From assembly GCF_020379485.1 (NCBI RefSeq), contig NW_026014690.1:1-64000 (forward strand): 64,000 nucleotides of DNA, read 5' to 3'. The notes below the pieces were generated by a model. It had not been told where the DNA came from. It did not search any database and was given only the letters and a program-made list of their open reading frames with translations. Shown here in pieces: positions 1 to 64,000 of the stretch; within the stretch, counting starts at the first letter, position 1, and each line of letters starts with the position of its first letter. Source of the DNA: Brassica napus (Eukaryota > Streptophyta > Magnoliopsida > Brassicales > Brassicaceae). A program made the translations under genes and the position numbers.

Positions 1-1664
1 TTCAAGCAATAGCAAATACAACAAGTGTGGACAAAGGAAAAGGGGTTGAAGGAGACAGCCGGCCTAATCTCGCACCACCGAACCCACGAAGGACAACAAA
101 ACCGAGCCAGCCAAAACTACCAACCCCCAACGTGCGAGAGACATCACCTGTTTCAAATGTAGAGGCCGAGGGCACATGGCAAGAGAGTGCCCAACCAGAG
201 GGTTATGCTGCTCACCGATGATGGCTATGAATCTCGTGATGAAGGAGAAGTACCTGAGATTCAAGAAGAGTATGGAGAAGTTGAATATGCTGATGTGGGA
301 GAGAGCTTGATGATCCGACGTGTGCTTAGCGACCTAGTTCAACCCGCCGAGACAATCCAAAGAGAAAACATATTCCACAGCCGTTGCACCATAAAAGGTT
401 CTGATGAGTTAACTCTCATCCAGAGATTACTAAGCTTTTGACATGTTCAAAGATGTGTTCCAGAGGAGATTCCGCACGGTTTACCCCCACTCCGAGGCAT
501 TGAGCACCAGATAGATTTTGTGCCAGGAGCTGCCCTGCCAACAAACCGGCTTATAGGGTGAACCCGGAAGAGATTAAGGAGTTGGAGAGACAAGTACAGG
601 ACCTATTAGACAAAGGATACGTGAGGGAGAGTCTCAGTCCCTGCGCTGTGCCTGTCTTACTTGTACCAAAGAAGGACGGGACATGGAGAATGTGTGTAGA
701 CTGCCGAGCCATCAACAACATCACCATCAAGTACAGACACCCCATCCCACGGCTTGATGACATGTTAGATGAGCTAAGCGGAGCCACCATCTTCTCCAAG
801 ATTGATCTTAAGAGTGGGTACCATCAGGTAAGAATGAAAGAGGGAGATGAGTGGAAGACAGCTTTTAAAGCAAAGCAAGGTCTATATGAATGGATGGTGA
901 TGCCATTTGGACTTAGCAATGCTCCTAGTACTTTCATGCGTCTCATGAACCACATTCTTAGGCCATACATCAGTAAGTTTGTTGTGGTTTATTTTGATGA
1001 CATTTTAATTTACAGTACTAGTTTACTTGATCATGTGACACATCTTGAGCAAGTACTAGAGACACTTCGACAAGAAGGGCTTTATGCAAACCTCAAGAAG
1101 TGCACATTCTGCACTGATAAACTTGTCTTCCTAGGTTTTGTTGTGAGTTCACAGGGCTTACAGGTTGATGAAGAGAAGGTTAAGGCCATTCAGAGTGGCC
1201 GACTCCAACAAACATCAGCCAAGTCAGAAGTTTCCATGGTCTAGCTAGCTTCTACAGGCGGTTTGTCAAGGATTTCAGTAGCATAGCTGCACCCCTTACT
1301 GCTGTGGTGAAGAAGAGTATTGGGTTCATTTGGGAAAAAGCTCAACAGGAAGCCTTTCAGACCTTGAAGTATTGCCTGACTCATGCACCAGTACTGGTCT
1401 TACCCGACTTCAATAAGACCTTTGAAGTAGAATGTGATGCATCAGGGATTGGGATAGGGGCAGTTCTTATTCAAGAAGGAAAACCCGTGGCTTACTTCAG
1501 TGAGAAGCTTGGTGGAGCAGCTCTTAATATCCGACTATGATAAGAGTTGTATGCCTTGGTGAGAGCTTTTGGAGACATGGCAGCACTACCTGCTGTCTAA
1601 AGATTCGTGGTACACACTGACCATGAAACCCTTAACATCTAAAAGGGCAAACAATCTCAAGAGG
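1..1664 (+). pseudogene. gypsy1 gag end, reverse transcriptase and RNase H (broken, protease missing)
   Basis: A CCHC zinc knuckle (C-x2-C-x4-H-x4-C) lies at 149-190 and would bind RNA as the end of gag. A gag-to-protease linker follows in a different frame (187-400). The protease, expected next, is absent: the linker ends near 405 and sequence resembling the RT leader begins near 430. RT runs from about 440 to 1200 and includes the catalytic YFDD box near 990-1001, which on its own looks intact. Frameshifts near 1195 and 1225 separate it from the RNase H part (1230-1664), which shows the connection motif FYRRFVKDF and the ECDASG box but carries stops near 1540 and 1600. The last codons continue in frame across the gypsy2 insertion. 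The product would have been the replication polyprotein. Confidence 0.88.
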
Positions 1665-1669
1665 AGACA
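1665..1669. repeat. Target-site duplication of gypsy2 (AGACA), left copy
   Basis: AGACA lies directly before the TGTCATG start of the gypsy2 LTR and again at 9123-9127 directly after its TTACA end. Removing the insertion and one copy restores the gypsy1 RNase H reading frame. Five-base duplication fits a Ty3/gypsy integrase. Confidence 0.93.
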
Positions 1670-4357
1670 TGTCATGTCCCCGATCCTGGATAGGATCGTC
1701 CGGACGGACTGCGGTGCAAGGAAACGCACCAGTCAGGTCACATGACCTAAGGACAAGCGTGTCATGGTCCTGAATGAGGGTTAAGGGCATCAGTCAGCTG
1801 AGACTTAACCAGGATACGATGGAAATAAGGGTAAAGGAGCTGGGTGAGTGTTTAGGCAGCTGGACGAGTGTTGGCTTGAGTTCAATCAGCTCGGTTCAGC
1901 TGGTATTCAGTTCACCATGATCTGTTCAGCTCACAGGAGCTGGTAGACTAGCTCACTCAGCTGGGAACAGCTGGAGGTCAGCTCAATCCGGTGAACGGTG
2001 CGTTCTGGTTCGGATCAGTGTGGGCGAGTCCGGGACGGTTACTGGGCGAGCCGATGGTCCGGGTGCAGGACGGTTCGACCAAATGGGTCTTAGTCTTGGG
2101 ACAGGGAGTGGCCAAGCTTCCAGAGTGTGAGCTGAGGCTCAGTGATCGATTTGCCAAAGGAAGAAAAGGGGAGAAACCGCCAATGGGCGGTTATGGGGCG
2201 GTTATGGGACGGTTTTGGGAAGAAGGGATGGGATTTTGGTAACTGTTCGCCCAGGCGGTTGGGGACAGTTTAAATCGTCCTCTCTCTCTCATTTCTGAGA
2301 ATTCTGGTCGATTTCTACATCCTGAAACACAAAGAATCCAGAGAAAAAATACAGAGAGTTGGTCGGATTCCCAATCCAAGACCCATGGTGGTGTGAAGGC
2401 CATAAAGAGACAGTTTTGGGGCAGATCAAGGGGGAAGTTGAGAACGACCCTCTGAACGGTTTTGATCATTGTTGACAACACCCAAGACTTATCTGGAGCC
2501 TGTGAACACACGCAAATGGTGAGGAAAGGAGGGAGTTGGCCGGAATCCATTCCCAAGGGCCAATGCAGCCTTAAAGGGAGATTGGTGTGGAAAGCAGTTT
2601 CATGGGGAACAAAGAGGGAAGTGATGCACGACCCTTGGATGGTGATTGATCATGGATGATCATGTCTAAGGCTTCCTATGTGTCTTGGGAACACACGCAA
2701 TTGGTTAGGAGAGGAGGGGGAAGGCTTGACTCCACTCTCAAAGGCATGAACAGCCTTGAAGATGGATGCAGTATAGAAACTGGTTTCATGGAAGTTTCAT
2801 GGAAGGAGTGATGGGCACGAACCATGGTTAGATCTTATCAATACTGGGAGTATGTGATAAGGGTTTGATGAAGGCGTGCTAGGAGGAGCATGGACGCCCC
2901 TGATGAGGTAACAGGTGGGGACTGCAGACCATTGGACATAGTCTGGTACACTATGGGTTGATCTGGTCCAGCAGTTACACCTTACTCTGTTTTATGATTA
3001 TTAATCATATTATTCATTGTTCTTATGATTGAGATTGATGATTAGACATAGTAGCACTGAACCATGGCTTGGCCGGTTCAGAAGAACCCTCCATGGCCTT
3101 GGTTTGGCAGCTAAGTCTGGATCTCCTACTTCCTGATGGATTTATGGCGATCTGACTTTGGAATCCTCTTAGTGGTGAATTATCATGAATTATCATGGTA
3201 TTAGGGGATTTTTATCTGATTGATTTCGAGATGGTCAATGTGGCTGGTGGGGGGTCTAGGTCGAGATCCATAGGATCGAGATCGGTTCTGGGAAATCTGA
3301 TTGGACCATTCTCTTAGTTATGATTTATCATGAATTGTCATGAATGTTAATTGATTTTTGGAGCAGGGTTGCTTGCGGTCGAAATTGCACCTGAGGGCAT
3401 ATTGGGGTCAGATCCTTGTGTTAGGATATCTGATCATATGTTGTGTGCTGGAACATATTGTCACTTATGATATTGATCATAAGGAATTGCTGGTTATCAA
3501 CCTTGGTGTTGGTAAGGCAGGCCGTGTGTGGTCTGATCATTGGCAAGGATGGACGACCTGATCCTTGGATGATGGATCAAGGTGTCTGATCTGATTGATC
3601 AAAGGATGCACCGGTGGTAAGAGCAACACTAATCAGGTTCAGTGGGACATGGTTCCATGACTGATTAGGAAGTATGAAGACTCATCAGTTCTGAGTCATG
3701 TGGGGTGGTTGGTTGATTGACTCAGGATCTGATGGGCATTGTTAGTCTTTGTGAGGACTTGATCTGGTTAGTCCATGAGAGGACTTGGTATGATTAGTCC
3801 ATGAGCTGGACTTGGTATCATAAGTTGATAAGGCAAAAGGATGTGGAACAGTGCATGAACCGGTAAGGGCCAGATGCATGTCCTTAGCTGATTGAAGACT
3901 TCCCAAAGGTTACTTATGTCTGTGGGGATGGTTGGCTGAATGACTAAGTACCCAAGGGAAGAGTTTATGCAGGTATGATCTGTCAATGTTGCATAGATCT
4001 AGATAGAATGGCTTAGGGGAACAGAACCTCTGATTGTATGACTTGGTCTAGGTTCAGATTCGACCTTGGAGCTAGCTGGCAGTTGTGTTTACTGACCAGT
4101 AGCTGAGGTGATCTGATCAGACAAGTGTTAGATTGGATTTAGTCCAATGGATGATAGATGTTATTCCGCTGTGCATAAGTTGAAATGATCTAAGCTAGGG
4201 AATGACTAAGGTAGTCTTGAGCTAAGATCTGAGTTAGCCCTCGCCTATGGGCGATGTTTTTAAATAAAGGGCAAAATTTTTAGAGGTTCGGTCAGTGTAT
4301 AGACCGAGCGACGTGAGGCATCGACCGCGGCCTGGTCGGCCGGGATCGGGTCTTACA
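1670..4357 (+). repeat. gypsy2 5' LTR (2688 bp)
   Basis: Starts TGTCATGTCC and ends GGTCTTACA (TG...CA). It is unusually long for the amount of coding DNA it flanks. A TATA-like AT-rich stretch (TTTTTAAATAAAGG) lies near 4257-4270, about 90 bp before the end. A run of GGGCGGTTATGG-like short repeats lies at 2183-2218. ORFs inside, such as 1991-2242, occur in both LTR copies and match nothing I know. Confidence 0.93.
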
Positions 4358-4360
4358 AGT

Positions 4361-4372
4361 TGGTATCAGAGC
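4361..4372 (+). other. gypsy2 primer-binding site (initiator Met tRNA)
   Basis: TGGTATCAGAGC lies 3 nt after the 5' LTR. It is the usual plant complement of the 3' end of initiator methionine tRNA, which primes minus-strand DNA synthesis. Confidence 0.93.
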
Positions 4373-5089
4373 ATGCTTGATCCTGTTAAGGACAGTGCTC
4401 AAAGATGTTGAGTTCCAAACCGAAATTATTTCTGAAAACTGAGATGACTTGGAACCTTAGTTGTGGTGAGCCAAGTGAGAGTTGAGGTAAGTTTGGGTTT
4501 CATGCTTGTGAACGGGGAAGTTCCAAGATGAGCCGGCTTAGCCAAGATACACTCTTCCACGGCAAGACCCTGAAAACATAAAGGTTAGTTTATCTAGTTA
4601 TTTGGGAATAATAGACGGATTGGATGATGGACGCAATGCAAGATCTTTGTATGGACGACCTGGACAAGGGAAGTAACATGGACCAGAGAGTGGCTTAGGT
4701 TGAAAGAAACGTGCAGCACTCTCTTGGAGGTAAATGTTATCCCTTGGTGGCCGTTCAAAACAAGTGAGCATATGCAATGTTCATGTTAGTCTAAGGGAGA
4801 CGCTACATGGCTAGTACATGAGTGGGCTTGTGATCAGATGGATCAGCTTGGACTCAGTGTAAGTCAAGGTAGGATTCCTTAAGATTGAGTGAATGTAATG
4901 GATCAATTCCAAGAGGAATTGGAAACACGATGTTAAGTATCTTAGTATGATGAGGATTGAGGTATACTATAAACACTTTTGTGAATGGTATGGGACGTTC
5001 ACAGATGTGTGATGCTTTGGAGAATGGTATGGGACATTTTCCAAATGTGTGATCAAACCAAGATCCTACTCATCTAAGTACTTAATGAT
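4373..5089 (+). other. gypsy2 leader and deleted gag region, no coding seen
   Basis: This stretch between primer-binding site and protease is where gag should lie (about 1-1.5 kb in intact elements). I see no zinc knuckle or long open frame. It probably holds the untranslated leader joined to scrambled remains after internal deletion. Confidence 0.6.
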
Positions 5090-5901
5090 CGGTGGTGTGG
5101 AAACACATTATTTGATACTGGAGCTACACATAGTGTTGTGAGTCCAGGAATGGTTGGAAAAGGTTTGTTCCAGTATGGAACATGGGATGGTCCTGAACGA
5201 GTGAGTGCGGCCGGAGGGCAAGTTATGAACTCACTCGGTCTGGTTAAGGACATCCCTGTGGTGATCTTGGATAGGCCGATGCCTATAGATCTGATTGTTG
5301 TCCCCCTCAAGCATCATGAAGTGATCTTGGGCATGGACTGGTTGGGAAAGTATCGGGCAACTCTAGATTGTCACCGGGGAAGGGTGCAACTTGAGAACGA
5401 GTTTGGACCCCGATTAAGTACCAAGGAATCAAGCCAACCTCTTGTAGTTGGTGGTTTCAGCAGTCCAAGTAGAACGGATGCTTGGAAATGGTTGTGAGGC
5501 CTTTTTGGCTACCATTTACACCGATGAGGTTGTAGGGGCCTGTGACCCAGAGGGTATACCGTTGGTTCGGGAATTTCAGGATGTGTTTGGGGCACTACAG
5601 GGCATTCCCCCTGATAGGGCTGACCCATTCATCATTGAATTGGAACCTGGAACGGCCCCATTATCTAAAAGTCCATATAGAATGGCACCAGCTCAGATGG
5701 CAGAGCTGAAGAAGCAACTTGAGGAGTTGCTTGAGAAGGGGTTCATACACCCTAGTGTATCACCTTGGGGAGCACCAGTCCTATTTGTTAAGAAAAAAGG
5801 ATGGTAGCTTTAGGTTGTGCATTGATTATAGGGGTTTGAACAGGGTGACTGGGAAGAACAAGTACCCTTTACCCAGGATTGATGAATTGCTGGAATCATA
5901 A
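5090..5901 (+). pseudogene. gypsy2 protease and truncated reverse transcriptase
   Basis: The aspartic protease active site reads LFDTGATH at 5108-5131, followed by the conserved GMDWL box near 5329-5343. One frame runs to about 5497, then a frame change near 5450 leads into the RT N-terminal half ([39 protein letters not shown]). An extra A in the run at 5791-5797 shifts the frame again before LCIDYRGLN. The sequence stops at [10 protein letters not shown] near 5901, so the catalytic YxDD box, the thumb, RNase H and integrase are absent. It cannot encode a working polymerase. Confidence 0.9.
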
Positions 5902-6431
5902 ACCTTATTGTCCAGGAAGGACTTAAGGGAACAGAACAATCTGTTAGGACTCATGGTAGAGTGAGCAGCCTAAAGATTGGAACATGTTCACTAGGACTTG
6001 GCTGGTGCATCGAGTGGCTTGGAGATTGGTTGAATCTACTAAGACTTGAGTACTCAGTATGTTCCTAGGTACTGAATTTGATCTAGTCATGGAACTAAAG
6101 TGTTCTACATGGACTTGGTGTCTACTAGGAACGCAACCTGGAGAGTTGGGTCAGTGACACAAGTCATGTCTTTGTATGGGTGCTTGATGGACCACTTGAT
6201 AAGATTTTGGGTTAAAAATCTATCAAGTGGGGAAGACTTGTTGTGTATATGATGACCAAGACATGGTCAGTGAGAAAGAACAAGGTGGGAGATGCAACGA
6301 ACTGGTTAGAAAGAACCAATCGAGCATGCTCCATGTTCTGGGTACAAAAAGGTCGGATGGAACCTTGGTCATGAGACAAGAGGTTAACACCACTGGATTC
6401 GAGGACGAATCCTTCGTAAGTGGGGGAGACT
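5902..6431 (+). other. gypsy2 3' internal remainder and polypurine tract
   Basis: No domain is visible up to about 6395. The last part reads as the usual end of a gypsy polyprotein and 3' untranslated tract, with the purine run GTGGGGGAGACT just before the 3' LTR at 6432. The join to the truncated RT is somewhere in 5902-6390; I cannot place it exactly. Confidence 0.6.
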
Positions 6432-9122
6432 TGTCATGTCCCCGATCCTGGATAGGATCGTCCGGACGGACTGCGGTGCAAGGAAACGCACCAGTCAGGT
6501 CACATGACCTAAGGACAAGCGTGTCATGGTCCTGAATGAGGGTTAAGGGCATCAGTCAGCTGAGACTTAACCAGGATACGATGGAAATAAGGGTAAAGGA
6601 GCTGGGTGAGTGTTTAGGCAGCTGGACGAGTGTTGGCTTGAGTTCAATCAGCTCGGTTCAGCTGGTATTCAGTTCACCATGATCTGTTCAGCTCACAGGA
6701 GCTGGTAGACTAGCTCACTCAGCTGGGAACAGCTGGAGGTCAGCTCAATCCGGTGAACGGTGCGTTCTGGTTCGGATCAGTGTGGGCGAGTCCGGGACGG
6801 TTACTGGGCGAGCCGATGGTCCGGGTGCAGGACGGTTCGACCAAATGGGTCTTAGTCTTGGGACAGGGAGTGGCCAAGCTTCCAGAGTGTGAGCTGAGGC
6901 TCAGTGATCGATTTGCCAAAGGAAGAAAAGGGGAGAAACCGCCAATGGGCGGTTATGGGGCGGTTATGGGACGGTTTTGGGAAGAAGGGATGGGATTTTG
7001 GTAACTGTTCGCCCAGGCGGTTGGGGACAGTTTAAATCGTCCTCTCTCTCTCATTTCTGAGAATTCTGGTCGATTTCTACATCCTGAAACACAAAGAATC
7101 CAGAGAAAAAATACAGAGAGTTGGTCGGATTCCCAATCCAAGACCCATGGTGGTGTGAAGGCCATAAAGAGACAGTTTTGGGGCAGATCAAGGGGGAAGT
7201 TGAGAACGACCCTCTGAACGGTTTTGATCGTTGTTGACAACACCCAAAGACTTATCTGGAGCCTGTGAACACACGCAAATGGTGAGGAAAGGAGGGAGTT
7301 GGCCGGAATCCATTCCCAAGGGCCAATGCAGCCTTAAAGGGAGATTGGTGTGGAAAGCAGTTTCATGGGGAACAAAGAGGGAAGTGATGCACGACCCTTG
7401 GATGGTGATTGATCATGGATGATCATGTCTAAGGCTTCCTATGTGTCTTGGGAACACACGCAATTGGTTAGGAGAGGAGGGGGAAGGCTTGACTCCACTC
7501 TCAAAGGCATGAACAGCCTTGAAGATGGATGCAGTATAGAAACTGGTTTCATGGAAGTTTCATGGAAGGAGTGATGGGCACGAACCATGGTTAGATCTTA
7601 TCAATACTGGGAGTATGTGATAAGGGTTTGATGAAGGCGTGCTAGGAGGAGCATGGACGCCCCTGATGAGGTAACAGGTGGGGACTGCAGACCATTGGAC
7701 ATAGTCTGGTACACTATGGGTTGATCTGGTCCAGCAGTTACACCTTACTCTGTTTTATGATTATTAATCATATTATTCATTGTTCTTATGATTGAGATTG
7801 ATGATTAGACATAGTAGCACTGAACCATGGCTTGGCCGGTTCAGAAGAACCCTCCATGGCCTTGGTTTGGCAGCTAAGTCTGGATCTCCTACTTCCTGAT
7901 GGATTTATGGCGATCTGACTTTGGAATCCTCTTAGTGGTGAATTATCATGAATTATCATGGTATTAGGGGATTTTTATCTGATTGATTTCGAGATGGTCA
8001 ATGTGGCCGGTGGGGCTGTTCTAGGTCGAGATCCATAGGATCGAGATCGGTTCTGGGAAATCTGATTGGACCATTCTCTTAGTTATGATTTATCATGAAT
8101 TGTCATGAATGTTAATTGATTTTTGGAGCAGGGTTGCTTGCGGTCGAAATTGCACCTGAGGGCATATTGGGGTCAGATCCTTGTGTTAGGATATCTGATC
8201 ATATGTTGTGTGCTGGAACATATTGTCACTTATGATATTATCATAAGGAATTGCTGGTTATCAACCTTGGTGTTGGTAAGGCAGGCCGTGTGTGGTCTGA
8301 TTCATTGGCAAGGATGGACGACCTGATCCTTGGATGATGGATCAAGGTGTCTGATCTGATTAATCAAAGGATGCACCGGTGGTAAGAGCAACACTAATCA
8401 GGTTCAGTGGGACATGGTTCCATGACTGATTAGGAAGTATGAAGACTCATCAGTTCTGAGTCATGTGGGGTGGTTGGTTGATTGACTCAGGATCTGATGG
8501 GCATTGTTAGTCTTTGTGAGGACTTGATCTGGTTAGTCCATGAGAGGACTTGGTATGATTAGTCCATGAGCTGGACTTGGTATCATAAGTTGATAAGGCA
8601 AAAGGATGTGGAACAGTGCATGAACCGGTAAGGGCCAGATGCATGTCCTTAGCTGATTGAAGACTTCCCAAAGGTTACTTATGTCTGTGGGGATGGTTGG
8701 CTGAATGACTAAGTACCCAAGGGAAGAGTTTATGCAGGTATGATCTGTCAATGTTGCATAGATCTAGATAGAATGGCTTAGGGGAACAGAACCTCTGATT
8801 GTATGACTTGGTCTAGGTTCAGATTCGACCTTGGAGCTAGCTGGCAGTTGTGTTTACTGACCAGTAGCTGAGGTGATCTGATCAGACAAGTGTTAGATTG
8901 GATTTAGTCCAATGGATGATAGATGTTATTCCGCTGTGCATAAGTTGAAATGATCTAAGCTAGGGAATGACTAAGGTAGTCTTGAGCTAAGATCTGAGTT
9001 AGCCCTCGCCTATGGGCGATGTTTTTAAATAAAGGGCAAAATTTTTAGAGCTTCGGTCAGTGTATAAACCGAGCGACGTGAGGCATCGACCGCGGCCTGG
9101 TCGGCCGGGATCGGGTCTTACA
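6432..9122 (+). repeat. gypsy2 3' LTR (2691 bp)
   Basis: Direct copy of 1670-4357. Differences seen by eye include an extra A near 7249, changes around 8005-8020, the loss of GA within GATATTGATCAT near 8237, an added T near 8301, and two substitutions near 9053 and 9067. AGACA follows at 9123-9127. Confidence 0.93.
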
Positions 9123-9127
9123 AGACA

Positions 9128-10658
9128 TGCTCGCTGGTTAGAGTTTATTGAGACATTTCCCTACATTATCAAGTATAAGAAGGGCAAGGAGAACATTGTA
9201 GCAGATGCACTCTCCAAGAGATATGCTTTGATTGCAACCATGGAAGCAAAGGTGTTGGGATTTGAGTTCATCAAAAGTTTGTACGGAGAAGATCCGGATC
9301 TTGCTGCTATCTACTCAAGTTGCACCAAAGGACCACAAGGAAAATTCTACTTGCATGAGGGATTTCTTTTCAAGGGCAGGAGATTGTGCATTCCTCAATG
9401 CTCCTTGAGAGATCTAATCACTAGAGAGGCTCACGGAGGAGGGCTCATGGGTCACTTTGGAGTAGATAAGACATTTGCTGTGGTCAGGGAACATTTCTAT
9501 TGGCCGCATCTTAAGAAATCCGTAGAATCTCATTGCGCCAGATGTGTAACTTGCAAGAAAGCTAAGTCTAGAGTCCAGCCTCATGGCCTTTACATGCCAC
9601 TACCGATTCCTACAGCTCCTTGGGTAGACATCTCCATGGATTTTGTTCTAGGATTACCAAAAATTCATCACAAGGATTCAATCTTCGTTGTCGTGGACAG
9701 ATTCTTCAAAATGGCACACTTCATACCTTGTGCCAAGGTGAATGATGCGTCCAAAACAGCTGATCTGTTCTTTAAGGAGGTAGTGCGCTTACATGGGGTG
9801 CCAAGGACTATTGTATCTGACCGAGACACCAAGTTCCTCAGCCACTTTTGGAGAACACTATGGAAGAAGTTGGGTACAAAGTTGCTATTCTCTACTACTT
9901 GTCATCCCCAAACTGATGGGCAGACTGAAGTTGTCAACAGGACGCTCTCTACGCTGCTTAGGGCAACCATTGGGAAGAACATGAAGAATTGGGTTGATTG
10001 TATTCCATTCATCGAATTTGCATACAACCGAGCTCAGCATTCAGCCACTAAGATGTCCCCCTTTGAGGCAGCCTATGGGTTCAACCCGAAAACCCCTTTG
10101 GATCTTAAACCTTTACCTCCAGCTGAAGTTGTCAGTCTTACCGGGGAAGCTAAAGCTGCTTATGTCAAGGAACTCCATCAGAAGGTTCAAGAGAATTTGG
10201 AGAAGAGGACTGAGCAGTACACTAAACATGCCAACAAGGGCCGCAAGGAAATTGTATTTGAACCAGGAGAGTGGGTTTGGTTACACATGCGGCAAGAAAG
10301 GTTTCCTAACCAGAGAAGTTCCAAGCTGAAGCCAAGAGGAGACGGCCCATTTCAAGTTGTTGAGAGGATCAACAACAATGCCTACCATCTTGATCTGCCA
10401 GGTGAGTTGAATGTGTCTTCTACTTTCAATGTTACTGATCTATCTCCTTGTTTTGCAGATGAACCAGTTTTGAGGTCAAAACCTTTTGAAGAGGGAGGGA
10501 ATGATGAGGACATTCAACCAGAGCCGGAACCAGACTTAACTGAACCTGATATCCAGGACATGATCAGCAACATAACCAAATCAGAGACAGTCCAAGAAGT
10601 GCCAGTACCAACCGTATTCAAGGGAGCTATCACTAGACAAAGAGCTAAGATACTTTAA
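9128..10658 (+). pseudogene. gypsy1 RNase H end, integrase and C-terminal tail
   Basis: This continues gypsy1 after gypsy2. The open frame formally starts at 9060 inside the gypsy2 LTR, but that start is an accident of the insertion; gypsy1 codons begin at the junction. Order: end of RNase H (ADALSKRY near 9201), the integrase zinc-binding HHCC region (about 9430-9560), and the DDE core with aspartates near 9639 and 9819 and the glutamate near 9927 (DGQTEV). A C-terminal domain follows, ending [10 protein letters not shown] before a TAA stop at 10658. This 510-codon stretch is open throughout although the upstream half is wrecked. It is a fragment, not a gene expected to work. Confidence 0.88.
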
Positions 10659-11436
10659 CATAAATTTAATGAGAGCATGATACTTGCTTCTGATCTTGGA
10701 CAGGTTAAACTGGCTGGTGAATCAAGCTTGAAAAAAGATGAACTGAAGGGTGAAGAACCGGTTAAGGAGAAACAAGCATCAAGTGAGGATATGTGGCCAT
10801 TCATCCCGGAGCAATGCCACACCAACCTGACGATCATTACCATGGAAGATCAACTTGCCTAGCAAGTCTCTTGGACGAATCTAGCAACTAGGCTAAGCTT
10901 TTGTGTGTGCTCTTTTTTCCCTTACTCTTGGTTTTGTCCCAAATGGGTTTTCCAGGGGAGGTTTTTAACGAGGCCACAACTTGCTTCACACTTATCCCAA
11001 GTGCTGAGTTCGATCCAAGGCTAAGAAGACTCATGACCTTATTTTATGTTTTACACTATAGTTTGTTTCCTTATTTGTATTTTCGTGACCTAAGTGGCGC
11101 CTGTTCCTTTGGTCCTATTTATATGTTTTCGCATGCCCCCTTTTGAGGCAGACTTTGAATAAACATAAACTTTTCTTTTAAAGAAAACCCTAGAGCTCTC
11201 AAGCTAGAACTCGCCTCCTTCTCTTTGCCTTGTGAGACCAGTACCTCCACGGCCTAGAGGAACCTTGTGTTGTATCACGAGCCTCCCATCTCTCGTGTGG
11301 GGCACTTCATCCCATCATACAGTTCCAGTTCAGATCCCTTGGTTGATTAGATCAGTCCATCCGGATCACCCTTGTGTTAGATCGGCTCCTTCTCTCTTGC
11401 TTGGAAACATATAGCCTTTGATAGCTTAGGCTTGTA
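10659..11436 (+). other. gypsy1 3' untranslated region and probable 3' LTR
   Basis: No gene. A hairpin-I module lies at 10909-10973. Downstream are a TATA-like TATTTATATG near 11114 and AATAAA near 11158, as expected of an LTR promoter and poly(A) region. The other LTR is outside the window, so the LTR start cannot be fixed. The sequence changes abruptly to satellite at 11437. Confidence 0.65.
10909..10973 (+). other. Hairpin-I RNA element of gypsy1
   Basis: Contains CTCTTTTTTCCC, then TTTTGTCCCAAATGGGTTTT flanked by arms CTCTTGG and CCAGGGGAG (pairing with G-U and small bulges), then GGTTTTTAACGAGG. This is the weakest stem of the set but keeps the same core and order as the copia elements, about 250 nt after the polyprotein stop. 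Confidence 0.6.
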
Positions 11437-14400
11437 TCAGGTGATCCCAGTTTTCCTGTTTGGGAATATGACAGCTTCTTTGTCATTCTAATCAAACCAG
11501 GATGAATCGCGATGTAAGAAGCTTGATTTTGATACATAAAGTAGTGGAGAATGACCAGGAAGCTGAATAAATCTCATAGGAGTTAGGATGAAGAAGCTAT
11601 CCCACTTTCAAATCAGGTGATCCCAGTTTTCCTGTTTGGGAATATGACAGCTTCTTTGTCATTCTAATCAAATCAGGATGAATCGCGATGTAAGAAGCTT
11701 GATTTTGAAACATAAAGTAGTGGAGAATCACCAGGAAGCTGAATAAATCTCATAGGAGTTAGGATGAAGAAGCTATCCCACTTTCAAATCAGGTGATCCC
11801 AGTTTTCCTGTTTGGGAATATGACAGCTTCTTTGTCATTCTAATCAAACCAGGATGAATCGCGATGTAAGAAGCTTGATTTTGATACATAAAGTAGTGGA
11901 GAATCACCAGGAAGCTGAATAAATCTCATAGGAGTTAGGATGAAGAAGCTATCCCACTTTCAAATCAGGTGATCCCAGTTTTCCTGTTGGGAATATGACA
12001 GCTTCTTTGTCATTCTAATCAAACCAGGATGAATCGCGATGTAAGAAGCTTGATTTTGATACATAAAGTAGTGGAGAATCACCAGGAAGCTGAATAAATC
12101 TCATAGGAGTAAGGATGAAGAAGCTATCCCACTTTCAAATCAGGTGATCCCAGTTTTCCTGTTTGGGAATATGACAGCTTCTTTGTCATTCTAATCAAAC
12201 CAGGATGAATCGCGATGTAAGAAGCTTGATTTTGAAACATAAAGTAGTGGAGAATCACCAGGAAGTCGAATAAATCTCATAGGAGTTAGGATGAAGAAGC
12301 TATCCCACTTTCAAATCAGGTGATCCCAGTTTTCCTGTTTGGGAATATGACAGCTTCTTTGTCATTCTAATCAAACCAGGATGAATCGCGATGTAAGAAG
12401 CTTGATTTTGATACATAAAGTAGTGGAGAATCACCAGGAAGTCGAATAAATCTCATAGGAGTTAGGATGAAAAAGCTATCCCACTTTCAAATCAGGTGAT
12501 CCCAGTTTTCCTGTTTGGGAATATGACAGCTTCTTTGTCATTCTAATCAAACCAGGATGAATCGCGATGTAAGAAGCTTGATTTTGATACATAAAGTAGT
12601 GGAGAATCACCAGGAAGTCGAATAAATCTCATAGGAGTTAGGATGAAGAAGCTATCCCACTTTCAAATCAGGTGATCCCAGTTTTCCTGTTTGGGAATAT
12701 GACAGCTTCTTTGTCATTCTAATCAAACCAGGATGAATCGCGATGTAAGAAGCTTGATTTTGATACATAAAGTAGTGGAGAATCACCAGGAAGTCGAATA
12801 AATCTCATAGGAGTTAGGATGAAGAAGCTATCCCACTTTCAAATCAGGTGATCCCAGTTTTCCTGTTTGGGAATATGACAGCTTCTTTGTCATTCTAATC
12901 AAACCAGGATGAATCGCGATGTAAGAAGCTTGATTTTGATACATAAAGTAGTGGAGAATCACCAGGAAGCTGAATAAATCTCATAGGAGTTAGGATGAAG
13001 AAGCTATCCCACTTTCAAATCAGGTGATCCCAGTTTTCCTGTTTGGGAATATGACAGCTTCTTTGTCATTCTAATCAAACCAGGATGAATCGCGATGTAA
13101 GAAGCTTGATTTTGATACATAAAGTAGTGGAGAATCACCAGGAAGTCGAATAAATCTCATAGGAGTTAGGATGAAGAAGCTATCCCACTTTCAAATCAGG
13201 TGATCCCAGTTTTCCTGTTTGGGAATATGACAGCTTCTTTGTCATTCTAATCAAACCAGGATGAATCGCGATGTAAGAAGCTTGATTTTGATACATAAAG
13301 TAGTGGAGAATCACCAGGAAGTCGAATAAATCTCATAGGAGTTAGGATGAAGAAGCTATCCCACTTTCAAATCAGGTGATCCCAGTTTTCCTGTTTGGGA
13401 ATATGACAGTTCTTTGTCATTCTAATCAAACCAGGATGAATCGCGATGTAAGAAGCTTGATTTTGATACATAAAGTAGTGGAGAATCATCAGGAAGCTGA
13501 ATAAATCTCATAGGAGTTAGGATGAAGAAGCTATCCCACTTTCAAATCAGGTGATCCCAGTTTTCCTGTTTGGGAATATGACAGCTTCTTTGTCATTCTA
13601 ATCAAACCAGGATGAATCGCGATGTAAGAAGCTTGATTTTGATACATAAAGTAGTGGAGAATCACCAGGAAGCTGAATAAATCTCATAGGAGTTAGGATG
13701 AAGAAGCTATCCCACTTTCAAATCAGGTGATCCCAGTTTTCCTGTTTGGGAATATGACAGCTTCTTTGTCATTCTAATCAAACCAGGATGAATCGCGATG
13801 TAAGAAGCTTGATTTTGATACATAAAGTAGTGGAGAATCACCAGGAAGTCGAATAAATCTCATAGGAGTTAGGATGAAGAAGCTATCCCACTTTCAAATC
13901 AGGTGATCCCAGTTTTCCTGTTTGGGAATATGACAGCTTCTTTGTCATTCTAATCAAACCAGGATGAATCGCGATGTAAGAAGCTTGATTTTGATACATA
14001 AAGTAGTGGAGAATCACCAGGAAGTCGAATAAATCTCATAGGAGTTAGGATGAAAAAGCTATCCCACTTTCAAATCAGGTGATCCCAGTTTTCCTGTTTG
14101 GGAATATGACAGCTTCTTTGTCATTCTAATCAAACCAGGATGAATCGCGATGTAAGAAGCTTGATTTTGATACATAAAGTAGTGGAGAATCACCAGGAAG
14201 CTGAATAAATCTCATAGGAGTTAGGATGAAGAAGCTATCCCACTTTCAAATCAGGTGATCCCAGTTTTCCTGTTTGGGAATATGACAGCTTCTTTGTCAT
14301 TCTAATCAAACCAGGATGAATCGCGATGTAAGAAGCTTGATTTTGATACATAAAGTAGTGGAGAATCACCAGGAAGCTGAATAAATCTCATAGGAGTTAG

Positions 14401-17400
14401 GATGAAGAAGCTATCCCACTTTCAAATCAGGTGATCCCAGTTTTCCTGTTTGGGAATATGACAGCTTCTTTGTCATTCTAATCAAACCAGGATGAATCGC
14501 GATGTAAGAAGCTTGATTTTGATACATAAAGTAGTGGAGAATCACCAGGAAGTCGAATAAATCTCATAGGAGTTAGGATGAAGAAGCTATCCCACTTTCA
14601 AATCAGGTGATCCCAGTTTTCCTGTTTGGGAATATGACAGCTTCTTTGTCATTCTAATCAAACCAGGATGAATCGCGATGTAAGAAGCTTGATTTTGAAC
14701 ATAAAGTAGTGGAGAATCACCAGGAAGTCGAATAAATCTCATAGGAGTTAGGATGAAGAAGCTATCCCACTTTCAAATCAGGTGATCCCAGTTTTCCTGT
14801 TTGGGAATATGACAGCTTCTTTGTCATTCTAATCAAACCAGGATGAATCGCGATGTAAGAAGCTTGATTTTGATACATAAAGTAGTGGAGAATCACCAGG
14901 AAGTCGAATAAATCTCATAGGAGTTAGGATGAAGAAGCTATCCCACTTTCAAATCAGGTGATCCCAGTTTTCCTGTTTGGGAATATGACAGCTTCTTTGT
15001 CATTCTAATCAAACCAGGATGAATCGCGATGTAAGAAGCTTGATTTTGATACATAAAGTAGTGGAGAATCACCAGGAAGCTGAATAAATCTCATAGGAGT
15101 TAGGATGAAGAAGCTATCCCACTTTCAAATCAGGTGATCCCAGTTTTCCTGTTTGGGAATATGACAGCTTCTTTGTCATTCTAATCAAACCAGGATGAAT
15201 CGCGATGTAAGAAGCTTGATTTTGATACATAAAGTAGTGGAGAATCACCAGGAAGTCGAATAAATCTCATAGGAGTTAGGATGAAGAAGCTATCCCACTT
15301 TCAAATCAGGTGATCCCAGTTTTCCTGTTTGGGAATATGACAGCTTCTTTGTCATTCTAATCAAACCAGGATGAATCGCGATGTAAGAAGCTTGATTTTG
15401 ATACATAAAGTAGTGGAGAATCACCAGGAAGTGAATAAATCTCATAGGAGTTAGGATGAAGAAGCTATCCCACTTTCAAATCAGGTGATCCCAGTTTTCC
15501 TGTTTGGGAATATGACAGCTTCTTTGTCATTCTAATCAAACCAGGATGAATCGCGATGTAAGAAGCTTGATTTTGATACATAAAGTAGTGGAGAATCACC
15601 AGGAAGCTGAATAAATCTCATAGGAGTTAGGATGAAGAAGCTATCCCACTTTCAAATCAGGTGATCCCAGTTTTCCTGTTTGGGAATATGACAGCTTCTT
15701 TGTCATTCTAATCAAACCAGGATGAATCGCGATGTAAGAAGCTTGATTTTGATACATAAAGTAGTGGAGAATCACCAGGAAGCTGAATAAATCTCATAGG
15801 AGTTAGGATGAAGAAGCTATCCCACTTTCAAATCAGGTGATCCCAGTTTTCCTGTTTGGGAATATGACAGCTTCTTTGTCATTCTAATCAAACCAGGATG
15901 AATCGCGATGTAAGAAGCTTGATTTTGATACATAAAGTAGTGGAGAATCACCAGGAAGTGAATAAATCTCATAGGAGTTAGGATGAAGAAGCTATCCCAC
16001 TTTCAAATCAGGTGATCCCAGTTTTCCTGTTTGGGAATATGACAGCTTCTTTGTCATTCTAATCAAACCAGGATGAATCGCGATGTAAGAAGCTTGATTT
16101 TGATACATAAAGTAGTGGAGAATCACCAGGAAGTGAATAAATCTCATAGGAGTTAGGATGAAGAAGCTATCCCACTTTCAAATCAGGTGATCCCAGTTTT
16201 CCTGTTTGGGAATATGACAGCTTCTTTGTCATTCTAATCAAACCAGGATGAATCGCGATGTAAGAAGCTTGATTTTGATACATAAAGTAGTGGAGAATCA
16301 CCAGGAAGCTGAATAAATCTCATAGGAGTTAGGATGAAGAAGCTATCCCACTTTCAAATCAGGTGATCCCAGTTTTCCTGTTTGGGAATATGACAGCTTC
16401 TTTGTCATTCTAATCAAACCAGGATGAATCGCGATGTAAGAAGCTTGATTTTGATACATAAAGTAGTGGAGAATCACCAGGAAGCTGAATAAATCTCATA
16501 GGAGTTAGGATGAAGAAGCTATCCCACTTTCAAATCAGGTGATCCCAGTTTTCCTGTTTGGGAATATGACAGCTTCTTTGTCATTCTAATCAAACCAGGA
16601 TGAATCGCGATGTAAGAAGCTTGATTTTGATACATAAAGTAGTGGAGAATCACCAGGAAGCTGAATAAATCTCATAGGAGTTAGGATGAAGAAGCTATCC
16701 CACTTTCAAATCAGGTGATCCCAGTTTTCCTGTTTGGGAATATGACAGCTTCTTTGTCATTCTAATCAAACCAGGATGAATCGCGATGTAAGAAGCTTGA
16801 TTTTGATACATAAAGTAGTGGAGAATCACCAGGAAGCTGAATAAATCTCATAGGAGTTAGGATGAAGAAGCTATCCCACTTTCAAATCAGGTGATCCCAG
16901 TTTTCCTGTTTGGGAATATGACAGCTTCTTTGTCATTCTAATCAAACCAGGATGAATCGCGATGTAAGAAGCTTGATTTTGATACATAAAGTAGTGGAGA
17001 ATCACCAGGAAGTCGAATAAATCTCATAGGAGTTAGGATGAAGAAGCTATCCCACTTTCAAATCAGGTGATCCCAGTTTTCCTGTTTGGGAATATGACAG
17101 CTTCTTTGTCATTCTAATCAAACCAGGATGAATCGCGATGTAAGAAGCTTGATTTTGATACATAAAGTAGTGGAGAATCACCAGGAAGCTGAATAAATCT
17201 CATAGGAGTTAGGATGAAGAAGCTATCCCACTTTCAAATCAGGTGATCCCAGTTTTCCTGTTTGGGAATATGACAGCTTCTTTGTCATTCTAATCAAACC
17301 AGGATGAATCGCGATGTAAGAAGCTTGATTTTGATACATAAAGTAGTGGAGAATCACCAGGAAGCTGAATAAATCTCATAGGAGTTAGGATGAAGAAGCT

Positions 17401-20400
17401 ATCCCACTTTCAAATCAGGTGATCCCAGTTTTCCTGTTTGGGAATATGACAGCTTCTTTGTCATTCTAATCAAACCAGGATGAATCGCGATGTAAGAAGC
17501 TTGATTTTGATACATAAAGTAGTGGAGAATCACCAGGAAGCTGAATAAATCTCATAGGAGTTAGGATGAAGAAGCTATCCCACTTTCAAATCAGGTGATC
17601 CCAGTTTTCCTGTTTGGGAATATGACAGCTTCTTTGTCATTCTAATCAAACCAGGATGAATCGCGATGTAAGAAGCTTGATTTTGATACATAAAGTAGTG
17701 GAGAATCACCAGGAAGCTGAATAAATCTCATAGGAGTTAGGATGAAGAAGCTATCCCACTTTCAAATCAGGTGATCCCAGTTTTCCTGTTTGGGAATATG
17801 ACAGCTTCTTTGTCATTCTAATCAAACCAGGATGAATCGCGATGTAAGAAGCTTGATTTTGATACATAAAGTAGTGGAGAATCACCAGGAAGCTGAATAA
17901 ATCTCATAGGAGTTAGGATGAAGAAGCTATCCCACTTTCAAATCAGGTGATCCCAGTTTTCCTGTTTGGGAATATGACAGCTTCTTTGTCATTCTAATCA
18001 AACCAGGATGAATCGCGATGTAAGAAGCTTGATTTTGATACATAAAGTAGTGGAGAATCACCAGGAAGCTGAATAAATCTCATAGGAGTTAGGATGAAGA
18101 AGCTATCCCACTTTCAAATCAGGTGATCCCAGTTTTCCTGTTTGGGAATATGACAGCTTCTTTGTCATTCTAATCAAACCAGGATGAATCGCGATGTAAG
18201 AAGCTTGATTTTGATACATAAAGTAGTGGAGAATCACCAGGAAGTGAATAAATCTCATAGGAGTTAGGATGAAGAAGCTATCCCACTTTCAAATCAGGTG
18301 ATCCCAGTTTTCCTGTTTGGGAATATGACAGCTTCTTTGTCATTCTAATCAAACCAGGATGAATCGCGATGTAAGAAGCTTGATTTTGATACATAAAGTA
18401 GTGGAGAATCACCAGGAAGCTGAATAAATCTCATAGGAGTTAGGATGAAGAAGCTATCCCACTTTCAAATCAGGTGATCCCAGTTTTCCTGTTTGGGAAT
18501 ATGACAGCTTCTTTGTCATTCTAATCAAACCAGGATGAATCGCGATGTAAGAAGCTTGATTTTGATACATAAAGTAGTGGAGAATCACCAGGAAGCTGAA
18601 TAAATCTCATAGGAGTTAGGATGAAGAAGCTATCCCACTTTCAAATCAGGTGATCCCAGTTTTCCTGTTTGGGAATATGACAGCTTCTTTGTCATTCTAA
18701 TCAAACCAGGATGAATCGCGATGTAAGAAGCTTGATTTTGATACATAAAGTAGTGGAGAATCACCAGGAAGCATAAATCTCATAGGAGTTAGGATGAAGA
18801 AGCTATCCCACTTTCAAATCAGGTGATCCCAGTTTTCCTGTTTGGGAATATGACAGCTTCTTTGTCATTCTAATCAAACCAGGATGAATCGCGATGTAAG
18901 AAGCTTGATTTTGATTTGATACATAAAGTAGTGGAGAATCACCAGGAAGCTGAATAAATCTCATAGGAGTTAGGATGAAGAAGCTATCCCACTTTCAAAT
19001 CAGGTGATCCCAGTTTTCCTGTTTGGGAATATGACAGCTTCTTTGTCATTCTAATCAAACCAGGATGAATCGCGATGTAAGAAGCTTGATTTTGATACAT
19101 AAAGTAGTGGAGAATCACCAGGAAGCTGAATAAATCTCATAGGAGTTAGGATGAAGAAGCTATCCCACTTTCAAATCAGGTGATCCCAGTTTTCCTGTTT
19201 GGGAATATGACAGCTTCTGTCATTCTAATCAAACCAGGATGAATCGCGATGTAAGAAGCTTGATTTTGATACATAAAGTAGTGGAGAATCACCAGGAAGC
19301 TGAATAAATCTCATAGGAGTTAGGATGAAGAAGCTATCCCACTTTCAAATCAGGTGATCCCAGTTTTCCTGTTTGGGAATATGACAGCTTCTTTGTCATT
19401 CTAATCAAACCAGGATGAATCGCGATGTAAGAAGCTTGATTTTGATACATAAAGTAGTGGAGAATCACCAGGAAGCTGAATAAATCTCATAGGAGTTAGG
19501 ATGAAGAGAATATCCACTTTCAAATCAGGTGATCCCAGTTTTCCTGTTTGGGAATATGACAGCTTCTTTGTCATTCTAATCAAACCAGGATGAATCGCGA
19601 TGTAAGAAGCTTGATTTTGATACATAAAGTAGTGGAGAATCACCAGGAAGCTGAAAATCTCATAGGAGTTAGGATGAAGAAGCTATCCCACTTTCAAATC
19701 AGGTGATCCCAGTTTTCCTGTTTGGGAATATGACAGCTTCTTTGTCATTCTAATCAAACCAGGATGAATCGCGATGTAAGAAGCTTGATTTTGATACATA
19801 AAGTAGTGGAGAATCACCAGGAAGTGAATAAATCTCATAGGAGTTAGGATGAAGAAGCTATCCCACTTTCAAATCAGGTGATCCCAGTTTTCTTTTCTGT
19901 TTGGGAATATGACAGCTTCTTTGTCATTCTAATCAAACCAGGATGAATCGCGATGTAAGAAGCTTGATTTTGATACATAAAGTAGTAGTGGAGAATCACC
20001 AGGAAGTGAATAAATCTCATAGGAGTTAGGATGAAGAAGCTATCCCACTTTCAAATCAGGTGATCCCAGTTTTCCTGTTTGGGAATATGACAGCTTCTTT
20101 GTCATTCTAATCAAACCAGGATGAATCGCGATGTAAGAAGCTTGATTTTGATACATAAAGTAGTGGAGAATCACCAGGAAGCTGAATAAATCTCATAGGA
20201 GTTAGGATGAAGAAGCTATCCCACTTTCAAATCAGGTGATCCCAGTTTTCCTGTTTGGGAATATGACAGCTTCTTTGTCATTCTAATCAAACCAGGATGA
20301 ATCGCGATGTAAGAAGCTTGATTTTGATACATAAAGTAGTGGAGAATCACCAGGAAGCTGAATAAATCTCATAGGAGTTAGGATGAAGAAGCTATCCCAC

Positions 20401-23400
20401 TTTCAAATCAGGTGATCCCAGTTTTCCTGTTTGGGAATATGACAGCTTCTTTGTCATTCTAATCAAACCAGGATGAATCGCGATGATGTAAGAAGCTTGA
20501 TTTTGATACATAAAGTAGTGGAGAATCACCAGGAAGCTGAATAAATCTCATAGGAGTTAGGGATGAAGAAGCTATCCCACTTTCAAATCAGGTGATCCCA
20601 GTTTTCCTGTTTGGGAATATGACAGCTTCTTTGTCATTCTAATCAAACCAGGATGAATCGCGATGTAAGAAGCTTGATTTTGATACATAAAGTAGTGAGA
20701 ATCACCAGGAAGCTGAATAAATCTCATAGGAGTTAGGATGAAGAAGCTATCCCACTTTCAAATCAGGTGATCCCAGTTTTTCCTGTTTGGGAATATGACA
20801 GCTTCTTTGTCATTCTAATCAAACCAGGATGAATCGATGTCGATGTAAGAAGCTTGATTTTGATACATAAAGTAGTGGAGAATCACCAGGAAGCTGAATA
20901 AATCTCATAGGAGTTAGGATGAAGAAGCTATCCCACTTTCAAATCAGGTGATCCCAGTTTTCCTGTTTGGGAATATGACAGCTTCTTTGTCATTCTAATC
21001 AAACCAGGATGAATCGCGATGTAAGAAGCTTGATTTTGATACATAAAGTAGTGGAGAATCACCAGGAAGCTGAATAAATCTCATAGGAGTTAGGATGAAG
21101 AAGCTATCCCACTTTCAAATCAGGTGATCCCAGTTTTCCTGTTTGGGAATATGACAGCTTCTTTGTCATTCTAATCAAACCAGGATGAATCGCGATGTAA
21201 GAAGCTTGATTTTGATACATAAAGTAGTGGAGAATCACCAGGAAGCTGAATAAATCTCATAGGAGTTAGGATGAAGAAGAAGCTATCCCACTTTCAAATC
21301 AGGTGATCCCAGTTTTCCTGTTTGGGAATATGACAGCTTCTTTGTCATTCTAATCAAACCAGGATGAATCGCGATGTAAGAAGCTTGATTTTGATACATA
21401 AAGTAGTGGAGAATCACCAGGAAGCTGAATAAATCTCATAGGAGTTAGGATGAAGAAGCTATCCCACTTTCAAATCAGGTGATCCCAGTTTTCCTGTTTG
21501 GGAATATGACAGCTTCTTTGTCATTCTAATCAAACCAGGATGAATCGCGATGTAAGAAGCTTGATTTTGATACATAAAGTAGTGGAGAATCACCAGGAAG
21601 CTGAATAAATCTCATAGGAGTTAGGATGAAGAAGCTATCCCACTTTCAAATCAAGGTGATCCCAGTTTTCCTGTTTGGGAATATGACTGCTTCTTTGTCA
21701 TTCTAATCAAACCAGGATGAATCGCGATGTAAGAAGCTTGATTTTGATACATAAAGTAGTGGAAAATCACCAGGAAGCTGAATAAATAAATCTCAAGGAT
21801 TAGGATGAAGAAGCTATCCCACTTTCAAATCAGGTGATCCCAGTTTTCCTGTTTGGGAATATGACAGCTTCTTTGTCATTCTAATCAAACCAGGATGAAT
21901 CGCGATGTAAGAAGCTTGATTTTGATACATAAAGTAGTGGAGAATCACCAGGAAGTGAATAAATCTCATAGGAGTTAGGATGAAGAAGCTATCCCACTTT
22001 CAAATCAGGTGATCCCAGTTTTCCTGTTTGGGAATATGACAGCTTCTTTGTCATTCTAATCAAACCAGGATGAATCGCGATGTAAGAAGCTTGATTTTGA
22101 TACATAAAGTAGTGGAGAATCACCAGGAAGCTGAATAAATCTCATAGGAGGTAGGATGAAGAAGCTATCCCACTTTCAAATCAGGTGATCCCAGTTTTCC
22201 TGTTTGGAAATATGACAGCTTCTTTGTCATTCTAATCAAACCAGGATGAATCGCGATGTAAGAAGCTTGATTTTGATACATAAAGTAGTGGAGAATCACC
22301 AGGAAGCTGAATAAATCTCATAGGAGTTAGGATGAAGAAGCTATCCCACTTTCAAATCAGGTGATCCCAGTTTCCTGTTTGGGAATATGACAGCTTCTTT
22401 GTCATTCTAATCAAACCAGGATGAATCGCGATGTAAGAAGCTTGATTTTGATACATAAAGTAGTGGAGAATCACCAGGAAGCTGAATAAATCTCATAGGA
22501 GTTAGGATGAAGAAGCTATCCCACTTTCAAATCAGGTGATCCCAGTTTTCCTGTTTGGGAATATGACAGCTTCTTTGTCATTCTAATCAAACCAGGATGA
22601 ATCGCGATGTAAGAAGCTTGATTTTGATACATAAAGTAGTGGAGAATCACCAGGAAGCTGAATAAATCTCATAGGAGTTAGGATGAAGAAGCTATCCCAC
22701 TTTCAAATCAGGTGATCCCAGTTTTCCTGTTTGGGAATATGACAGCTTCTTTGTCATTCTAATCAAACCAGGATGAATCGCGATGTAAGAAGCTTGATTT
22801 TGATACATAAAGTAGTGGAGAATCACCAGGAAGCTGAATAAATCTCATAGGAGTTAGGATGAAGAAGCTATCCCACTTTCAAATCAGGTGATCCCAGTTT
22901 CCTGTTTGGGAATATGACAGCTTCTTTGTCATTCTAATCAAACCAGGATGAATCGCGATGTAAGAAGCTTGATTTTGATACATAAAGTAGTGGAGAATCA
23001 CCAGGAAGCTGAATAAATCTCATAGGAGTTAGGATGAAGAAAGCTATCCCACTTTCAAATCAGCTGATCCCAGTTTTCCTGTTTGGGAATATGACAGCTT
23101 CTTTGTCATTCTAATCAAACCAGGATGAATCGCGATGTAAGAAGCTTGATTTTGATACATAAAGTAGTGGAGAATCACCAGGAAGCTGAATAAATCTCAT
23201 AGGAGTTAGGATGAAGAAGCTATCCCACTTTCAAATCAGGTGATCCCAGTTTTCCTGTTTGGGAATATGACAGCTTCTTTGTCATTCTAATCAAACCAGG
23301 ATGAATCGCGATGTAAGAAGCTTGATTTTGATACATAAAGTAGTGGAGAATCACCAGGAAGCTGAATAAATCTCATAGGAGTTAGGATGAAGAAGCTATC

Positions 23401-26400
23401 CCACTTTCAAATCAGGTGATCCCAGTTTTCCTGTTTGGGAATATGACAGCTTCTTTGTCATTCTAATCAAACCAGGATGAATCGCGATGTAAGAAGCTTG
23501 ATTTTGATATAAAGTAGTGGAGAATCACCAGGAAGCTGAATAAATCTCATAGGAGTTAGGATGAAGAAGCTATCCCACTTTCAAATCAGGTGATCCCAGT
23601 TTTCCTGTTGGGAATATGACAGCTTCTTTGTCATTCTAATCAAACCAGGATGAATCGCGATGTAAGAAGCTTGATTTTGATACATAAAGTAGTGGAGAAT
23701 CACCAGGAAGCTGAATAAATCTCATAGGAGTTAGGTTATGAAGAAGCTATCCCACTTTCAAATCAGGTGATCCCAGTTTTCCTGTTTGGGAATATGACAG
23801 CTTCTTGTCATTCTAATCAAACCAGGATGAATCGCGATGTAAGAAGCTTGATTTTGATACATAAAGTAGTGGAGAATCACCAGGAAGCTGAATAAATCTC
23901 ATAGGAGTTAGGATGAAGAAGCTATCCCACTTTCAAATCAGGTGATCCCAGTTTTCCTGTTGGGAATATGACAGCTTCTTTGTCATTCTAATCAAACCAG
24001 GATGAATCGCGATGTAAGAAGCTTGATTTTGATACATAAAGTAGTGGAGAATCACCAGGAAGCTGAATAAATCTCATAGGAGTTAGGATGAAGAAGCTAT
24101 CCCACTTTCAAATCAGGTGATCCCAGTTTTCCTGTTTGGGAATATGACAGCTTCTTTGTCATTCTAATCAAACCAGGATGAATCGCGATGTAAGAAGCTT
24201 GATTTTGAACATAAAGTAGTGGAGAATCACCAGGAAGCTGAATAAATCTCATAGGAGTTAGGATGAAGAAGCTATCCCACTTTCAAATCAGGGTGATCCC
24301 AGTTTTCCTGTTTGGGAATATGACAGCTTCTTTGTCATTCTAATCAAACCAGGATGAATCGCGATGTAAGAAGCTTGATTTTGATACATAAAGTAGTGGA
24401 GAATCACCAGGAAGCTGAATAAATCTCATAGGAGTTAGGATGAAAGAAGCTATCCCACTTTCAAATCAGGTGATCCCAGTTTTCCTGTTTGGGAATATGA
24501 CAGCTTCTTTGTCATTCTAATCAAACCAGGATGAATCGCGATGTAAGAAGCTTGATTTTGATACATAAAGTAGTGGAGAATCACCAGGAAGCTGAATAAA
24601 TCTCATAGGAGTAGGAGGATGAAGAAGCTATCCCACTTTCAAATCAGGTGATCCCAGTTTTCCTGTTTGGGAATATGACAGCTTATTTGTCATTCTAATC
24701 AAACCAGGATGAATCGCGATGTAAGAAGCTTGATTTTGATACATAAAGTAGTGGAGAATCACCAGGAAGCTGAATAAATCTCATAGGAGTTAGGATGAAG
24801 AAGCTATCCCACTTTCAAATCAGGTGATCCCAGTTTTCCTGTTTGGGAATATGACAGCTTCTTTGTCATTCTAATCAAACCAGGATGAATCGCGATGTAA
24901 GAAGCTTGATTTTGATACATAAAGTAGTGGAGAATCACCAGGAAGCTGAATAAATCTCATAGGAGTTAGGATGAAGAAGCTATCCCACTTTCAAATCAGG
25001 TGATCCCAGTTTTCCTGTTTGGGAATATGACAGCTTCTTTGTCATTCTAATCAAACCAGGATGAATCGCGATGTAAGAAGCTTGATTTTGATACATAAAG
25101 TAGTGGAGAATCACCAGGAAGCTGAATAAATCTCATAGGAGTTAGGATGAAGAAGCTATCCCACTTTCAAATCAGGTGATCCCAGTTTTCCTGTTTGGGA
25201 ATATGACAGCTTCTTTGTCATTCTAATCAAACCAGGATGAATCGCGATGTAAGAAGCTTGATTTTGATACATAAAGTAGTGGAGAATCACCAGGAAGCTG
25301 AATAAATCTCATAGGAGTTAGGATGAAGAAGCTATCCCACTTTCAAATCAGGTGATCCCAGTTTTCTGTTTGGGAATATGACAGCTTCTTTGTCATTCTA
25401 ATCAAACCAGGATGAATCGCGATGTAAGAAGCTTGATTTTGATACATAAAGTAGTGGAGAATCACCAGGAAGTGAATAATCTCATAGGAGTTAGGATGAA
25501 GAAGCTATCCCACTTTCAAATCAGGTGATCCCAGTTTTCCTGTTTGGGAATATGACAGCTTCTTTGTCATTCTAATCAAACCAGGATGAATCGCGATGTA
25601 AGAAGCTTGATTTTGATACATAAAGTAGTGGAGAATCACCAGGAAGCTGAATAAATCTCATAGGAGTTAGGATGAAGAAGCTATCCCACTTTCAAATCAG
25701 GTGATCCCAGTTTTCCTGTTTGGGAATATGACAGCTTCTTTGTCATTCTAATCAAACCAGGATGAATCGCGATGTAAGAAGCTTGATTTTGATACATAAA
25801 GTAGTGGAGAATCACCAGGAAGCTGAATAAATCTCATAGGAGTTAGGATGAAGAAGAGCTATCCCACTTTCAAATCAGGTGATCCCAGTTTTCTGTTTGG
25901 GAATATGACAGCTTCTTTGTCATTCTAATCAAACCAGGATGAATCGCGATGTAAGAAGCTTGATTTTGATACATAAAGTAGTGGAGAATCACCAGGAAGC
26001 TGAATAAATCTCATAGAGAGTTAGGATGAAGAAGCTATCCCACTTTCAAATCAGGTGATCCCAGTTTTCCTGTTGGGAATATGACAGCTTCTTTGTCATT
26101 CTAATCAAACCAGGATGAATCGCGATGTAAGAAGCTTGATTTTGATACATAAAGTAGTGGAGAATCACCAGGAAGTGAATAAATCTCATAGGAGTTAGGA
26201 TGAAGAAGCTATCCCACTTTCAAATCAGGTGATCCCAGTTTTCCTGTTTGGGAATATGACAGCTTCTTTGTCATTCTAATCAAACCAGGATGAATCGCGA
26301 TGTAAGAAGCTTGATTTTGAATACATAAAAGTAGTGGAGAATCACCAGGAAGTGAATAAATCTCATAGGAGTTAGGATGAAGAAGCTATCCCACTTTCAA

Positions 26401-28237
26401 ATCAGGTGATCCCAGTTTTCTGTTTGGGAATATGACAGCTTCTTTGTCATTCTAATCAAACCAGGATGAATCGCGATGTAAGAAGCTTGATTTTGATACA
26501 TAAAGTAGTGGAGAATCACCAGGAAGCTGAATAAATCTCATAGGAGTTAGGATGAAGAAGCTATCCCACTTTCAAATCAGGTGATCCCAGTTTTCCTGTT
26601 TGGGAATATGACAGCTTCTTTGTCATTCTAATCAAACCAGGATGAATCGCGATGTAAGAAGCTTGATTTTGATACATAAAGTAGTGGAGAATCACCAGGA
26701 AGCTGAATAAATCTCATAGGAGTTAGGATGAAGAAGCTATCCCACTTTCAAATCAGGTGATCCCAGTTTTCCTGTTTGGGAATATGACAGCTTCTTTGTC
26801 ATTCTAATCAAACCAGGATGAATCGCGATGTAAGAAGCTTGATTTTGATACATAAAGTAGTGGAGAATCACAGGAAGCTGAATAAATCTCATAGGAGTTA
26901 GGATGAAGAAGCTATCCCACTTTCAAATCAGGTGATCCCAGTTTTCCTGTTGGGAATATGACACTTCTTGTCATTCTAATCAAACCAGGATGAATCGGAT
27001 CGCGATGTAAGAAAGCTTGATTTGAACATAAAGTAGTGGAGAATCACCAGGAGCTGAATAAATCTCATAGGAGTTAGGATGAAGAAGCTATCCCACTTTC
27101 AAATCAGGTGATCCCAGTTTTTCCTGTTTGGGAATATGATAGCTTCTTTGTCATTCTAATCAAACAAGGATGAATCGCGATGTAAGAAGCTGATTTTGAT
27201 ACATAAAGTAGTGGAGAATCACCAGGAAGCTGAATAAATCTCATAGAGTTAGGATGATGAAGAAGCTATCCCACTTTCAAATCAGGTGATCCCAGTTTTC
27301 CTGTTGGGAATATGACAGCTTCTTTGTCATTCTAATCAAACCAGGATGAATCGCGATGTAAGAAGCTTGATTTTGATACATAAAGTAGTGGAGAATCACC
27401 AGGAAGCTGAATAAATCTCATAGGAGTTAGGATGAAGAAGCTATCCCACTTTAATCAGGAGGTGATCCCAGTTTTCCTGTTTGGGAATATGACAGCTTCT
27501 TTGTCATTCTAATCAAACCAGGATGAATCGCGATGATGTAAGAAGCTTGATTTTGATACATAAAGTAGTGGAGAATCCAGGAAGTGAATAAATCTCATAG
27601 GAGTTAGGATGATGAAGAAGCTATCCCACTTTCAAATCAGGTGATCCCAGTTTCCTGTTTGGGGAATATGACAGCTTCTTTGTCATTCTAATCAAACCAG
27701 GATGAATCGCGATGTAAGAAGCTTGATTTTGATACATAAAGTAGTGGAGAATCACCAGGAAGCTGAATTAAATCTCATAGGAGTTAGGATGAAGAAGCTA
27801 TCCCACTTTCAAATCAGGTGATCCCAGTTTCCTGTTTGGGAATATGACAGCTTTTTGTCATTCTAATCAAACCAGGATGAATCGCGATGTAAGAAGCTTG
27901 ATTTTGATACATAAAGTAGTGGAGAATCACCAGGAAGCTGAATAAATCTCATAGGAGTTAGGATGAAGAAGCTATCCCACTTTCAAATCAGGTGATCCCA
28001 GTTTTCCTGTTTGGGAATATGACAGCTTCTTTGTCATTCTAATCAAACCAGGATGAATCGCGATGTAAGAAGCTTGATTTTGATACATAAAGTAGTGGAG
28101 AATCACCAGGAAGTGAATAAATCTCATAGGAGTTAGGATGAAGAAGCTATCCCACTTTCAAATCAGGTGATCCCAGTTTTGTTTGGGAATATGACAGCTT
28201 CTTTGTCATTCTAATCAAACCGGATGAATCGCGATGT
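11437..28237. repeat. Brassica centromeric satellite array (176-bp CentBr-type), about 95 units
   Basis: Head-to-tail units repeat every 176 bp, measured for example from the TCAGGTGATCCC start at 14251 to 14427 to 14603. Each normal unit has one HindIII site (AAGCTT) and an abundant run GAATATGACAGCTTC. Units are highly alike. The main variable site is GGAAG-CTG-AAT, with CTG, TCG or TG; TCG occurs only between about 12265 and 17015. Small insertions and deletions become frequent after about 18770. I recognise the unit as the CentBr/canrep HindIII satellite of Brassica centromeres. It is not expected to code for protein; its known role is as the DNA on which centromeric chromatin sits. CentBr1 versus CentBr2 is not decided here. 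Confidence 0.96.
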
Positions 28238-28316
28238 TGTGTAAGTATAGATGGAAGACCAGGAAGCTGAGATTGAGACCTTAACTTAGAGTTTTGAACT
28301 GTCCCACTTTCAAACC
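28238..28316. repeat. Decayed satellite half-monomer at the right array edge
   Basis: After the last clear unit the text still matches the satellite in two blocks at the right spacing: ACCAGGAAGCTGA (28258-28270) and TCCCACTTTCAAA (near 28302-28314), with 31 nt between them against 33 in a normal unit. The rest is diverged. Decayed end monomers are typical where homogenisation stops. Confidence 0.75.
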
Positions 28317-29286
28317 AACAGTACCTAGTTGGGGAAGTTATCTGATCGGTATGAGAAGGTAACTTGTTTGAACAGAAGAGAGGAGGGATGAAATCGACCC
28401 TTAAGAGGGATAAGTGCTGTTAAAGGGATGGGATAAAGGGATCACTTTGACAGCTGTTATGATTGCTGGAAAGGAGAATTAGAAGTACCTTTATCTAGTG
28501 CCATGTGAGAAACGCAAGCCTAAGTGATTAAAAAGGCTAGTTCCAGCCTTGTCATTTGACTACACATGGTCTTAACTCATTTAGAATTTCTTGTTGCTCT
28601 CTCTATTAATACTTGTAAACTATCAGTTTAATAATGAGATGGTCTCTTCTCTTTTCTCTCACTTAAGATAGAAAAAGAAACGAACGAAGAGAAAAAGGAG
28701 AGAAGAAGAGAAGGCAAAAGAAAGAAAATAAAATAGAAGGAGGATTAAAAAAATGAGACATTCTATTCTTTTTTTTTTCTTAAAATGAAAGAAAGCTTCT
28801 AAAACAGAAAAAAAATCAAGAAAAAAGATGTAAGAAAAGGAGAAGAAAAAGGAGAAAAAGACAGAAAATCAATAGAAAAAAGGAATCCTTGTTTTTTTGA
28901 AGCAGACTAAATCTTCTAAAAAAAAGAAGGATAAAAAAATTTGAAAAAGTGGAAAAGAAAAGAAAATAAGACACCAAAAAAAGAAAAGGAAGGAAAATCC
29001 AAGACAAGAAAAAGGAAAGGAAAAAGAAAAAAAAGACGAGAGAAGAAAAAAACAGAAAAAATTGAAAAGAAAGAAGTAAAAAAAAAGAGAAAACGAAAGT
29101 TGAAATCTCATAGAAGAACAAGAAAGAACAAAGAAATCAAAAATAAAAAATCGCACGAAATTTTTTCTTTTCTTAATCTTTTAATTTTTCATCTGCTTAC
29201 CCTGATTGGTTGAATCATGCTCTAATACACCAACGTGTATATGGGTATCAGGAGCCAGGTTGCTAAAAGAGTGAGGAGTTGTAATA
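28317..29286. other. Unassigned DNA with a purine-rich tract
   Basis: No gene. From about 28660 to 29160 the plus strand is almost all A and G, which creates long meaningless open frames on both strands. At 29243-29262 GGGTATCAGGAGCCAGGTTG resembles a degenerate copia primer-binding site (TGGTATCAGAGCC), so part of this stretch could be an old copia LTR and leader in plus orientation. That reading is weak because no partner LTR is visible. Confidence 0.5.
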
Positions 29287-30108
29287 TGATCCTAGGACCC
29301 TTCTCTGGATGGTTGGATAGATCCTTGCATAAACGAATCAAAGACTCAAGTTTATCAAGGCTGTGGATCGAATGGTGACACAAGAGGCTGCGGAAAGGCT
29401 CCTTGATACTCCTAGGCTTAGATCGGATATGACACACCTTTCTAAAGCCCTTGGGCGTTGGATATTACACACCACAGACTGGATACTACTCACCAGACAC
29501 TCTCTAACTCGTGAAGCAAGGGAGAAGAAAAACAAGGGTTTAAACAAAAGATAACTTAGATTAGAATGAGGGTTTGTGATACACTTAAATAGAGAGATCC
29601 TTGTACATGCACAAGGTCTCGAAAACATAAGAAACTTAAAGGAACAGGCTCCACCTTGGTTTCAAGTAAAACACAACACTTAGACTAAACATAATAAAGA
29701 AGATAGATGATGAAGTCGGTCCAAGATGCCTTAGGCCGAGTGCATCCAAGATTATACAACTAGGAATGTGAAGTGAACTTATGGCCTCATAAAAAACCTT
29801 GATTAGAAAACCCAGTGGGACAAAACTAATCAAGGGAAAAGAGTATACCAAGCCACTTGCCTAGATGATGATCAGCTTGATGGTAAGATCAATGAATGGT
29901 GATGAGTTGTCTTGGTGGCTCAAGCTTCTCCAAGACAGTCTTCTTGCTTTTAGAGATCTTCAGTATGTTTCCAACGGCTTCCTTGAGTCTCCTTGTCATT
30001 GCACGAGTGATAGGACCTGTGGGAATGGCTAAGACAGCTTCCTCTTCAGCTGTGTATCTAGTCTCTCCTTCTTCATCTTTATCAACTAGCTGGTCCATGA
30101 TCATATCA
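29287..30108 (-). repeat. gypsy3 3' LTR (822 bp)
   Basis: On the minus strand it begins TGATATGATCATGG and ends near CCTAGGATCA. It contains the end of the polyprotein frame and a hairpin-I module (29784-29845). It is about 13 bp shorter than the partner LTR, with scattered indels. Confidence 0.85.
29784..29845 (-). other. Hairpin-I RNA element inside the gypsy3 3' LTR
   Basis: On the minus strand: TTTTCCC, arm CCTTGATTAG, core TTTTGTCCCACTGGGTTTT, arm CTAATCAAGG, then the GGTTTTT tail. The ten-base arms pair perfectly and share no sequence with the arms in the copia elements, although the core is the same. Confidence 0.75.
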
Positions 30109-30140
30109 TCCCCTCCCACTTGAAAAGGATTTGTCCTCAA
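29889..30140 (-). pseudogene. gypsy3 polyprotein C-terminal tail, running into the LTR
   Basis: An open frame of 83 codons starts upstream of the LTR and continues about 220 bp into it, ending GPITRAMTRRLKEAV followed by a lysine-rich stretch. Coding that extends into the 3' LTR and ends in a short basic tail is a feature I recall for CRM-group elements, where the tail (CR motif) takes the place of a chromodomain and is linked to centromere targeting. The match is from memory and not aligned. Confidence 0.6.
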
Positions 30141-31409
30141 ATCTGGCTCATCTGCAATAAAGGGATCAAGTCAGTAACATTGAAGCTATTACTCACATCA
30201 TACTTACCTTGCAAATCCAGTTTGTAGGCATTGTTGCTGATCTTCCTTATGACCTTAAAAGGTCCATCAATCCGCGGCATCAGCTTGGACTTCCTTTCAT
30301 TGGGAAACCTCTCTTTCCTAGGTGAATCCAAACCTGATCACCCACTTCAAAGACCATCTCACGCCTTCCTTGTTAGCATGCTTAACATACTGTTTGGTTG
30401 TTGCCTCAATGTTGAGCCTAGCCTGCTCGTGGAGTTGTTTCACCATCTCTGCCTTCTTTTTGCCATCAACGCTGACCCTTTCACACTCAGGTAAAGGAAT
30501 TAAATCTAAAGGAGAGTGGGATTGAACCCATAAACTATCTCAAAAGGAGAAAACTTAGAAGTAGAATGCACAGCATGATTGTATGCAAATTCACAATGAT
30601 GGAGGCAAATAGTCTTCCCATGATTTCAAGTTTTTTTTATGAATGCACGCAAAGAGTGTTCCAAGAGTCCTATTAACTACTTCAGTTGTCCATCAGTTTG
30701 TGGATGACAGGTAGAGAAAACAAGAGTTTAGTACCTAGCTTAGACCAAAGAGTCTTCCAAAAATAACTAAGAAACTTAGTATCTCTATCAGAAACAATAG
30801 TCTTAGGCATGCCATGTATGCGCACAATCTCTTTAAAAGAACAAGTTAGCAATATGCAATGCATCATCAGTTTTGTGACAAGCTATGAAATGTGCCATCT
30901 TTGAGAACCTATCCACAACCACAAAGATAGAATCCTTTCCAGTCCTAGTTCTAGGCAAGCCAACAATGAAATCCATAGATATGTCATTCCAAGGATGATA
31001 AGGTATAGGGAGAGGAGTATACAAACCGTGAGACTGAACCTTAGACTTGGCTTGTTTGCAAGTTGCACATCTCTCACATAGTTTCTCCACATCTCTTTTC
31101 ATCCGAGGCCAAAAGAATGATCCTGCAAAGTTTTAAGAGTCTTTGCAATACCAAAGTGACCCATGAGACTTCCTCCATGAGATTCCCTAACAAACAAGTC
31201 TCTCAAAGAACAGTTAGGCACACACAATCGATTATCATAGAAAAGAAAACCATCATGCCTAAAGTAGTGTCCCTCAGCAAATTTCTCACAAAGTTGTAAG
31301 CTTCTTTAAAATCAGGATCATTCTCATACATTCCTTTAATCTGCTCAAATCCTAATAGCTTAGCATCAAGAGTGTTCAAGAGAACATACCTTCGGATAGG
31401 CATCAGCAA
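30137..31409 (-). pseudogene. gypsy3 integrase (broken)
   Basis: From right to left: end of RNase H and a spacer ending KLLGFEQIKGMYEND (near 31340), the zinc-binding cysteines [12 protein letters not shown] (about 31040-31075), the DDE core start [12 protein letters not shown] with [13 protein letters not shown] (about 30890-30990), then SDRDTKF near 30780. The region around the catalytic glutamate (30620-30720) is frameshifted. The C-terminal domain reads [11 protein letters not shown] and [14 protein letters not shown] at 30190-30330. At least three frame changes separate these parts, so no integrase could be made. Confidence 0.82.
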
Positions 31410-32011
31410 CTATGTTTTCCTTACCTTGTTTATACTTGATGACATAAGGAAATGTTCTCAATGAACTCGACCCACCTTGCGTGTCTCTTGCTGAGTTTGT
31501 GCTGTCCTTTGAGTATTTGAGAGACTCATGATCGTGTGTATGACGAACTCCTTAGGCCAGAGGTAGTGTTGCCAAGTCTGCAAGGCTCTCACCAAGGCAT
31601 AAGTTCTTTATCATAAGTTGCATAGTTGAGGGTAGCTCCTCCAAGCTTCTCACTGAAGTATGCAATGGGTCTCTTCTCCTGCATCAAACAGCACCAATTC
31701 CAATTCCTGAAGCATCACATTCTATTTCAAAGTTTTATAAAATCAGGAAGTATAAGAAGAGGGGCATTAGTAAGCTTCTCTTTTAGGCATTGAAAGGCAA
31801 GTTCTTGTGCTTCTCCCCCTTGAATCCGACTTTTCTTGATTACTTCAGTCAAGGGAGAGCTGCTATGGTGCTGAAATCTTTCACAAGCGCCTATAGAAAC
31901 CAGCAAGTCCATGGAAGCTCCTTACTTCACTCACTGTCTTAGGAATTGGCCATTCTCGTATAGCTCACTTCTCTGGATCAACTTTAACCCCATCTGCACC
32001 CACAATAAAGC
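31410..32011 (-). pseudogene. gypsy3 RNase H (broken)
   Basis: Minus-strand pieces include KEKLTNAPLLILPDF (near 31740) and, further left, remains of the tether and RNase H with several stops. It lies between the RT and integrase fragments, where RNase H belongs in this family. Confidence 0.7.
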
Positions 32012-32778
32012 CTAAAAAGACCAAGTGATCCGTTCCAAAAGTACACTTTTAAGGTTAGCAAAAAGAGATTCCTTTCTAAGCACATCAAGAACAGCTCTAA
32101 GATGTTCTATATGATCATTAAAGCTCTTACTGTATACAAGGATGTCATCAAAGTATACCACAACAAATATGCCAATGAATGATCTAAGAACATGATTCAT
32201 TAATCTCATGAATGTACTAGGTGCATTGGTTAATCCAAATGGCATGACTAACCACTCATATAGACCATGTTTAGTTTTGAATGCAGTTTTCCATTCATCT
32301 CCTTCTTTCATCCTAATCTGATGGTATCCACTTTTCAATCAATCTTAGAAAATATGCAAGAACCATGCAATTCATCAAGCATATCATCTAATCTAGGAAG
32401 GATGGCGATACTTTACAGTGATATTGTTGATGGCTCTGCAATCAACACACATGCGCCAGCTCCCATCTTTCTTGGGCACAAGTAGCACTGGAACAGCACA
32501 AGGACTCATGCTCTCTCGGATATGCCCTTTCTCCATCAGTTCCTCTACTTGCCTTTGTAGTTCTTTGGTCTCCACCGGATTGGTTCTGTATGCTGGCCTA
32601 TTGGGAAGTGTAGACCGGGCACAAAATCAATTTGGTGCTCAATCCCTCGCACTGGTGGTAGTCCATTGGGACTATCTTCTGGAAAAACATCTTGATATTC
32701 CTGTAAAAGATTGACAAGTTCACTCGGATACTCCGGTGCAATGTTAGTAGTGGTCAAGAGGATTCTTATAGATAACAA
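32012..32778 (-). pseudogene. gypsy3 reverse transcriptase (broken)
   Basis: Minus-strand pieces in order: LLQEYQDVFPEDSPNGLPP (near 32690), [18 protein letters not shown] with [19 protein letters not shown] (about 32440-32570), then [19 protein letters not shown] and the catalytic [12 protein letters not shown] (near 32135-32170). Frameshifts near 32340-32400 and 32580 split the domain. The catalytic YFDD box is intact as text. It is close in wording to gypsy1, pointing to the same clade. Confidence 0.87.
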
Positions 32779-32899
32779 AAGGATAGGAAGGTTAGAGCAG
32801 AGAGATCTTTTAACATCACCAGACTTGGCATAGAAGTTTAGTTGCTTTGTTGATTCAGCGGGAAGATCTATCTCTTTCTTCTTTGTAGCTGAAGCTGAT

Positions 32900-33268
32900 C
32901 AACCTGAACTTCCTTAGGAGTCATAGGCACAAGAACTGTTTTTCTCCCTTTAAACTCAAAGGTGTGCTTGTTGGCATACCCATCATGTATCACACGTCTA
33001 TCTGATTGCCACGGCCTTCCAAGGAGAAGATGTGTCCAGCTTCCATAGGCAACACATCACAAAGAATCTCATCTTCATATTTACCAATGGCTAAGGGAAC
33101 CATAACCTGAGTAGATACTCTCATCTCGCCCTCTTCATTGAGCCATTGGAGCCTATATGGTTTAGGATGCTTTGGACCTTTCAAACCCAACTTTTTAACC
33201 ATAGTCTCACTCGCAACGTTGACACAACTGCCTCCATCCACAATAAGACTACAGACCTTTCCTTGCAC
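32900..33268 (-). pseudogene. gypsy3 protease
   Basis: A 92-codon minus-strand stretch contains the aspartic protease signature LIVDGGSCVNVAS near the start. DGG in place of DTG or DSG is a variant I recall from this clade. The end near 32990-33040 (SLEGRGNQ) is frameshifted relative to the expected LLGRPW box. The protease would cut the gag-pol polyprotein. This is the domain that gypsy1 has lost. Confidence 0.78.
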
Positions 33269-33349
33269 TAGACTCTAGTCTAGAAGAAGAGATTCTTCTT
33301 TGCTCCATTTCTTCGGTCTTGCTTTGAAGACTCAAGGTTCTTCTAGCAA

Positions 33350-34529
33350 CTAGCAACCTTCCAGCAACCGGGTTGGCAACATACTCCTCTTCTGAACTGT
33401 GATCTTCTTCGGCCCTGTCTCATCATAAGCAGATTCATATTCTCCATTGGCATGAAGGATCATCACACGTTTGTTGGTACACTCATTAGCATAGTGCCCA
33501 CGTCCTTGGCACTTAAAACACTTCACATCTCTTGCACGCGAGCTTGTAGCTTCCACTTTCCCTTATCTTTGTTGTAGATGCTACTAGACTTGGCTTCTTC
33601 TTTTGGCTGTGGCTTGCTCTCCTTTTGATAGCTCGGTTTATCTTCCTTAGAGGTCTGGTATCTATTGGAACCATAGCTGCCACGCGCATGACTTCTTCTC
33701 TTAACTTGTTGCTCCACCAAGATAGCTTTTGTGTAGCATCTCCTCTATTCCAGTAGTGTTGCATCTCCACTCTATCTTGTATCTCACGGTTGAGTCCACC
33801 AAGAAATCGTGCCATGGTAGCTTCACTGTCCTCAGATACACAAGCTCTTAGCATAAGCAACTCATCTCTTGAAAGTATTCCTCTACAGACTTTGATCCTT
33901 GTGTGAGCAGTCTCAGCTTTTGATGAAGATCACGGTGATAATGGCTTGGTACAAACCTCTTGCGCATCACAGCTTTCATCTCTGCCCATGTTTCAATGGA
34001 AATTCACCATTGCGCCTCTTGTTTGTAACCAACTGATCCACCAGCTTAATGCATAGTCATTGAACTCGGTAGCAGCTACTTGAATCTTCTTAGTCTCGAG
34101 AGTAATGCTGACAGTTGAAAACGAGTTCGAGTTCGATCTTCTTCTCCCACTCAAGATAGGCATCTGGATCAGCTTTACCATGGAAAGGAGGGATCTTAAG
34201 CTTTAATCCTGATAGCTCATTGCGTCTATGCCTCCGGCCCTCATGATCACGTCGAGATATTCTACTGCTACGTCTTGAACCGGAGCTATGGCTACTTCTC
34301 TCATAGAAGTTATCAGTCTCTTCTGATCCAGCATGCTCACGCTGACTTGTCTGTTTCTTCTTGGCTCATGTCCTTGAACCAGATGCTTGTCCTTGCCCAT
34401 CATGCGGTCTCTGATCATACTCTTTCTTCTAGTAACTTCACCATCGCTTCCATCACTTGTTTGGTGATTGCTTCTTGCAGCAATCTATTCCTTCGCACAA
34501 AGGTTTCATCATCCTCTTCTCAGACCCCA
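33350..34529 (-). pseudogene. gypsy3 gag (broken)
   Basis: Starts near 34529 (ATGGGGTCTGAG on the minus strand) and ends in a CCHC knuckle, CFKCQGRGHYANEC, at about 33480-33525. Several frames (33993-34181, 33513-33860, 34203-34418) carry the pieces. The 33513-33860 piece has the gag motif ARFLGGLNREIQDRVEMQHY. Gag would form the particle that packages element RNA. Confidence 0.78.
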
Positions 34530-35018
34530 TTGCTTCCTGATACACGAAAAACTTGAACCAGTAGTAGTTTCAAAAGAATCAGAACTCAAGATTCAAGAAA
34601 CAAAGTATTCAAACAAAGCGGCAAATGAAGATACTTGATCAACACGCGACGATTTGAATTCTATTTTCGAAATTGAAACAATAACAGATCAGATTCAACG
34701 GATGATGAAATGAGATAATCGAATCCTGATCTATGATTCTAACAACAGATCGAGTCACACAATCACAAGAAACTTTCGGATCAAGTAAAACGATAACGTA
34801 ATCGACAAGAATGTGAAAAGGTTTTGTTCAAAACTTGATCGAAATTCTTAGATCTATCATATGAGATACGAAACAATCAGATCTAGCAATCCTGATAGTG
34901 AAACAAGCAGATCAATGAGAATAAACACACAAGAACCGATTGATCAACAAAATATGAATCGACAAAGAGTAGATCTTAAGAAATCGCAAAAGAGAAATCG
35001 AAACTCCCCTTCCAGAGT

Positions 35019-35030
35019 GCTCTGATACCA
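35019..35030 (-). other. gypsy3 primer-binding site
   Basis: On the minus strand TGGTATCAGAGC, five bases inside the 5' LTR, complementary to initiator Met tRNA. Confidence 0.9.
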
Positions 35031-35035
35031 CTTAA

Positions 35036-35870
35036 TGAGATCCTAGGACCCTTCTCTGGATGGTTTGGATAGATCCTTGCATAAACGAATCAAAGACTCA
35101 AGTTTATCAAGGCTGTGGATCGAATGGTGACACAAGAGGCTGCGGAAAGGCTCCTTGATACTCCTAGGCTTAGATCGGATATGACACACCTTTCTAAAGC
35201 CCTTGGGCGTTGGATATTACACACCAACAGACTGGATACTACTCACCAGACACTCTCTTAACTCGTGAAAGCAAGGGAGAAGAAAACACAAGGTTTAAAC
35301 AAAAGATAACTTAGATTAGAATGAGGGTTTGTGATACACTTAAATAGAGAGATCCTTGTACATGCACAAGGTCTCGAAAACATAAGAAAACTTAAAGGAA
35401 AAGGCTCCACACGGTTTCAAAGTAATAACACAACACTTAGACTAAAACATAATATAAGATAGATGATGAAGTCGGTCCAAGATGCCTTAGGCCGAGTTGC
35501 ATCCAAGATACATCAACTAGGAATGTGTAAGTGAACTTGATACCTCATTAAAAACCTTGATTAGAAAACCCAGTGGGACAAAACTAATCAGGGAAAAAGA
35601 GTATACCAAGCCACTTGCCTAGATGATGATCAGCTTGATGGTAAGATCATGAATGGTGATGAGTGTGTCTTGGTAGCTCAAGCTTCTACCAAGACAGTCT
35701 TCTTGCTTCTTAGAGATCTTCAGTATGTTTCCAACGGCTTCTTGAGTCTCCTTGTCATTGCACGAGTGATAGGACCTGTGGGAATGGCTAAGACAGCTTC
35801 CTCTTCAGCTAGTGTATCTTTAGTCTCTCCTTCTTCATCTTTATCAACTAGCTGGTCCATGATCATATCA
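35036..35870 (-). repeat. gypsy3 5' LTR (835 bp)
   Basis: Partner of 29287-30108. Minus-strand ends TGATATGATC and GGATCTCA. Contains the second copy of the hairpin-I module (35542-35605). It directly abuts the truncated LTR fragment that follows. Confidence 0.87.
35542..35605 (-). other. Hairpin-I RNA element in the gypsy3 5' LTR
   Basis: Minus strand: CTCTTTTTCCC, arm CCTGATTAG, core TTTTGTCCCACTGGGTTTT, arm CTAATCAAGG, tail GGTTTTTAATGAGG. One base of the first arm is missing compared with the other LTR copy. Confidence 0.72.
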
Positions 35871-36232
35871 AAAGACCAGCCTTATCTCATCCCAGGCCGT
35901 CCATCATTCAAGTTATATCAGCCCTAGGATATAGGTTTATGATATTGACAAAAGATTGTAGAGACTATATAAGCCCAGATGGCGATGTATAATCGACTAA
36001 GTGAGTAAGGGGTTTCCCCTCTCCTTCTCTAATCTGAAACAATAATCTTCAGTCTCTTATTCTCTCAGTATCATCTAGTCTCTTTAAGATCTCTTAATCT
36101 CTCGTGTCTTAAGTTCTTAGACACTCTCACAAAATCTCTCGTCCTAAATCACTAGAACAAGCTCTAATCATTCTTCATTGAAGCAAATACACACACAAAT
36201 ACTACCAGAGTAGAGATCTCTTTAAAATCATA
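35871..36232 (+). repeat. Truncated LTR fragment related to elements A and B
   Basis: Aligns by eye with the last part of the A and B LTRs: GTTATATCAGCCCT, a TATA box ACTATATAAGC near 35964, GAGTAAGGGGTTTCCCC, and the end GAGATCTCTTTAAAATCATA at 36213-36232, nearly the A terminus. No primer-binding site follows, so it is the end of a 3' LTR or of a solo LTR. Its left part is cut off exactly at the gypsy3 LTR, with no matching sequence on the far side of gypsy3. Confidence 0.8.
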
Positions 36233-36820
36233 GAGTAGACAGTGTGATACTTTGGGAATGATATGGAGACAAGACTGATTAAAGAGTTTGCAGCAGCATG
36301 GGTTAGAGGAGAGTGTTCCTAACTCAGCCTATATGGGTAGTTCAGTAGAAAGATAGAGAAAGTGTGGTTATGAAGGGGAAGGAAAAAAGGAGCAGATGAA
36401 TCCTAAGCACAAAGAAAGAAGGGATGGGTTTGATCAAGATGTGTATGCTTTGGCTACGACCCGGAGACAAGGTGTCCTGCCTAAGCATCCCACATCCAAC
36501 CCATCATCATTGATCTGGAGCAAAGCACACTCATATGAATCTGTGATAGAAGTCTGATAAGTGAAGTCAAGGCTGCATGCAAACAGGGAGTGTGTGATAG
36601 CAATGTTGCTTAGGATCCCAAGAAGGAGGGGAAACCTCAAGCTGTTTTGAGCAGAACTCACTGCATTCTACCTGCCTTCAGTCACTTTCAAATCTGATAT
36701 CAGTGACAGAAGGCCACAGTTGATTGATTCTGATTGTCAAGAGTATCAGGCCAAATGAAGTTGAGTTTCAAGATCTGAAGACTGGGGAGTTATGGTAGAG
36801 CCTGCTGGTGGTTTAGAGGG
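36233..36820 (+). pseudogene. copia3 gag end and protease region (decayed)
   Basis: Recognisable pieces in shifting frames: DQDVYALATT near 36440, an aspartic protease-like ID-SGA (frameshifted) near 36509-36525, FYLPAFS near 36664, SNLISVT near 36688, and VEFQDLKTGEL near 36758. At least three frameshifts and a stop are present. The part left of about 36400 shows no domain. It continues across copia1 into the gag-preintegrase fragment. Confidence 0.68.
36816..36820. repeat. Target-site duplication of copia1 (GAGGG), left copy
   Basis: GAGGG precedes the copia1 LTR here and follows its other LTR at 42833-42837. Confidence 0.85.
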
Positions 36821-37431
36821 TAATGAGATTAGATGAGATTAGAGAGTAGAATAGGTATTGAGAGATTAAGAGAGATTTGGTAAGAGATTAAGAGAGGTTT
36901 AGAAGAGATTGTGAGAGAAATGGGGAGATTAAGTATGATCCATGATGAACAAGAGAGAGAGACTAGAGAGAGAGTAACATAACTCGCATATTTAATTAAT
37001 GAGAGAGTGTTTACAATATATAGGAGGTGATACTAGGGTTTAAGAAGAGACTAAGCATGTGAGGTCAAGTCTAAGGGAGCCTTTAATTTGAACCGGACCA
37101 ATGAGCCTCTCCACACGCGTGGTCACTATGCTAAAAGTGAACCTTATCCTTCCAGCCTGTGCCAGCCTGTAGAGACGCTCTTCCTCTATCCATAAACGGT
37201 CATATGCCTTCTTTGGTCAAGGCAAAACATGATCAGACCGTGAACTTCTTCTCGCGGTAACATTTCTTTACCGCTTGGTCGATACCGTCTGTACGGCCGT
37301 ACGGCCATGGTACGGACCTGTACGGACCGGTACGGACGGTTCTCCCTAAGGCCAATCCTTCTCCTCTTCTCCACATCACAACCTCTTCAACCCTGAACAA
37401 CTCTCCTCATATTCCTCAGCTCATCTCAACA
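36821..37431 (-). repeat. copia1 3' LTR (611 bp)
   Basis: On the minus strand it starts TGTTGAGATGAG and ends in CTCATTA. It holds a tandem copy of TGAGATTAGA at 36824-36843 that the other LTR lacks. A TATA box (CTATATATTG on the minus strand) is near 37013-37022. A GTAC cluster lies upstream of it at 37290-37340. Confidence 0.93.
37290..37340 (-). promoter_or_regulatory. GTAC cluster in the copia1 3' LTR (possible SBP/SPL sites)
   Basis: Five GTAC cores lie within 51 bp, most as CCGTAC on one strand, in the U3 part about 270 bp upstream of the TATA box. GTAC is the core recognised by plant SBP-domain (SPL) factors. Function here is inferred. Confidence 0.55.
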
Positions 37432-37554
37432 CTCCCCCTCAAGCTTGACCATGTGGAACAAGTCAAGCTTGGAAGGATCATGAGCTCCTCCTCATTAAAA
37501 ACCTCATCAAAGAAAACCCATTGGGACAAAACTCTGATGAGGGAAAAAGAGTAA
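37432..37554 (-). other. copia1 3'-end module: hairpin I, hairpin II, polypurine tract
   Basis: Minus strand. Hairpin I at 37488-37554: CTCTTTTTCC, arm CCTCATCAGAG, core TTTTGTCCCAATGGGTTTT, arm CTTTGATGAGG (11 pairs, one G-U), tail GGTTTTTAATGAG. Hairpin II at 37440-37471: arms CAAGCTTGAC and GTCAAGCTTG, ten perfect pairs. The second arm runs straight into the polypurine tract GAGGGGGAG (37432-37440), next to the LTR. Confidence 0.8.
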
Positions 37555-37582
37555 GGACCTCATGATCAGGAGAGTGTATAGA

Positions 37583-40500
37583 TCAGCCCTTAGGCGAAAG
37601 ATCAAGGAGTCCCAACCTTATGTGAATTGACTCCATTGTCTTTTGCCTAGCCGCCTTAGTGAATACATCTGCCAACTGATCCTCACTCCTTGTGTAGCAC
37701 GGCAGTATTACTCCCAAGACTATCATCTGCCTCACTTTATGACAGTCCACTTCAATGTGCTTAGTTCTTTCATGGAACACCGAGTTTGTGGCTATGTGAA
37801 TGGCTGCTTGATTGTCACAGTGCATGGTCATTGGTGTTGCTTGCTCAATCTCCAAGTGCTTCAGTATTCCTTTAATCCATACCAACTCATTTGTGAGTTT
37901 TAGCATTGCTCTATACTCAGCCTCGGCACTTGAGCATGACACCACCTTCTGCTTCTTACTCTTCCAAGTAACCATGTTTCCACCAATGAATGTGCAATAG
38001 CCGGTTGTAGATCTTCTATCTGTTCTGTCTCCAGCCCAATCTGCATCACAATATCCCACTGCTTCAGTACTCCCGTTACAACCCATCCATATACCAAGCC
38101 CTTGAGTTCCATTCAGATACATGAGAACTCTTTCTACCATGCGCCAGTGATGCTCTCTTGGAGCTTGCATATGCTGACTCACTTGGTTCACAGCAAAACA
38201 GATGTCTGGCCTAGTGATGGTTAGATAGATCAGCTTCCCCACAAGCTTCCTGTATAGCTTTGGATCATGAAATAGCTTACTATCTTCTAGCTCCCCCTCA
38301 CGTGGAGCTTTATACCCATCCTCCATGGGCATCTTGGCTGTCTTTCCACCATACGCACCAGCCTCCTTCAATAGATCCAAGATATACTTCCTTTGTGAGA
38401 TGAACAACCCTTCTTCTGATCTGCACAGCTCAATTCCAAGGAAGTACTTCATTTCTCCCAAGTCTTTGATGTCAAACACAGATTTCAGAAACTCCTTGGT
38501 CTCCTTGATTTCAACCTTATCACTGCCTGTGATAACTATGTCATCCACATATACAAGAAGCACAACAATGCCAGCAGGTGTCGTAAGAGTGAAGAGAGTG
38601 TGATCAAGCTCTGATTTCCTGAAACCTCTTCCATTTAGAGTTGTGCTCAGCTTGTGATACCATGCCCTTGGTGATTGCTTCAACCCATAGATGGCCTTCT
38701 TCAGTCTCAGCACATTCCCTGGTTTCACCATCCCTTCTAGGCCCGGAGGTGGTAGCATGTAAACTTCATCTTCTAACTCTCCTTGGAGAAATGCATTCTT
38801 AACATCCATCTGCCAAAGATCCCACCCAAGGTTAGTAGCCACTGATAGGACTATTCGAATGGTGTGTAGCTTTGCAACTGGAGCAAATGTATCAATGTAG
38901 TCTTCTCCATAAGTCTGAGTGAACCCTCTTGCTACCAGTCTAGTCTTCTTCCTCTCAATCGACCCATCAGCCTTGTACTTGACTGTAAAGATCCATCTAC
39001 TAGACACAGCCTTCTTCCCTTTTGGTAGTTCACTCTCATACCATGTGTCATTCTTTATCATAGCTCCTGCCTCAGCTCCTACTGATTCCTTCCATTCCTT
39101 ATCTTCCATTGCCTCTTCATAGCTTCTTGGAATGTGATTCTTATCTAAGTTTACCATAAATGCACAATGTGCTTCTGGATATTGAGCAAAGGAACACACA
39201 GCCTGAGTAGGATGCTTCACAGCTTGGGCATTGTAGTACACTCTCGTGTTTACCCAACTGGAAGGATCCTTCCTCAGCCTTGTACTCCTTCTCAACACTG
39301 GCCCTTCTTGTGCCATCTCTTGTTCTTCTTCTACTTGTGGAGTCACTGCTTCAGTCTGTTCTTCAGCTTCAGCTCTAGCCTCTCCTTGTCTCTGATCTTC
39401 TTCATTCAGTTCTCCCCTTGCTGATCCTTCTCCACTTTGGACAGGAGAATCAGTTCCTCTGTTTCCTAGCTCACCTGCCTCTTCTAAGCCTTGGTCCTCT
39501 AGTTCAGATACTGATTCACTTCCCCCCTCATGTGCAAAGTGGGATGGTTCTTCTGCTGCAGCTGGAGTAGGTTCTGGACGCCTACTCTGATCCTGGGACA
39601 CTCCAATTCCGAGCCCCTCTAGGATGTTTCTCAAGCAAGCAGCTCTTTCTGATGGCTGGGAGAGATCCTCCAAGTCTTCCCATGTCTGCTCATCATAGTA
39701 TCCTTTGTCTTCCATGAATCTGACATCCCTTGACACTAGGACTCTCCTAGCTGTAGGATCATAGCATTTGTATCCCTTCTGTGAAGTGGAATACCCAATC
39801 ATCATAGCCTTGGTGCTCTTTGCTTCTAGTTTGTTTCTCTGCTCGCCTGGTACAAGAACATAACACACGCATCCAAAGGTCCTCAGGTGATCCAAGACTG
39901 GCCTGCTCTTGTTGAGTACCTCAAATGGAGATTGATCTGCCAAGATCCTGGTTGGTATCCTGTTGATCAGGTAGCACGCAGTCATCACAGCATCACTCCA
40001 ATACCTCTTGGGAACCCCTTTGTGGAACATCATGGACCGGGACACCTCCATGAGATGTCTGTTCTTCCTTTCCGCAACTCCATTCTGCTGTGGAGTGTAT
40101 GGGCAGCTAGTCTGGTGAAGAATCCCATGTTGAGCAAGGTGATCACGAAATGCATGCCCAGTATACTCCCCACCATTATCAGACCTGAAAATCTTAATCT
40201 TGGCATGATATTGGTTAGTCACATAGGCTTGAAAATTTTTAAATGCATCAAGGACCCTATCTTTAGTTTTAATCAATGTTAACCAGGTGTATTTGGATTT
40301 TTCATCAATGAATGTGACATAATACTTGTAATCATCCCTAGATAAGCAAGGTGCCGTCCAAACATCAGAGTGAATTAAATCAAAGCAGTTTGCATAAAGA
40401 GTAGATGATCTCTGAAAAACAGTCTTACAATGTTTGCCCAAAATACATGCCTCACAATCATTATTTTTAAACATGACACCTGGTAACATAATGCTTAAGG

Positions 40501-42139
40501 CCCTAACATGTGGATGTCCTAGCCTAGCATGCCACAGAGCATCAGTACTTAAGGAAGAAACAGAACTAAACGAGAAACAAGAACTAGAAATAGGTGCAAG
40601 GTCTTCAATCATGTAAAGATCCCCCTTGGTTGCTCCTTGCCCAATCAACTTACTGCTCTTAATATCCTGAAACTTAACATCATTAGGACTGAAAATAACA
40701 TTGCATTGAAGATCAGTAGTGCATTTCTTAACTGATAAAAGATTAGAGGTGAACTCAGGCATGTAAAAAGCTTTTGAATCCTTATTAAACAAGTTCAGTT
40801 TACCAATGCCCCTAATGGGAATTCTATCTCCATTTGCAATCATAACATGTCCAAGGGCAGGTTCTATGTCTTTTATCAGATTGTTATCACTAATCATGTG
40901 ATGAGATGCACCAGAGTCAATTATCAATGGTTTATGCAAGCTCCTAGCAGTCTTGGTTCTAGATGTTTCATTTTCAGCTTTCAGGCTCTTAACTACTCCT
41001 AACAATCTATCAGTTATGCTAGTATGAGCAGTGGCAGTACATGAGATTTTAAAAATGTCTAACAGTTTATCAGAGATACTAGGTAATGTATGAGCAGAGT
41101 ATGAGTATCCAAGAGTGTTGCCTAGCATTTTACCAGACTCCTTGAGGGCTCGGATGAAAGCCTCAAAGTCAGCCTTGGTGATCACCTCCTGAGAAGTTAG
41201 AGCTCTGCCTTCACTTTCACCCGCCTTGACATTTGGACTAGCCCCTGATGAGCCGGCACCACTTGCTTCAGCAGAAAGGTGAGCCTTAGCTTCTCTATCC
41301 TTGTTGAACTTGCTAGGCCTGAGGTGTGGATGTAGGATCCAGCACTGACTCTTCTTATGCCCCTGCCGCTTGCAATGCTCACAGCTTCCCTCATACTTCT
41401 CATACTTCCTTCCATCTCCACGGTACGCTGCCTTGTTTGCTTGCGCCTCTTCTGCTTTATGAGCCGTGGACATTCCCTTCTTGCCTCCAAACAACCCAAG
41501 AGAGCCTTCCTCCTTCTGAAGTTGAGCGCATACCTCCTCCATGGATGGGAGAGTAGGTGATCTCAGGATATGCTTGATCACATCCTGGTAGCTTTCATCT
41601 AGAGTCATCAATAGCCCAAACACCTGATCTTGCTCTCTCCTCTCAATGAGCGATTCCTCATCAGTTGTGTTGGGTCTAAGACTCTCAAGTTCGGACCACA
41701 AAGCTCCAAACTTCCCCATGTGCTTGGTGAGATCTTCTCCATCTTGCCTCAAGACACTGATGGTTTGCTTCAGATCAAACACCCGGCTTATGTTGGACTT
41801 GTTTCCATACCTCTTATGGAGCATGTCCCAAAGGCGCTTAGGAGTCTCAAAGTGCACGTAAGCTTCAAGTATGGGGAGCTCCAGGGAGGCATGGAGCACA
41901 GACAGCACCATCAAATCCTCTTGGACCCATCTCTTTGCTTCAGCTACCGCAAGAGTCTTCCCGTCGCCTTCTTCTTCATCTTCTTTGGCCACTGGCTCCG
42001 GACCATCATCTGTGATGTGGTTCCACAACCCTAGCCTTCCAATGGTAGTCCTCACCAACTGGGACCACATCAAGTAGTTCGAGCCTCCCTTCAGTGCAAC
42101 CGGAACCGTCACCAGTTTGCTAAAGTTGGTCGTCTCCAT
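37583..42139 (-). CDS. copia1 gag-pol polyprotein
   Basis: One open frame of about 1518 codons from METTNFSKL to a stop; a longer start at 42166 adds nine residues. METTN is preferred because it gives a gag start like copia2. Positions from METTN: gag about 1-240; CCHC knuckle CEHCKRQGHKKSQC near 251; protease DSGASHH near 408; gag-preintegrase HARLGHPH near 540; integrase core with RSDNGGEY near 653 and QNGVAERKN near 683; an acidic low-complexity linker about 850-950; RT with LVARGF near 1070 and catalytic YVDD near 1197; RNase H with CDADWAGD and SSAEAEYRAM toward the end. Gag forms particles; protease, integrase, RT and RNase H copy and insert the element. No stop or frameshift is visible, so it may be functional. 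Confidence 0.95.
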   Translation of the reverse strand: METTNFSKLVTVPVALKGGSNYLMWSQLVRTTIGRLGLWNHITDDGPEPVAKEDEEEGDGKTLAVAEAKRWVQEDLMVLSVLHASLELPILEAYVHFETPKRLWDMLHKRYGNKSNISRVFDLKQTISVLRQDGEDLTKHMGKFGALWSELESLRPNTTDEESLIERREQDQVFGLLMTLDESYQDVIKHILRSPTLPSMEEVCAQLQKEEGSLGLFGGKKGMSTAHKAEEAQANKAAYRGDGRKYEKYEGSCEHCKRQGHKKSQCWILHPHLRPSKFNKDREAKAHLSAEASGAGSSGASPNVKAGESEGRALTSQEVITKADFEAFIRALKESGKMLGNTLGYSYSAHTLPSISDKLLDIFKISCTATAHTSITDRLLGVVKSLKAENETSRTKTARSLHKPLIIDSGASHHMISDNNLIKDIEPALGHVMIANGDRIPIRGIGKLNLFNKDSKAFYMPEFTSNLLSVKKCTTDLQCNVIFSPNDVKFQDIKSSKLIGQGATKGDLYMIEDLAPISSSCFSFSSVSSLSTDALWHARLGHPHVRALSIMLPGVMFKNNDCEACILGKHCKTVFQRSSTLYANCFDLIHSDVWTAPCLSRDDYKYYVTFIDEKSKYTWLTLIKTKDRVLDAFKNFQAYVTNQYHAKIKIFRSDNGGEYTGHAFRDHLAQHGILHQTSCPYTPQQNGVAERKNRHLMEVSRSMMFHKGVPKRYWSDAVMTACYLINRIPTRILADQSPFEVLNKSRPVLDHLRTFGCVCYVLVPGEQRNKLEAKSTKAMMIGYSTSQKGYKCYDPTARRVLVSRDVRFMEDKGYYDEQTWEDLEDLSQPSERAACLRNILEGLGIGVSQDQSRRPEPTPAAAEEPSHFAHEGGSESVSELEDQGLEEAGELGNRGTDSPVQSGEGSARGELNEEDQRQGEARAEAEEQTEAVTPQVEEEQEMAQEGPVLRRSTRLRKDPSSWVNTRVYYNAQAVKHPTQAVCSFAQYPEAHCAFMVNLDKNHIPRSYEEAMEDKEWKESVGAEAGAMIKNDTWYESELPKGKKAVSSRWIFTVKYKADGSIERKKTRLVARGFTQTYGEDYIDTFAPVAKLHTIRIVLSVATNLGWDLWQMDVKNAFLQGELEDEVYMLPPPGLEGMVKPGNVLRLKKAIYGLKQSPRAWYHKLSTTLNGRGFRKSELDHTLFTLTTPAGIVVLLVYVDDIVITGSDKVEIKETKEFLKSVFDIKDLGEMKYFLGIELCRSEEGLFISQRKYILDLLKEAGAYGGKTAKMPMEDGYKAPREGELEDSKLFHDPKLYRKLVGKLIYLTITRPDICFAVNQVSQHMQAPREHHWRMVERVLMYLNGTQGLGIWMGCNGSTEAVGYCDADWAGDRTDRRSTTGYCTFIGGNMVTWKSKKQKVVSCSSAEAEYRAMLKLTNELVWIKGILKHLEIEQATPMTMHCDNQAAIHIATNSVFHERTKHIEVDCHKVRQMIVLGVILPCYTRSEDQLADVFTKAARQKTMESIHIRLGLLDLSPKG

Positions 42140-42216
42140 CTCCTCTTCTTTAACACACAAGAACAAACTCGCAAATGTAAAGAAAGGAACAAGGATCTCT
42201 CAATACCAAAGCCAAC

Positions 42217-42231
42217 CTGGCTCTGATACCA
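42217..42231 (-). other. copia1 primer-binding site
   Basis: Minus strand TGGTATCAGAGCCAG, directly adjoining the 5' LTR with no spacer. Complement of initiator Met tRNA. Confidence 0.93.
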
Positions 42232-42832
42232 TATGAGATTAGAGAGTAGAATAGGTATTGAGAGATTAAGAGAGATTTGGTAAGAGATTAAGAGAGGTTT
42301 AGAAGAGATTGTGAGAGAAATGGGGAGATTAAGTATGATCCATGATGAACAAGAGAGAGAGACTAGAGAGAGAGTAACATAACTCGCATATGTTAATTAA
42401 TGAGAGAGTGTTTACAATATATAGGAGGTGATACTAGGGTTTAAGAAGAGACTAAGCATGTGAGGTCAAGTCTAAGGGAGCCTTTAATTTGAACCGGACC
42501 AATGAGCCTCTCCACACGCGTGGTCACTATGCTAAAAGTGAACCTTATCCTTCCAGCCTGTGCCAGCCTGTAGAGACGCTCTTCCTCTATCCATAAACGG
42601 TCATATGCCTTCTTTGGTCAAGGCAAAACATGATCAGACCGTGAACTTCTTCTCGCGGTAACATTTCTTTACCGCTTGGTCGATACCGTCTGTACGGCCG
42701 TACGGCCATGGTACGGACCTGTACGGACCGGTACGGACGGTTCTCCCTAAGGCCAATCCTTCTCCTCTTCTCCACATCACAACCTCTTCAACCCTGAACA
42801 ACTCTCCTCATATTCCTCAGCTCATCTCAACA
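42232..42832 (-). repeat. copia1 5' LTR (601 bp)
   Basis: Partner of 36821-37431, with a GTAC cluster at 42691-42741 and a TATA box near 42414-42423. It ends CTCATA next to the primer-binding site. GAGGG follows at 42833-42837. Confidence 0.93.
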
Positions 42833-42837
42833 GAGGG

Positions 42838-43243
42838 GACAGCAAGAATCAGTTATATCATCTCCAAACAGCTAAGACCTCTAACCCTATTGATTCTGTA
42901 TGCTTGAGTAGTACTGCTGATAGGTGTGATAGTATTACTTGGCATGCTAGATTAGGACATCCTCATGCTCGTGCAATTGAATTGATTATGCCTAATATGT
43001 CATTCAATCACTTGGAATGTGAAGCTTGCATCTTAGGGAAGCATTGTAGAACTGTTTTTCCCACATCAGAGACCATATATGCAAATTGCTTTGATCTTGT
43101 TCATTCTGATGTGTGGACAGCCCCTTGTATGTCTAGAGAAAACCAGAAGTACTTTGTGACATTCATAGATGAGAAGTCTAAGTATACATGGATCACATTG
43201 CTGCCATCTAAGGATAAAGTTTTTGAGGCTTTTGTCAACTTCC
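42838..43243 (+). pseudogene. copia3 gag-preintegrase and integrase N-terminal part
   Basis: Open frame from the copia1 junction to the copia2 junction. It includes ITWHARLGHPHARA near 42934, the zinc-binding cysteines CEACILGKHC near 43021, and the integrase core start HSDVWTAPC near 43103, then YVTFIDEKSKYTW-like text near 43150-43190. The frame is interrupted by copia2 after VNF and resumes at 49333. It is very like the same part of copia1 and copia2. Confidence 0.9.
43239..43243. repeat. Target-site duplication of copia2 (CTTCC), left copy
   Basis: CTTCC lies before the copia2 5' LTR and again at 49328-49332 after its 3' LTR. Removing copia2 and one copy rejoins the copia3 integrase codons in frame. 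Confidence 0.95.
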
Positions 43244-43851
43244 TGTTGAGTTGAGCTGAATATATATGTATGAAGAGCTAAGGAGTTGAAGAGGAAAGGA
43301 GATGAGGAAGCTTGAGAGAGTTTAGGGAGAGCATGGTACGGACGTCCGTACAAGGCCGTACAAGCCGTACAGTCCGTACCATCCAGCATCGACCAAGACT
43401 TACCTTGCATCAGCCAAGTAACACGGTAACTAAGGTAAAGGGAAGGAACTTACCTTGAGGCATCAGACCGTTTAGGGATAAGGTAGAGCGCGCCTTGACA
43501 GGCTGGAACAGCTGGAAAGGCAAGAGCATCTCGGTCCAAGATGCCAGATACTCCGCGCATGTGGAGAAGCTAATTGGCTAGTCCAAATGAGCTTATCCTC
43601 TCCTGATTGACCTCACATGCTTTAGTCTTCTCTTGATTTCGAAAACCCTTGTATGCTCTCTCTATATATTGTAACTCATCAACCCTAATGAAGATTATGC
43701 AGTTTGAGTCTCTCTAATCTCTTAGACACTATGCTTTTCTCTTAGACACTAAACGGCTCTATCTAGTCTCCTAATCTTTCACAAACTTCTCTTAATCACT
43801 TCCTAAACACTCTCTTTATTCTGTTTACTCTAAGGATCTCTTAATCTCATA
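43244..43851 (+). repeat. copia2 5' LTR (608 bp)
   Basis: Starts TGTTGAGTTGAGC and ends AATCTCATA. A GTAC cluster is at 43335-43380 and a TATA box TCTATATATT at 43661-43670, about 280 bp downstream of the cluster. Confidence 0.95.
43335..43380 (+). promoter_or_regulatory. GTAC cluster in the copia2 5' LTR (possible SBP/SPL sites)
   Basis: Five GTAC cores in 46 bp, including TCCGTACAA, an exact fit to the published SBP-box consensus TNCGTACAA, and GCCGTACAA. The same cluster is at 48811-48856 in the 3' LTR. Confidence 0.6.
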
Positions 43852-43867
43852 TGGTATCAGAGCCAGG
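43852..43867 (+). other. copia2 primer-binding site
   Basis: TGGTATCAGAGCCAGG directly after the LTR, complement of initiator Met tRNA. About 200 nt of leader follow before the gag start. Confidence 0.94.
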
Positions 43868-44064
43868 TTCATTTGAATCTGGGGTTTGATCTTTAGAGAG
43901 TTACAAGCTAAACGTCTTTGAAGCTACACGCGAGTAGTCTTGAAGGTGTTGAAGCTGTGGTCCGTTCTAGTTGAAGCTGTGCTACGTTCTGTTGGTTTGC
44001 GTGATTCTAGACTCAAGGTTGGTGTGTACGAAATCCAAGATCCAAGTTTTCAAGTCAAGCAAAG

Positions 44065-47000
44065 ATGGAACATGGGATGAACATGAGGATGAAGGTAGCG
44101 GTTACTTTCAAAGGTAGCAACTACCTTGTGTGGTCTCGGATGGTGAAGACTGCTGTGGGAAGTAAGGGTTTGTGGGGGCACATCACAACAGGGGAGGCTC
44201 CGAAACTCATTACTCAGGGAGGAGATCAAGAAGAGGTCTCCAATGAAGCGGCTGTGGAGAAATGGCAACAAGAAGACATGCTGGTGATGACGGTTCTACA
44301 CGCATCCTTGGACCCAGCTATCTTGGATGCCTACAGCTACTGTGAATCAGCCAAGGAGCTGTGGGACACGCTGAAGAAGGTGTATGGGAACACTTCCAAC
44401 CTCAGCCGTGTGTTTGAAGTGAAGCTAGCGATCAACCGTCTTGCACAAGAGGACATGGAGTTCACTAAGCACTTGGGGAGGTTCAGGTCCTTATGGTCAG
44501 AGCTGGAGATGCTGAGGCCGAGCACAACTGATCCAGATCAGCTGAATGAGAGGCGCGAGCAAGACAAGGTCTTTGGGCTGCTTCTCACACTGAACCCGGC
44601 CTACACCCAGCTCATCCAGCACATGTTAAGGTCAGACAAGCTTCCGGACCTTGAGGAGGTGTGTGCACAAATCCAAAGGGAGCAGGGATCCATGGGTTTG
44701 TTTGGAGGAAAGGGGGAGCTCTCTCTTGCCAATCAAGCAGCTCATGAGGATTCAACCGAGGCTCCACAAGCAAACAAGGCATCTCACGGGAAGTACGAGG
44801 ACAGGAAGTTCAATGGCAACTGTGATCATTGCAAGAAGCATGGTCATAAGAAGAGCCAATGCTGGATACTGCACCCACACCTCAAGCCGGCCAAGTTCAT
44901 GAAGGAGCGTGAGGGAAGGGCAAATGTGACTGAAGGTTCAAGCGGAGCTGGCACCAGCAAGATCAGTGAAGTGGATGGGCTTGGAGGCAATGATGGGAAT
45001 GGGAAGTCTCTGGTGGCTTACACAGGCGCCTCAAGCTCCCGCAGCAATGATGACTACATCAAGAGATCAGACCTTGATGCCCTCTTCAAAATGCTAAAGG
45101 AAAACGGTAACACTTACGGTTATTCCTTTGGAGCTTCTATGATTGCATATAAGGATGATCACTTGATTAGAGAACTAGTAGAACGGTTAGAAGCTAGGAA
45201 TGAGTATAGGCATGCTTACATTGCTAGAACTGATAAGATGCATTCATCACTTAGTAATCTATGCCATAATGCTAAACGAGTAGGTAAACCATTGATTGTT
45301 GATTCTGGTGCATCACATCATATGATAAGTGATGAAAACTTGATTAAGGATATAGAACCTACACATGGGCATGTGATGATAGCAAATGGGGATAAGATAC
45401 CCATTAGAGGAATAGGAAAGCTTAAGCTGTTTAACAAAGAATCTAGAGCTTTTTACATGCCTGAATTCACATCAAACCTATTATCAGTGAAGAAATGTAC
45501 TAATGATTTACAATGCAATGTTATCTTTAGTCCTAATGATGTGAAGTTTCAGGATATTGAGAGCAGCAGGTTGATTGGGAAAGGGGTGACTAAGGGAGAT
45601 CTCTATATGCTTGAAGAACTCACTTCTGTTCCTGATTATAGTTGCTCGTTTACTTCTGCTTCTTTGTTGAATAAAAATGCATTGTGGCATGCTAGAGTAG
45701 GACACCCTCATGTTAAAGCTTTGAACTTAATGGTACCAGGTGTTGTGTTTGAGAATAAGGATTGTGAAGCTTGCATTTTAGGCAAGCATTGTAGAACTGT
45801 GTTTCAAAAGTCTACTACTGTTTATGATAATTGCTTTGATCTAATTCATTCAGATGTATGGACTGCCCCTTGCTTATCTAGAGATAGTTATAAGTATTTT
45901 GTCACATTCATTGATGAAAAATCCAAATACACCTGGTTAACCTTAATTCAGACCAAAGATAGGGTACTTGATGCATTTAGGAATTTTCAAACTTATGTAA
46001 CTAACCATTATCATGCTAAGATTAAAATTTTGAGATCAGATAATGGAGGAGAGTACACGAGTCATGCATTCAAGCAACACCTATCACAACATGGGATTCT
46101 ACATCAAACAAGCTGTCCTTATACTCCACAGCAAAATGGAGTGGCTGAGAGGAAGAATAGGCATCTCATGGAAGTGGCAAGGTCACTTATGTTTCAGAGT
46201 AATGTTCCAAAGAGATTTTGGAGTGATGCGGTTGCCACTGCTTGTTACCTGATAAACAGAACTCCAACCAAAGTTCTGAATGAGAAGGCTCCATTTGAAG
46301 TTCTGAACAGGTACAAGCCAGCTCTTGATTACTTGCGAGTCTTTGGATGCCTATGCTTTGTCCTCAAACCAGGAGAGATGATCAACAAGCTAGAAGCAAG
46401 AAGCACTAAGGCTGTGTTCATAGGATACTCAGCTACACAGAAAGGATACAAATGCTATGATCCTATAGCAAGGAGAGTTCTTGTATCTAGAGATGTGAAG
46501 TTCTTGGAAGATAGAGGATACTATGAAGAAAAGAATCAAGAAGACCTGAAGGACTTAACATCAGACAAGGCCACCACCTTGCGGATCATTCTTGAAGGTC
46601 TTGGAATCAGTACATCCCAGGATCCGAGGAATCACGCAACTACACCTCCTGAAGTTGGTTCACCATCCCACCTTGATCATGAGGGAGGAGAGGAGCATGA
46701 GGAGCCTATGCAAGAGGCCAACCAAGATGAAGGAGGAGTAGAGAATGAAGGAGAAGAGAGCATAGGCTCGGATGGTCATGGACATGATCATGGTGTGACA
46801 CAAACACCTTCTCAAGATGAAGTGGTAGAAGAACAACAGGAAGAAGAACCAGTTGTGCAGCCACTAAGAAGGAGTACAAGGATAAGGAAGGATCCTTCCA
46901 GTTGGGTAAACACGAGAGTGTACTACAATGCCCAAGCTGTGGAGCATCCTTCTCAAGCCGTGTGCTCCTTTGCTCAATATCCAGAAGCACATTGCGCGTT

Positions 47001-48579
47001 CATGGTAAACTTGGATGAGAATCACATCCCAAGAAGCTATGAAGAAGCAATGAAAGATAAAGAATGGAAGGAATCAGTTGGAGATGAGGCAGGAGCGATG
47101 ATCAAGAATGATACATGGTATGAGAGTGAGTTACCAAAAGGGAAGAAGGCTGTGACTAGTAGATGGATATTCACAATCAAGTACAAAGCGGATGGAAAGG
47201 TTGAGAGGAAGAAGTCAAGACTAGTTGCAAGAGGGTTCACTCAAACTTATGGAGAAGATTACATAGAAACCTTTGCACCAGTAGCTAAACTCCACACAAT
47301 CCGGATTGTACTAAGCTTGGCTGTGAATCTTGGATGGGGGTTATGGCAAATGGATGTGAAGAATGCGTTTCTACAAGGTGAACTTGAGGATGAAGTGTAT
47401 ATGCATCCACCTCCAGGCCTTGAACACTTAGTAAAGAGTGGGAATGTACTGAGATTGAAGAAAGCCATCTATGGACTGAAGCAATCACCAAGGGCTTGGT
47501 ACAACAAGTTGAGCACTACTCTGAATGGCCGAGGCTTCAAGAAGTCTGAACTAGATCACACTCTCTTCACTCTCACGACTCCCTCAGGTATGATTGCTCT
47601 CCTTGTGTATGTTGATGATATCATTATCACAGGGAGTGATAAGGAAGGTATCATAGCAACCAAGGAGTTTCTTAAATCCATGTTTGAGATTAAAGACTTG
47701 GGAGAAATGAAATACTTCCTTGGAATTGAGATATGTAGATCCAAGGAAGGTTTGTTCATGTCCCAAAGGAAATATACACTTGATCTTTTGAAAGGTGCAG
47801 GTGCTTATGGAGGCAAGACAGCAAGGATGCCTATGGAGGATGGCTACAAAGTCCCACGAGAGGGGGAGATTGAAGACAGCAAACCTTATCAGGATCCTAA
47901 ACTCTATAGAAAACTAGTTGGCAAATTGATTTATCTTACTATAACTAGACCTGACATCTGCTTTGCTGTGAATCAGGTGAGTCAACACATGCAAGTGCCT
48001 AAGGAACATCACTGGCACATGGTGGAGAGGATCTTGATGTATCTCAACGGCTCACCTGATCAAGGAGTATGGATGGGCTGCAATGGAAGCACTGAAGTGG
48101 TGGGATATTGTGATGCGGATTGGGCTGGTGATAGAGCAGACAGGAGATCAACCACAGGCTATTGCACATTCATTGGAGGCAACTTGGTGACTTGGAAGAG
48201 CAAGAAGCAGAAGGTAGTGTCATGTTCAAGTGCAGAAGCCGAGTATAGAGCCATGCTGAAGCTCACCAACGAGTTGGTATGGATCAAAGGCATCTTGAAG
48301 CACTTGGAGATCGATCAAGCAACTCCAATGACAATGCATTGTGACAATCAAGCTGCCATCCACATTGCATCCAACTCGGTGTTTCATGAGAGGACCAAGC
48401 ACATTGAAGTTGATTGTCACAAGGTGAGGCAGATGATTGTGCTAGGGGTGATCTTGCCATGTTACACAAGGAGTGAAGATCAGCTAGCGGATGTGTTCAC
48501 CAAGGCTGCAAGACAGAAGACAATGGAGTCCATTCACATCAGGTTGGGCCTCATTGATCTTGGGAAGAGAAGGAGCTAA
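44065..48579 (+). CDS. copia2 gag-pol polyprotein
   Basis: One open frame of 1504 codons starting MEHGMNMRMK. Order: gag with the WSRMVKTAV motif near residue 30; CCHC knuckle CDHCKKHGHKKSQC near 253; protease DSGASHH near 413; gag-preintegrase HARVGHPH near 542 and CEACILGKHC near 571; integrase core with DVWTAP near 596, RSDNGGEY near 657 and QNGVAERKN near 690; an acidic, glutamate-rich linker about 870-935; RT from about 970, with LVARGF near 1053 and catalytic YVDD near 1182; RNase H CDADWAGD near 1347 and SSAEAEYRAM near 1388. The length is usual for a plant copia polyprotein made as a single frame. No defect is visible. Confidence 0.96.
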   Translation: MEHGMNMRMKVAVTFKGSNYLVWSRMVKTAVGSKGLWGHITTGEAPKLITQGGDQEEVSNEAAVEKWQQEDMLVMTVLHASLDPAILDAYSYCESAKELWDTLKKVYGNTSNLSRVFEVKLAINRLAQEDMEFTKHLGRFRSLWSELEMLRPSTTDPDQLNERREQDKVFGLLLTLNPAYTQLIQHMLRSDKLPDLEEVCAQIQREQGSMGLFGGKGELSLANQAAHEDSTEAPQANKASHGKYEDRKFNGNCDHCKKHGHKKSQCWILHPHLKPAKFMKEREGRANVTEGSSGAGTSKISEVDGLGGNDGNGKSLVAYTGASSSRSNDDYIKRSDLDALFKMLKENGNTYGYSFGASMIAYKDDHLIRELVERLEARNEYRHAYIARTDKMHSSLSNLCHNAKRVGKPLIVDSGASHHMISDENLIKDIEPTHGHVMIANGDKIPIRGIGKLKLFNKESRAFYMPEFTSNLLSVKKCTNDLQCNVIFSPNDVKFQDIESSRLIGKGVTKGDLYMLEELTSVPDYSCSFTSASLLNKNALWHARVGHPHVKALNLMVPGVVFENKDCEACILGKHCRTVFQKSTTVYDNCFDLIHSDVWTAPCLSRDSYKYFVTFIDEKSKYTWLTLIQTKDRVLDAFRNFQTYVTNHYHAKIKILRSDNGGEYTSHAFKQHLSQHGILHQTSCPYTPQQNGVAERKNRHLMEVARSLMFQSNVPKRFWSDAVATACYLINRTPTKVLNEKAPFEVLNRYKPALDYLRVFGCLCFVLKPGEMINKLEARSTKAVFIGYSATQKGYKCYDPIARRVLVSRDVKFLEDRGYYEEKNQEDLKDLTSDKATTLRIILEGLGISTSQDPRNHATTPPEVGSPSHLDHEGGEEHEEPMQEANQDEGGVENEGEESIGSDGHGHDHGVTQTPSQDEVVEEQQEEEPVVQPLRRSTRIRKDPSSWVNTRVYYNAQAVEHPSQAVCSFAQYPEAHCAFMVNLDENHIPRSYEEAMKDKEWKESVGDEAGAMIKNDTWYESELPKGKKAVTSRWIFTIKYKADGKVERKKSRLVARGFTQTYGEDYIETFAPVAKLHTIRIVLSLAVNLGWGLWQMDVKNAFLQGELEDEVYMHPPPGLEHLVKSGNVLRLKKAIYGLKQSPRAWYNKLSTTLNGRGFKKSELDHTLFTLTTPSGMIALLVYVDDIIITGSDKEGIIATKEFLKSMFEIKDLGEMKYFLGIEICRSKEGLFMSQRKYTLDLLKGAGAYGGKTARMPMEDGYKVPREGEIEDSKPYQDPKLYRKLVGKLIYLTITRPDICFAVNQVSQHMQVPKEHHWHMVERILMYLNGSPDQGVWMGCNGSTEVVGYCDADWAGDRADRRSTTGYCTFIGGNLVTWKSKKQKVVSCSSAEAEYRAMLKLTNELVWIKGILKHLEIDQATPMTMHCDNQAAIHIASNSVFHERTKHIEVDCHKVRQMIVLGVILPCYTRSEDQLADVFTKAARQKTMESIHIRLGLIDLGKRRS

Positions 48580-48600
48580 TCCCCTTAGCTGCAAGGTCTT

Positions 48601-48719
48601 TACTCTTTTTCCCTCATCAAAGTTTTATCCCATTGGGTTTTCTTTGGTGAGGTTTTTAATGAGGAAGATCTTGTGGCTGTCCAAGCTTAGACTTATACAA
48701 AGCTAAGCTTGAGGGGGAG
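48601..48719 (+). other. copia2 3'-end module: hairpin I, hairpin II, polypurine tract
   Basis: Hairpin I at 48601-48664: CTCTTTTTCC, arm CCTCATCAAAG, core TTTTATCCCATTGGGTTTT, arm CTTTGGTGAGG (11 pairs, one U-G), tail GGTTTTTAATGAGG. Hairpin II at 48682-48711: arms CAAGCTTAG and CTAAGCTTG, nine perfect pairs. The polypurine tract GAGGGGGAG (48711-48719) follows and abuts the 3' LTR. Confidence 0.82.
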
Positions 48720-49327
48720 TGTTGAGTTGAGCTGAATATATATGTATGAAGAGCTAAGGAGTTGAAGAGGAAAGGAGATGAGGAAGCTTGAGAGAGTTTA
48801 GGGAGAGCATGGTACGGACGTCCGTACAAGGCCGTACAAGCCGTACAGTCCGTACCATCCAGCATCGACCAAGACTTACCTTGCATCAGCCAAGTAACAC
48901 GGTAACTAAGGTAAAGGGAAGGAACTTACCTTGAGGCATCAGACCGTTTAGGGATAAGGTAGAGCGCGCCTTGACAGGCTGGAACAGCTGGAAAGGCAAG
49001 AGCATCTCGGTCCAAGATGCCAGATACTCCGCGCATGTGGAGAAGCTAATTGGCTAGTCCAAATGAGCTTATCCTCTCCTGATTGACCTCACATGCTTTA
49101 GTCTTCTCTTGATTTCGAAAACCCTTGTATGCTCTCTCTATATATTGTAACTCATCAACCCTAATGAAGATTATGCAGTTTGAGTCTCTCTAATCTCTTA
49201 GACACTATGCTTTTCTCTTAGACACTAAACGGCTCTATCTAGTCTCCTAATCTTTCACAAACTTCTCTTAATCACTTCCTAAACACTCTCTTTATTCTGT
49301 TTACTCTAAGGATCTCTTAATCTCATA
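48720..49327 (+). repeat. copia2 3' LTR (608 bp)
   Basis: Same length and text as 43244-43851 as far as I can see. GTAC cluster at 48811-48856; TATA box at 49137-49146. CTTCC follows. Confidence 0.95.
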
Positions 49328-51587
49328 CTTCCAAGCATATGTAACTAACCATTACAATGCTACTGTGAAGGTACTACGGTCTGATAATGGAGGAGAATAC
49401 ACCAGTCATGCCTTCAAGAATCACTTGGCTAAACATGGGATAGTGCATCAGACCAGTTGTCCTTACACACCACAGCAGAATGGGGTAGCTGAGAGGAAGA
49501 ATAGGCATCTGATGGAGGTGGCTAGATCCATGATGTATCATGCTAATGTTCCAAAGAGGTTTTGGGGTGATGCTGTTCAGACTGCATGCTATCTTATCAA
49601 TCGGATTCCAACTAAGGTATTGAAGAATCTGTCTCCTTTTGAGGTGCTGAACAAGAGCAAGCCATACATAGATCATCTGCGTGTCTTTGGATGCCTATGT
49701 TATGTCTGGATTCCAGGAGAACAGAGAAACAAGTTGGAGGCAAAGAGCACTAAAGCAATGCTCATTGGGTACTCAGTAACTCAGAAGGGGTACAAGTGCT
49801 ATGATCCAGCAACTAGGAGAGTGTTGGTATCTAGAGATGTTAAGTTTATAGAGGCAAAGGGTTATTATGAAGAAAAGAACTGGGAAGACTTGGAAGATCT
49901 GTCTCAAGAACCAAGAAACATGGCAGAGAATCTGAGGAACATCTTGGAAAGGCTTGGGGTAAACATGTCCCAAGAGAAGGTTAGAGAAGCTGAAAGAACT
50001 ACCCCACTTGATCATGAGGGGGGAAATGAGTCTGAATCAGGAGTGCAAGAGCAGCACCAAGGGGATTCAGGTCATCATGATCAAGAGGTGACACAAGAAG
50101 TAGAGAATTTTCCTCAGGTGGATGAGCAGGGAGAGGTTCATGATCAAGAGGAGGTGAGTGAGACAGAAACTGAGGTTCAAGCAGAGGTTCAAGCTGAGGA
50201 TCAGGTTCAGGCTTTGCGGAGGAGCACAAGGATAAAGAGGGATGCTTCCAACTGGGTAAACACGAGAGTGTACTACAATGCCCAGGCTGTGGAGCATCCT
50301 TCTCAAGCCGTGTGTTCCTTTGCAGAATATCCAGAAGAGCACATGGTGTTTATGTGTAACTTGGATGAGAATGAGATACCAAGATCTTATGAAGAAGCTA
50401 TGAAGCACAAGGTTTGGAGAGATTCAGTAGGAGATGAAAGGGATGCAATGATCAGGAATGACACTTGGTATGAGAGTGAGTTACCTAAAGGGAAGAAGGC
50501 AGTTTCAAGCAGATGGATCTTCACCATCAAGTATCTTGCAAATGGGAAGATAGATAGGTGCAAGACCAGGCTGGTTGCAAGAGGATTTACACAGACTTAT
50601 GGGGAAGATTACATTGATACTTTTGCACCAGTGGCCAAGCTTCACACAATTCGAATTGTGTTATCCATTGCAACAAACTTGGAGTGGGATTTGTGGCAAA
50701 TGGATGTGAAGAATGCTTTCTTGCAAGGTGAACTTGAAGATGAAGTATACATGCATCCGCCTCCTGGTCTTGAGCATCTAGTAAAGCCAGGGAATGTTTT
50801 GAGATTGAAGAAGGCAATATATGGGCTGAAACAGTCACCTAGAGCTTGGTACAGGAAGTTGAGTACAACACTCAATGGGAGAGGCTTTAGGAAGTCTGAA
50901 CTAGATCACACTCTCTTCACCTTGACAGGACCTTCAGGGATCATTGTGATTCTAGTGTATGTGGATGATTTGATTATCACAGGAAGTGATAAGGCAGGGA
51001 TTCATGCCACTAAGGAGTTTCTCAAATCTGTGTTTGACATCAAGGATTTGGGAGAGATGAAGTATTTTCTGGGCATTGAGATATGCAGATCAAAGGAGGG
51101 TTTGTTTATGTCTCAAAGGAAGTATACTATGGATATGTTGAAGGAGACTGATGTGCTTGGAGGAAAGATAGCTAAGACACCTCTTGAGGAGGGGTATAAG
51201 GTTCTGCGTGAGGGGGAGGTTGAAGAGAAGCAGTTGTTTGATGATGCTAAGCTGTATAGGAAGATGGTTGGCAAGCTGATCTACTTGACTATCACCAGAC
51301 CTGATATATGTTTTGCTGTGAATCAAGTAAGTCAGCATATGCAGGCACCAAAGGTACATCACTGGAAGATGGTTGATAGGATACTGAGGTATTTGAGTGG
51401 CACGCCTGGTCAAGGAGTTTGGATGGGTTGTAATGGCAGTACAGAAGTGGTTGGGTATTGTGATGCTGATTGGGCAGGAGATAGAGTGGACAGGAGATCA
51501 ACTACTGGGTATTGTACATTCATTGGAGGGAACCTGGTTACTTGGAAAAGTAAGAAGCAGAAGGTCATCTCCTGTTCAAGTGCTGAG
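49328..51587 (+). pseudogene. copia3 integrase core, reverse transcriptase and start of RNase H
   Basis: Open from the copia2 junction to the element A junction. Contains the integrase RSDNGGEY (near 49377) and QNGVAERKN (near 49479), an acidic linker (about 49990-50210), RT with LVARGF near 50571 and catalytic YVDD near 50956, and RNase H CDADWAGD near 51459. The frame is broken by element A within SSAEAEYRAM and resumes at 63492. No other defect is visible here, so these insertions, rather than decay, silenced this half. The open frame past 51587 reads into element A and is not real coding. Confidence 0.92.
51583..51587. repeat. Target-site duplication of element A (CTGAG), left copy
   Basis: CTGAG lies before TATGATTTTT here and follows TTCAACA at 63487-63491. 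Removing everything between, with one copy, rejoins the copia3 RNase H codons in frame. Confidence 0.95.
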
Positions 51588-52524
51588 TATGATTTTTAAA
51601 GAGATCTCTACTCTGGTTGTGTGTATGTGTGTATAAACTCCAATGGAGAAAGATGAGAGCTTAGTTCTAGGTGATTTAAGAACAGAGATGGGTGAGAGTG
51701 TTTAAGTGTTTAAGAGACTAAAGAGAATGAGATTAAGAGACTGAGAGACTAGAGAGAGAGACTGAGAGAATAAGAGACTGAAGATTAGGGAAGGAGAAGG
51801 GAAACCCCCTTACTCACTTAGTTCATACAAAATGCCACATATAAGCTTATATATGCTCTTACAAGATGCAAATCATAAACCTAAATCTAATGGCTGATAT
51901 AACTTGAATTTAAATGGATGGATAGGATGGAGAGGTGAGGCTGGTCGTGATTCGTCATTGGCTGTGCTCTTGTTGCTTCATGATTGGCTCATTTGAATCT
52001 GGTCAATGTGGAGACTGGTGCCTGATTGGTTGCTGTAAGGCTCCCTTGAACTTTCCCATATATCAGACTAGATACATGGTCAATACACAGCTCTTGGCCA
52101 GCCTGTTCCAGCCTGTCTTTGGCGCCAGCTTCCTTCTTTTGTCTTCTTCTCTTAAGAGCTTACCTCTGCCCTATTTTTGCACCAACCTCAAATGTGCTCC
52201 AATGGTCGACTGGTGAACTTTCGAGATGTCTCGGTCCGTACGGATCCGTACGGTCCGTACAACGTCCGTACCAAATCCGTACGGCCAGTCCCTAAGTTTG
52301 CACACTTGCCCAAATACTCTTCTAAGTCCCTCCTGGACTTGGCCCTATCTTTGCACAACCATCAGATCACTTCTGGACACAAAGAGACACTCCTGAAGCT
52401 TGATAGACAATCCCTAAAGGACTTGCCCTATCTTTGTACCAGACCTAACTCCTCCATACTTCTCCTTTCACTCCATTTCTATTCTTCAAGTTAACACAAG
52501 CTCTATCTTCTCTTCAGTTCAACA
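51588..52524 (-). repeat. Element A 3' LTR (937 bp)
   Basis: Minus strand TGTTGAACTGAAG ... AAAAATCATA. A TATA box (GCATATATAAG, minus strand) is near 51845-51858. A GTAC cluster at 52235-52284 has five cores, one TCCGTACAA. Confidence 0.93.
52235..52284. promoter_or_regulatory. GTAC cluster in the element A 3' LTR
   Basis: Five GTAC cores in 50 bp; TCCGTACAA matches the SBP-box consensus TNCGTACAA. Repeated at 63196-63246 in the severed part of the other LTR. Confidence 0.58.
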
Positions 52525-52647
52525 CTCCCCCTCAAGCTTGACTTTAGGAGATCCTAAGCCAAGCTTGGAACTCTGAAGAGTCTCCCTCATTAAAAACCTT
52601 ACAAGGAAAACCCATTGGGACAAAACCTTGCAAGGGAAAAAGAGTAG
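52525..52647 (-). other. Element A 3'-end module: hairpin I, hairpin II, polypurine tract
   Basis: Minus strand. Hairpin I at 52585-52647: CTCTTTTTCC, arm CCTTGCAAGG, core TTTTGTCCCAATGGGTTTT, arm CCTTGTAAGG (ten pairs, one G-U), tail GGTTTTTAATGAGG. Hairpin II at 52533-52567: arms CAAGCTTGGC and GTCAAGCTTG (ten pairs, one G-U), leading into GAGGGGGAG next to the LTR. Confidence 0.8.
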
Positions 52648-53467
52648 AGCTCTCCAAAGCCTAGGGATTGGCCAGTGAACTCTTGTGCCTTAGAACCAGT
52701 GTGGTTGGACACAAGAAGTTCTGGATCACGGCCTAAACTGGTGCAGCAACTCATCAAGACCTTGCGCACTAAACAACTCAGCTTCACCTCTTCATGAAAC
52801 CGGTTTGAAGTCTCCCCCTCTCAACTGACTTCACAGCCATCTTAGAGAAGCTAGGACACGACCAGATCATCTTCAAAACACTAGTGAGACTTATCAACAC
52901 TTCACACACGGCTTGCCCTCTTCATCGACCAGGTTTGGAATCTCCCCCTCTCAACTAACTTCACAGCCTCTTTAGAGAAGCTAAGAGATGACCCGGAACA
53001 TCTTTAGTGAGGCTCAAGCAATGGTACCTGATACATTATCCCAAAGGTGCATCAGTACCTATCAAAAACAAGAAAATGAATATCCTGCATCACACTTGAT
53101 GCACACAATCTCACAATTCAATCATAATCATTTTACGTATCTTTTCAAGCACAAGCAATGAATAAGATGAATAAAAAGGTTTTAAAAGTCTAAGGGAACT
53201 TCCCTTGTGTTTTTGTGAGTTTCCTAACTCGGCCAATGGACCATCTTCATGGCATCACCAACTTCTTGGAAAGGCAGAATGGATTCATCAGCTTCTCCTC
53301 AATCACCTCTCATTGAAGCCGCATTGATGGAGAGCGTTCTTCTTCACTCGCCAAGACTGCTCTGAACAGCCTCTTGCCTAGACACGCCACTATCTTGGTC
53401 CGGTTGATGATCCTTGTAGAAGCCTTTGCAAAGACTTGTTACTGACCATGGATCATATGCATTAAGA

Positions 53468-53511
53468 CTCCCCCTCAAGCTTAGAACCAAGACTAGAAGG
53501 AGCTAAGCTTG
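53468..53511 (-). other. Internal polypurine tract with hairpin II in element A
   Basis: Minus strand arms CAAGCTTAG and CTAAGCTTG followed by GAGGGGGAG, the same arrangement as at the 3' end of copia2, yet about 940 bp inside A. Also present at the same place in B. Confidence 0.72.
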
Positions 53512-56500
53512 TGATGATCCTATGCATCTCCATGGTCTAATAACTATCATCTTTTATGATAGCTTTCTTCTTGTGAGTTTTCTCTCTTCCTTAACCAGGA
53601 ATTAGGGTGTTTGAATCACCATAGAGAGTCTCACAAGACACGCCTCTCATTGCATAATGACCCATGCTACACTTCCTGTAGACTAAGGACTAGATATGTC
53701 CAATGGTATTATGCAATGGCCATCTCTCATTGCATACTCAATCACACTACACTTCCTGTAGATTATGGACTAACATGTCCTAGTGATGATATGCAATGGC
53801 ACAAGATCTTTGTCTTTACATTCTTGGTTGTTGGCGAGTTTCATGTATCACATTCCTTGTGTACCTAACACCACCACAACTCAATGCAAGATCAGATCAT
53901 CCCATTGGGATCAAACCAAGATTATCCATCCTGTTTGATCACCAATGCCACAATAATATAGGATACTTGAGACAAGCTAGATAATCAAGACAATCAAGCA
54001 AAGACAATCAATTCAGTTTTGTTTTTTTTTTTTAAATGCAACAATAGATGAATGCATTAGGTTACACACTAACTATATGAATGAAACAGATTCAATCCAA
54101 ATGGAACACAAGTCTAGATGATACTTATGCAATCAAGACGACAAGAGTGACTCAATTCATGCTTATGCTCACTAGTTTTTATCAATGCCAATGATCCAAA
54201 TAGCTTAGACAAACTTCTAAATGCTTATAAGACATCACTGATGGATTTAACTATGGCAAAGCAACAATCAGACCTTTAGGCTCATTTTTAAATGCATTAC
54301 TACATGAATGCACAATCTTAAAGCTTTAGCTATATGAATGCAGCAGGTTCAATCCATGAGCAATATTAAGGCTATGCACAACAGTTTCAATCAAAACCAA
54401 TGATGCAAGCAACTTAGACAATTTCTAATTGATGCAAGACTTTCATTGAAGGATTAAACATAGGCAATAGCATCAGATAACAATAGGATTGAACTTAGAC
54501 AGTATGAGATATGATTATGTATGCAAAATAACTTACCAATCATGATGCAAGCAGCAGAGACATTCTACTCAATTCTACAACACATTCATGATGATTCAAG
54601 CTATGACAACACTCAAGACAATGCAATAAACAAAACATGAGATTCTGGGACTCTAGACATTACTTACTATCAATATGACAATGCAACAGCAAAACAATTT
54701 CAGTGCAATTAGCCTAGACATACTACTAGAAGCTATATACACTTAATGGAATTAGGGAAAGCACATAGTATAATCAGGAGTTAAACCTATCAAGACATAT
54801 TAAGATAGATGAGATTAGGTTTACTCCCTTGGTTAAGATGATGAGGAGTGGTTCTCAGAGTTACCACTTGAATCCTTACTTCTTCTTCTTCTCTTATTGC
54901 AATCACCCTTCTGAAGTCACCACCATGATGGAATGCTTGTGGATGCTTCAGCTACTTCTTCAATCACCTCACAATAGAAGCCGCCTTGATAGAGTAGCCT
55001 TCTTCTTCACACAGCCAAGAGTGCTCTGTCTTAGTTTGAGCACCCTCTTGAATAGGCACGCCACTGCCTAGACCCGGTTGGCTTCTTCTTCTGATACTTG
55101 CAATGTTAAGAAGAAGAGCACGAGTGAGTTCTACAACCATCTGTGCTTCTCCCTTTCTTGTAACACCTCTCCATTGGACACACAATGGGCATCATTCTTT
55201 CTCTTTCAACTCGGATTTGATGATGAACTAGGAGCACCTTTTGTGAACCTGAAACATCACTCAAACTCTAGCCAAGATAAGACACAATTGCGTTGGGATC
55301 AATCCTTGACTTCATCAAGTTTGATCACCAATGTCTCAAGCTTTATAACATTAGATAGAATCAAGACAATGTCAAGTTCTTATCTATGCAAGCAACCATT
55401 CTCTAAATACTAAGCAAGACTTTATCAGATTCAAGTCAAAGTATTTAGGCAATTTTAATCACTCCTTAATATGCAACTTAGACTTTAATCTAAATGCAAC
55501 AATCCAAAGCAGCAACAAGGCAGTATGCATTAATCTTAACAGTTTCTAACACATGAAAGCAAGAATGATTAGATATAATCTATCATCTTAACAAGACAAG
55601 TTAATTTAGAGCTGTCATTAAGCATTTACCATTTTCAATAGTATTGATGTCAAAACTTGATTAATCATCAAGTTTGATTCCCAATAACACAAGCAATGCA
55701 ACAGATAGACACAAGGCATTATCAAGTTCTATTCTTTGCAAGCTAGCTCTCTAAGAACAATCAAGATCCTAACAGATTCAAGACAAGTTACTTAGGCATT
55801 TTTTAAAAGCTTCTTTACTCAGCAATTTAGACATGAATCTAATGCCTCAATGGAAGACAGCCACAAGACTATATGCAACAGCTTTCAATTCCGTTTCAAT
55901 CCATGTATGCAAGCAGATTCAATTAATCACAACAAGCATCACTATGATTCGGAGCTAAGCATATTAACAATCTTAATCACCAAACCAGGCTCTTTAAGCA
56001 TACTGAGACAGATTCTCAAAGTATTCATTTAGCAATCTTTAAACAATTCTCAGGTTTTCAATCACATCACAACCAGTCAATATACTCAAGCTTTATACAA
56101 GAGAAAGAGGTTTCTTACAGCCAAGGAACTAGTGTTAGTTCCTTGAAACTCCATAGAGCATGGCAAGACAGTGAGCTGTTGGTGTCGATTCCAACTTCTC
56201 CTTCTCCCATGGACCTTTCTCTTGAACTCTCCATGTCAAAGACCCCACCTTTCTTCATGTTAAGTTCGCCACATCAGTACCAGCTGAAAGCTATCACCTT
56301 TCTTCTTGGACAGTGGATAAGACCTAGCTTGGACATAGCTTTGAGCTTGGTTGATGAGATCGCCTCATACACCATTGCTTCCAAGGTTCTTTCTTCTTCA
56401 TGGGCTTCATGAGAGAGTGTAGGTCGGCCAGAGACAGCTTCTGGACACCATGGATGAGCACACCTTCTTCTTGAAGAGTAGAACAACCGGCTGGACCATG

Positions 56501-56592
56501 GAGCTTCTTCTTGGCTTCAAGCGACATGGAGGAGAGCTATGAGCTTCAGCAGAAGCAAGAACCAAGTTCTAATGAACCTGGCTCTGATACCA

Positions 56593-57167
56593 TATGATTT
56601 TTAAAGAGATCTCTACTCTGGTTGTGTGTATGTGTGTATAAACTCCAATGGAGAAAGATGAGAGCTTAGTTCTAGGTGATTTAAGAACAGAGATGGGTGA
56701 GAGTGTTTAAGTGTTTAAGAGACTAAAGAGAATGAGATTAAGAGACTGAGAGACTAGAGAGAGAGACTGAGAGAATAAGAGACTGAAGATTAGGGAAGGA
56801 GAAGGGAAACCCCCTTACTCACTTAGTTCATACAAAATGCCACATATAAGCTTATATATGCTCTTACAAGATGCAAATCATAAACCTAAATCTAATGGCT
56901 GATATAACTTGAATTTAAATGGATGGATAGGATGGAGAGTGAGGCTGGTCGTGATTCTTCATTGGCTGTGCTCTTGTTGCTTCATGATTGGCTCATTTGA
57001 ATCTGGTCAATGTGGAGACTGGTGCCTGATTGGTTGCTGTAAGGCTCCCTTGAACTTTCCCATATATCAGACTAGATACATGGTCAATACACAGCTCTTG
57101 GCCAGCCTGTTCCAGCCTGTCTTTGGCGCCAGCTTCCTTCTTTTGTCTTCTTCTCTTAAGAGCTTAC
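56593..57167 (-). repeat. Element A 5' LTR, part next to the primer-binding site
   Basis: First 575 bp from the internal side, cut by element B; the rest is at 63126-63486. The primer-binding site (TGGTATCAGAGCCAGG, minus strand) is at 56577-56592. The TATA region stays here (near 56850) while the GTAC cluster is now 6 kb away. Confidence 0.93.
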
Positions 57168-58095
57168 TGTTGAACTGAAGAGAAGATGGAGCTTGTACAA
57201 TGATAGGGCAAGCTCTAGAAGATGTCTAGAAGAGTTCAATCAAGCTTCAGAAGTGTTCTGAAGAAGTTATCTTGTGAAGATAAGTCTAGGAAAGACTTAG
57301 ACTGATCATGTGAGGGCTTTGGAGGAGTTAGAGAGAAGATGGAAGTGTGGTGCAAAGATAGGGCCAAGTCCAGGAAGGACTTAGAAGAGTATTTGGGCGA
57401 GTGTGCAAACTTAGGGACTGGCTGTACGGACCGTACGGATCCGTACGGACCGAGACATCCCGAAAGTTCACCAGTCAACCATTTGAGCACATTTGAAGTT
57501 GGTGCAAAAATAGGGCACTGGTGAAACTCTTAAGAGAAGAAGACAAAGGAGAGGCTGGCGAGTGACAGGCTGGAAAGGAGAGTCTCTTGCTGTAAAGTAA
57601 AAGCAAAAGGAGACCATGTATCTAGCAAAAGAAGTGGGCAGATTCATGGGAGCCTTTAGCTAGCCAATAAGGAGCCAGCCTTCCCTTGACCAGATTCAAA
57701 TGGACCAATTATCCATCAGGAACAGCACAGCCACGACCAAGACCATCTGTCCATCTCATCCATTCATTTAAATTCAAGTTATAACAGCCCTTAGATTTAG
57801 GTTTATGATTGCAAGTTGTAAAGAGCATATATAAGCTCATAAGTGATGTTTTGTAACTCTTAAGTGAGTAAGGGGGTTTCCCTTCTCCTTCTCTAATCTG
57901 AAACACTTTCTTAGTCTCTCTAGTCTCTCATCCTGAATCTCTATACACGTTCTCAGTCTTGTTACTAATCTCTTAAACACTTAGACACACAAACACTCAT
58001 CAAACTTCTTTTCTCTCAAATCGCTTCCAAGCTCTCTCTCTTTACCCATTTGGGTTTCATACACACATACAACCTGAGTACTCTTAAACCTCATA
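57168..58095 (+). repeat. Element B 5' LTR (928 bp)
   Basis: Starts TGTTGAACTGAAG, ends AAACCTCATA. GTAC cluster of three CCGTACGG-type cores at 57424-57449; TATA box GCATATATAAG near 57825-57835. Confidence 0.95.
57424..57449. promoter_or_regulatory. GTAC cluster in the element B 5' LTR
   Basis: Three GTAC cores in 26 bp, arranged as a near-palindrome of CCGTACGG. Same cluster at 62449-62474. About 375 bp upstream of the TATA box. Confidence 0.5.
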
Positions 58096-58111
58096 TGGTA
58101 TCAGAGCCAGG
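58096..58111 (+). other. Element B primer-binding site
   Basis: TGGTATCAGAGCCAGG directly after the LTR. Agreement with copia2 continues for some bases beyond the tRNA complement (TTCATT). Confidence 0.93.
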
Positions 58112-61100
58112 TTCATTAGAACTTGGTTCCAGCTTCCGCTAAGCTCAAAGCTCACTCCCATGCCATTTCCAAACCAAGAAGAAGCTTCATGGTCATTTGG
58201 CTGTTCAACCTCTTCAAGAAGAAGGTGTGCTCATCAATGGCGTCCAGAAGCTGTTCTTGGTCGTTCTCCACTCTCTCATGGTCGTCCTGAAGAAAGAAGG
58301 CCATTGGAAGCATGTCCAAGCCATTCCCATTCACTGTCCAAGAAGAAAGGTGAAAGCTTTCAACTTGTACCTGGTATGGCGACTCAAAAATGAAGAGAGG
58401 AGGTGTCTTAGGCATGGTGGGTTCAAGAGAAAGGTCCATGAAAGAAGGAGATGTAGGAGTTGACACCAACAGCTCGGATCTTCCCATGTACTAAGGAGTT
58501 TCAAGGAACTAACACTAGTTCCTTGGCTGTAAGGAAATCTCTTTCTCTTGTATAAAGCTTGAGTGTATGAACAGGTTGTGATGTTGTGATGTGATTGAAA
58601 ACCTGAGGATTGTTTAAAAGATTGCTAAAAATGAAGTTGCTTTAGAATCTGTCCCAGGATACTTTAAGAGTCTTGTTTGGGTATTGAAATTGTTTAGTAT
58701 GCTTAGCTCCGGTTCATAGTGATGCTTGTTGTGATTAATTAAATCTGCTTGCATACATGGAGTGAAACCGAATTTAAAGCTGTTGCATATAGTCTTGTGG
58801 CTGTTTTACATTGAAGTATTAGATTCATGTCTAAGTACTGAGTAAAGAAGCTCTTAAGAGTGCCTAAGTAACTTGTCTTGAATCTGTTAGGATCTTACTT
58901 GTACTTAGAGATTTAGCTTGCAAAGAATAGAACTTGATAATGCCTTGTGTCTATCTGTTGCATTGCTTGTGATATTGGGAATCAAACTTGATAATTTATT
59001 AATCAAGTTTTGACATCAATACTATTGAAAATGGTTAAATGCTTAATGTCAGTTCTAAATTAACTTGTCTTGTTAAGATGATAGATTATATTATCTAATC
59101 ATGCTTGCTTTCATGAGTTAGAAACTGATTAAGATTAATGCATACTGCCTTGTATTGTTGCATTTAGATTAAAATCTAAGTTGCATAAAATTGCCTAAAT
59201 ACTTTGACTTGAATCTGATAAGGTCTTGCTTAGTATTTAGAGAATGGTTGCTTGCATAGATAAGAACTTGACATTGTCTTGATTCTATCTAATGTTATAA
59301 AGCTTGAGACATTGGTGATCAAACTTGATGAAGTCAAGGATTGATCCCAATGCAATTGTGACTTATCTTTGCTAGAGTTTGAGTGATGTTTCAGGTTCAC
59401 AAAAGGTGTTCCTAGTTCATCATCAAATCCGAGTTGAAAGAGAAAGAATGATGCCCATTGTGTGTACAATGGAGAAGTGTTACAAAAAGGGAGAAGCACA
59501 GATGGTTGTAAAACTCACTGGTGTTCTTCTCCTTAACATTGCAAGTACCTGAAGAAGAAGCTAACCGGGTCTAGGCAGTGGCGTGCCTATTCAAGAGGGT
59601 GCTCAAACTAAGACAGAGCACTCTTGGCTGTGTGAAGAAGAAGGCTACTCTATCAAGGCGGCTTCTATTGTGAGGTGATTGAAGAAGTAGCTGAAGCATC
59701 CACAAGCATTCCATCATGGTGGCAAATTCAGAAGGGTGATTGCAATAAGAGAAGAAGAAGAAGTGAGGATTCAAGTGGCAACGACCACTCCTCATCACCT
59801 TAAACAAGGGAGTAAACCTAGTCTCATCTATCTTAATATGTCTTGATAGGTTTATCTCCTGATTATACTATGTGCTTTCCCTAAGAGTTTATAGCTTCTA
59901 AGTAGAATGTCTAGGCTAATTGCACTGAGATTGTTTTGCTGCTGCATTGTCTTATTGATAGTAAGTAATGTCTAGAGTCCCAGAATCTCATGTTCTGTTT
60001 ATTGCATTGTCTTGAGTGTTGTCATAGCTTGAATCATCATGAATGTGTTGTAGAATTGAGTAGAATGTCTCTGCTGCTTGCATCATGATTGATAAGTTAT
60101 TTTGCATACATAAGCATATCTCATACTGTCTAAGTTCAATCCTAGTGTTATCTGATGCTATTGCCTATGTTTAATCCATCAATGAAAGTCTTGCATCAAT
60201 TAGAAATTGTCTAAGTTGCTTGCATCATTGGTTCTGATTGAAACTGTTGTGCAGAGCTTTAATATTACTCATGGATTGAACCTGTTGCATTCATATAGCT
60301 AATGCTTTAAGATTGTGCATTCATGTAGTAATGCATTTAAAAATGAGCCTAAATTGCAAATGTACTGATATAAGCTTTGCATTTAGAGAACTGTATAGAA
60401 CTTGCATTGTCATTGTTAGAAATTGAAATCTGCTTGTCTTGACTCAGTCCAGTTCTGATTGTTGCTATGCCATAGTTAAATCCATCAGTGATGTCTTATA
60501 AGCATTTAGAAGTATGTCTAAGCTACTTGAATCATTGGCTTTGATAAAACTAGTGAGCATAAGCATGAATTGAGTCACTCTTGTCGCCTTAATTGCATAA
60601 GTATCATCTAGACTTGTGTTCCATTTGGATTGAATCTGTTTCATTCATATAGTTAGTGTAACCTAATGCATTCATCTATTGTTGCATTTAAAAAAAAAAA
60701 CTGAATTGATTGTCTTTGCTTGATTGTCTTGATTGTCTAGCTTGTTTCAAGTATCATATATTATTGTGGCATTGGTGATCAAACAGGATGGATGATCTTG
60801 GTTTGATCCCAATGGGATGATCTGATCTTGCATTGAGTTGTGGTGGTGTTAGGTACACAAGGAATGTGATACATGAAACTCGCCAACAACCAAGAATGTA
60901 AAGACAAAGATCTTGTGCCATTGCATATCATCACTAGGACATGTTAGTCCATAATCTACAGGAAGTGTAGTGTGATTGAGTATGCAATGAGAGATGGCCA
61001 TTGCATAATACCATTGGACATATCTAGTCCTTAGTCTACAGGAAGTGTAGCATGGGTCATTATGCAATGAGAGGCGTGTCTTGTGAGACTCTCTATGGTG

Positions 61101-62070
61101 ATTCAAACACCCTAATTCCTGGTTAAGGAAGAGAGAAAACTCACAAGAAGAAAGCTATCATAAAAGATGATAGTTATTAGACCATGGAGATGCATAGGAT
61201 CATCACAAGCTTAGCTCCTTCTAGTCTTGGTTCTAAGCTTGAGGGGGAGTCTTAATGCATATGATCCATGGTCAGTAACAAGTCTTTGCAAAGGCTTCTA
61301 CAAGGATCATCAACCGGACCAAGATAGTGGCGTGTCTAGGCAAGAGGCTGTTCAGAGCAGTCTTGGCGAGTGAAGAAGAACGCTCTCCATCAATGCGGCT
61401 TCAATGAGAGGTGATTGAGGAGAAGCTGATGAATCCATTCTGCCTTTCCAAGAAGTTGGTGATGCCATGAAGATGGTGCATTGGCCGAGTTAGGAAACTC
61501 ACAAAAACACAAGGGAAGTTCCCTTAGACTTTTAAAACCTTTTTATTCATCTTATTCATTGCTTGTGCTTGAAAAGATACGTAAAATGATTATGATTGAA
61601 TTGTGAGATTGTGTGCATCAAGTGTGATGCAGGATATTCATTTTCTTGTTTTTGATAGGTACTGATGCACCTTTGGGATAATGTATCAGGTACCATTGCT
61701 TGAGCCTCACTAAAGGTGTTCCTGGTCATTTCCTAGCTTCTCTAAGGTGGCTGTGAAGTCTGTTGAGAGGGGGAGATTCAAACCAGTTCTATGAAGAGGG
61801 CAAGCCGTGTGTGAAGTGTTGATCAGCCTCACTGGTGTTTTGAAGATGATCTGGTCGTGTCCTAGCTTCTCTAAGATGGCTGAGAAGTCAGTTGAGAGGG
61901 GGAGACTTCAAACCGGTTCCATGAAGAGGTGAAGCTGAAGTGTGAAGTGTGCGCAAAGCTGTGAAGAGTTGCTGCACCTATTAGGCCGTGATCCAGAGCT
62001 TCTTGTGTCCAACCACACTGGTTCTAAGGCACAAGAGCTCACTGGCCAATCCCTAGGCTTTGGAGAGCTC
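58112..62070 (+). other. Element B internal region, no recognisable protein
   Basis: No gag or pol motif in any frame. Open frames are short; the longest near the 5' end is 58197-58463 (88 codons, basic, unknown). Agreement with A varies along the length: 60849-61106 matches A so closely that the antisense frames translate alike, while 59900-60750 is full of indels. Repeated blocks occur near 60900-61080 and 61690-61960. A second polypurine unit is at 61206-61249. Confidence 0.8.
61206..61249 (+). other. Internal polypurine tract with hairpin II in element B
   Basis: Arms CAAGCTTAG (61206-61214) and CTAAGCTTG (61233-61241) pair perfectly and run into GAGGGGGAG (61241-61249). It lies about 940 bp upstream of the true polypurine tract. 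It could serve as a second plus-strand primer site or be a relic of an older 3' end. Confidence 0.72.
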
Positions 62071-62192
62071 TACTCTTTTTCCCTTGCAAGGTTTTGTCCC
62101 AATGGGTTTTCCTTGTAAGGTTTTTAATGAGGGAGACTCTTCAGAGTTCCAAGCTTGGCTTAGGATCTCCTAAAGTCAAGCTTGAGGGGGAG
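62071..62192 (+). other. Element B 3'-end module: hairpin I, hairpin II, polypurine tract
   Basis: Hairpin I at 62071-62133: CTCTTTTTCC, arm CCTTGCAAGG, core TTTTGTCCCAATGGGTTTT, arm CCTTGTAAGG, tail GGTTTTTAATGAGG. Hairpin II at 62150-62184: arms CAAGCTTGGC and GTCAAGCTTG. Polypurine tract GAGGGGGAG at 62184-62192 abuts the 3' LTR. Confidence 0.82.
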
Positions 62193-63120
62193 TGTTGAAC
62201 TGAAGAGAAGATGGAGCTTGTACAATGATAGGGCAAGCTCTAGAAGATGTCTAGAAGAGTTCAATCAAGCTTCAGAAGTGTTCTGAAGAAGTTATCTTGT
62301 GAAGATAAGTCTAGGAAAGACTTAGACTGATCATGTGAGGGCTTTGGAGGAGTTAGAGAGAAGATGGAAGTGTGGTGCAAAGATAGGGCCAAGTCCAGGA
62401 AGGACTTAGAAGAGTATTTGGGCGAGTGTGCAAACTTAGGGACTGGCTGTACGGACCGTACGGATCCGTACGGACCGAGACATCCCGAAAGTTCACCAGT
62501 CAACCATTTGAGCACATTTGAAGTTGGTGCAAAAATAGGGCACTGGTGAAACTCTTAAGAGAAGAAGACAAAGGAGAGGCTGGCGAGTGACAGGCTGGAA
62601 AGGAGAGTCTCTTGCTGTAAAGTAAAAGCAAAAGGAGACCATGTATCTAGCAAAAGAAGTGGGCAGATTCATGGGAGCCTTTAGCTAGCCAATAAGGAGC
62701 CAGCCTTCCCTTGACCAGATTCAAATGGACCAATTATCCATCAGGAACAGCACAGCCACGACCAAGACCATCTGTCCATCTCATCCATTCATTTAAATTC
62801 AAGTTATAACAGCCCTTAGATTTAGGTTTATGATTGCAAGTTGTAAAGAGCATATATAAGCTCATAAGTGATGTTTTGTAACTCTTAAGTGAGTAAGGGG
62901 GTTTCCCTTCTCCTTCTCTAATCTGAAACACTTTCTTAGTCTCTCTAGTCTCTCATCCTGAATCTCTATACACGTTCTCAGTCTTGTTACTAATCTCTTA
63001 AACACTTAGACACACAAACACTCATCAAACTTCTTTTCTCTCAAATCGCTTCCAAGCTCTCTCTCTTTACCCATTTGGGTTTCATACACACATACAACCT
63101 GAGTACTCTTAAACCTCATA
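62193..63120 (+). repeat. Element B 3' LTR (928 bp)
   Basis: Same length and text as 57168-58095 by eye. GTAC cluster at 62449-62474; TATA box near 62850-62860. CTTAC target duplication follows. Confidence 0.95.
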
Positions 63121-63125
63121 CTTAC

Positions 63126-63486
63126 CTCTGCCCTATTTTTGCACCAACCTCAAATGTGCTCCAATGGTCGACTGGTGAACTTTCGAGATGTCTCGGTCCG
63201 TACGGATCCGTACGGTCCGTACAACGTCCGTACCAAATCCGTACGGCCAGTCCCTAAGTTTGCACACTTGCCCAAATACTCTTCTAAGTCCCTCCTGGAC
63301 TTGGCCCTATCTTTGCACAACCATCAGATCACTTCTGGACACAAAGAGACACTCCTGAAGCTTGATAGACAATCCCTAAAGGACTTGCCCTATCTTTGTA
63401 CCAGACCTAACTCCTCCATACTTCTCCTTTCACTCCATTTCTATTCTTCAAGTTAACACAAGCTCTATCTTCTCTTCAGTTCAACA
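63126..63486 (-). repeat. Element A 5' LTR, outer part severed by B
   Basis: Continues 56593-57167 after element B and the second CTTAC. Holds the GTAC cluster (63196-63246) and the minus-strand TGTTGAACTG terminus. CTGAG target duplication follows at 63487-63491. Confidence 0.93.
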
Positions 63487-63491
63487 CTGAG

Positions 63492-63830
63492 GCTGAGTAT
63501 AGGGCTATGCTGAAGCTAACAAACGAATTGGTATGGATCAAGGGTATCTTGAAGCATTTGGAGATTGAGCAGAGTACTCCTATGACAATGCACTGTGACA
63601 ATCAAGCAGCTATCCACATTGCTTCTAACTCAGTCTTTCATGAGAGGACAAAGCATATAGAAGTTGATTGTCACAAGGTGAGGCAGATGATTATACTTGG
63701 AGTGATACTGCCATGTTATACAAGAAGTGAAGATCAGCTTGCAGATGTGTTTACTAAGGCAGCGAGATTAAAGACAATGGAGTCCATACTATCAAGGCTT
63801 GGACTCATTGATCTTACTCCAAGGAGCTGA
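63492..63830 (+). pseudogene. copia3 RNase H C-terminal part
   Basis: Resumes the copia3 frame after element A: AEYRAMLKLTNELVW, then MHCDNQAAIHIA near 63588 and ADVFTKAA near 63740, ending at a TGA after LTPRS. It matches the C-termini of copia1 and copia2 in length and motif order. Confidence 0.92.
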
Positions 63831-63851
63831 GCCCCTTAACCATGGAGTCTC

Positions 63852-63971
63852 CACTCTTTTTCCCTCATCAAGGTTTTATCCCATTGGGTTTTCCTTGGTG
63901 AGGTTTTTAATGAGGGAGGTCTTCATGGTTTCCAAGCTAGACAAGTTCTCTTAGTCTAGCTTGAGGGGGAG
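63852..63971 (+). other. copia3 3'-end module: hairpin I, hairpin II, polypurine tract
   Basis: Hairpin I at 63852-63916: CTCTTTTTCC, arm CCTCATCAAGG, core TTTTATCCCATTGGGTTTT, arm CCTTGGTGAGG (11 pairs, one U-G), tail GGTTTTTAATGAGG. Hairpin II at 63933-63963: arms CAAGCTAGAC and GTCTAGCTTG, ten perfect pairs whose inner bases differ from copia1 on both sides. Polypurine tract GAGGGGGAG at 63963-63971. Confidence 0.82.
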
Positions 63972-64000
63972 TGTTGAGATGAAGACCAAGAAGTGAAGAG
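63972..64000 (+). repeat. copia3 3' LTR, first 29 bp
   Basis: Begins TGTTGAGATGAAG right after the polypurine tract, as in copia1 and copia2; the rest is past the window. Confidence 0.85.

Follow-up and report, generated by a model that had tools for sequence, protein, structure and literature searches.

The Copia93 element Evade of Arabidopsis carries an ENE with four U-tracts in the spacer between its ORF and its LTR (Li et al. 2025, PMC12501189). According to that report, this ENE forms a triplex with A20 in melting experiments, and changing U to C or altering the closing pairs abolishes the triplex (PMC12501189). It also states that the ENE raises RNA stability and transposition, that the deadenylase CCR4a opposes it, and that RNA half-life, extrachromosomal DNA, and copy number all fall when the ENE is deleted (PMC12501189). 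A total of about 200 ENEs was reported in 2016; most came from plants and fungi, and their association with LTR retrotransposons was strong (Tycowski, Shu & Steitz, as cited in PMC12501189). A crystal structure is available for a rice double ENE (dENE), in which an upper and a lower ENE are described; the upper one contains four contiguous UAU triples, closed by a G-C pair (PMC12707130). PMC12846552, PMC10855403, PMC10078130, and PMC10308706 were consulted as well.

Here, we report on a hairpin that recurs in LTR retrotransposons of a 64-kb window, by which we mean the whole stretch of DNA that was analysed. Its anatomy makes it very probably a double-domain ENE, predicted to clamp the poly(A) tail of its own transcript in triple helices. 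Structural features of a dENE are found in it: internal loops with U-tracts on both sides, G-C pairs flanking the tracts, and two stacked ENE domains within one hairpin. Within the window, this reading is based on the fold, the covariation, the conserved U-tracts, the G-C closures, the position, and the retention of the hairpin in elements without ORFs. That it would also bind and protect the tail, and increase transposition, we infer from the published work on the same class. A preliminary description of this DNA knew of no role reported for such a fold; it does, however, match the (double) ENE, whose role has been demonstrated in a plant copia element (PMC12501189).

The Elements and Anatomy of Their Hairpin

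Self-comparison and Pfam matches resolve the window into nested LTR retrotransposons that adjoin a satellite array. The array, placed by self-comparison at 11436-28330, has a 176-bp unit that we take to resemble the Brassica centromere repeat. Three elements are of copia type, each with an RVT_2 domain: copia1 on the minus strand (Pfam and self-comparison; LTRs 36824-37431 and 42224-42832), copia2 on the plus strand (LTRs 43244-43851 and 48720-49327, 100% identical), and copia3, also on the plus strand and split by nested insertions. Over their full length, copia1 and copia2 are only 72% identical. On the plus strand, gypsy1 has an RVT_1 domain in one piece, whereas its other piece carries the integrase domains H2C2 and rve, the latter scoring slightly below the Pfam cut-off. 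On the minus strand, gypsy3 (LTRs 29282-30108 and 35033-35870) lies outside the Pfam scan and is related to gypsy1 by self-comparison. The element that splits gypsy1, at 1663-9124, has 2.7-kb LTRs that are 99.6% identical and contain subrepeats, and only about 2 kb of internal sequence; no ORF of at least 200 aa was found inside it, and a covariance model search of the window found no dENE there.

The two remaining elements, A and B, are without ORFs. An ORF search found none of at least 200 aa in either, and no stretch between stop codons in their internal regions exceeds 154 aa, the length of the longest. Element A, on the minus strand, contains B inside its 5' LTR; B is on the plus strand, with 100% identical LTRs at 57168-58095 and 62193-63120. 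The nesting order is copia3 [A [B]], with 57168-63120 inside 51588-63488 and the latter inside copia3. In self-comparison, the LTRs of A are 99.65-100% identical in pieces and those of B are identical, so both insertions look recent.

Seven of the eight delimited elements (copia, gypsy, and the two ORF-less ones) carry the hairpin. There are eight sites, each on the sense strand of its element, in seven elements because gypsy3 has one site inside each LTR. The preliminary description had proposed just this, a recurrent hairpin with a constant core at eight sites in seven retrotransposons of two superfamilies; all the sites are present, and an alignment of seven rows has 41 invariant core columns across the superfamilies. 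(Element A is omitted from the alignment, its core being the same as that of B.) Its view that an RNA structure near the 3' end of the transcript, common to both superfamilies, is under selection stood as well, although it covered only the middle of the structure and missed the outer stem. The U-rich stretches, which it took for constant linear sequence, in fact form two internal loops, around which the whole structure is built.

From the outside inward, the hairpin is laid out as a family-specific outer stem, CUC/GAG, a lower internal loop, a middle stem, an upper internal loop, and an apex. Element B may serve as the example, all coordinates being on the plus strand. The whole hairpin spans 62056-62148, and the fold of 62051-62154 has an energy of -40.5 kcal/mol for the sense strand and -26.6 kcal/mol for the antisense strand. 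A covariance model trained on seven of the eight window sites, which scores 83.2-104.2 bits over the eight, matches 62051-62154 with 95.6 bits; the fold of 62041-62163 has a z of -4.16. The 5' arm of the outer stem (62056-62071) pairs with 62132-62148 with one bulge, so that the arms reach 16-17 nt each. The duplex of the 25-nt flanks has an energy of -19.9 kcal/mol, and a fraction of 0.0009 of 2200 control pairs is as strong.

Within this stem, CUC and the first U-tract (UUUUU) occupy 62073-62080, the latter as the 5' side of the lower loop. The 5' arm of the middle stem, CCTTGCAAGG (62082-62091), makes 10/10 pairs with the 3' arm, CCTTGTAAGG (62111-62120). The second U-tract (UUUUGU; 62092-62097) and the third (UUUU; 62107-62110) are the 5' and 3' sides of the upper loop, and the predicted fold places an apical hairpin, CCC-AAU-GGG, at 62098-62106 between them. 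The fourth U-tract (UUUUU), with AAU and GAGG after it, occupies 62121-62132. The polypurine tract (PPT), AGGGGGAG, lies at 62185-62192, and the 3' LTR starts at 62193.

The same plan is found at the other sites. The hairpin of A (52563-52666, minus strand) has the core of B and scores 95.6 bits though it was not a training row (z -4.26). The values are 104.2 bits and z -6.26 for copia2 (48582-48686, core 48603-48664, plus strand), 101.1 bits and z -4.61 for copia1 (37468-37572, core 37551-37490, minus strand), and 99.4 bits and z -6.43 for copia3 (63833-63937, core 63854-63915, plus strand). Both copies of gypsy3 are on the minus strand and in U3: that of the 3' LTR (29764-29866; 83.2 bits, z -2.66) has a first U-tract of four U and lies upstream of a TATA-like box, and that of the 5' LTR (35521-35624; 97.5 bits, z -3.33) has lost one stem base. 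The gypsy1 copy (10891-10995, plus strand, presumed U3) is diverged. It scores 83.8 bits, its outer stem is weak, its middle stem is bulged, and its fold barely beats shuffles (37/200 were as good); with a z of -0.91, the weaker stem already ascribed to this element is borne out.

Across the sites, the lower internal loop is UUUUU(C)//UUUUUAAY, with six U on the 5' side in gypsy1. In the 3' LTR copy of gypsy3 it is UUUU(C)//UUUUUUAU, where UUUUUUAU replaces UUUUUAAU; AAY is kept at 7/8 sites. The upper internal loop, UUUURU//UUUU, is present at all eight, and the U-tracts are 4-6 U long, in two loops at every site. The middle stem measures 10-11 bp and varies in sequence by family. G-C pairs border the U-rich loops, and the closures provided by the middle stem and the apex are invariant in 7/7 alignment rows. 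CUC and GAG are found at 8/8 sites; the lower closure is CG in six rows and UG in one of the MAFFT alignment, in which gypsy1 seems to be shifted by one column at this point. In the 3' LTR copy of gypsy3, CUC and GAG are paired in one fold and unpaired when a shorter stretch is folded.

In the predicted folds, which come from a program that cannot model poly(A) triplexes, the four U-tracts fall in two internal loops at 8/8 sites and have a mean unpaired probability of 0.74-1.0. At seven of the eight sites, the AA of AAY is paired with two U from tract 1 in the minimum-energy fold, whereas the centroids leave these U open. For copia2 and copia3, the minimum-energy apex takes a different register, which costs tract 3 one U.

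The apex is CCC-AnU-GGG, with the CCC/GGG columns invariant in 7/7 rows. An apex so nearly invariant and near-palindromic (CCCA-n-TGGG) could instead belong to a dimerisation or packaging hairpin, kissing between two genomic RNAs, and a cis-acting role in packaging would also explain why the ORF-less A and B have kept the hairpin. However, most CCC/GGG bases are paired within the apical stem in all eight minimum-energy folds, and four conserved U-tracts with their G-C closures would be left unexplained, so we regard this as improbable.

Pairing, Chance, and Sharing Between Superfamilies

The arms had been said to differ between families and yet to pair, and this was confirmed. When the 3' arms were swapped among six families, the native outer arms ranked 1/720 and the native middle arms 2/720. 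By pair counting, 91.0% of cells were paired vs 79.1% after shuffling, and 9/21 pairs had changed on both sides, 7 of these 9 in the outer stem; 0/500 shuffles were as high on any of five measures, and the optimum was at slide 0. The middle stem is fully paired in the five arm pairs counted (11/11 in each of copia1-3, 10/10 in A/B, and 10/10 in the 3' LTR copy of gypsy3), a count from which gypsy1, with its bulge, and the 5' LTR copy of gypsy3, with its lost base, are omitted. Against 2200 control pairs, at most 0.14% are as strong as the outer arms in copia1, copia2, copia3, A, or B. Those of gypsy3 and gypsy1 do not stand out, 6% and 16% of controls being equally strong for the former and 41% for the latter.

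The outer and middle stems are thus kept by pairing rather than by sequence, weakly so for gypsy1. The evidence for covariation is good and remains below R-scape grade, because it comes from a small number of rows, some of them related (copia1-3), and from the very rows that yielded the structure. It bears on the notion that the highly conserved linear core is a DNA sequence, be it promoter, enhancer, or integrase signal, that folds by accident. Arms that change while pairing is kept, and a sense RNA that folds better than the antisense at 8/8 sites, leave this notion hardly any probability.

How easily might such a structure arise by chance? A descriptor of four T-runs with pairable stretches between them matched 7/8 sites, missing gypsy1. 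It matched nowhere else in the window, and 30 block-shuffled versions gave 0 matches. Please note that perfect 11/11 pairing at the spacing of the hairpin occurs at six plus-strand places outside the satellite, two of which are these hairpins; such pairing alone therefore proves little. The full motif was found 0 times in viral contigs, among which no relative of the copia2 pol was found either. The core palindrome alone occurs in 31 viral and at least 120 prokaryotic stretches. Among the 151 palindrome matches listed, eight have the loose upstream motif, six the loose downstream motif, and two both, and the covariance model gave no more than 22.5 bits on these viral and prokaryotic loci; we take the matches as chance.

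Reading the hairpin region of B as peptide gave two short unnamed ENA proteins, which add little. Rfam, which may or may not hold a plant dENE model, gave 0 matches at gathering thresholds over the window, and around B it gave four unrelated families below threshold, none of them on the hairpin. A match to Rfam is a test of the library and no defining feature of an ENE.

What the elements share outside the hairpin is limited. The internal regions of A and B were set against copia1 and copia2 and against two copia3 pieces (the earliest copia3 fragment was left out), and match them only in a 31-nt PBS end (copia2), in the block from the hairpin to the PPT, and in one stretch of 68 nt, which is a PPT-like duplicate with an E of 0.01. 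Comparing the 3' ends of gypsy3 and gypsy1 with copia1-3, A, and B gave 10 matches. Every one contains the hairpin and stops at its GAGG; those of gypsy3 to copia2 and to copia3 extend about 50 nt further upstream of the core. The hairpin looks selected as a unit. Since a bare ENE seems not to need the CUC, AAY, R-U, and GAGG, we lean towards cassette exchange or a tighter tertiary constraint over independent convergence.

As the conservation of the core exceeds what a bare ENE appears to need, a protein may bind too. Could protein binding be the whole role? The hairpin would then be a protein-binding RNA element downstream of pol, for pyrimidine-tract binding or, like a constitutive transport element, for nuclear export. 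The UUUUUCCC and UUUURUCCC tracts, the 3' position, and conservation above the apparent need of a triplex would suit such an element. Nevertheless, poly(A) triplexes directly explain tandem, symmetric, G-C-closed U-loops, and experiments on a copia element of a plant provide a precedent (PMC12501189); we give protein binding on its own little chance.

Within the dENE reading, a broader proposal can be put forward tentatively. The dENE may be a near-fixed cassette exchangeable among copia, gypsy, and ORF-less elements, with tail clamping general for the LTR retrotransposons of this plant and not a speciality of Evade. The conserved bases other than U (in the lower loop an extra C and AAY, in the upper loop R-U) and the fixed one-turn spacer might then define a subclass of dENE with its own contact to the tail end.

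Position and Proposed Mechanism

The core starts 23 nt after the pol stop in copia2 (ORF ending at 48579) and 31 nt after it in copia1 (ORF ending at 37583). Between the end of the core and the PPT there are 47-52 nt in copia1-3, A, and B, a figure that should replace the earlier one of 40-45 nt. In gypsy3, the pol frame crosses the PPT into U3 (LTR 29282-30108, minus strand) and stops before the hairpin, which is followed by the TATA-like box; being in U3, the hairpin should occur once per genomic RNA, near its 3' end. A similar frame runs past a PPT-like tract in gypsy1 (10380-10658), in the same order as in gypsy3, the LTR of gypsy1 being inferred because the second LTR falls outside the window. 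The hairpin is upstream of a TATA-like box in the six elements measured (the LTR of copia3 runs off the window). It ends 144-731 nt upstream of that box, ignoring a second TATA-like match of copia2 at LTR offset 17, and across such a gap the tail would have to loop back. The common rule appears to be that the hairpin comes after pol and before the presumed poly(A) site, a position that would fit the 3' part of a transcript expected to be polyadenylated.

Its proximity to the PPT in the five copia-type elements might suggest a structure that presents the PPT to RNase H for plus-strand priming, as in the PPT inverted repeat of Sireviruses. We find this very improbable: neither arm reaches as far as the PPT, the right arm of the Sirevirus repeat being in the LTR, and a separate short hairpin adjoins the PPT in these same elements. 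The reading is also hard to keep given gypsy3, where the hairpin is on the other side of the PPT, as it probably is in gypsy1.

The second short hairpin, CAAGCTTGAC..GTCAAGCTTG and variants next to the PPT AGGGGGAG, lies at 62150-62192, 52526-52570 (minus strand), 48680-48719, 37432-37470 (minus strand), and 63931-63971. We make no claim of covariation for it, as its arm-swap rank is only 4/24. About 1 kb upstream of the real PPT, B (61186-61253) and A (53464-53531) have a second PPT-like octamer with its own hairpin, which in B lies within a larger inverted repeat; it recalls the multiple PPTs of Sireviruses. Repeated palindromic boxes of CCGTAC/GTACGG type are present in U3 of copia1 (37340-37290, minus strand), copia2 (48805-48860), A (52270-52230, minus strand), and B (62445-62480), and are reminiscent of the CGG-CCG repeats of Sireviruses.

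As a double ENE, the hairpin would be present a single time in each genomic RNA, downstream of pol and ahead of the poly(A) site. Its two U-rich loops (approximately U5//U5 and U4//U4), one helical turn apart on the 10-11 bp stem, would take up the poly(A) tail of the same RNA, forming with it two short U.A-U triple helices, each with the neighbouring G-C pairs as its cap; a stem of near-constant length and free sequence fits such a one-turn spacing of triplexes. In the geometry proposed here, the tail would run antiparallel to the 3'-side U-tracts, through the lower loop first and then the upper. Once clamped, it would be expected to resist deadenylases of CCR4/CAF1 type, and a protected tail would mean longer-lived genomic RNA and more RNA entering reverse transcription.

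This would extend tail clamping from one Arabidopsis element to seven of the eight delimited elements in a 64-kb window and to two superfamilies. Given this spread, and ORF-less elements that keep little else, poly(A) protection is a plausible general requirement of plant LTR elements. The linear core motif is probably widespread in plant elements, and the double ENE offers a testable mechanism for it. The compact core and the covariance model are usable for surveying plant genomes.

Relation to Known Systems

Longer strings of the motif gave no match in the literature, and shorter strings gave no plant retrotransposon paper, by title, among the matches listed. By title, PMC12501189 was the only paper on an ENE of plant retrotransposons among the matches listed, and a Brassica query returned none on the subject. 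Going by these searches, and leaving aside the ENE element lists of 2016 and 2021, the hairpin is undescribed for these elements.

Two other retrotransposon hairpins were considered and ruled out. The PPT-flanking inverted repeat of Sireviruses (Bousios et al. 2010, PMC2829016) is likewise near the 3' end of plant copia elements and accompanies the same PPT octamer, AGGGGGAG. Its left arm adjoins the PPT and its right arm is in the LTR, and no U-rich loops were found in the sections that describe it (PMC2829016); here, both arms are upstream of the PPT in the copia-type elements and inside U3 in gypsy3. The Conserved Hairpin Site of fungal GalEa elements is described as a hairpin directly after the 5' LTR, with no PBS (PMC3601003 / PMC5445492). 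The present hairpin is 3', and it is TGGTATCAGAGC that comes after the 5' LTR of copia2, A, and B.

U-rich loops are described in other RNAs too. In KSHV PAN RNA and in MALAT1/MENbeta, a U-rich internal loop is described as gripping an A-tract and stabilising the 3' end of the RNA (PMC12846552, PMC10855403). These are non-coding RNAs from other hosts, and PAN is described there with one U-rich loop. The dENE of the rice hAT transposon TWIFB1 (Torabi et al. 2021, via PMC12707130 and PMC10855403) has an upper and a lower U-rich loop, as here; its upper loop is reported to have four UAU triples and a G-C closure, and the upper loop in the window is U4//U4 with G-C closures. That dENE belongs to the mRNA of a DNA transposon, whereas ours is in a retrotransposon genome, and we liken the two by the description of their loops.

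The ENE of Evade has four U-rich tracts as internal loops, as do the hairpins of the window, and the adjacent G-C pairs are essential in it. We draw the likeness from the published description, and the setting differs: here, seven of eight delimited elements in one window have the hairpin, including gypsy elements, with it in U3, and elements without ORFs. The ENE class and its role in a plant copia element were known; new are its presence in seven of eight elements, the gypsy copies in U3, its retention in ORF-less elements, and a gypsy-copia match at the 3' end that is confined to the hairpin and its edge.
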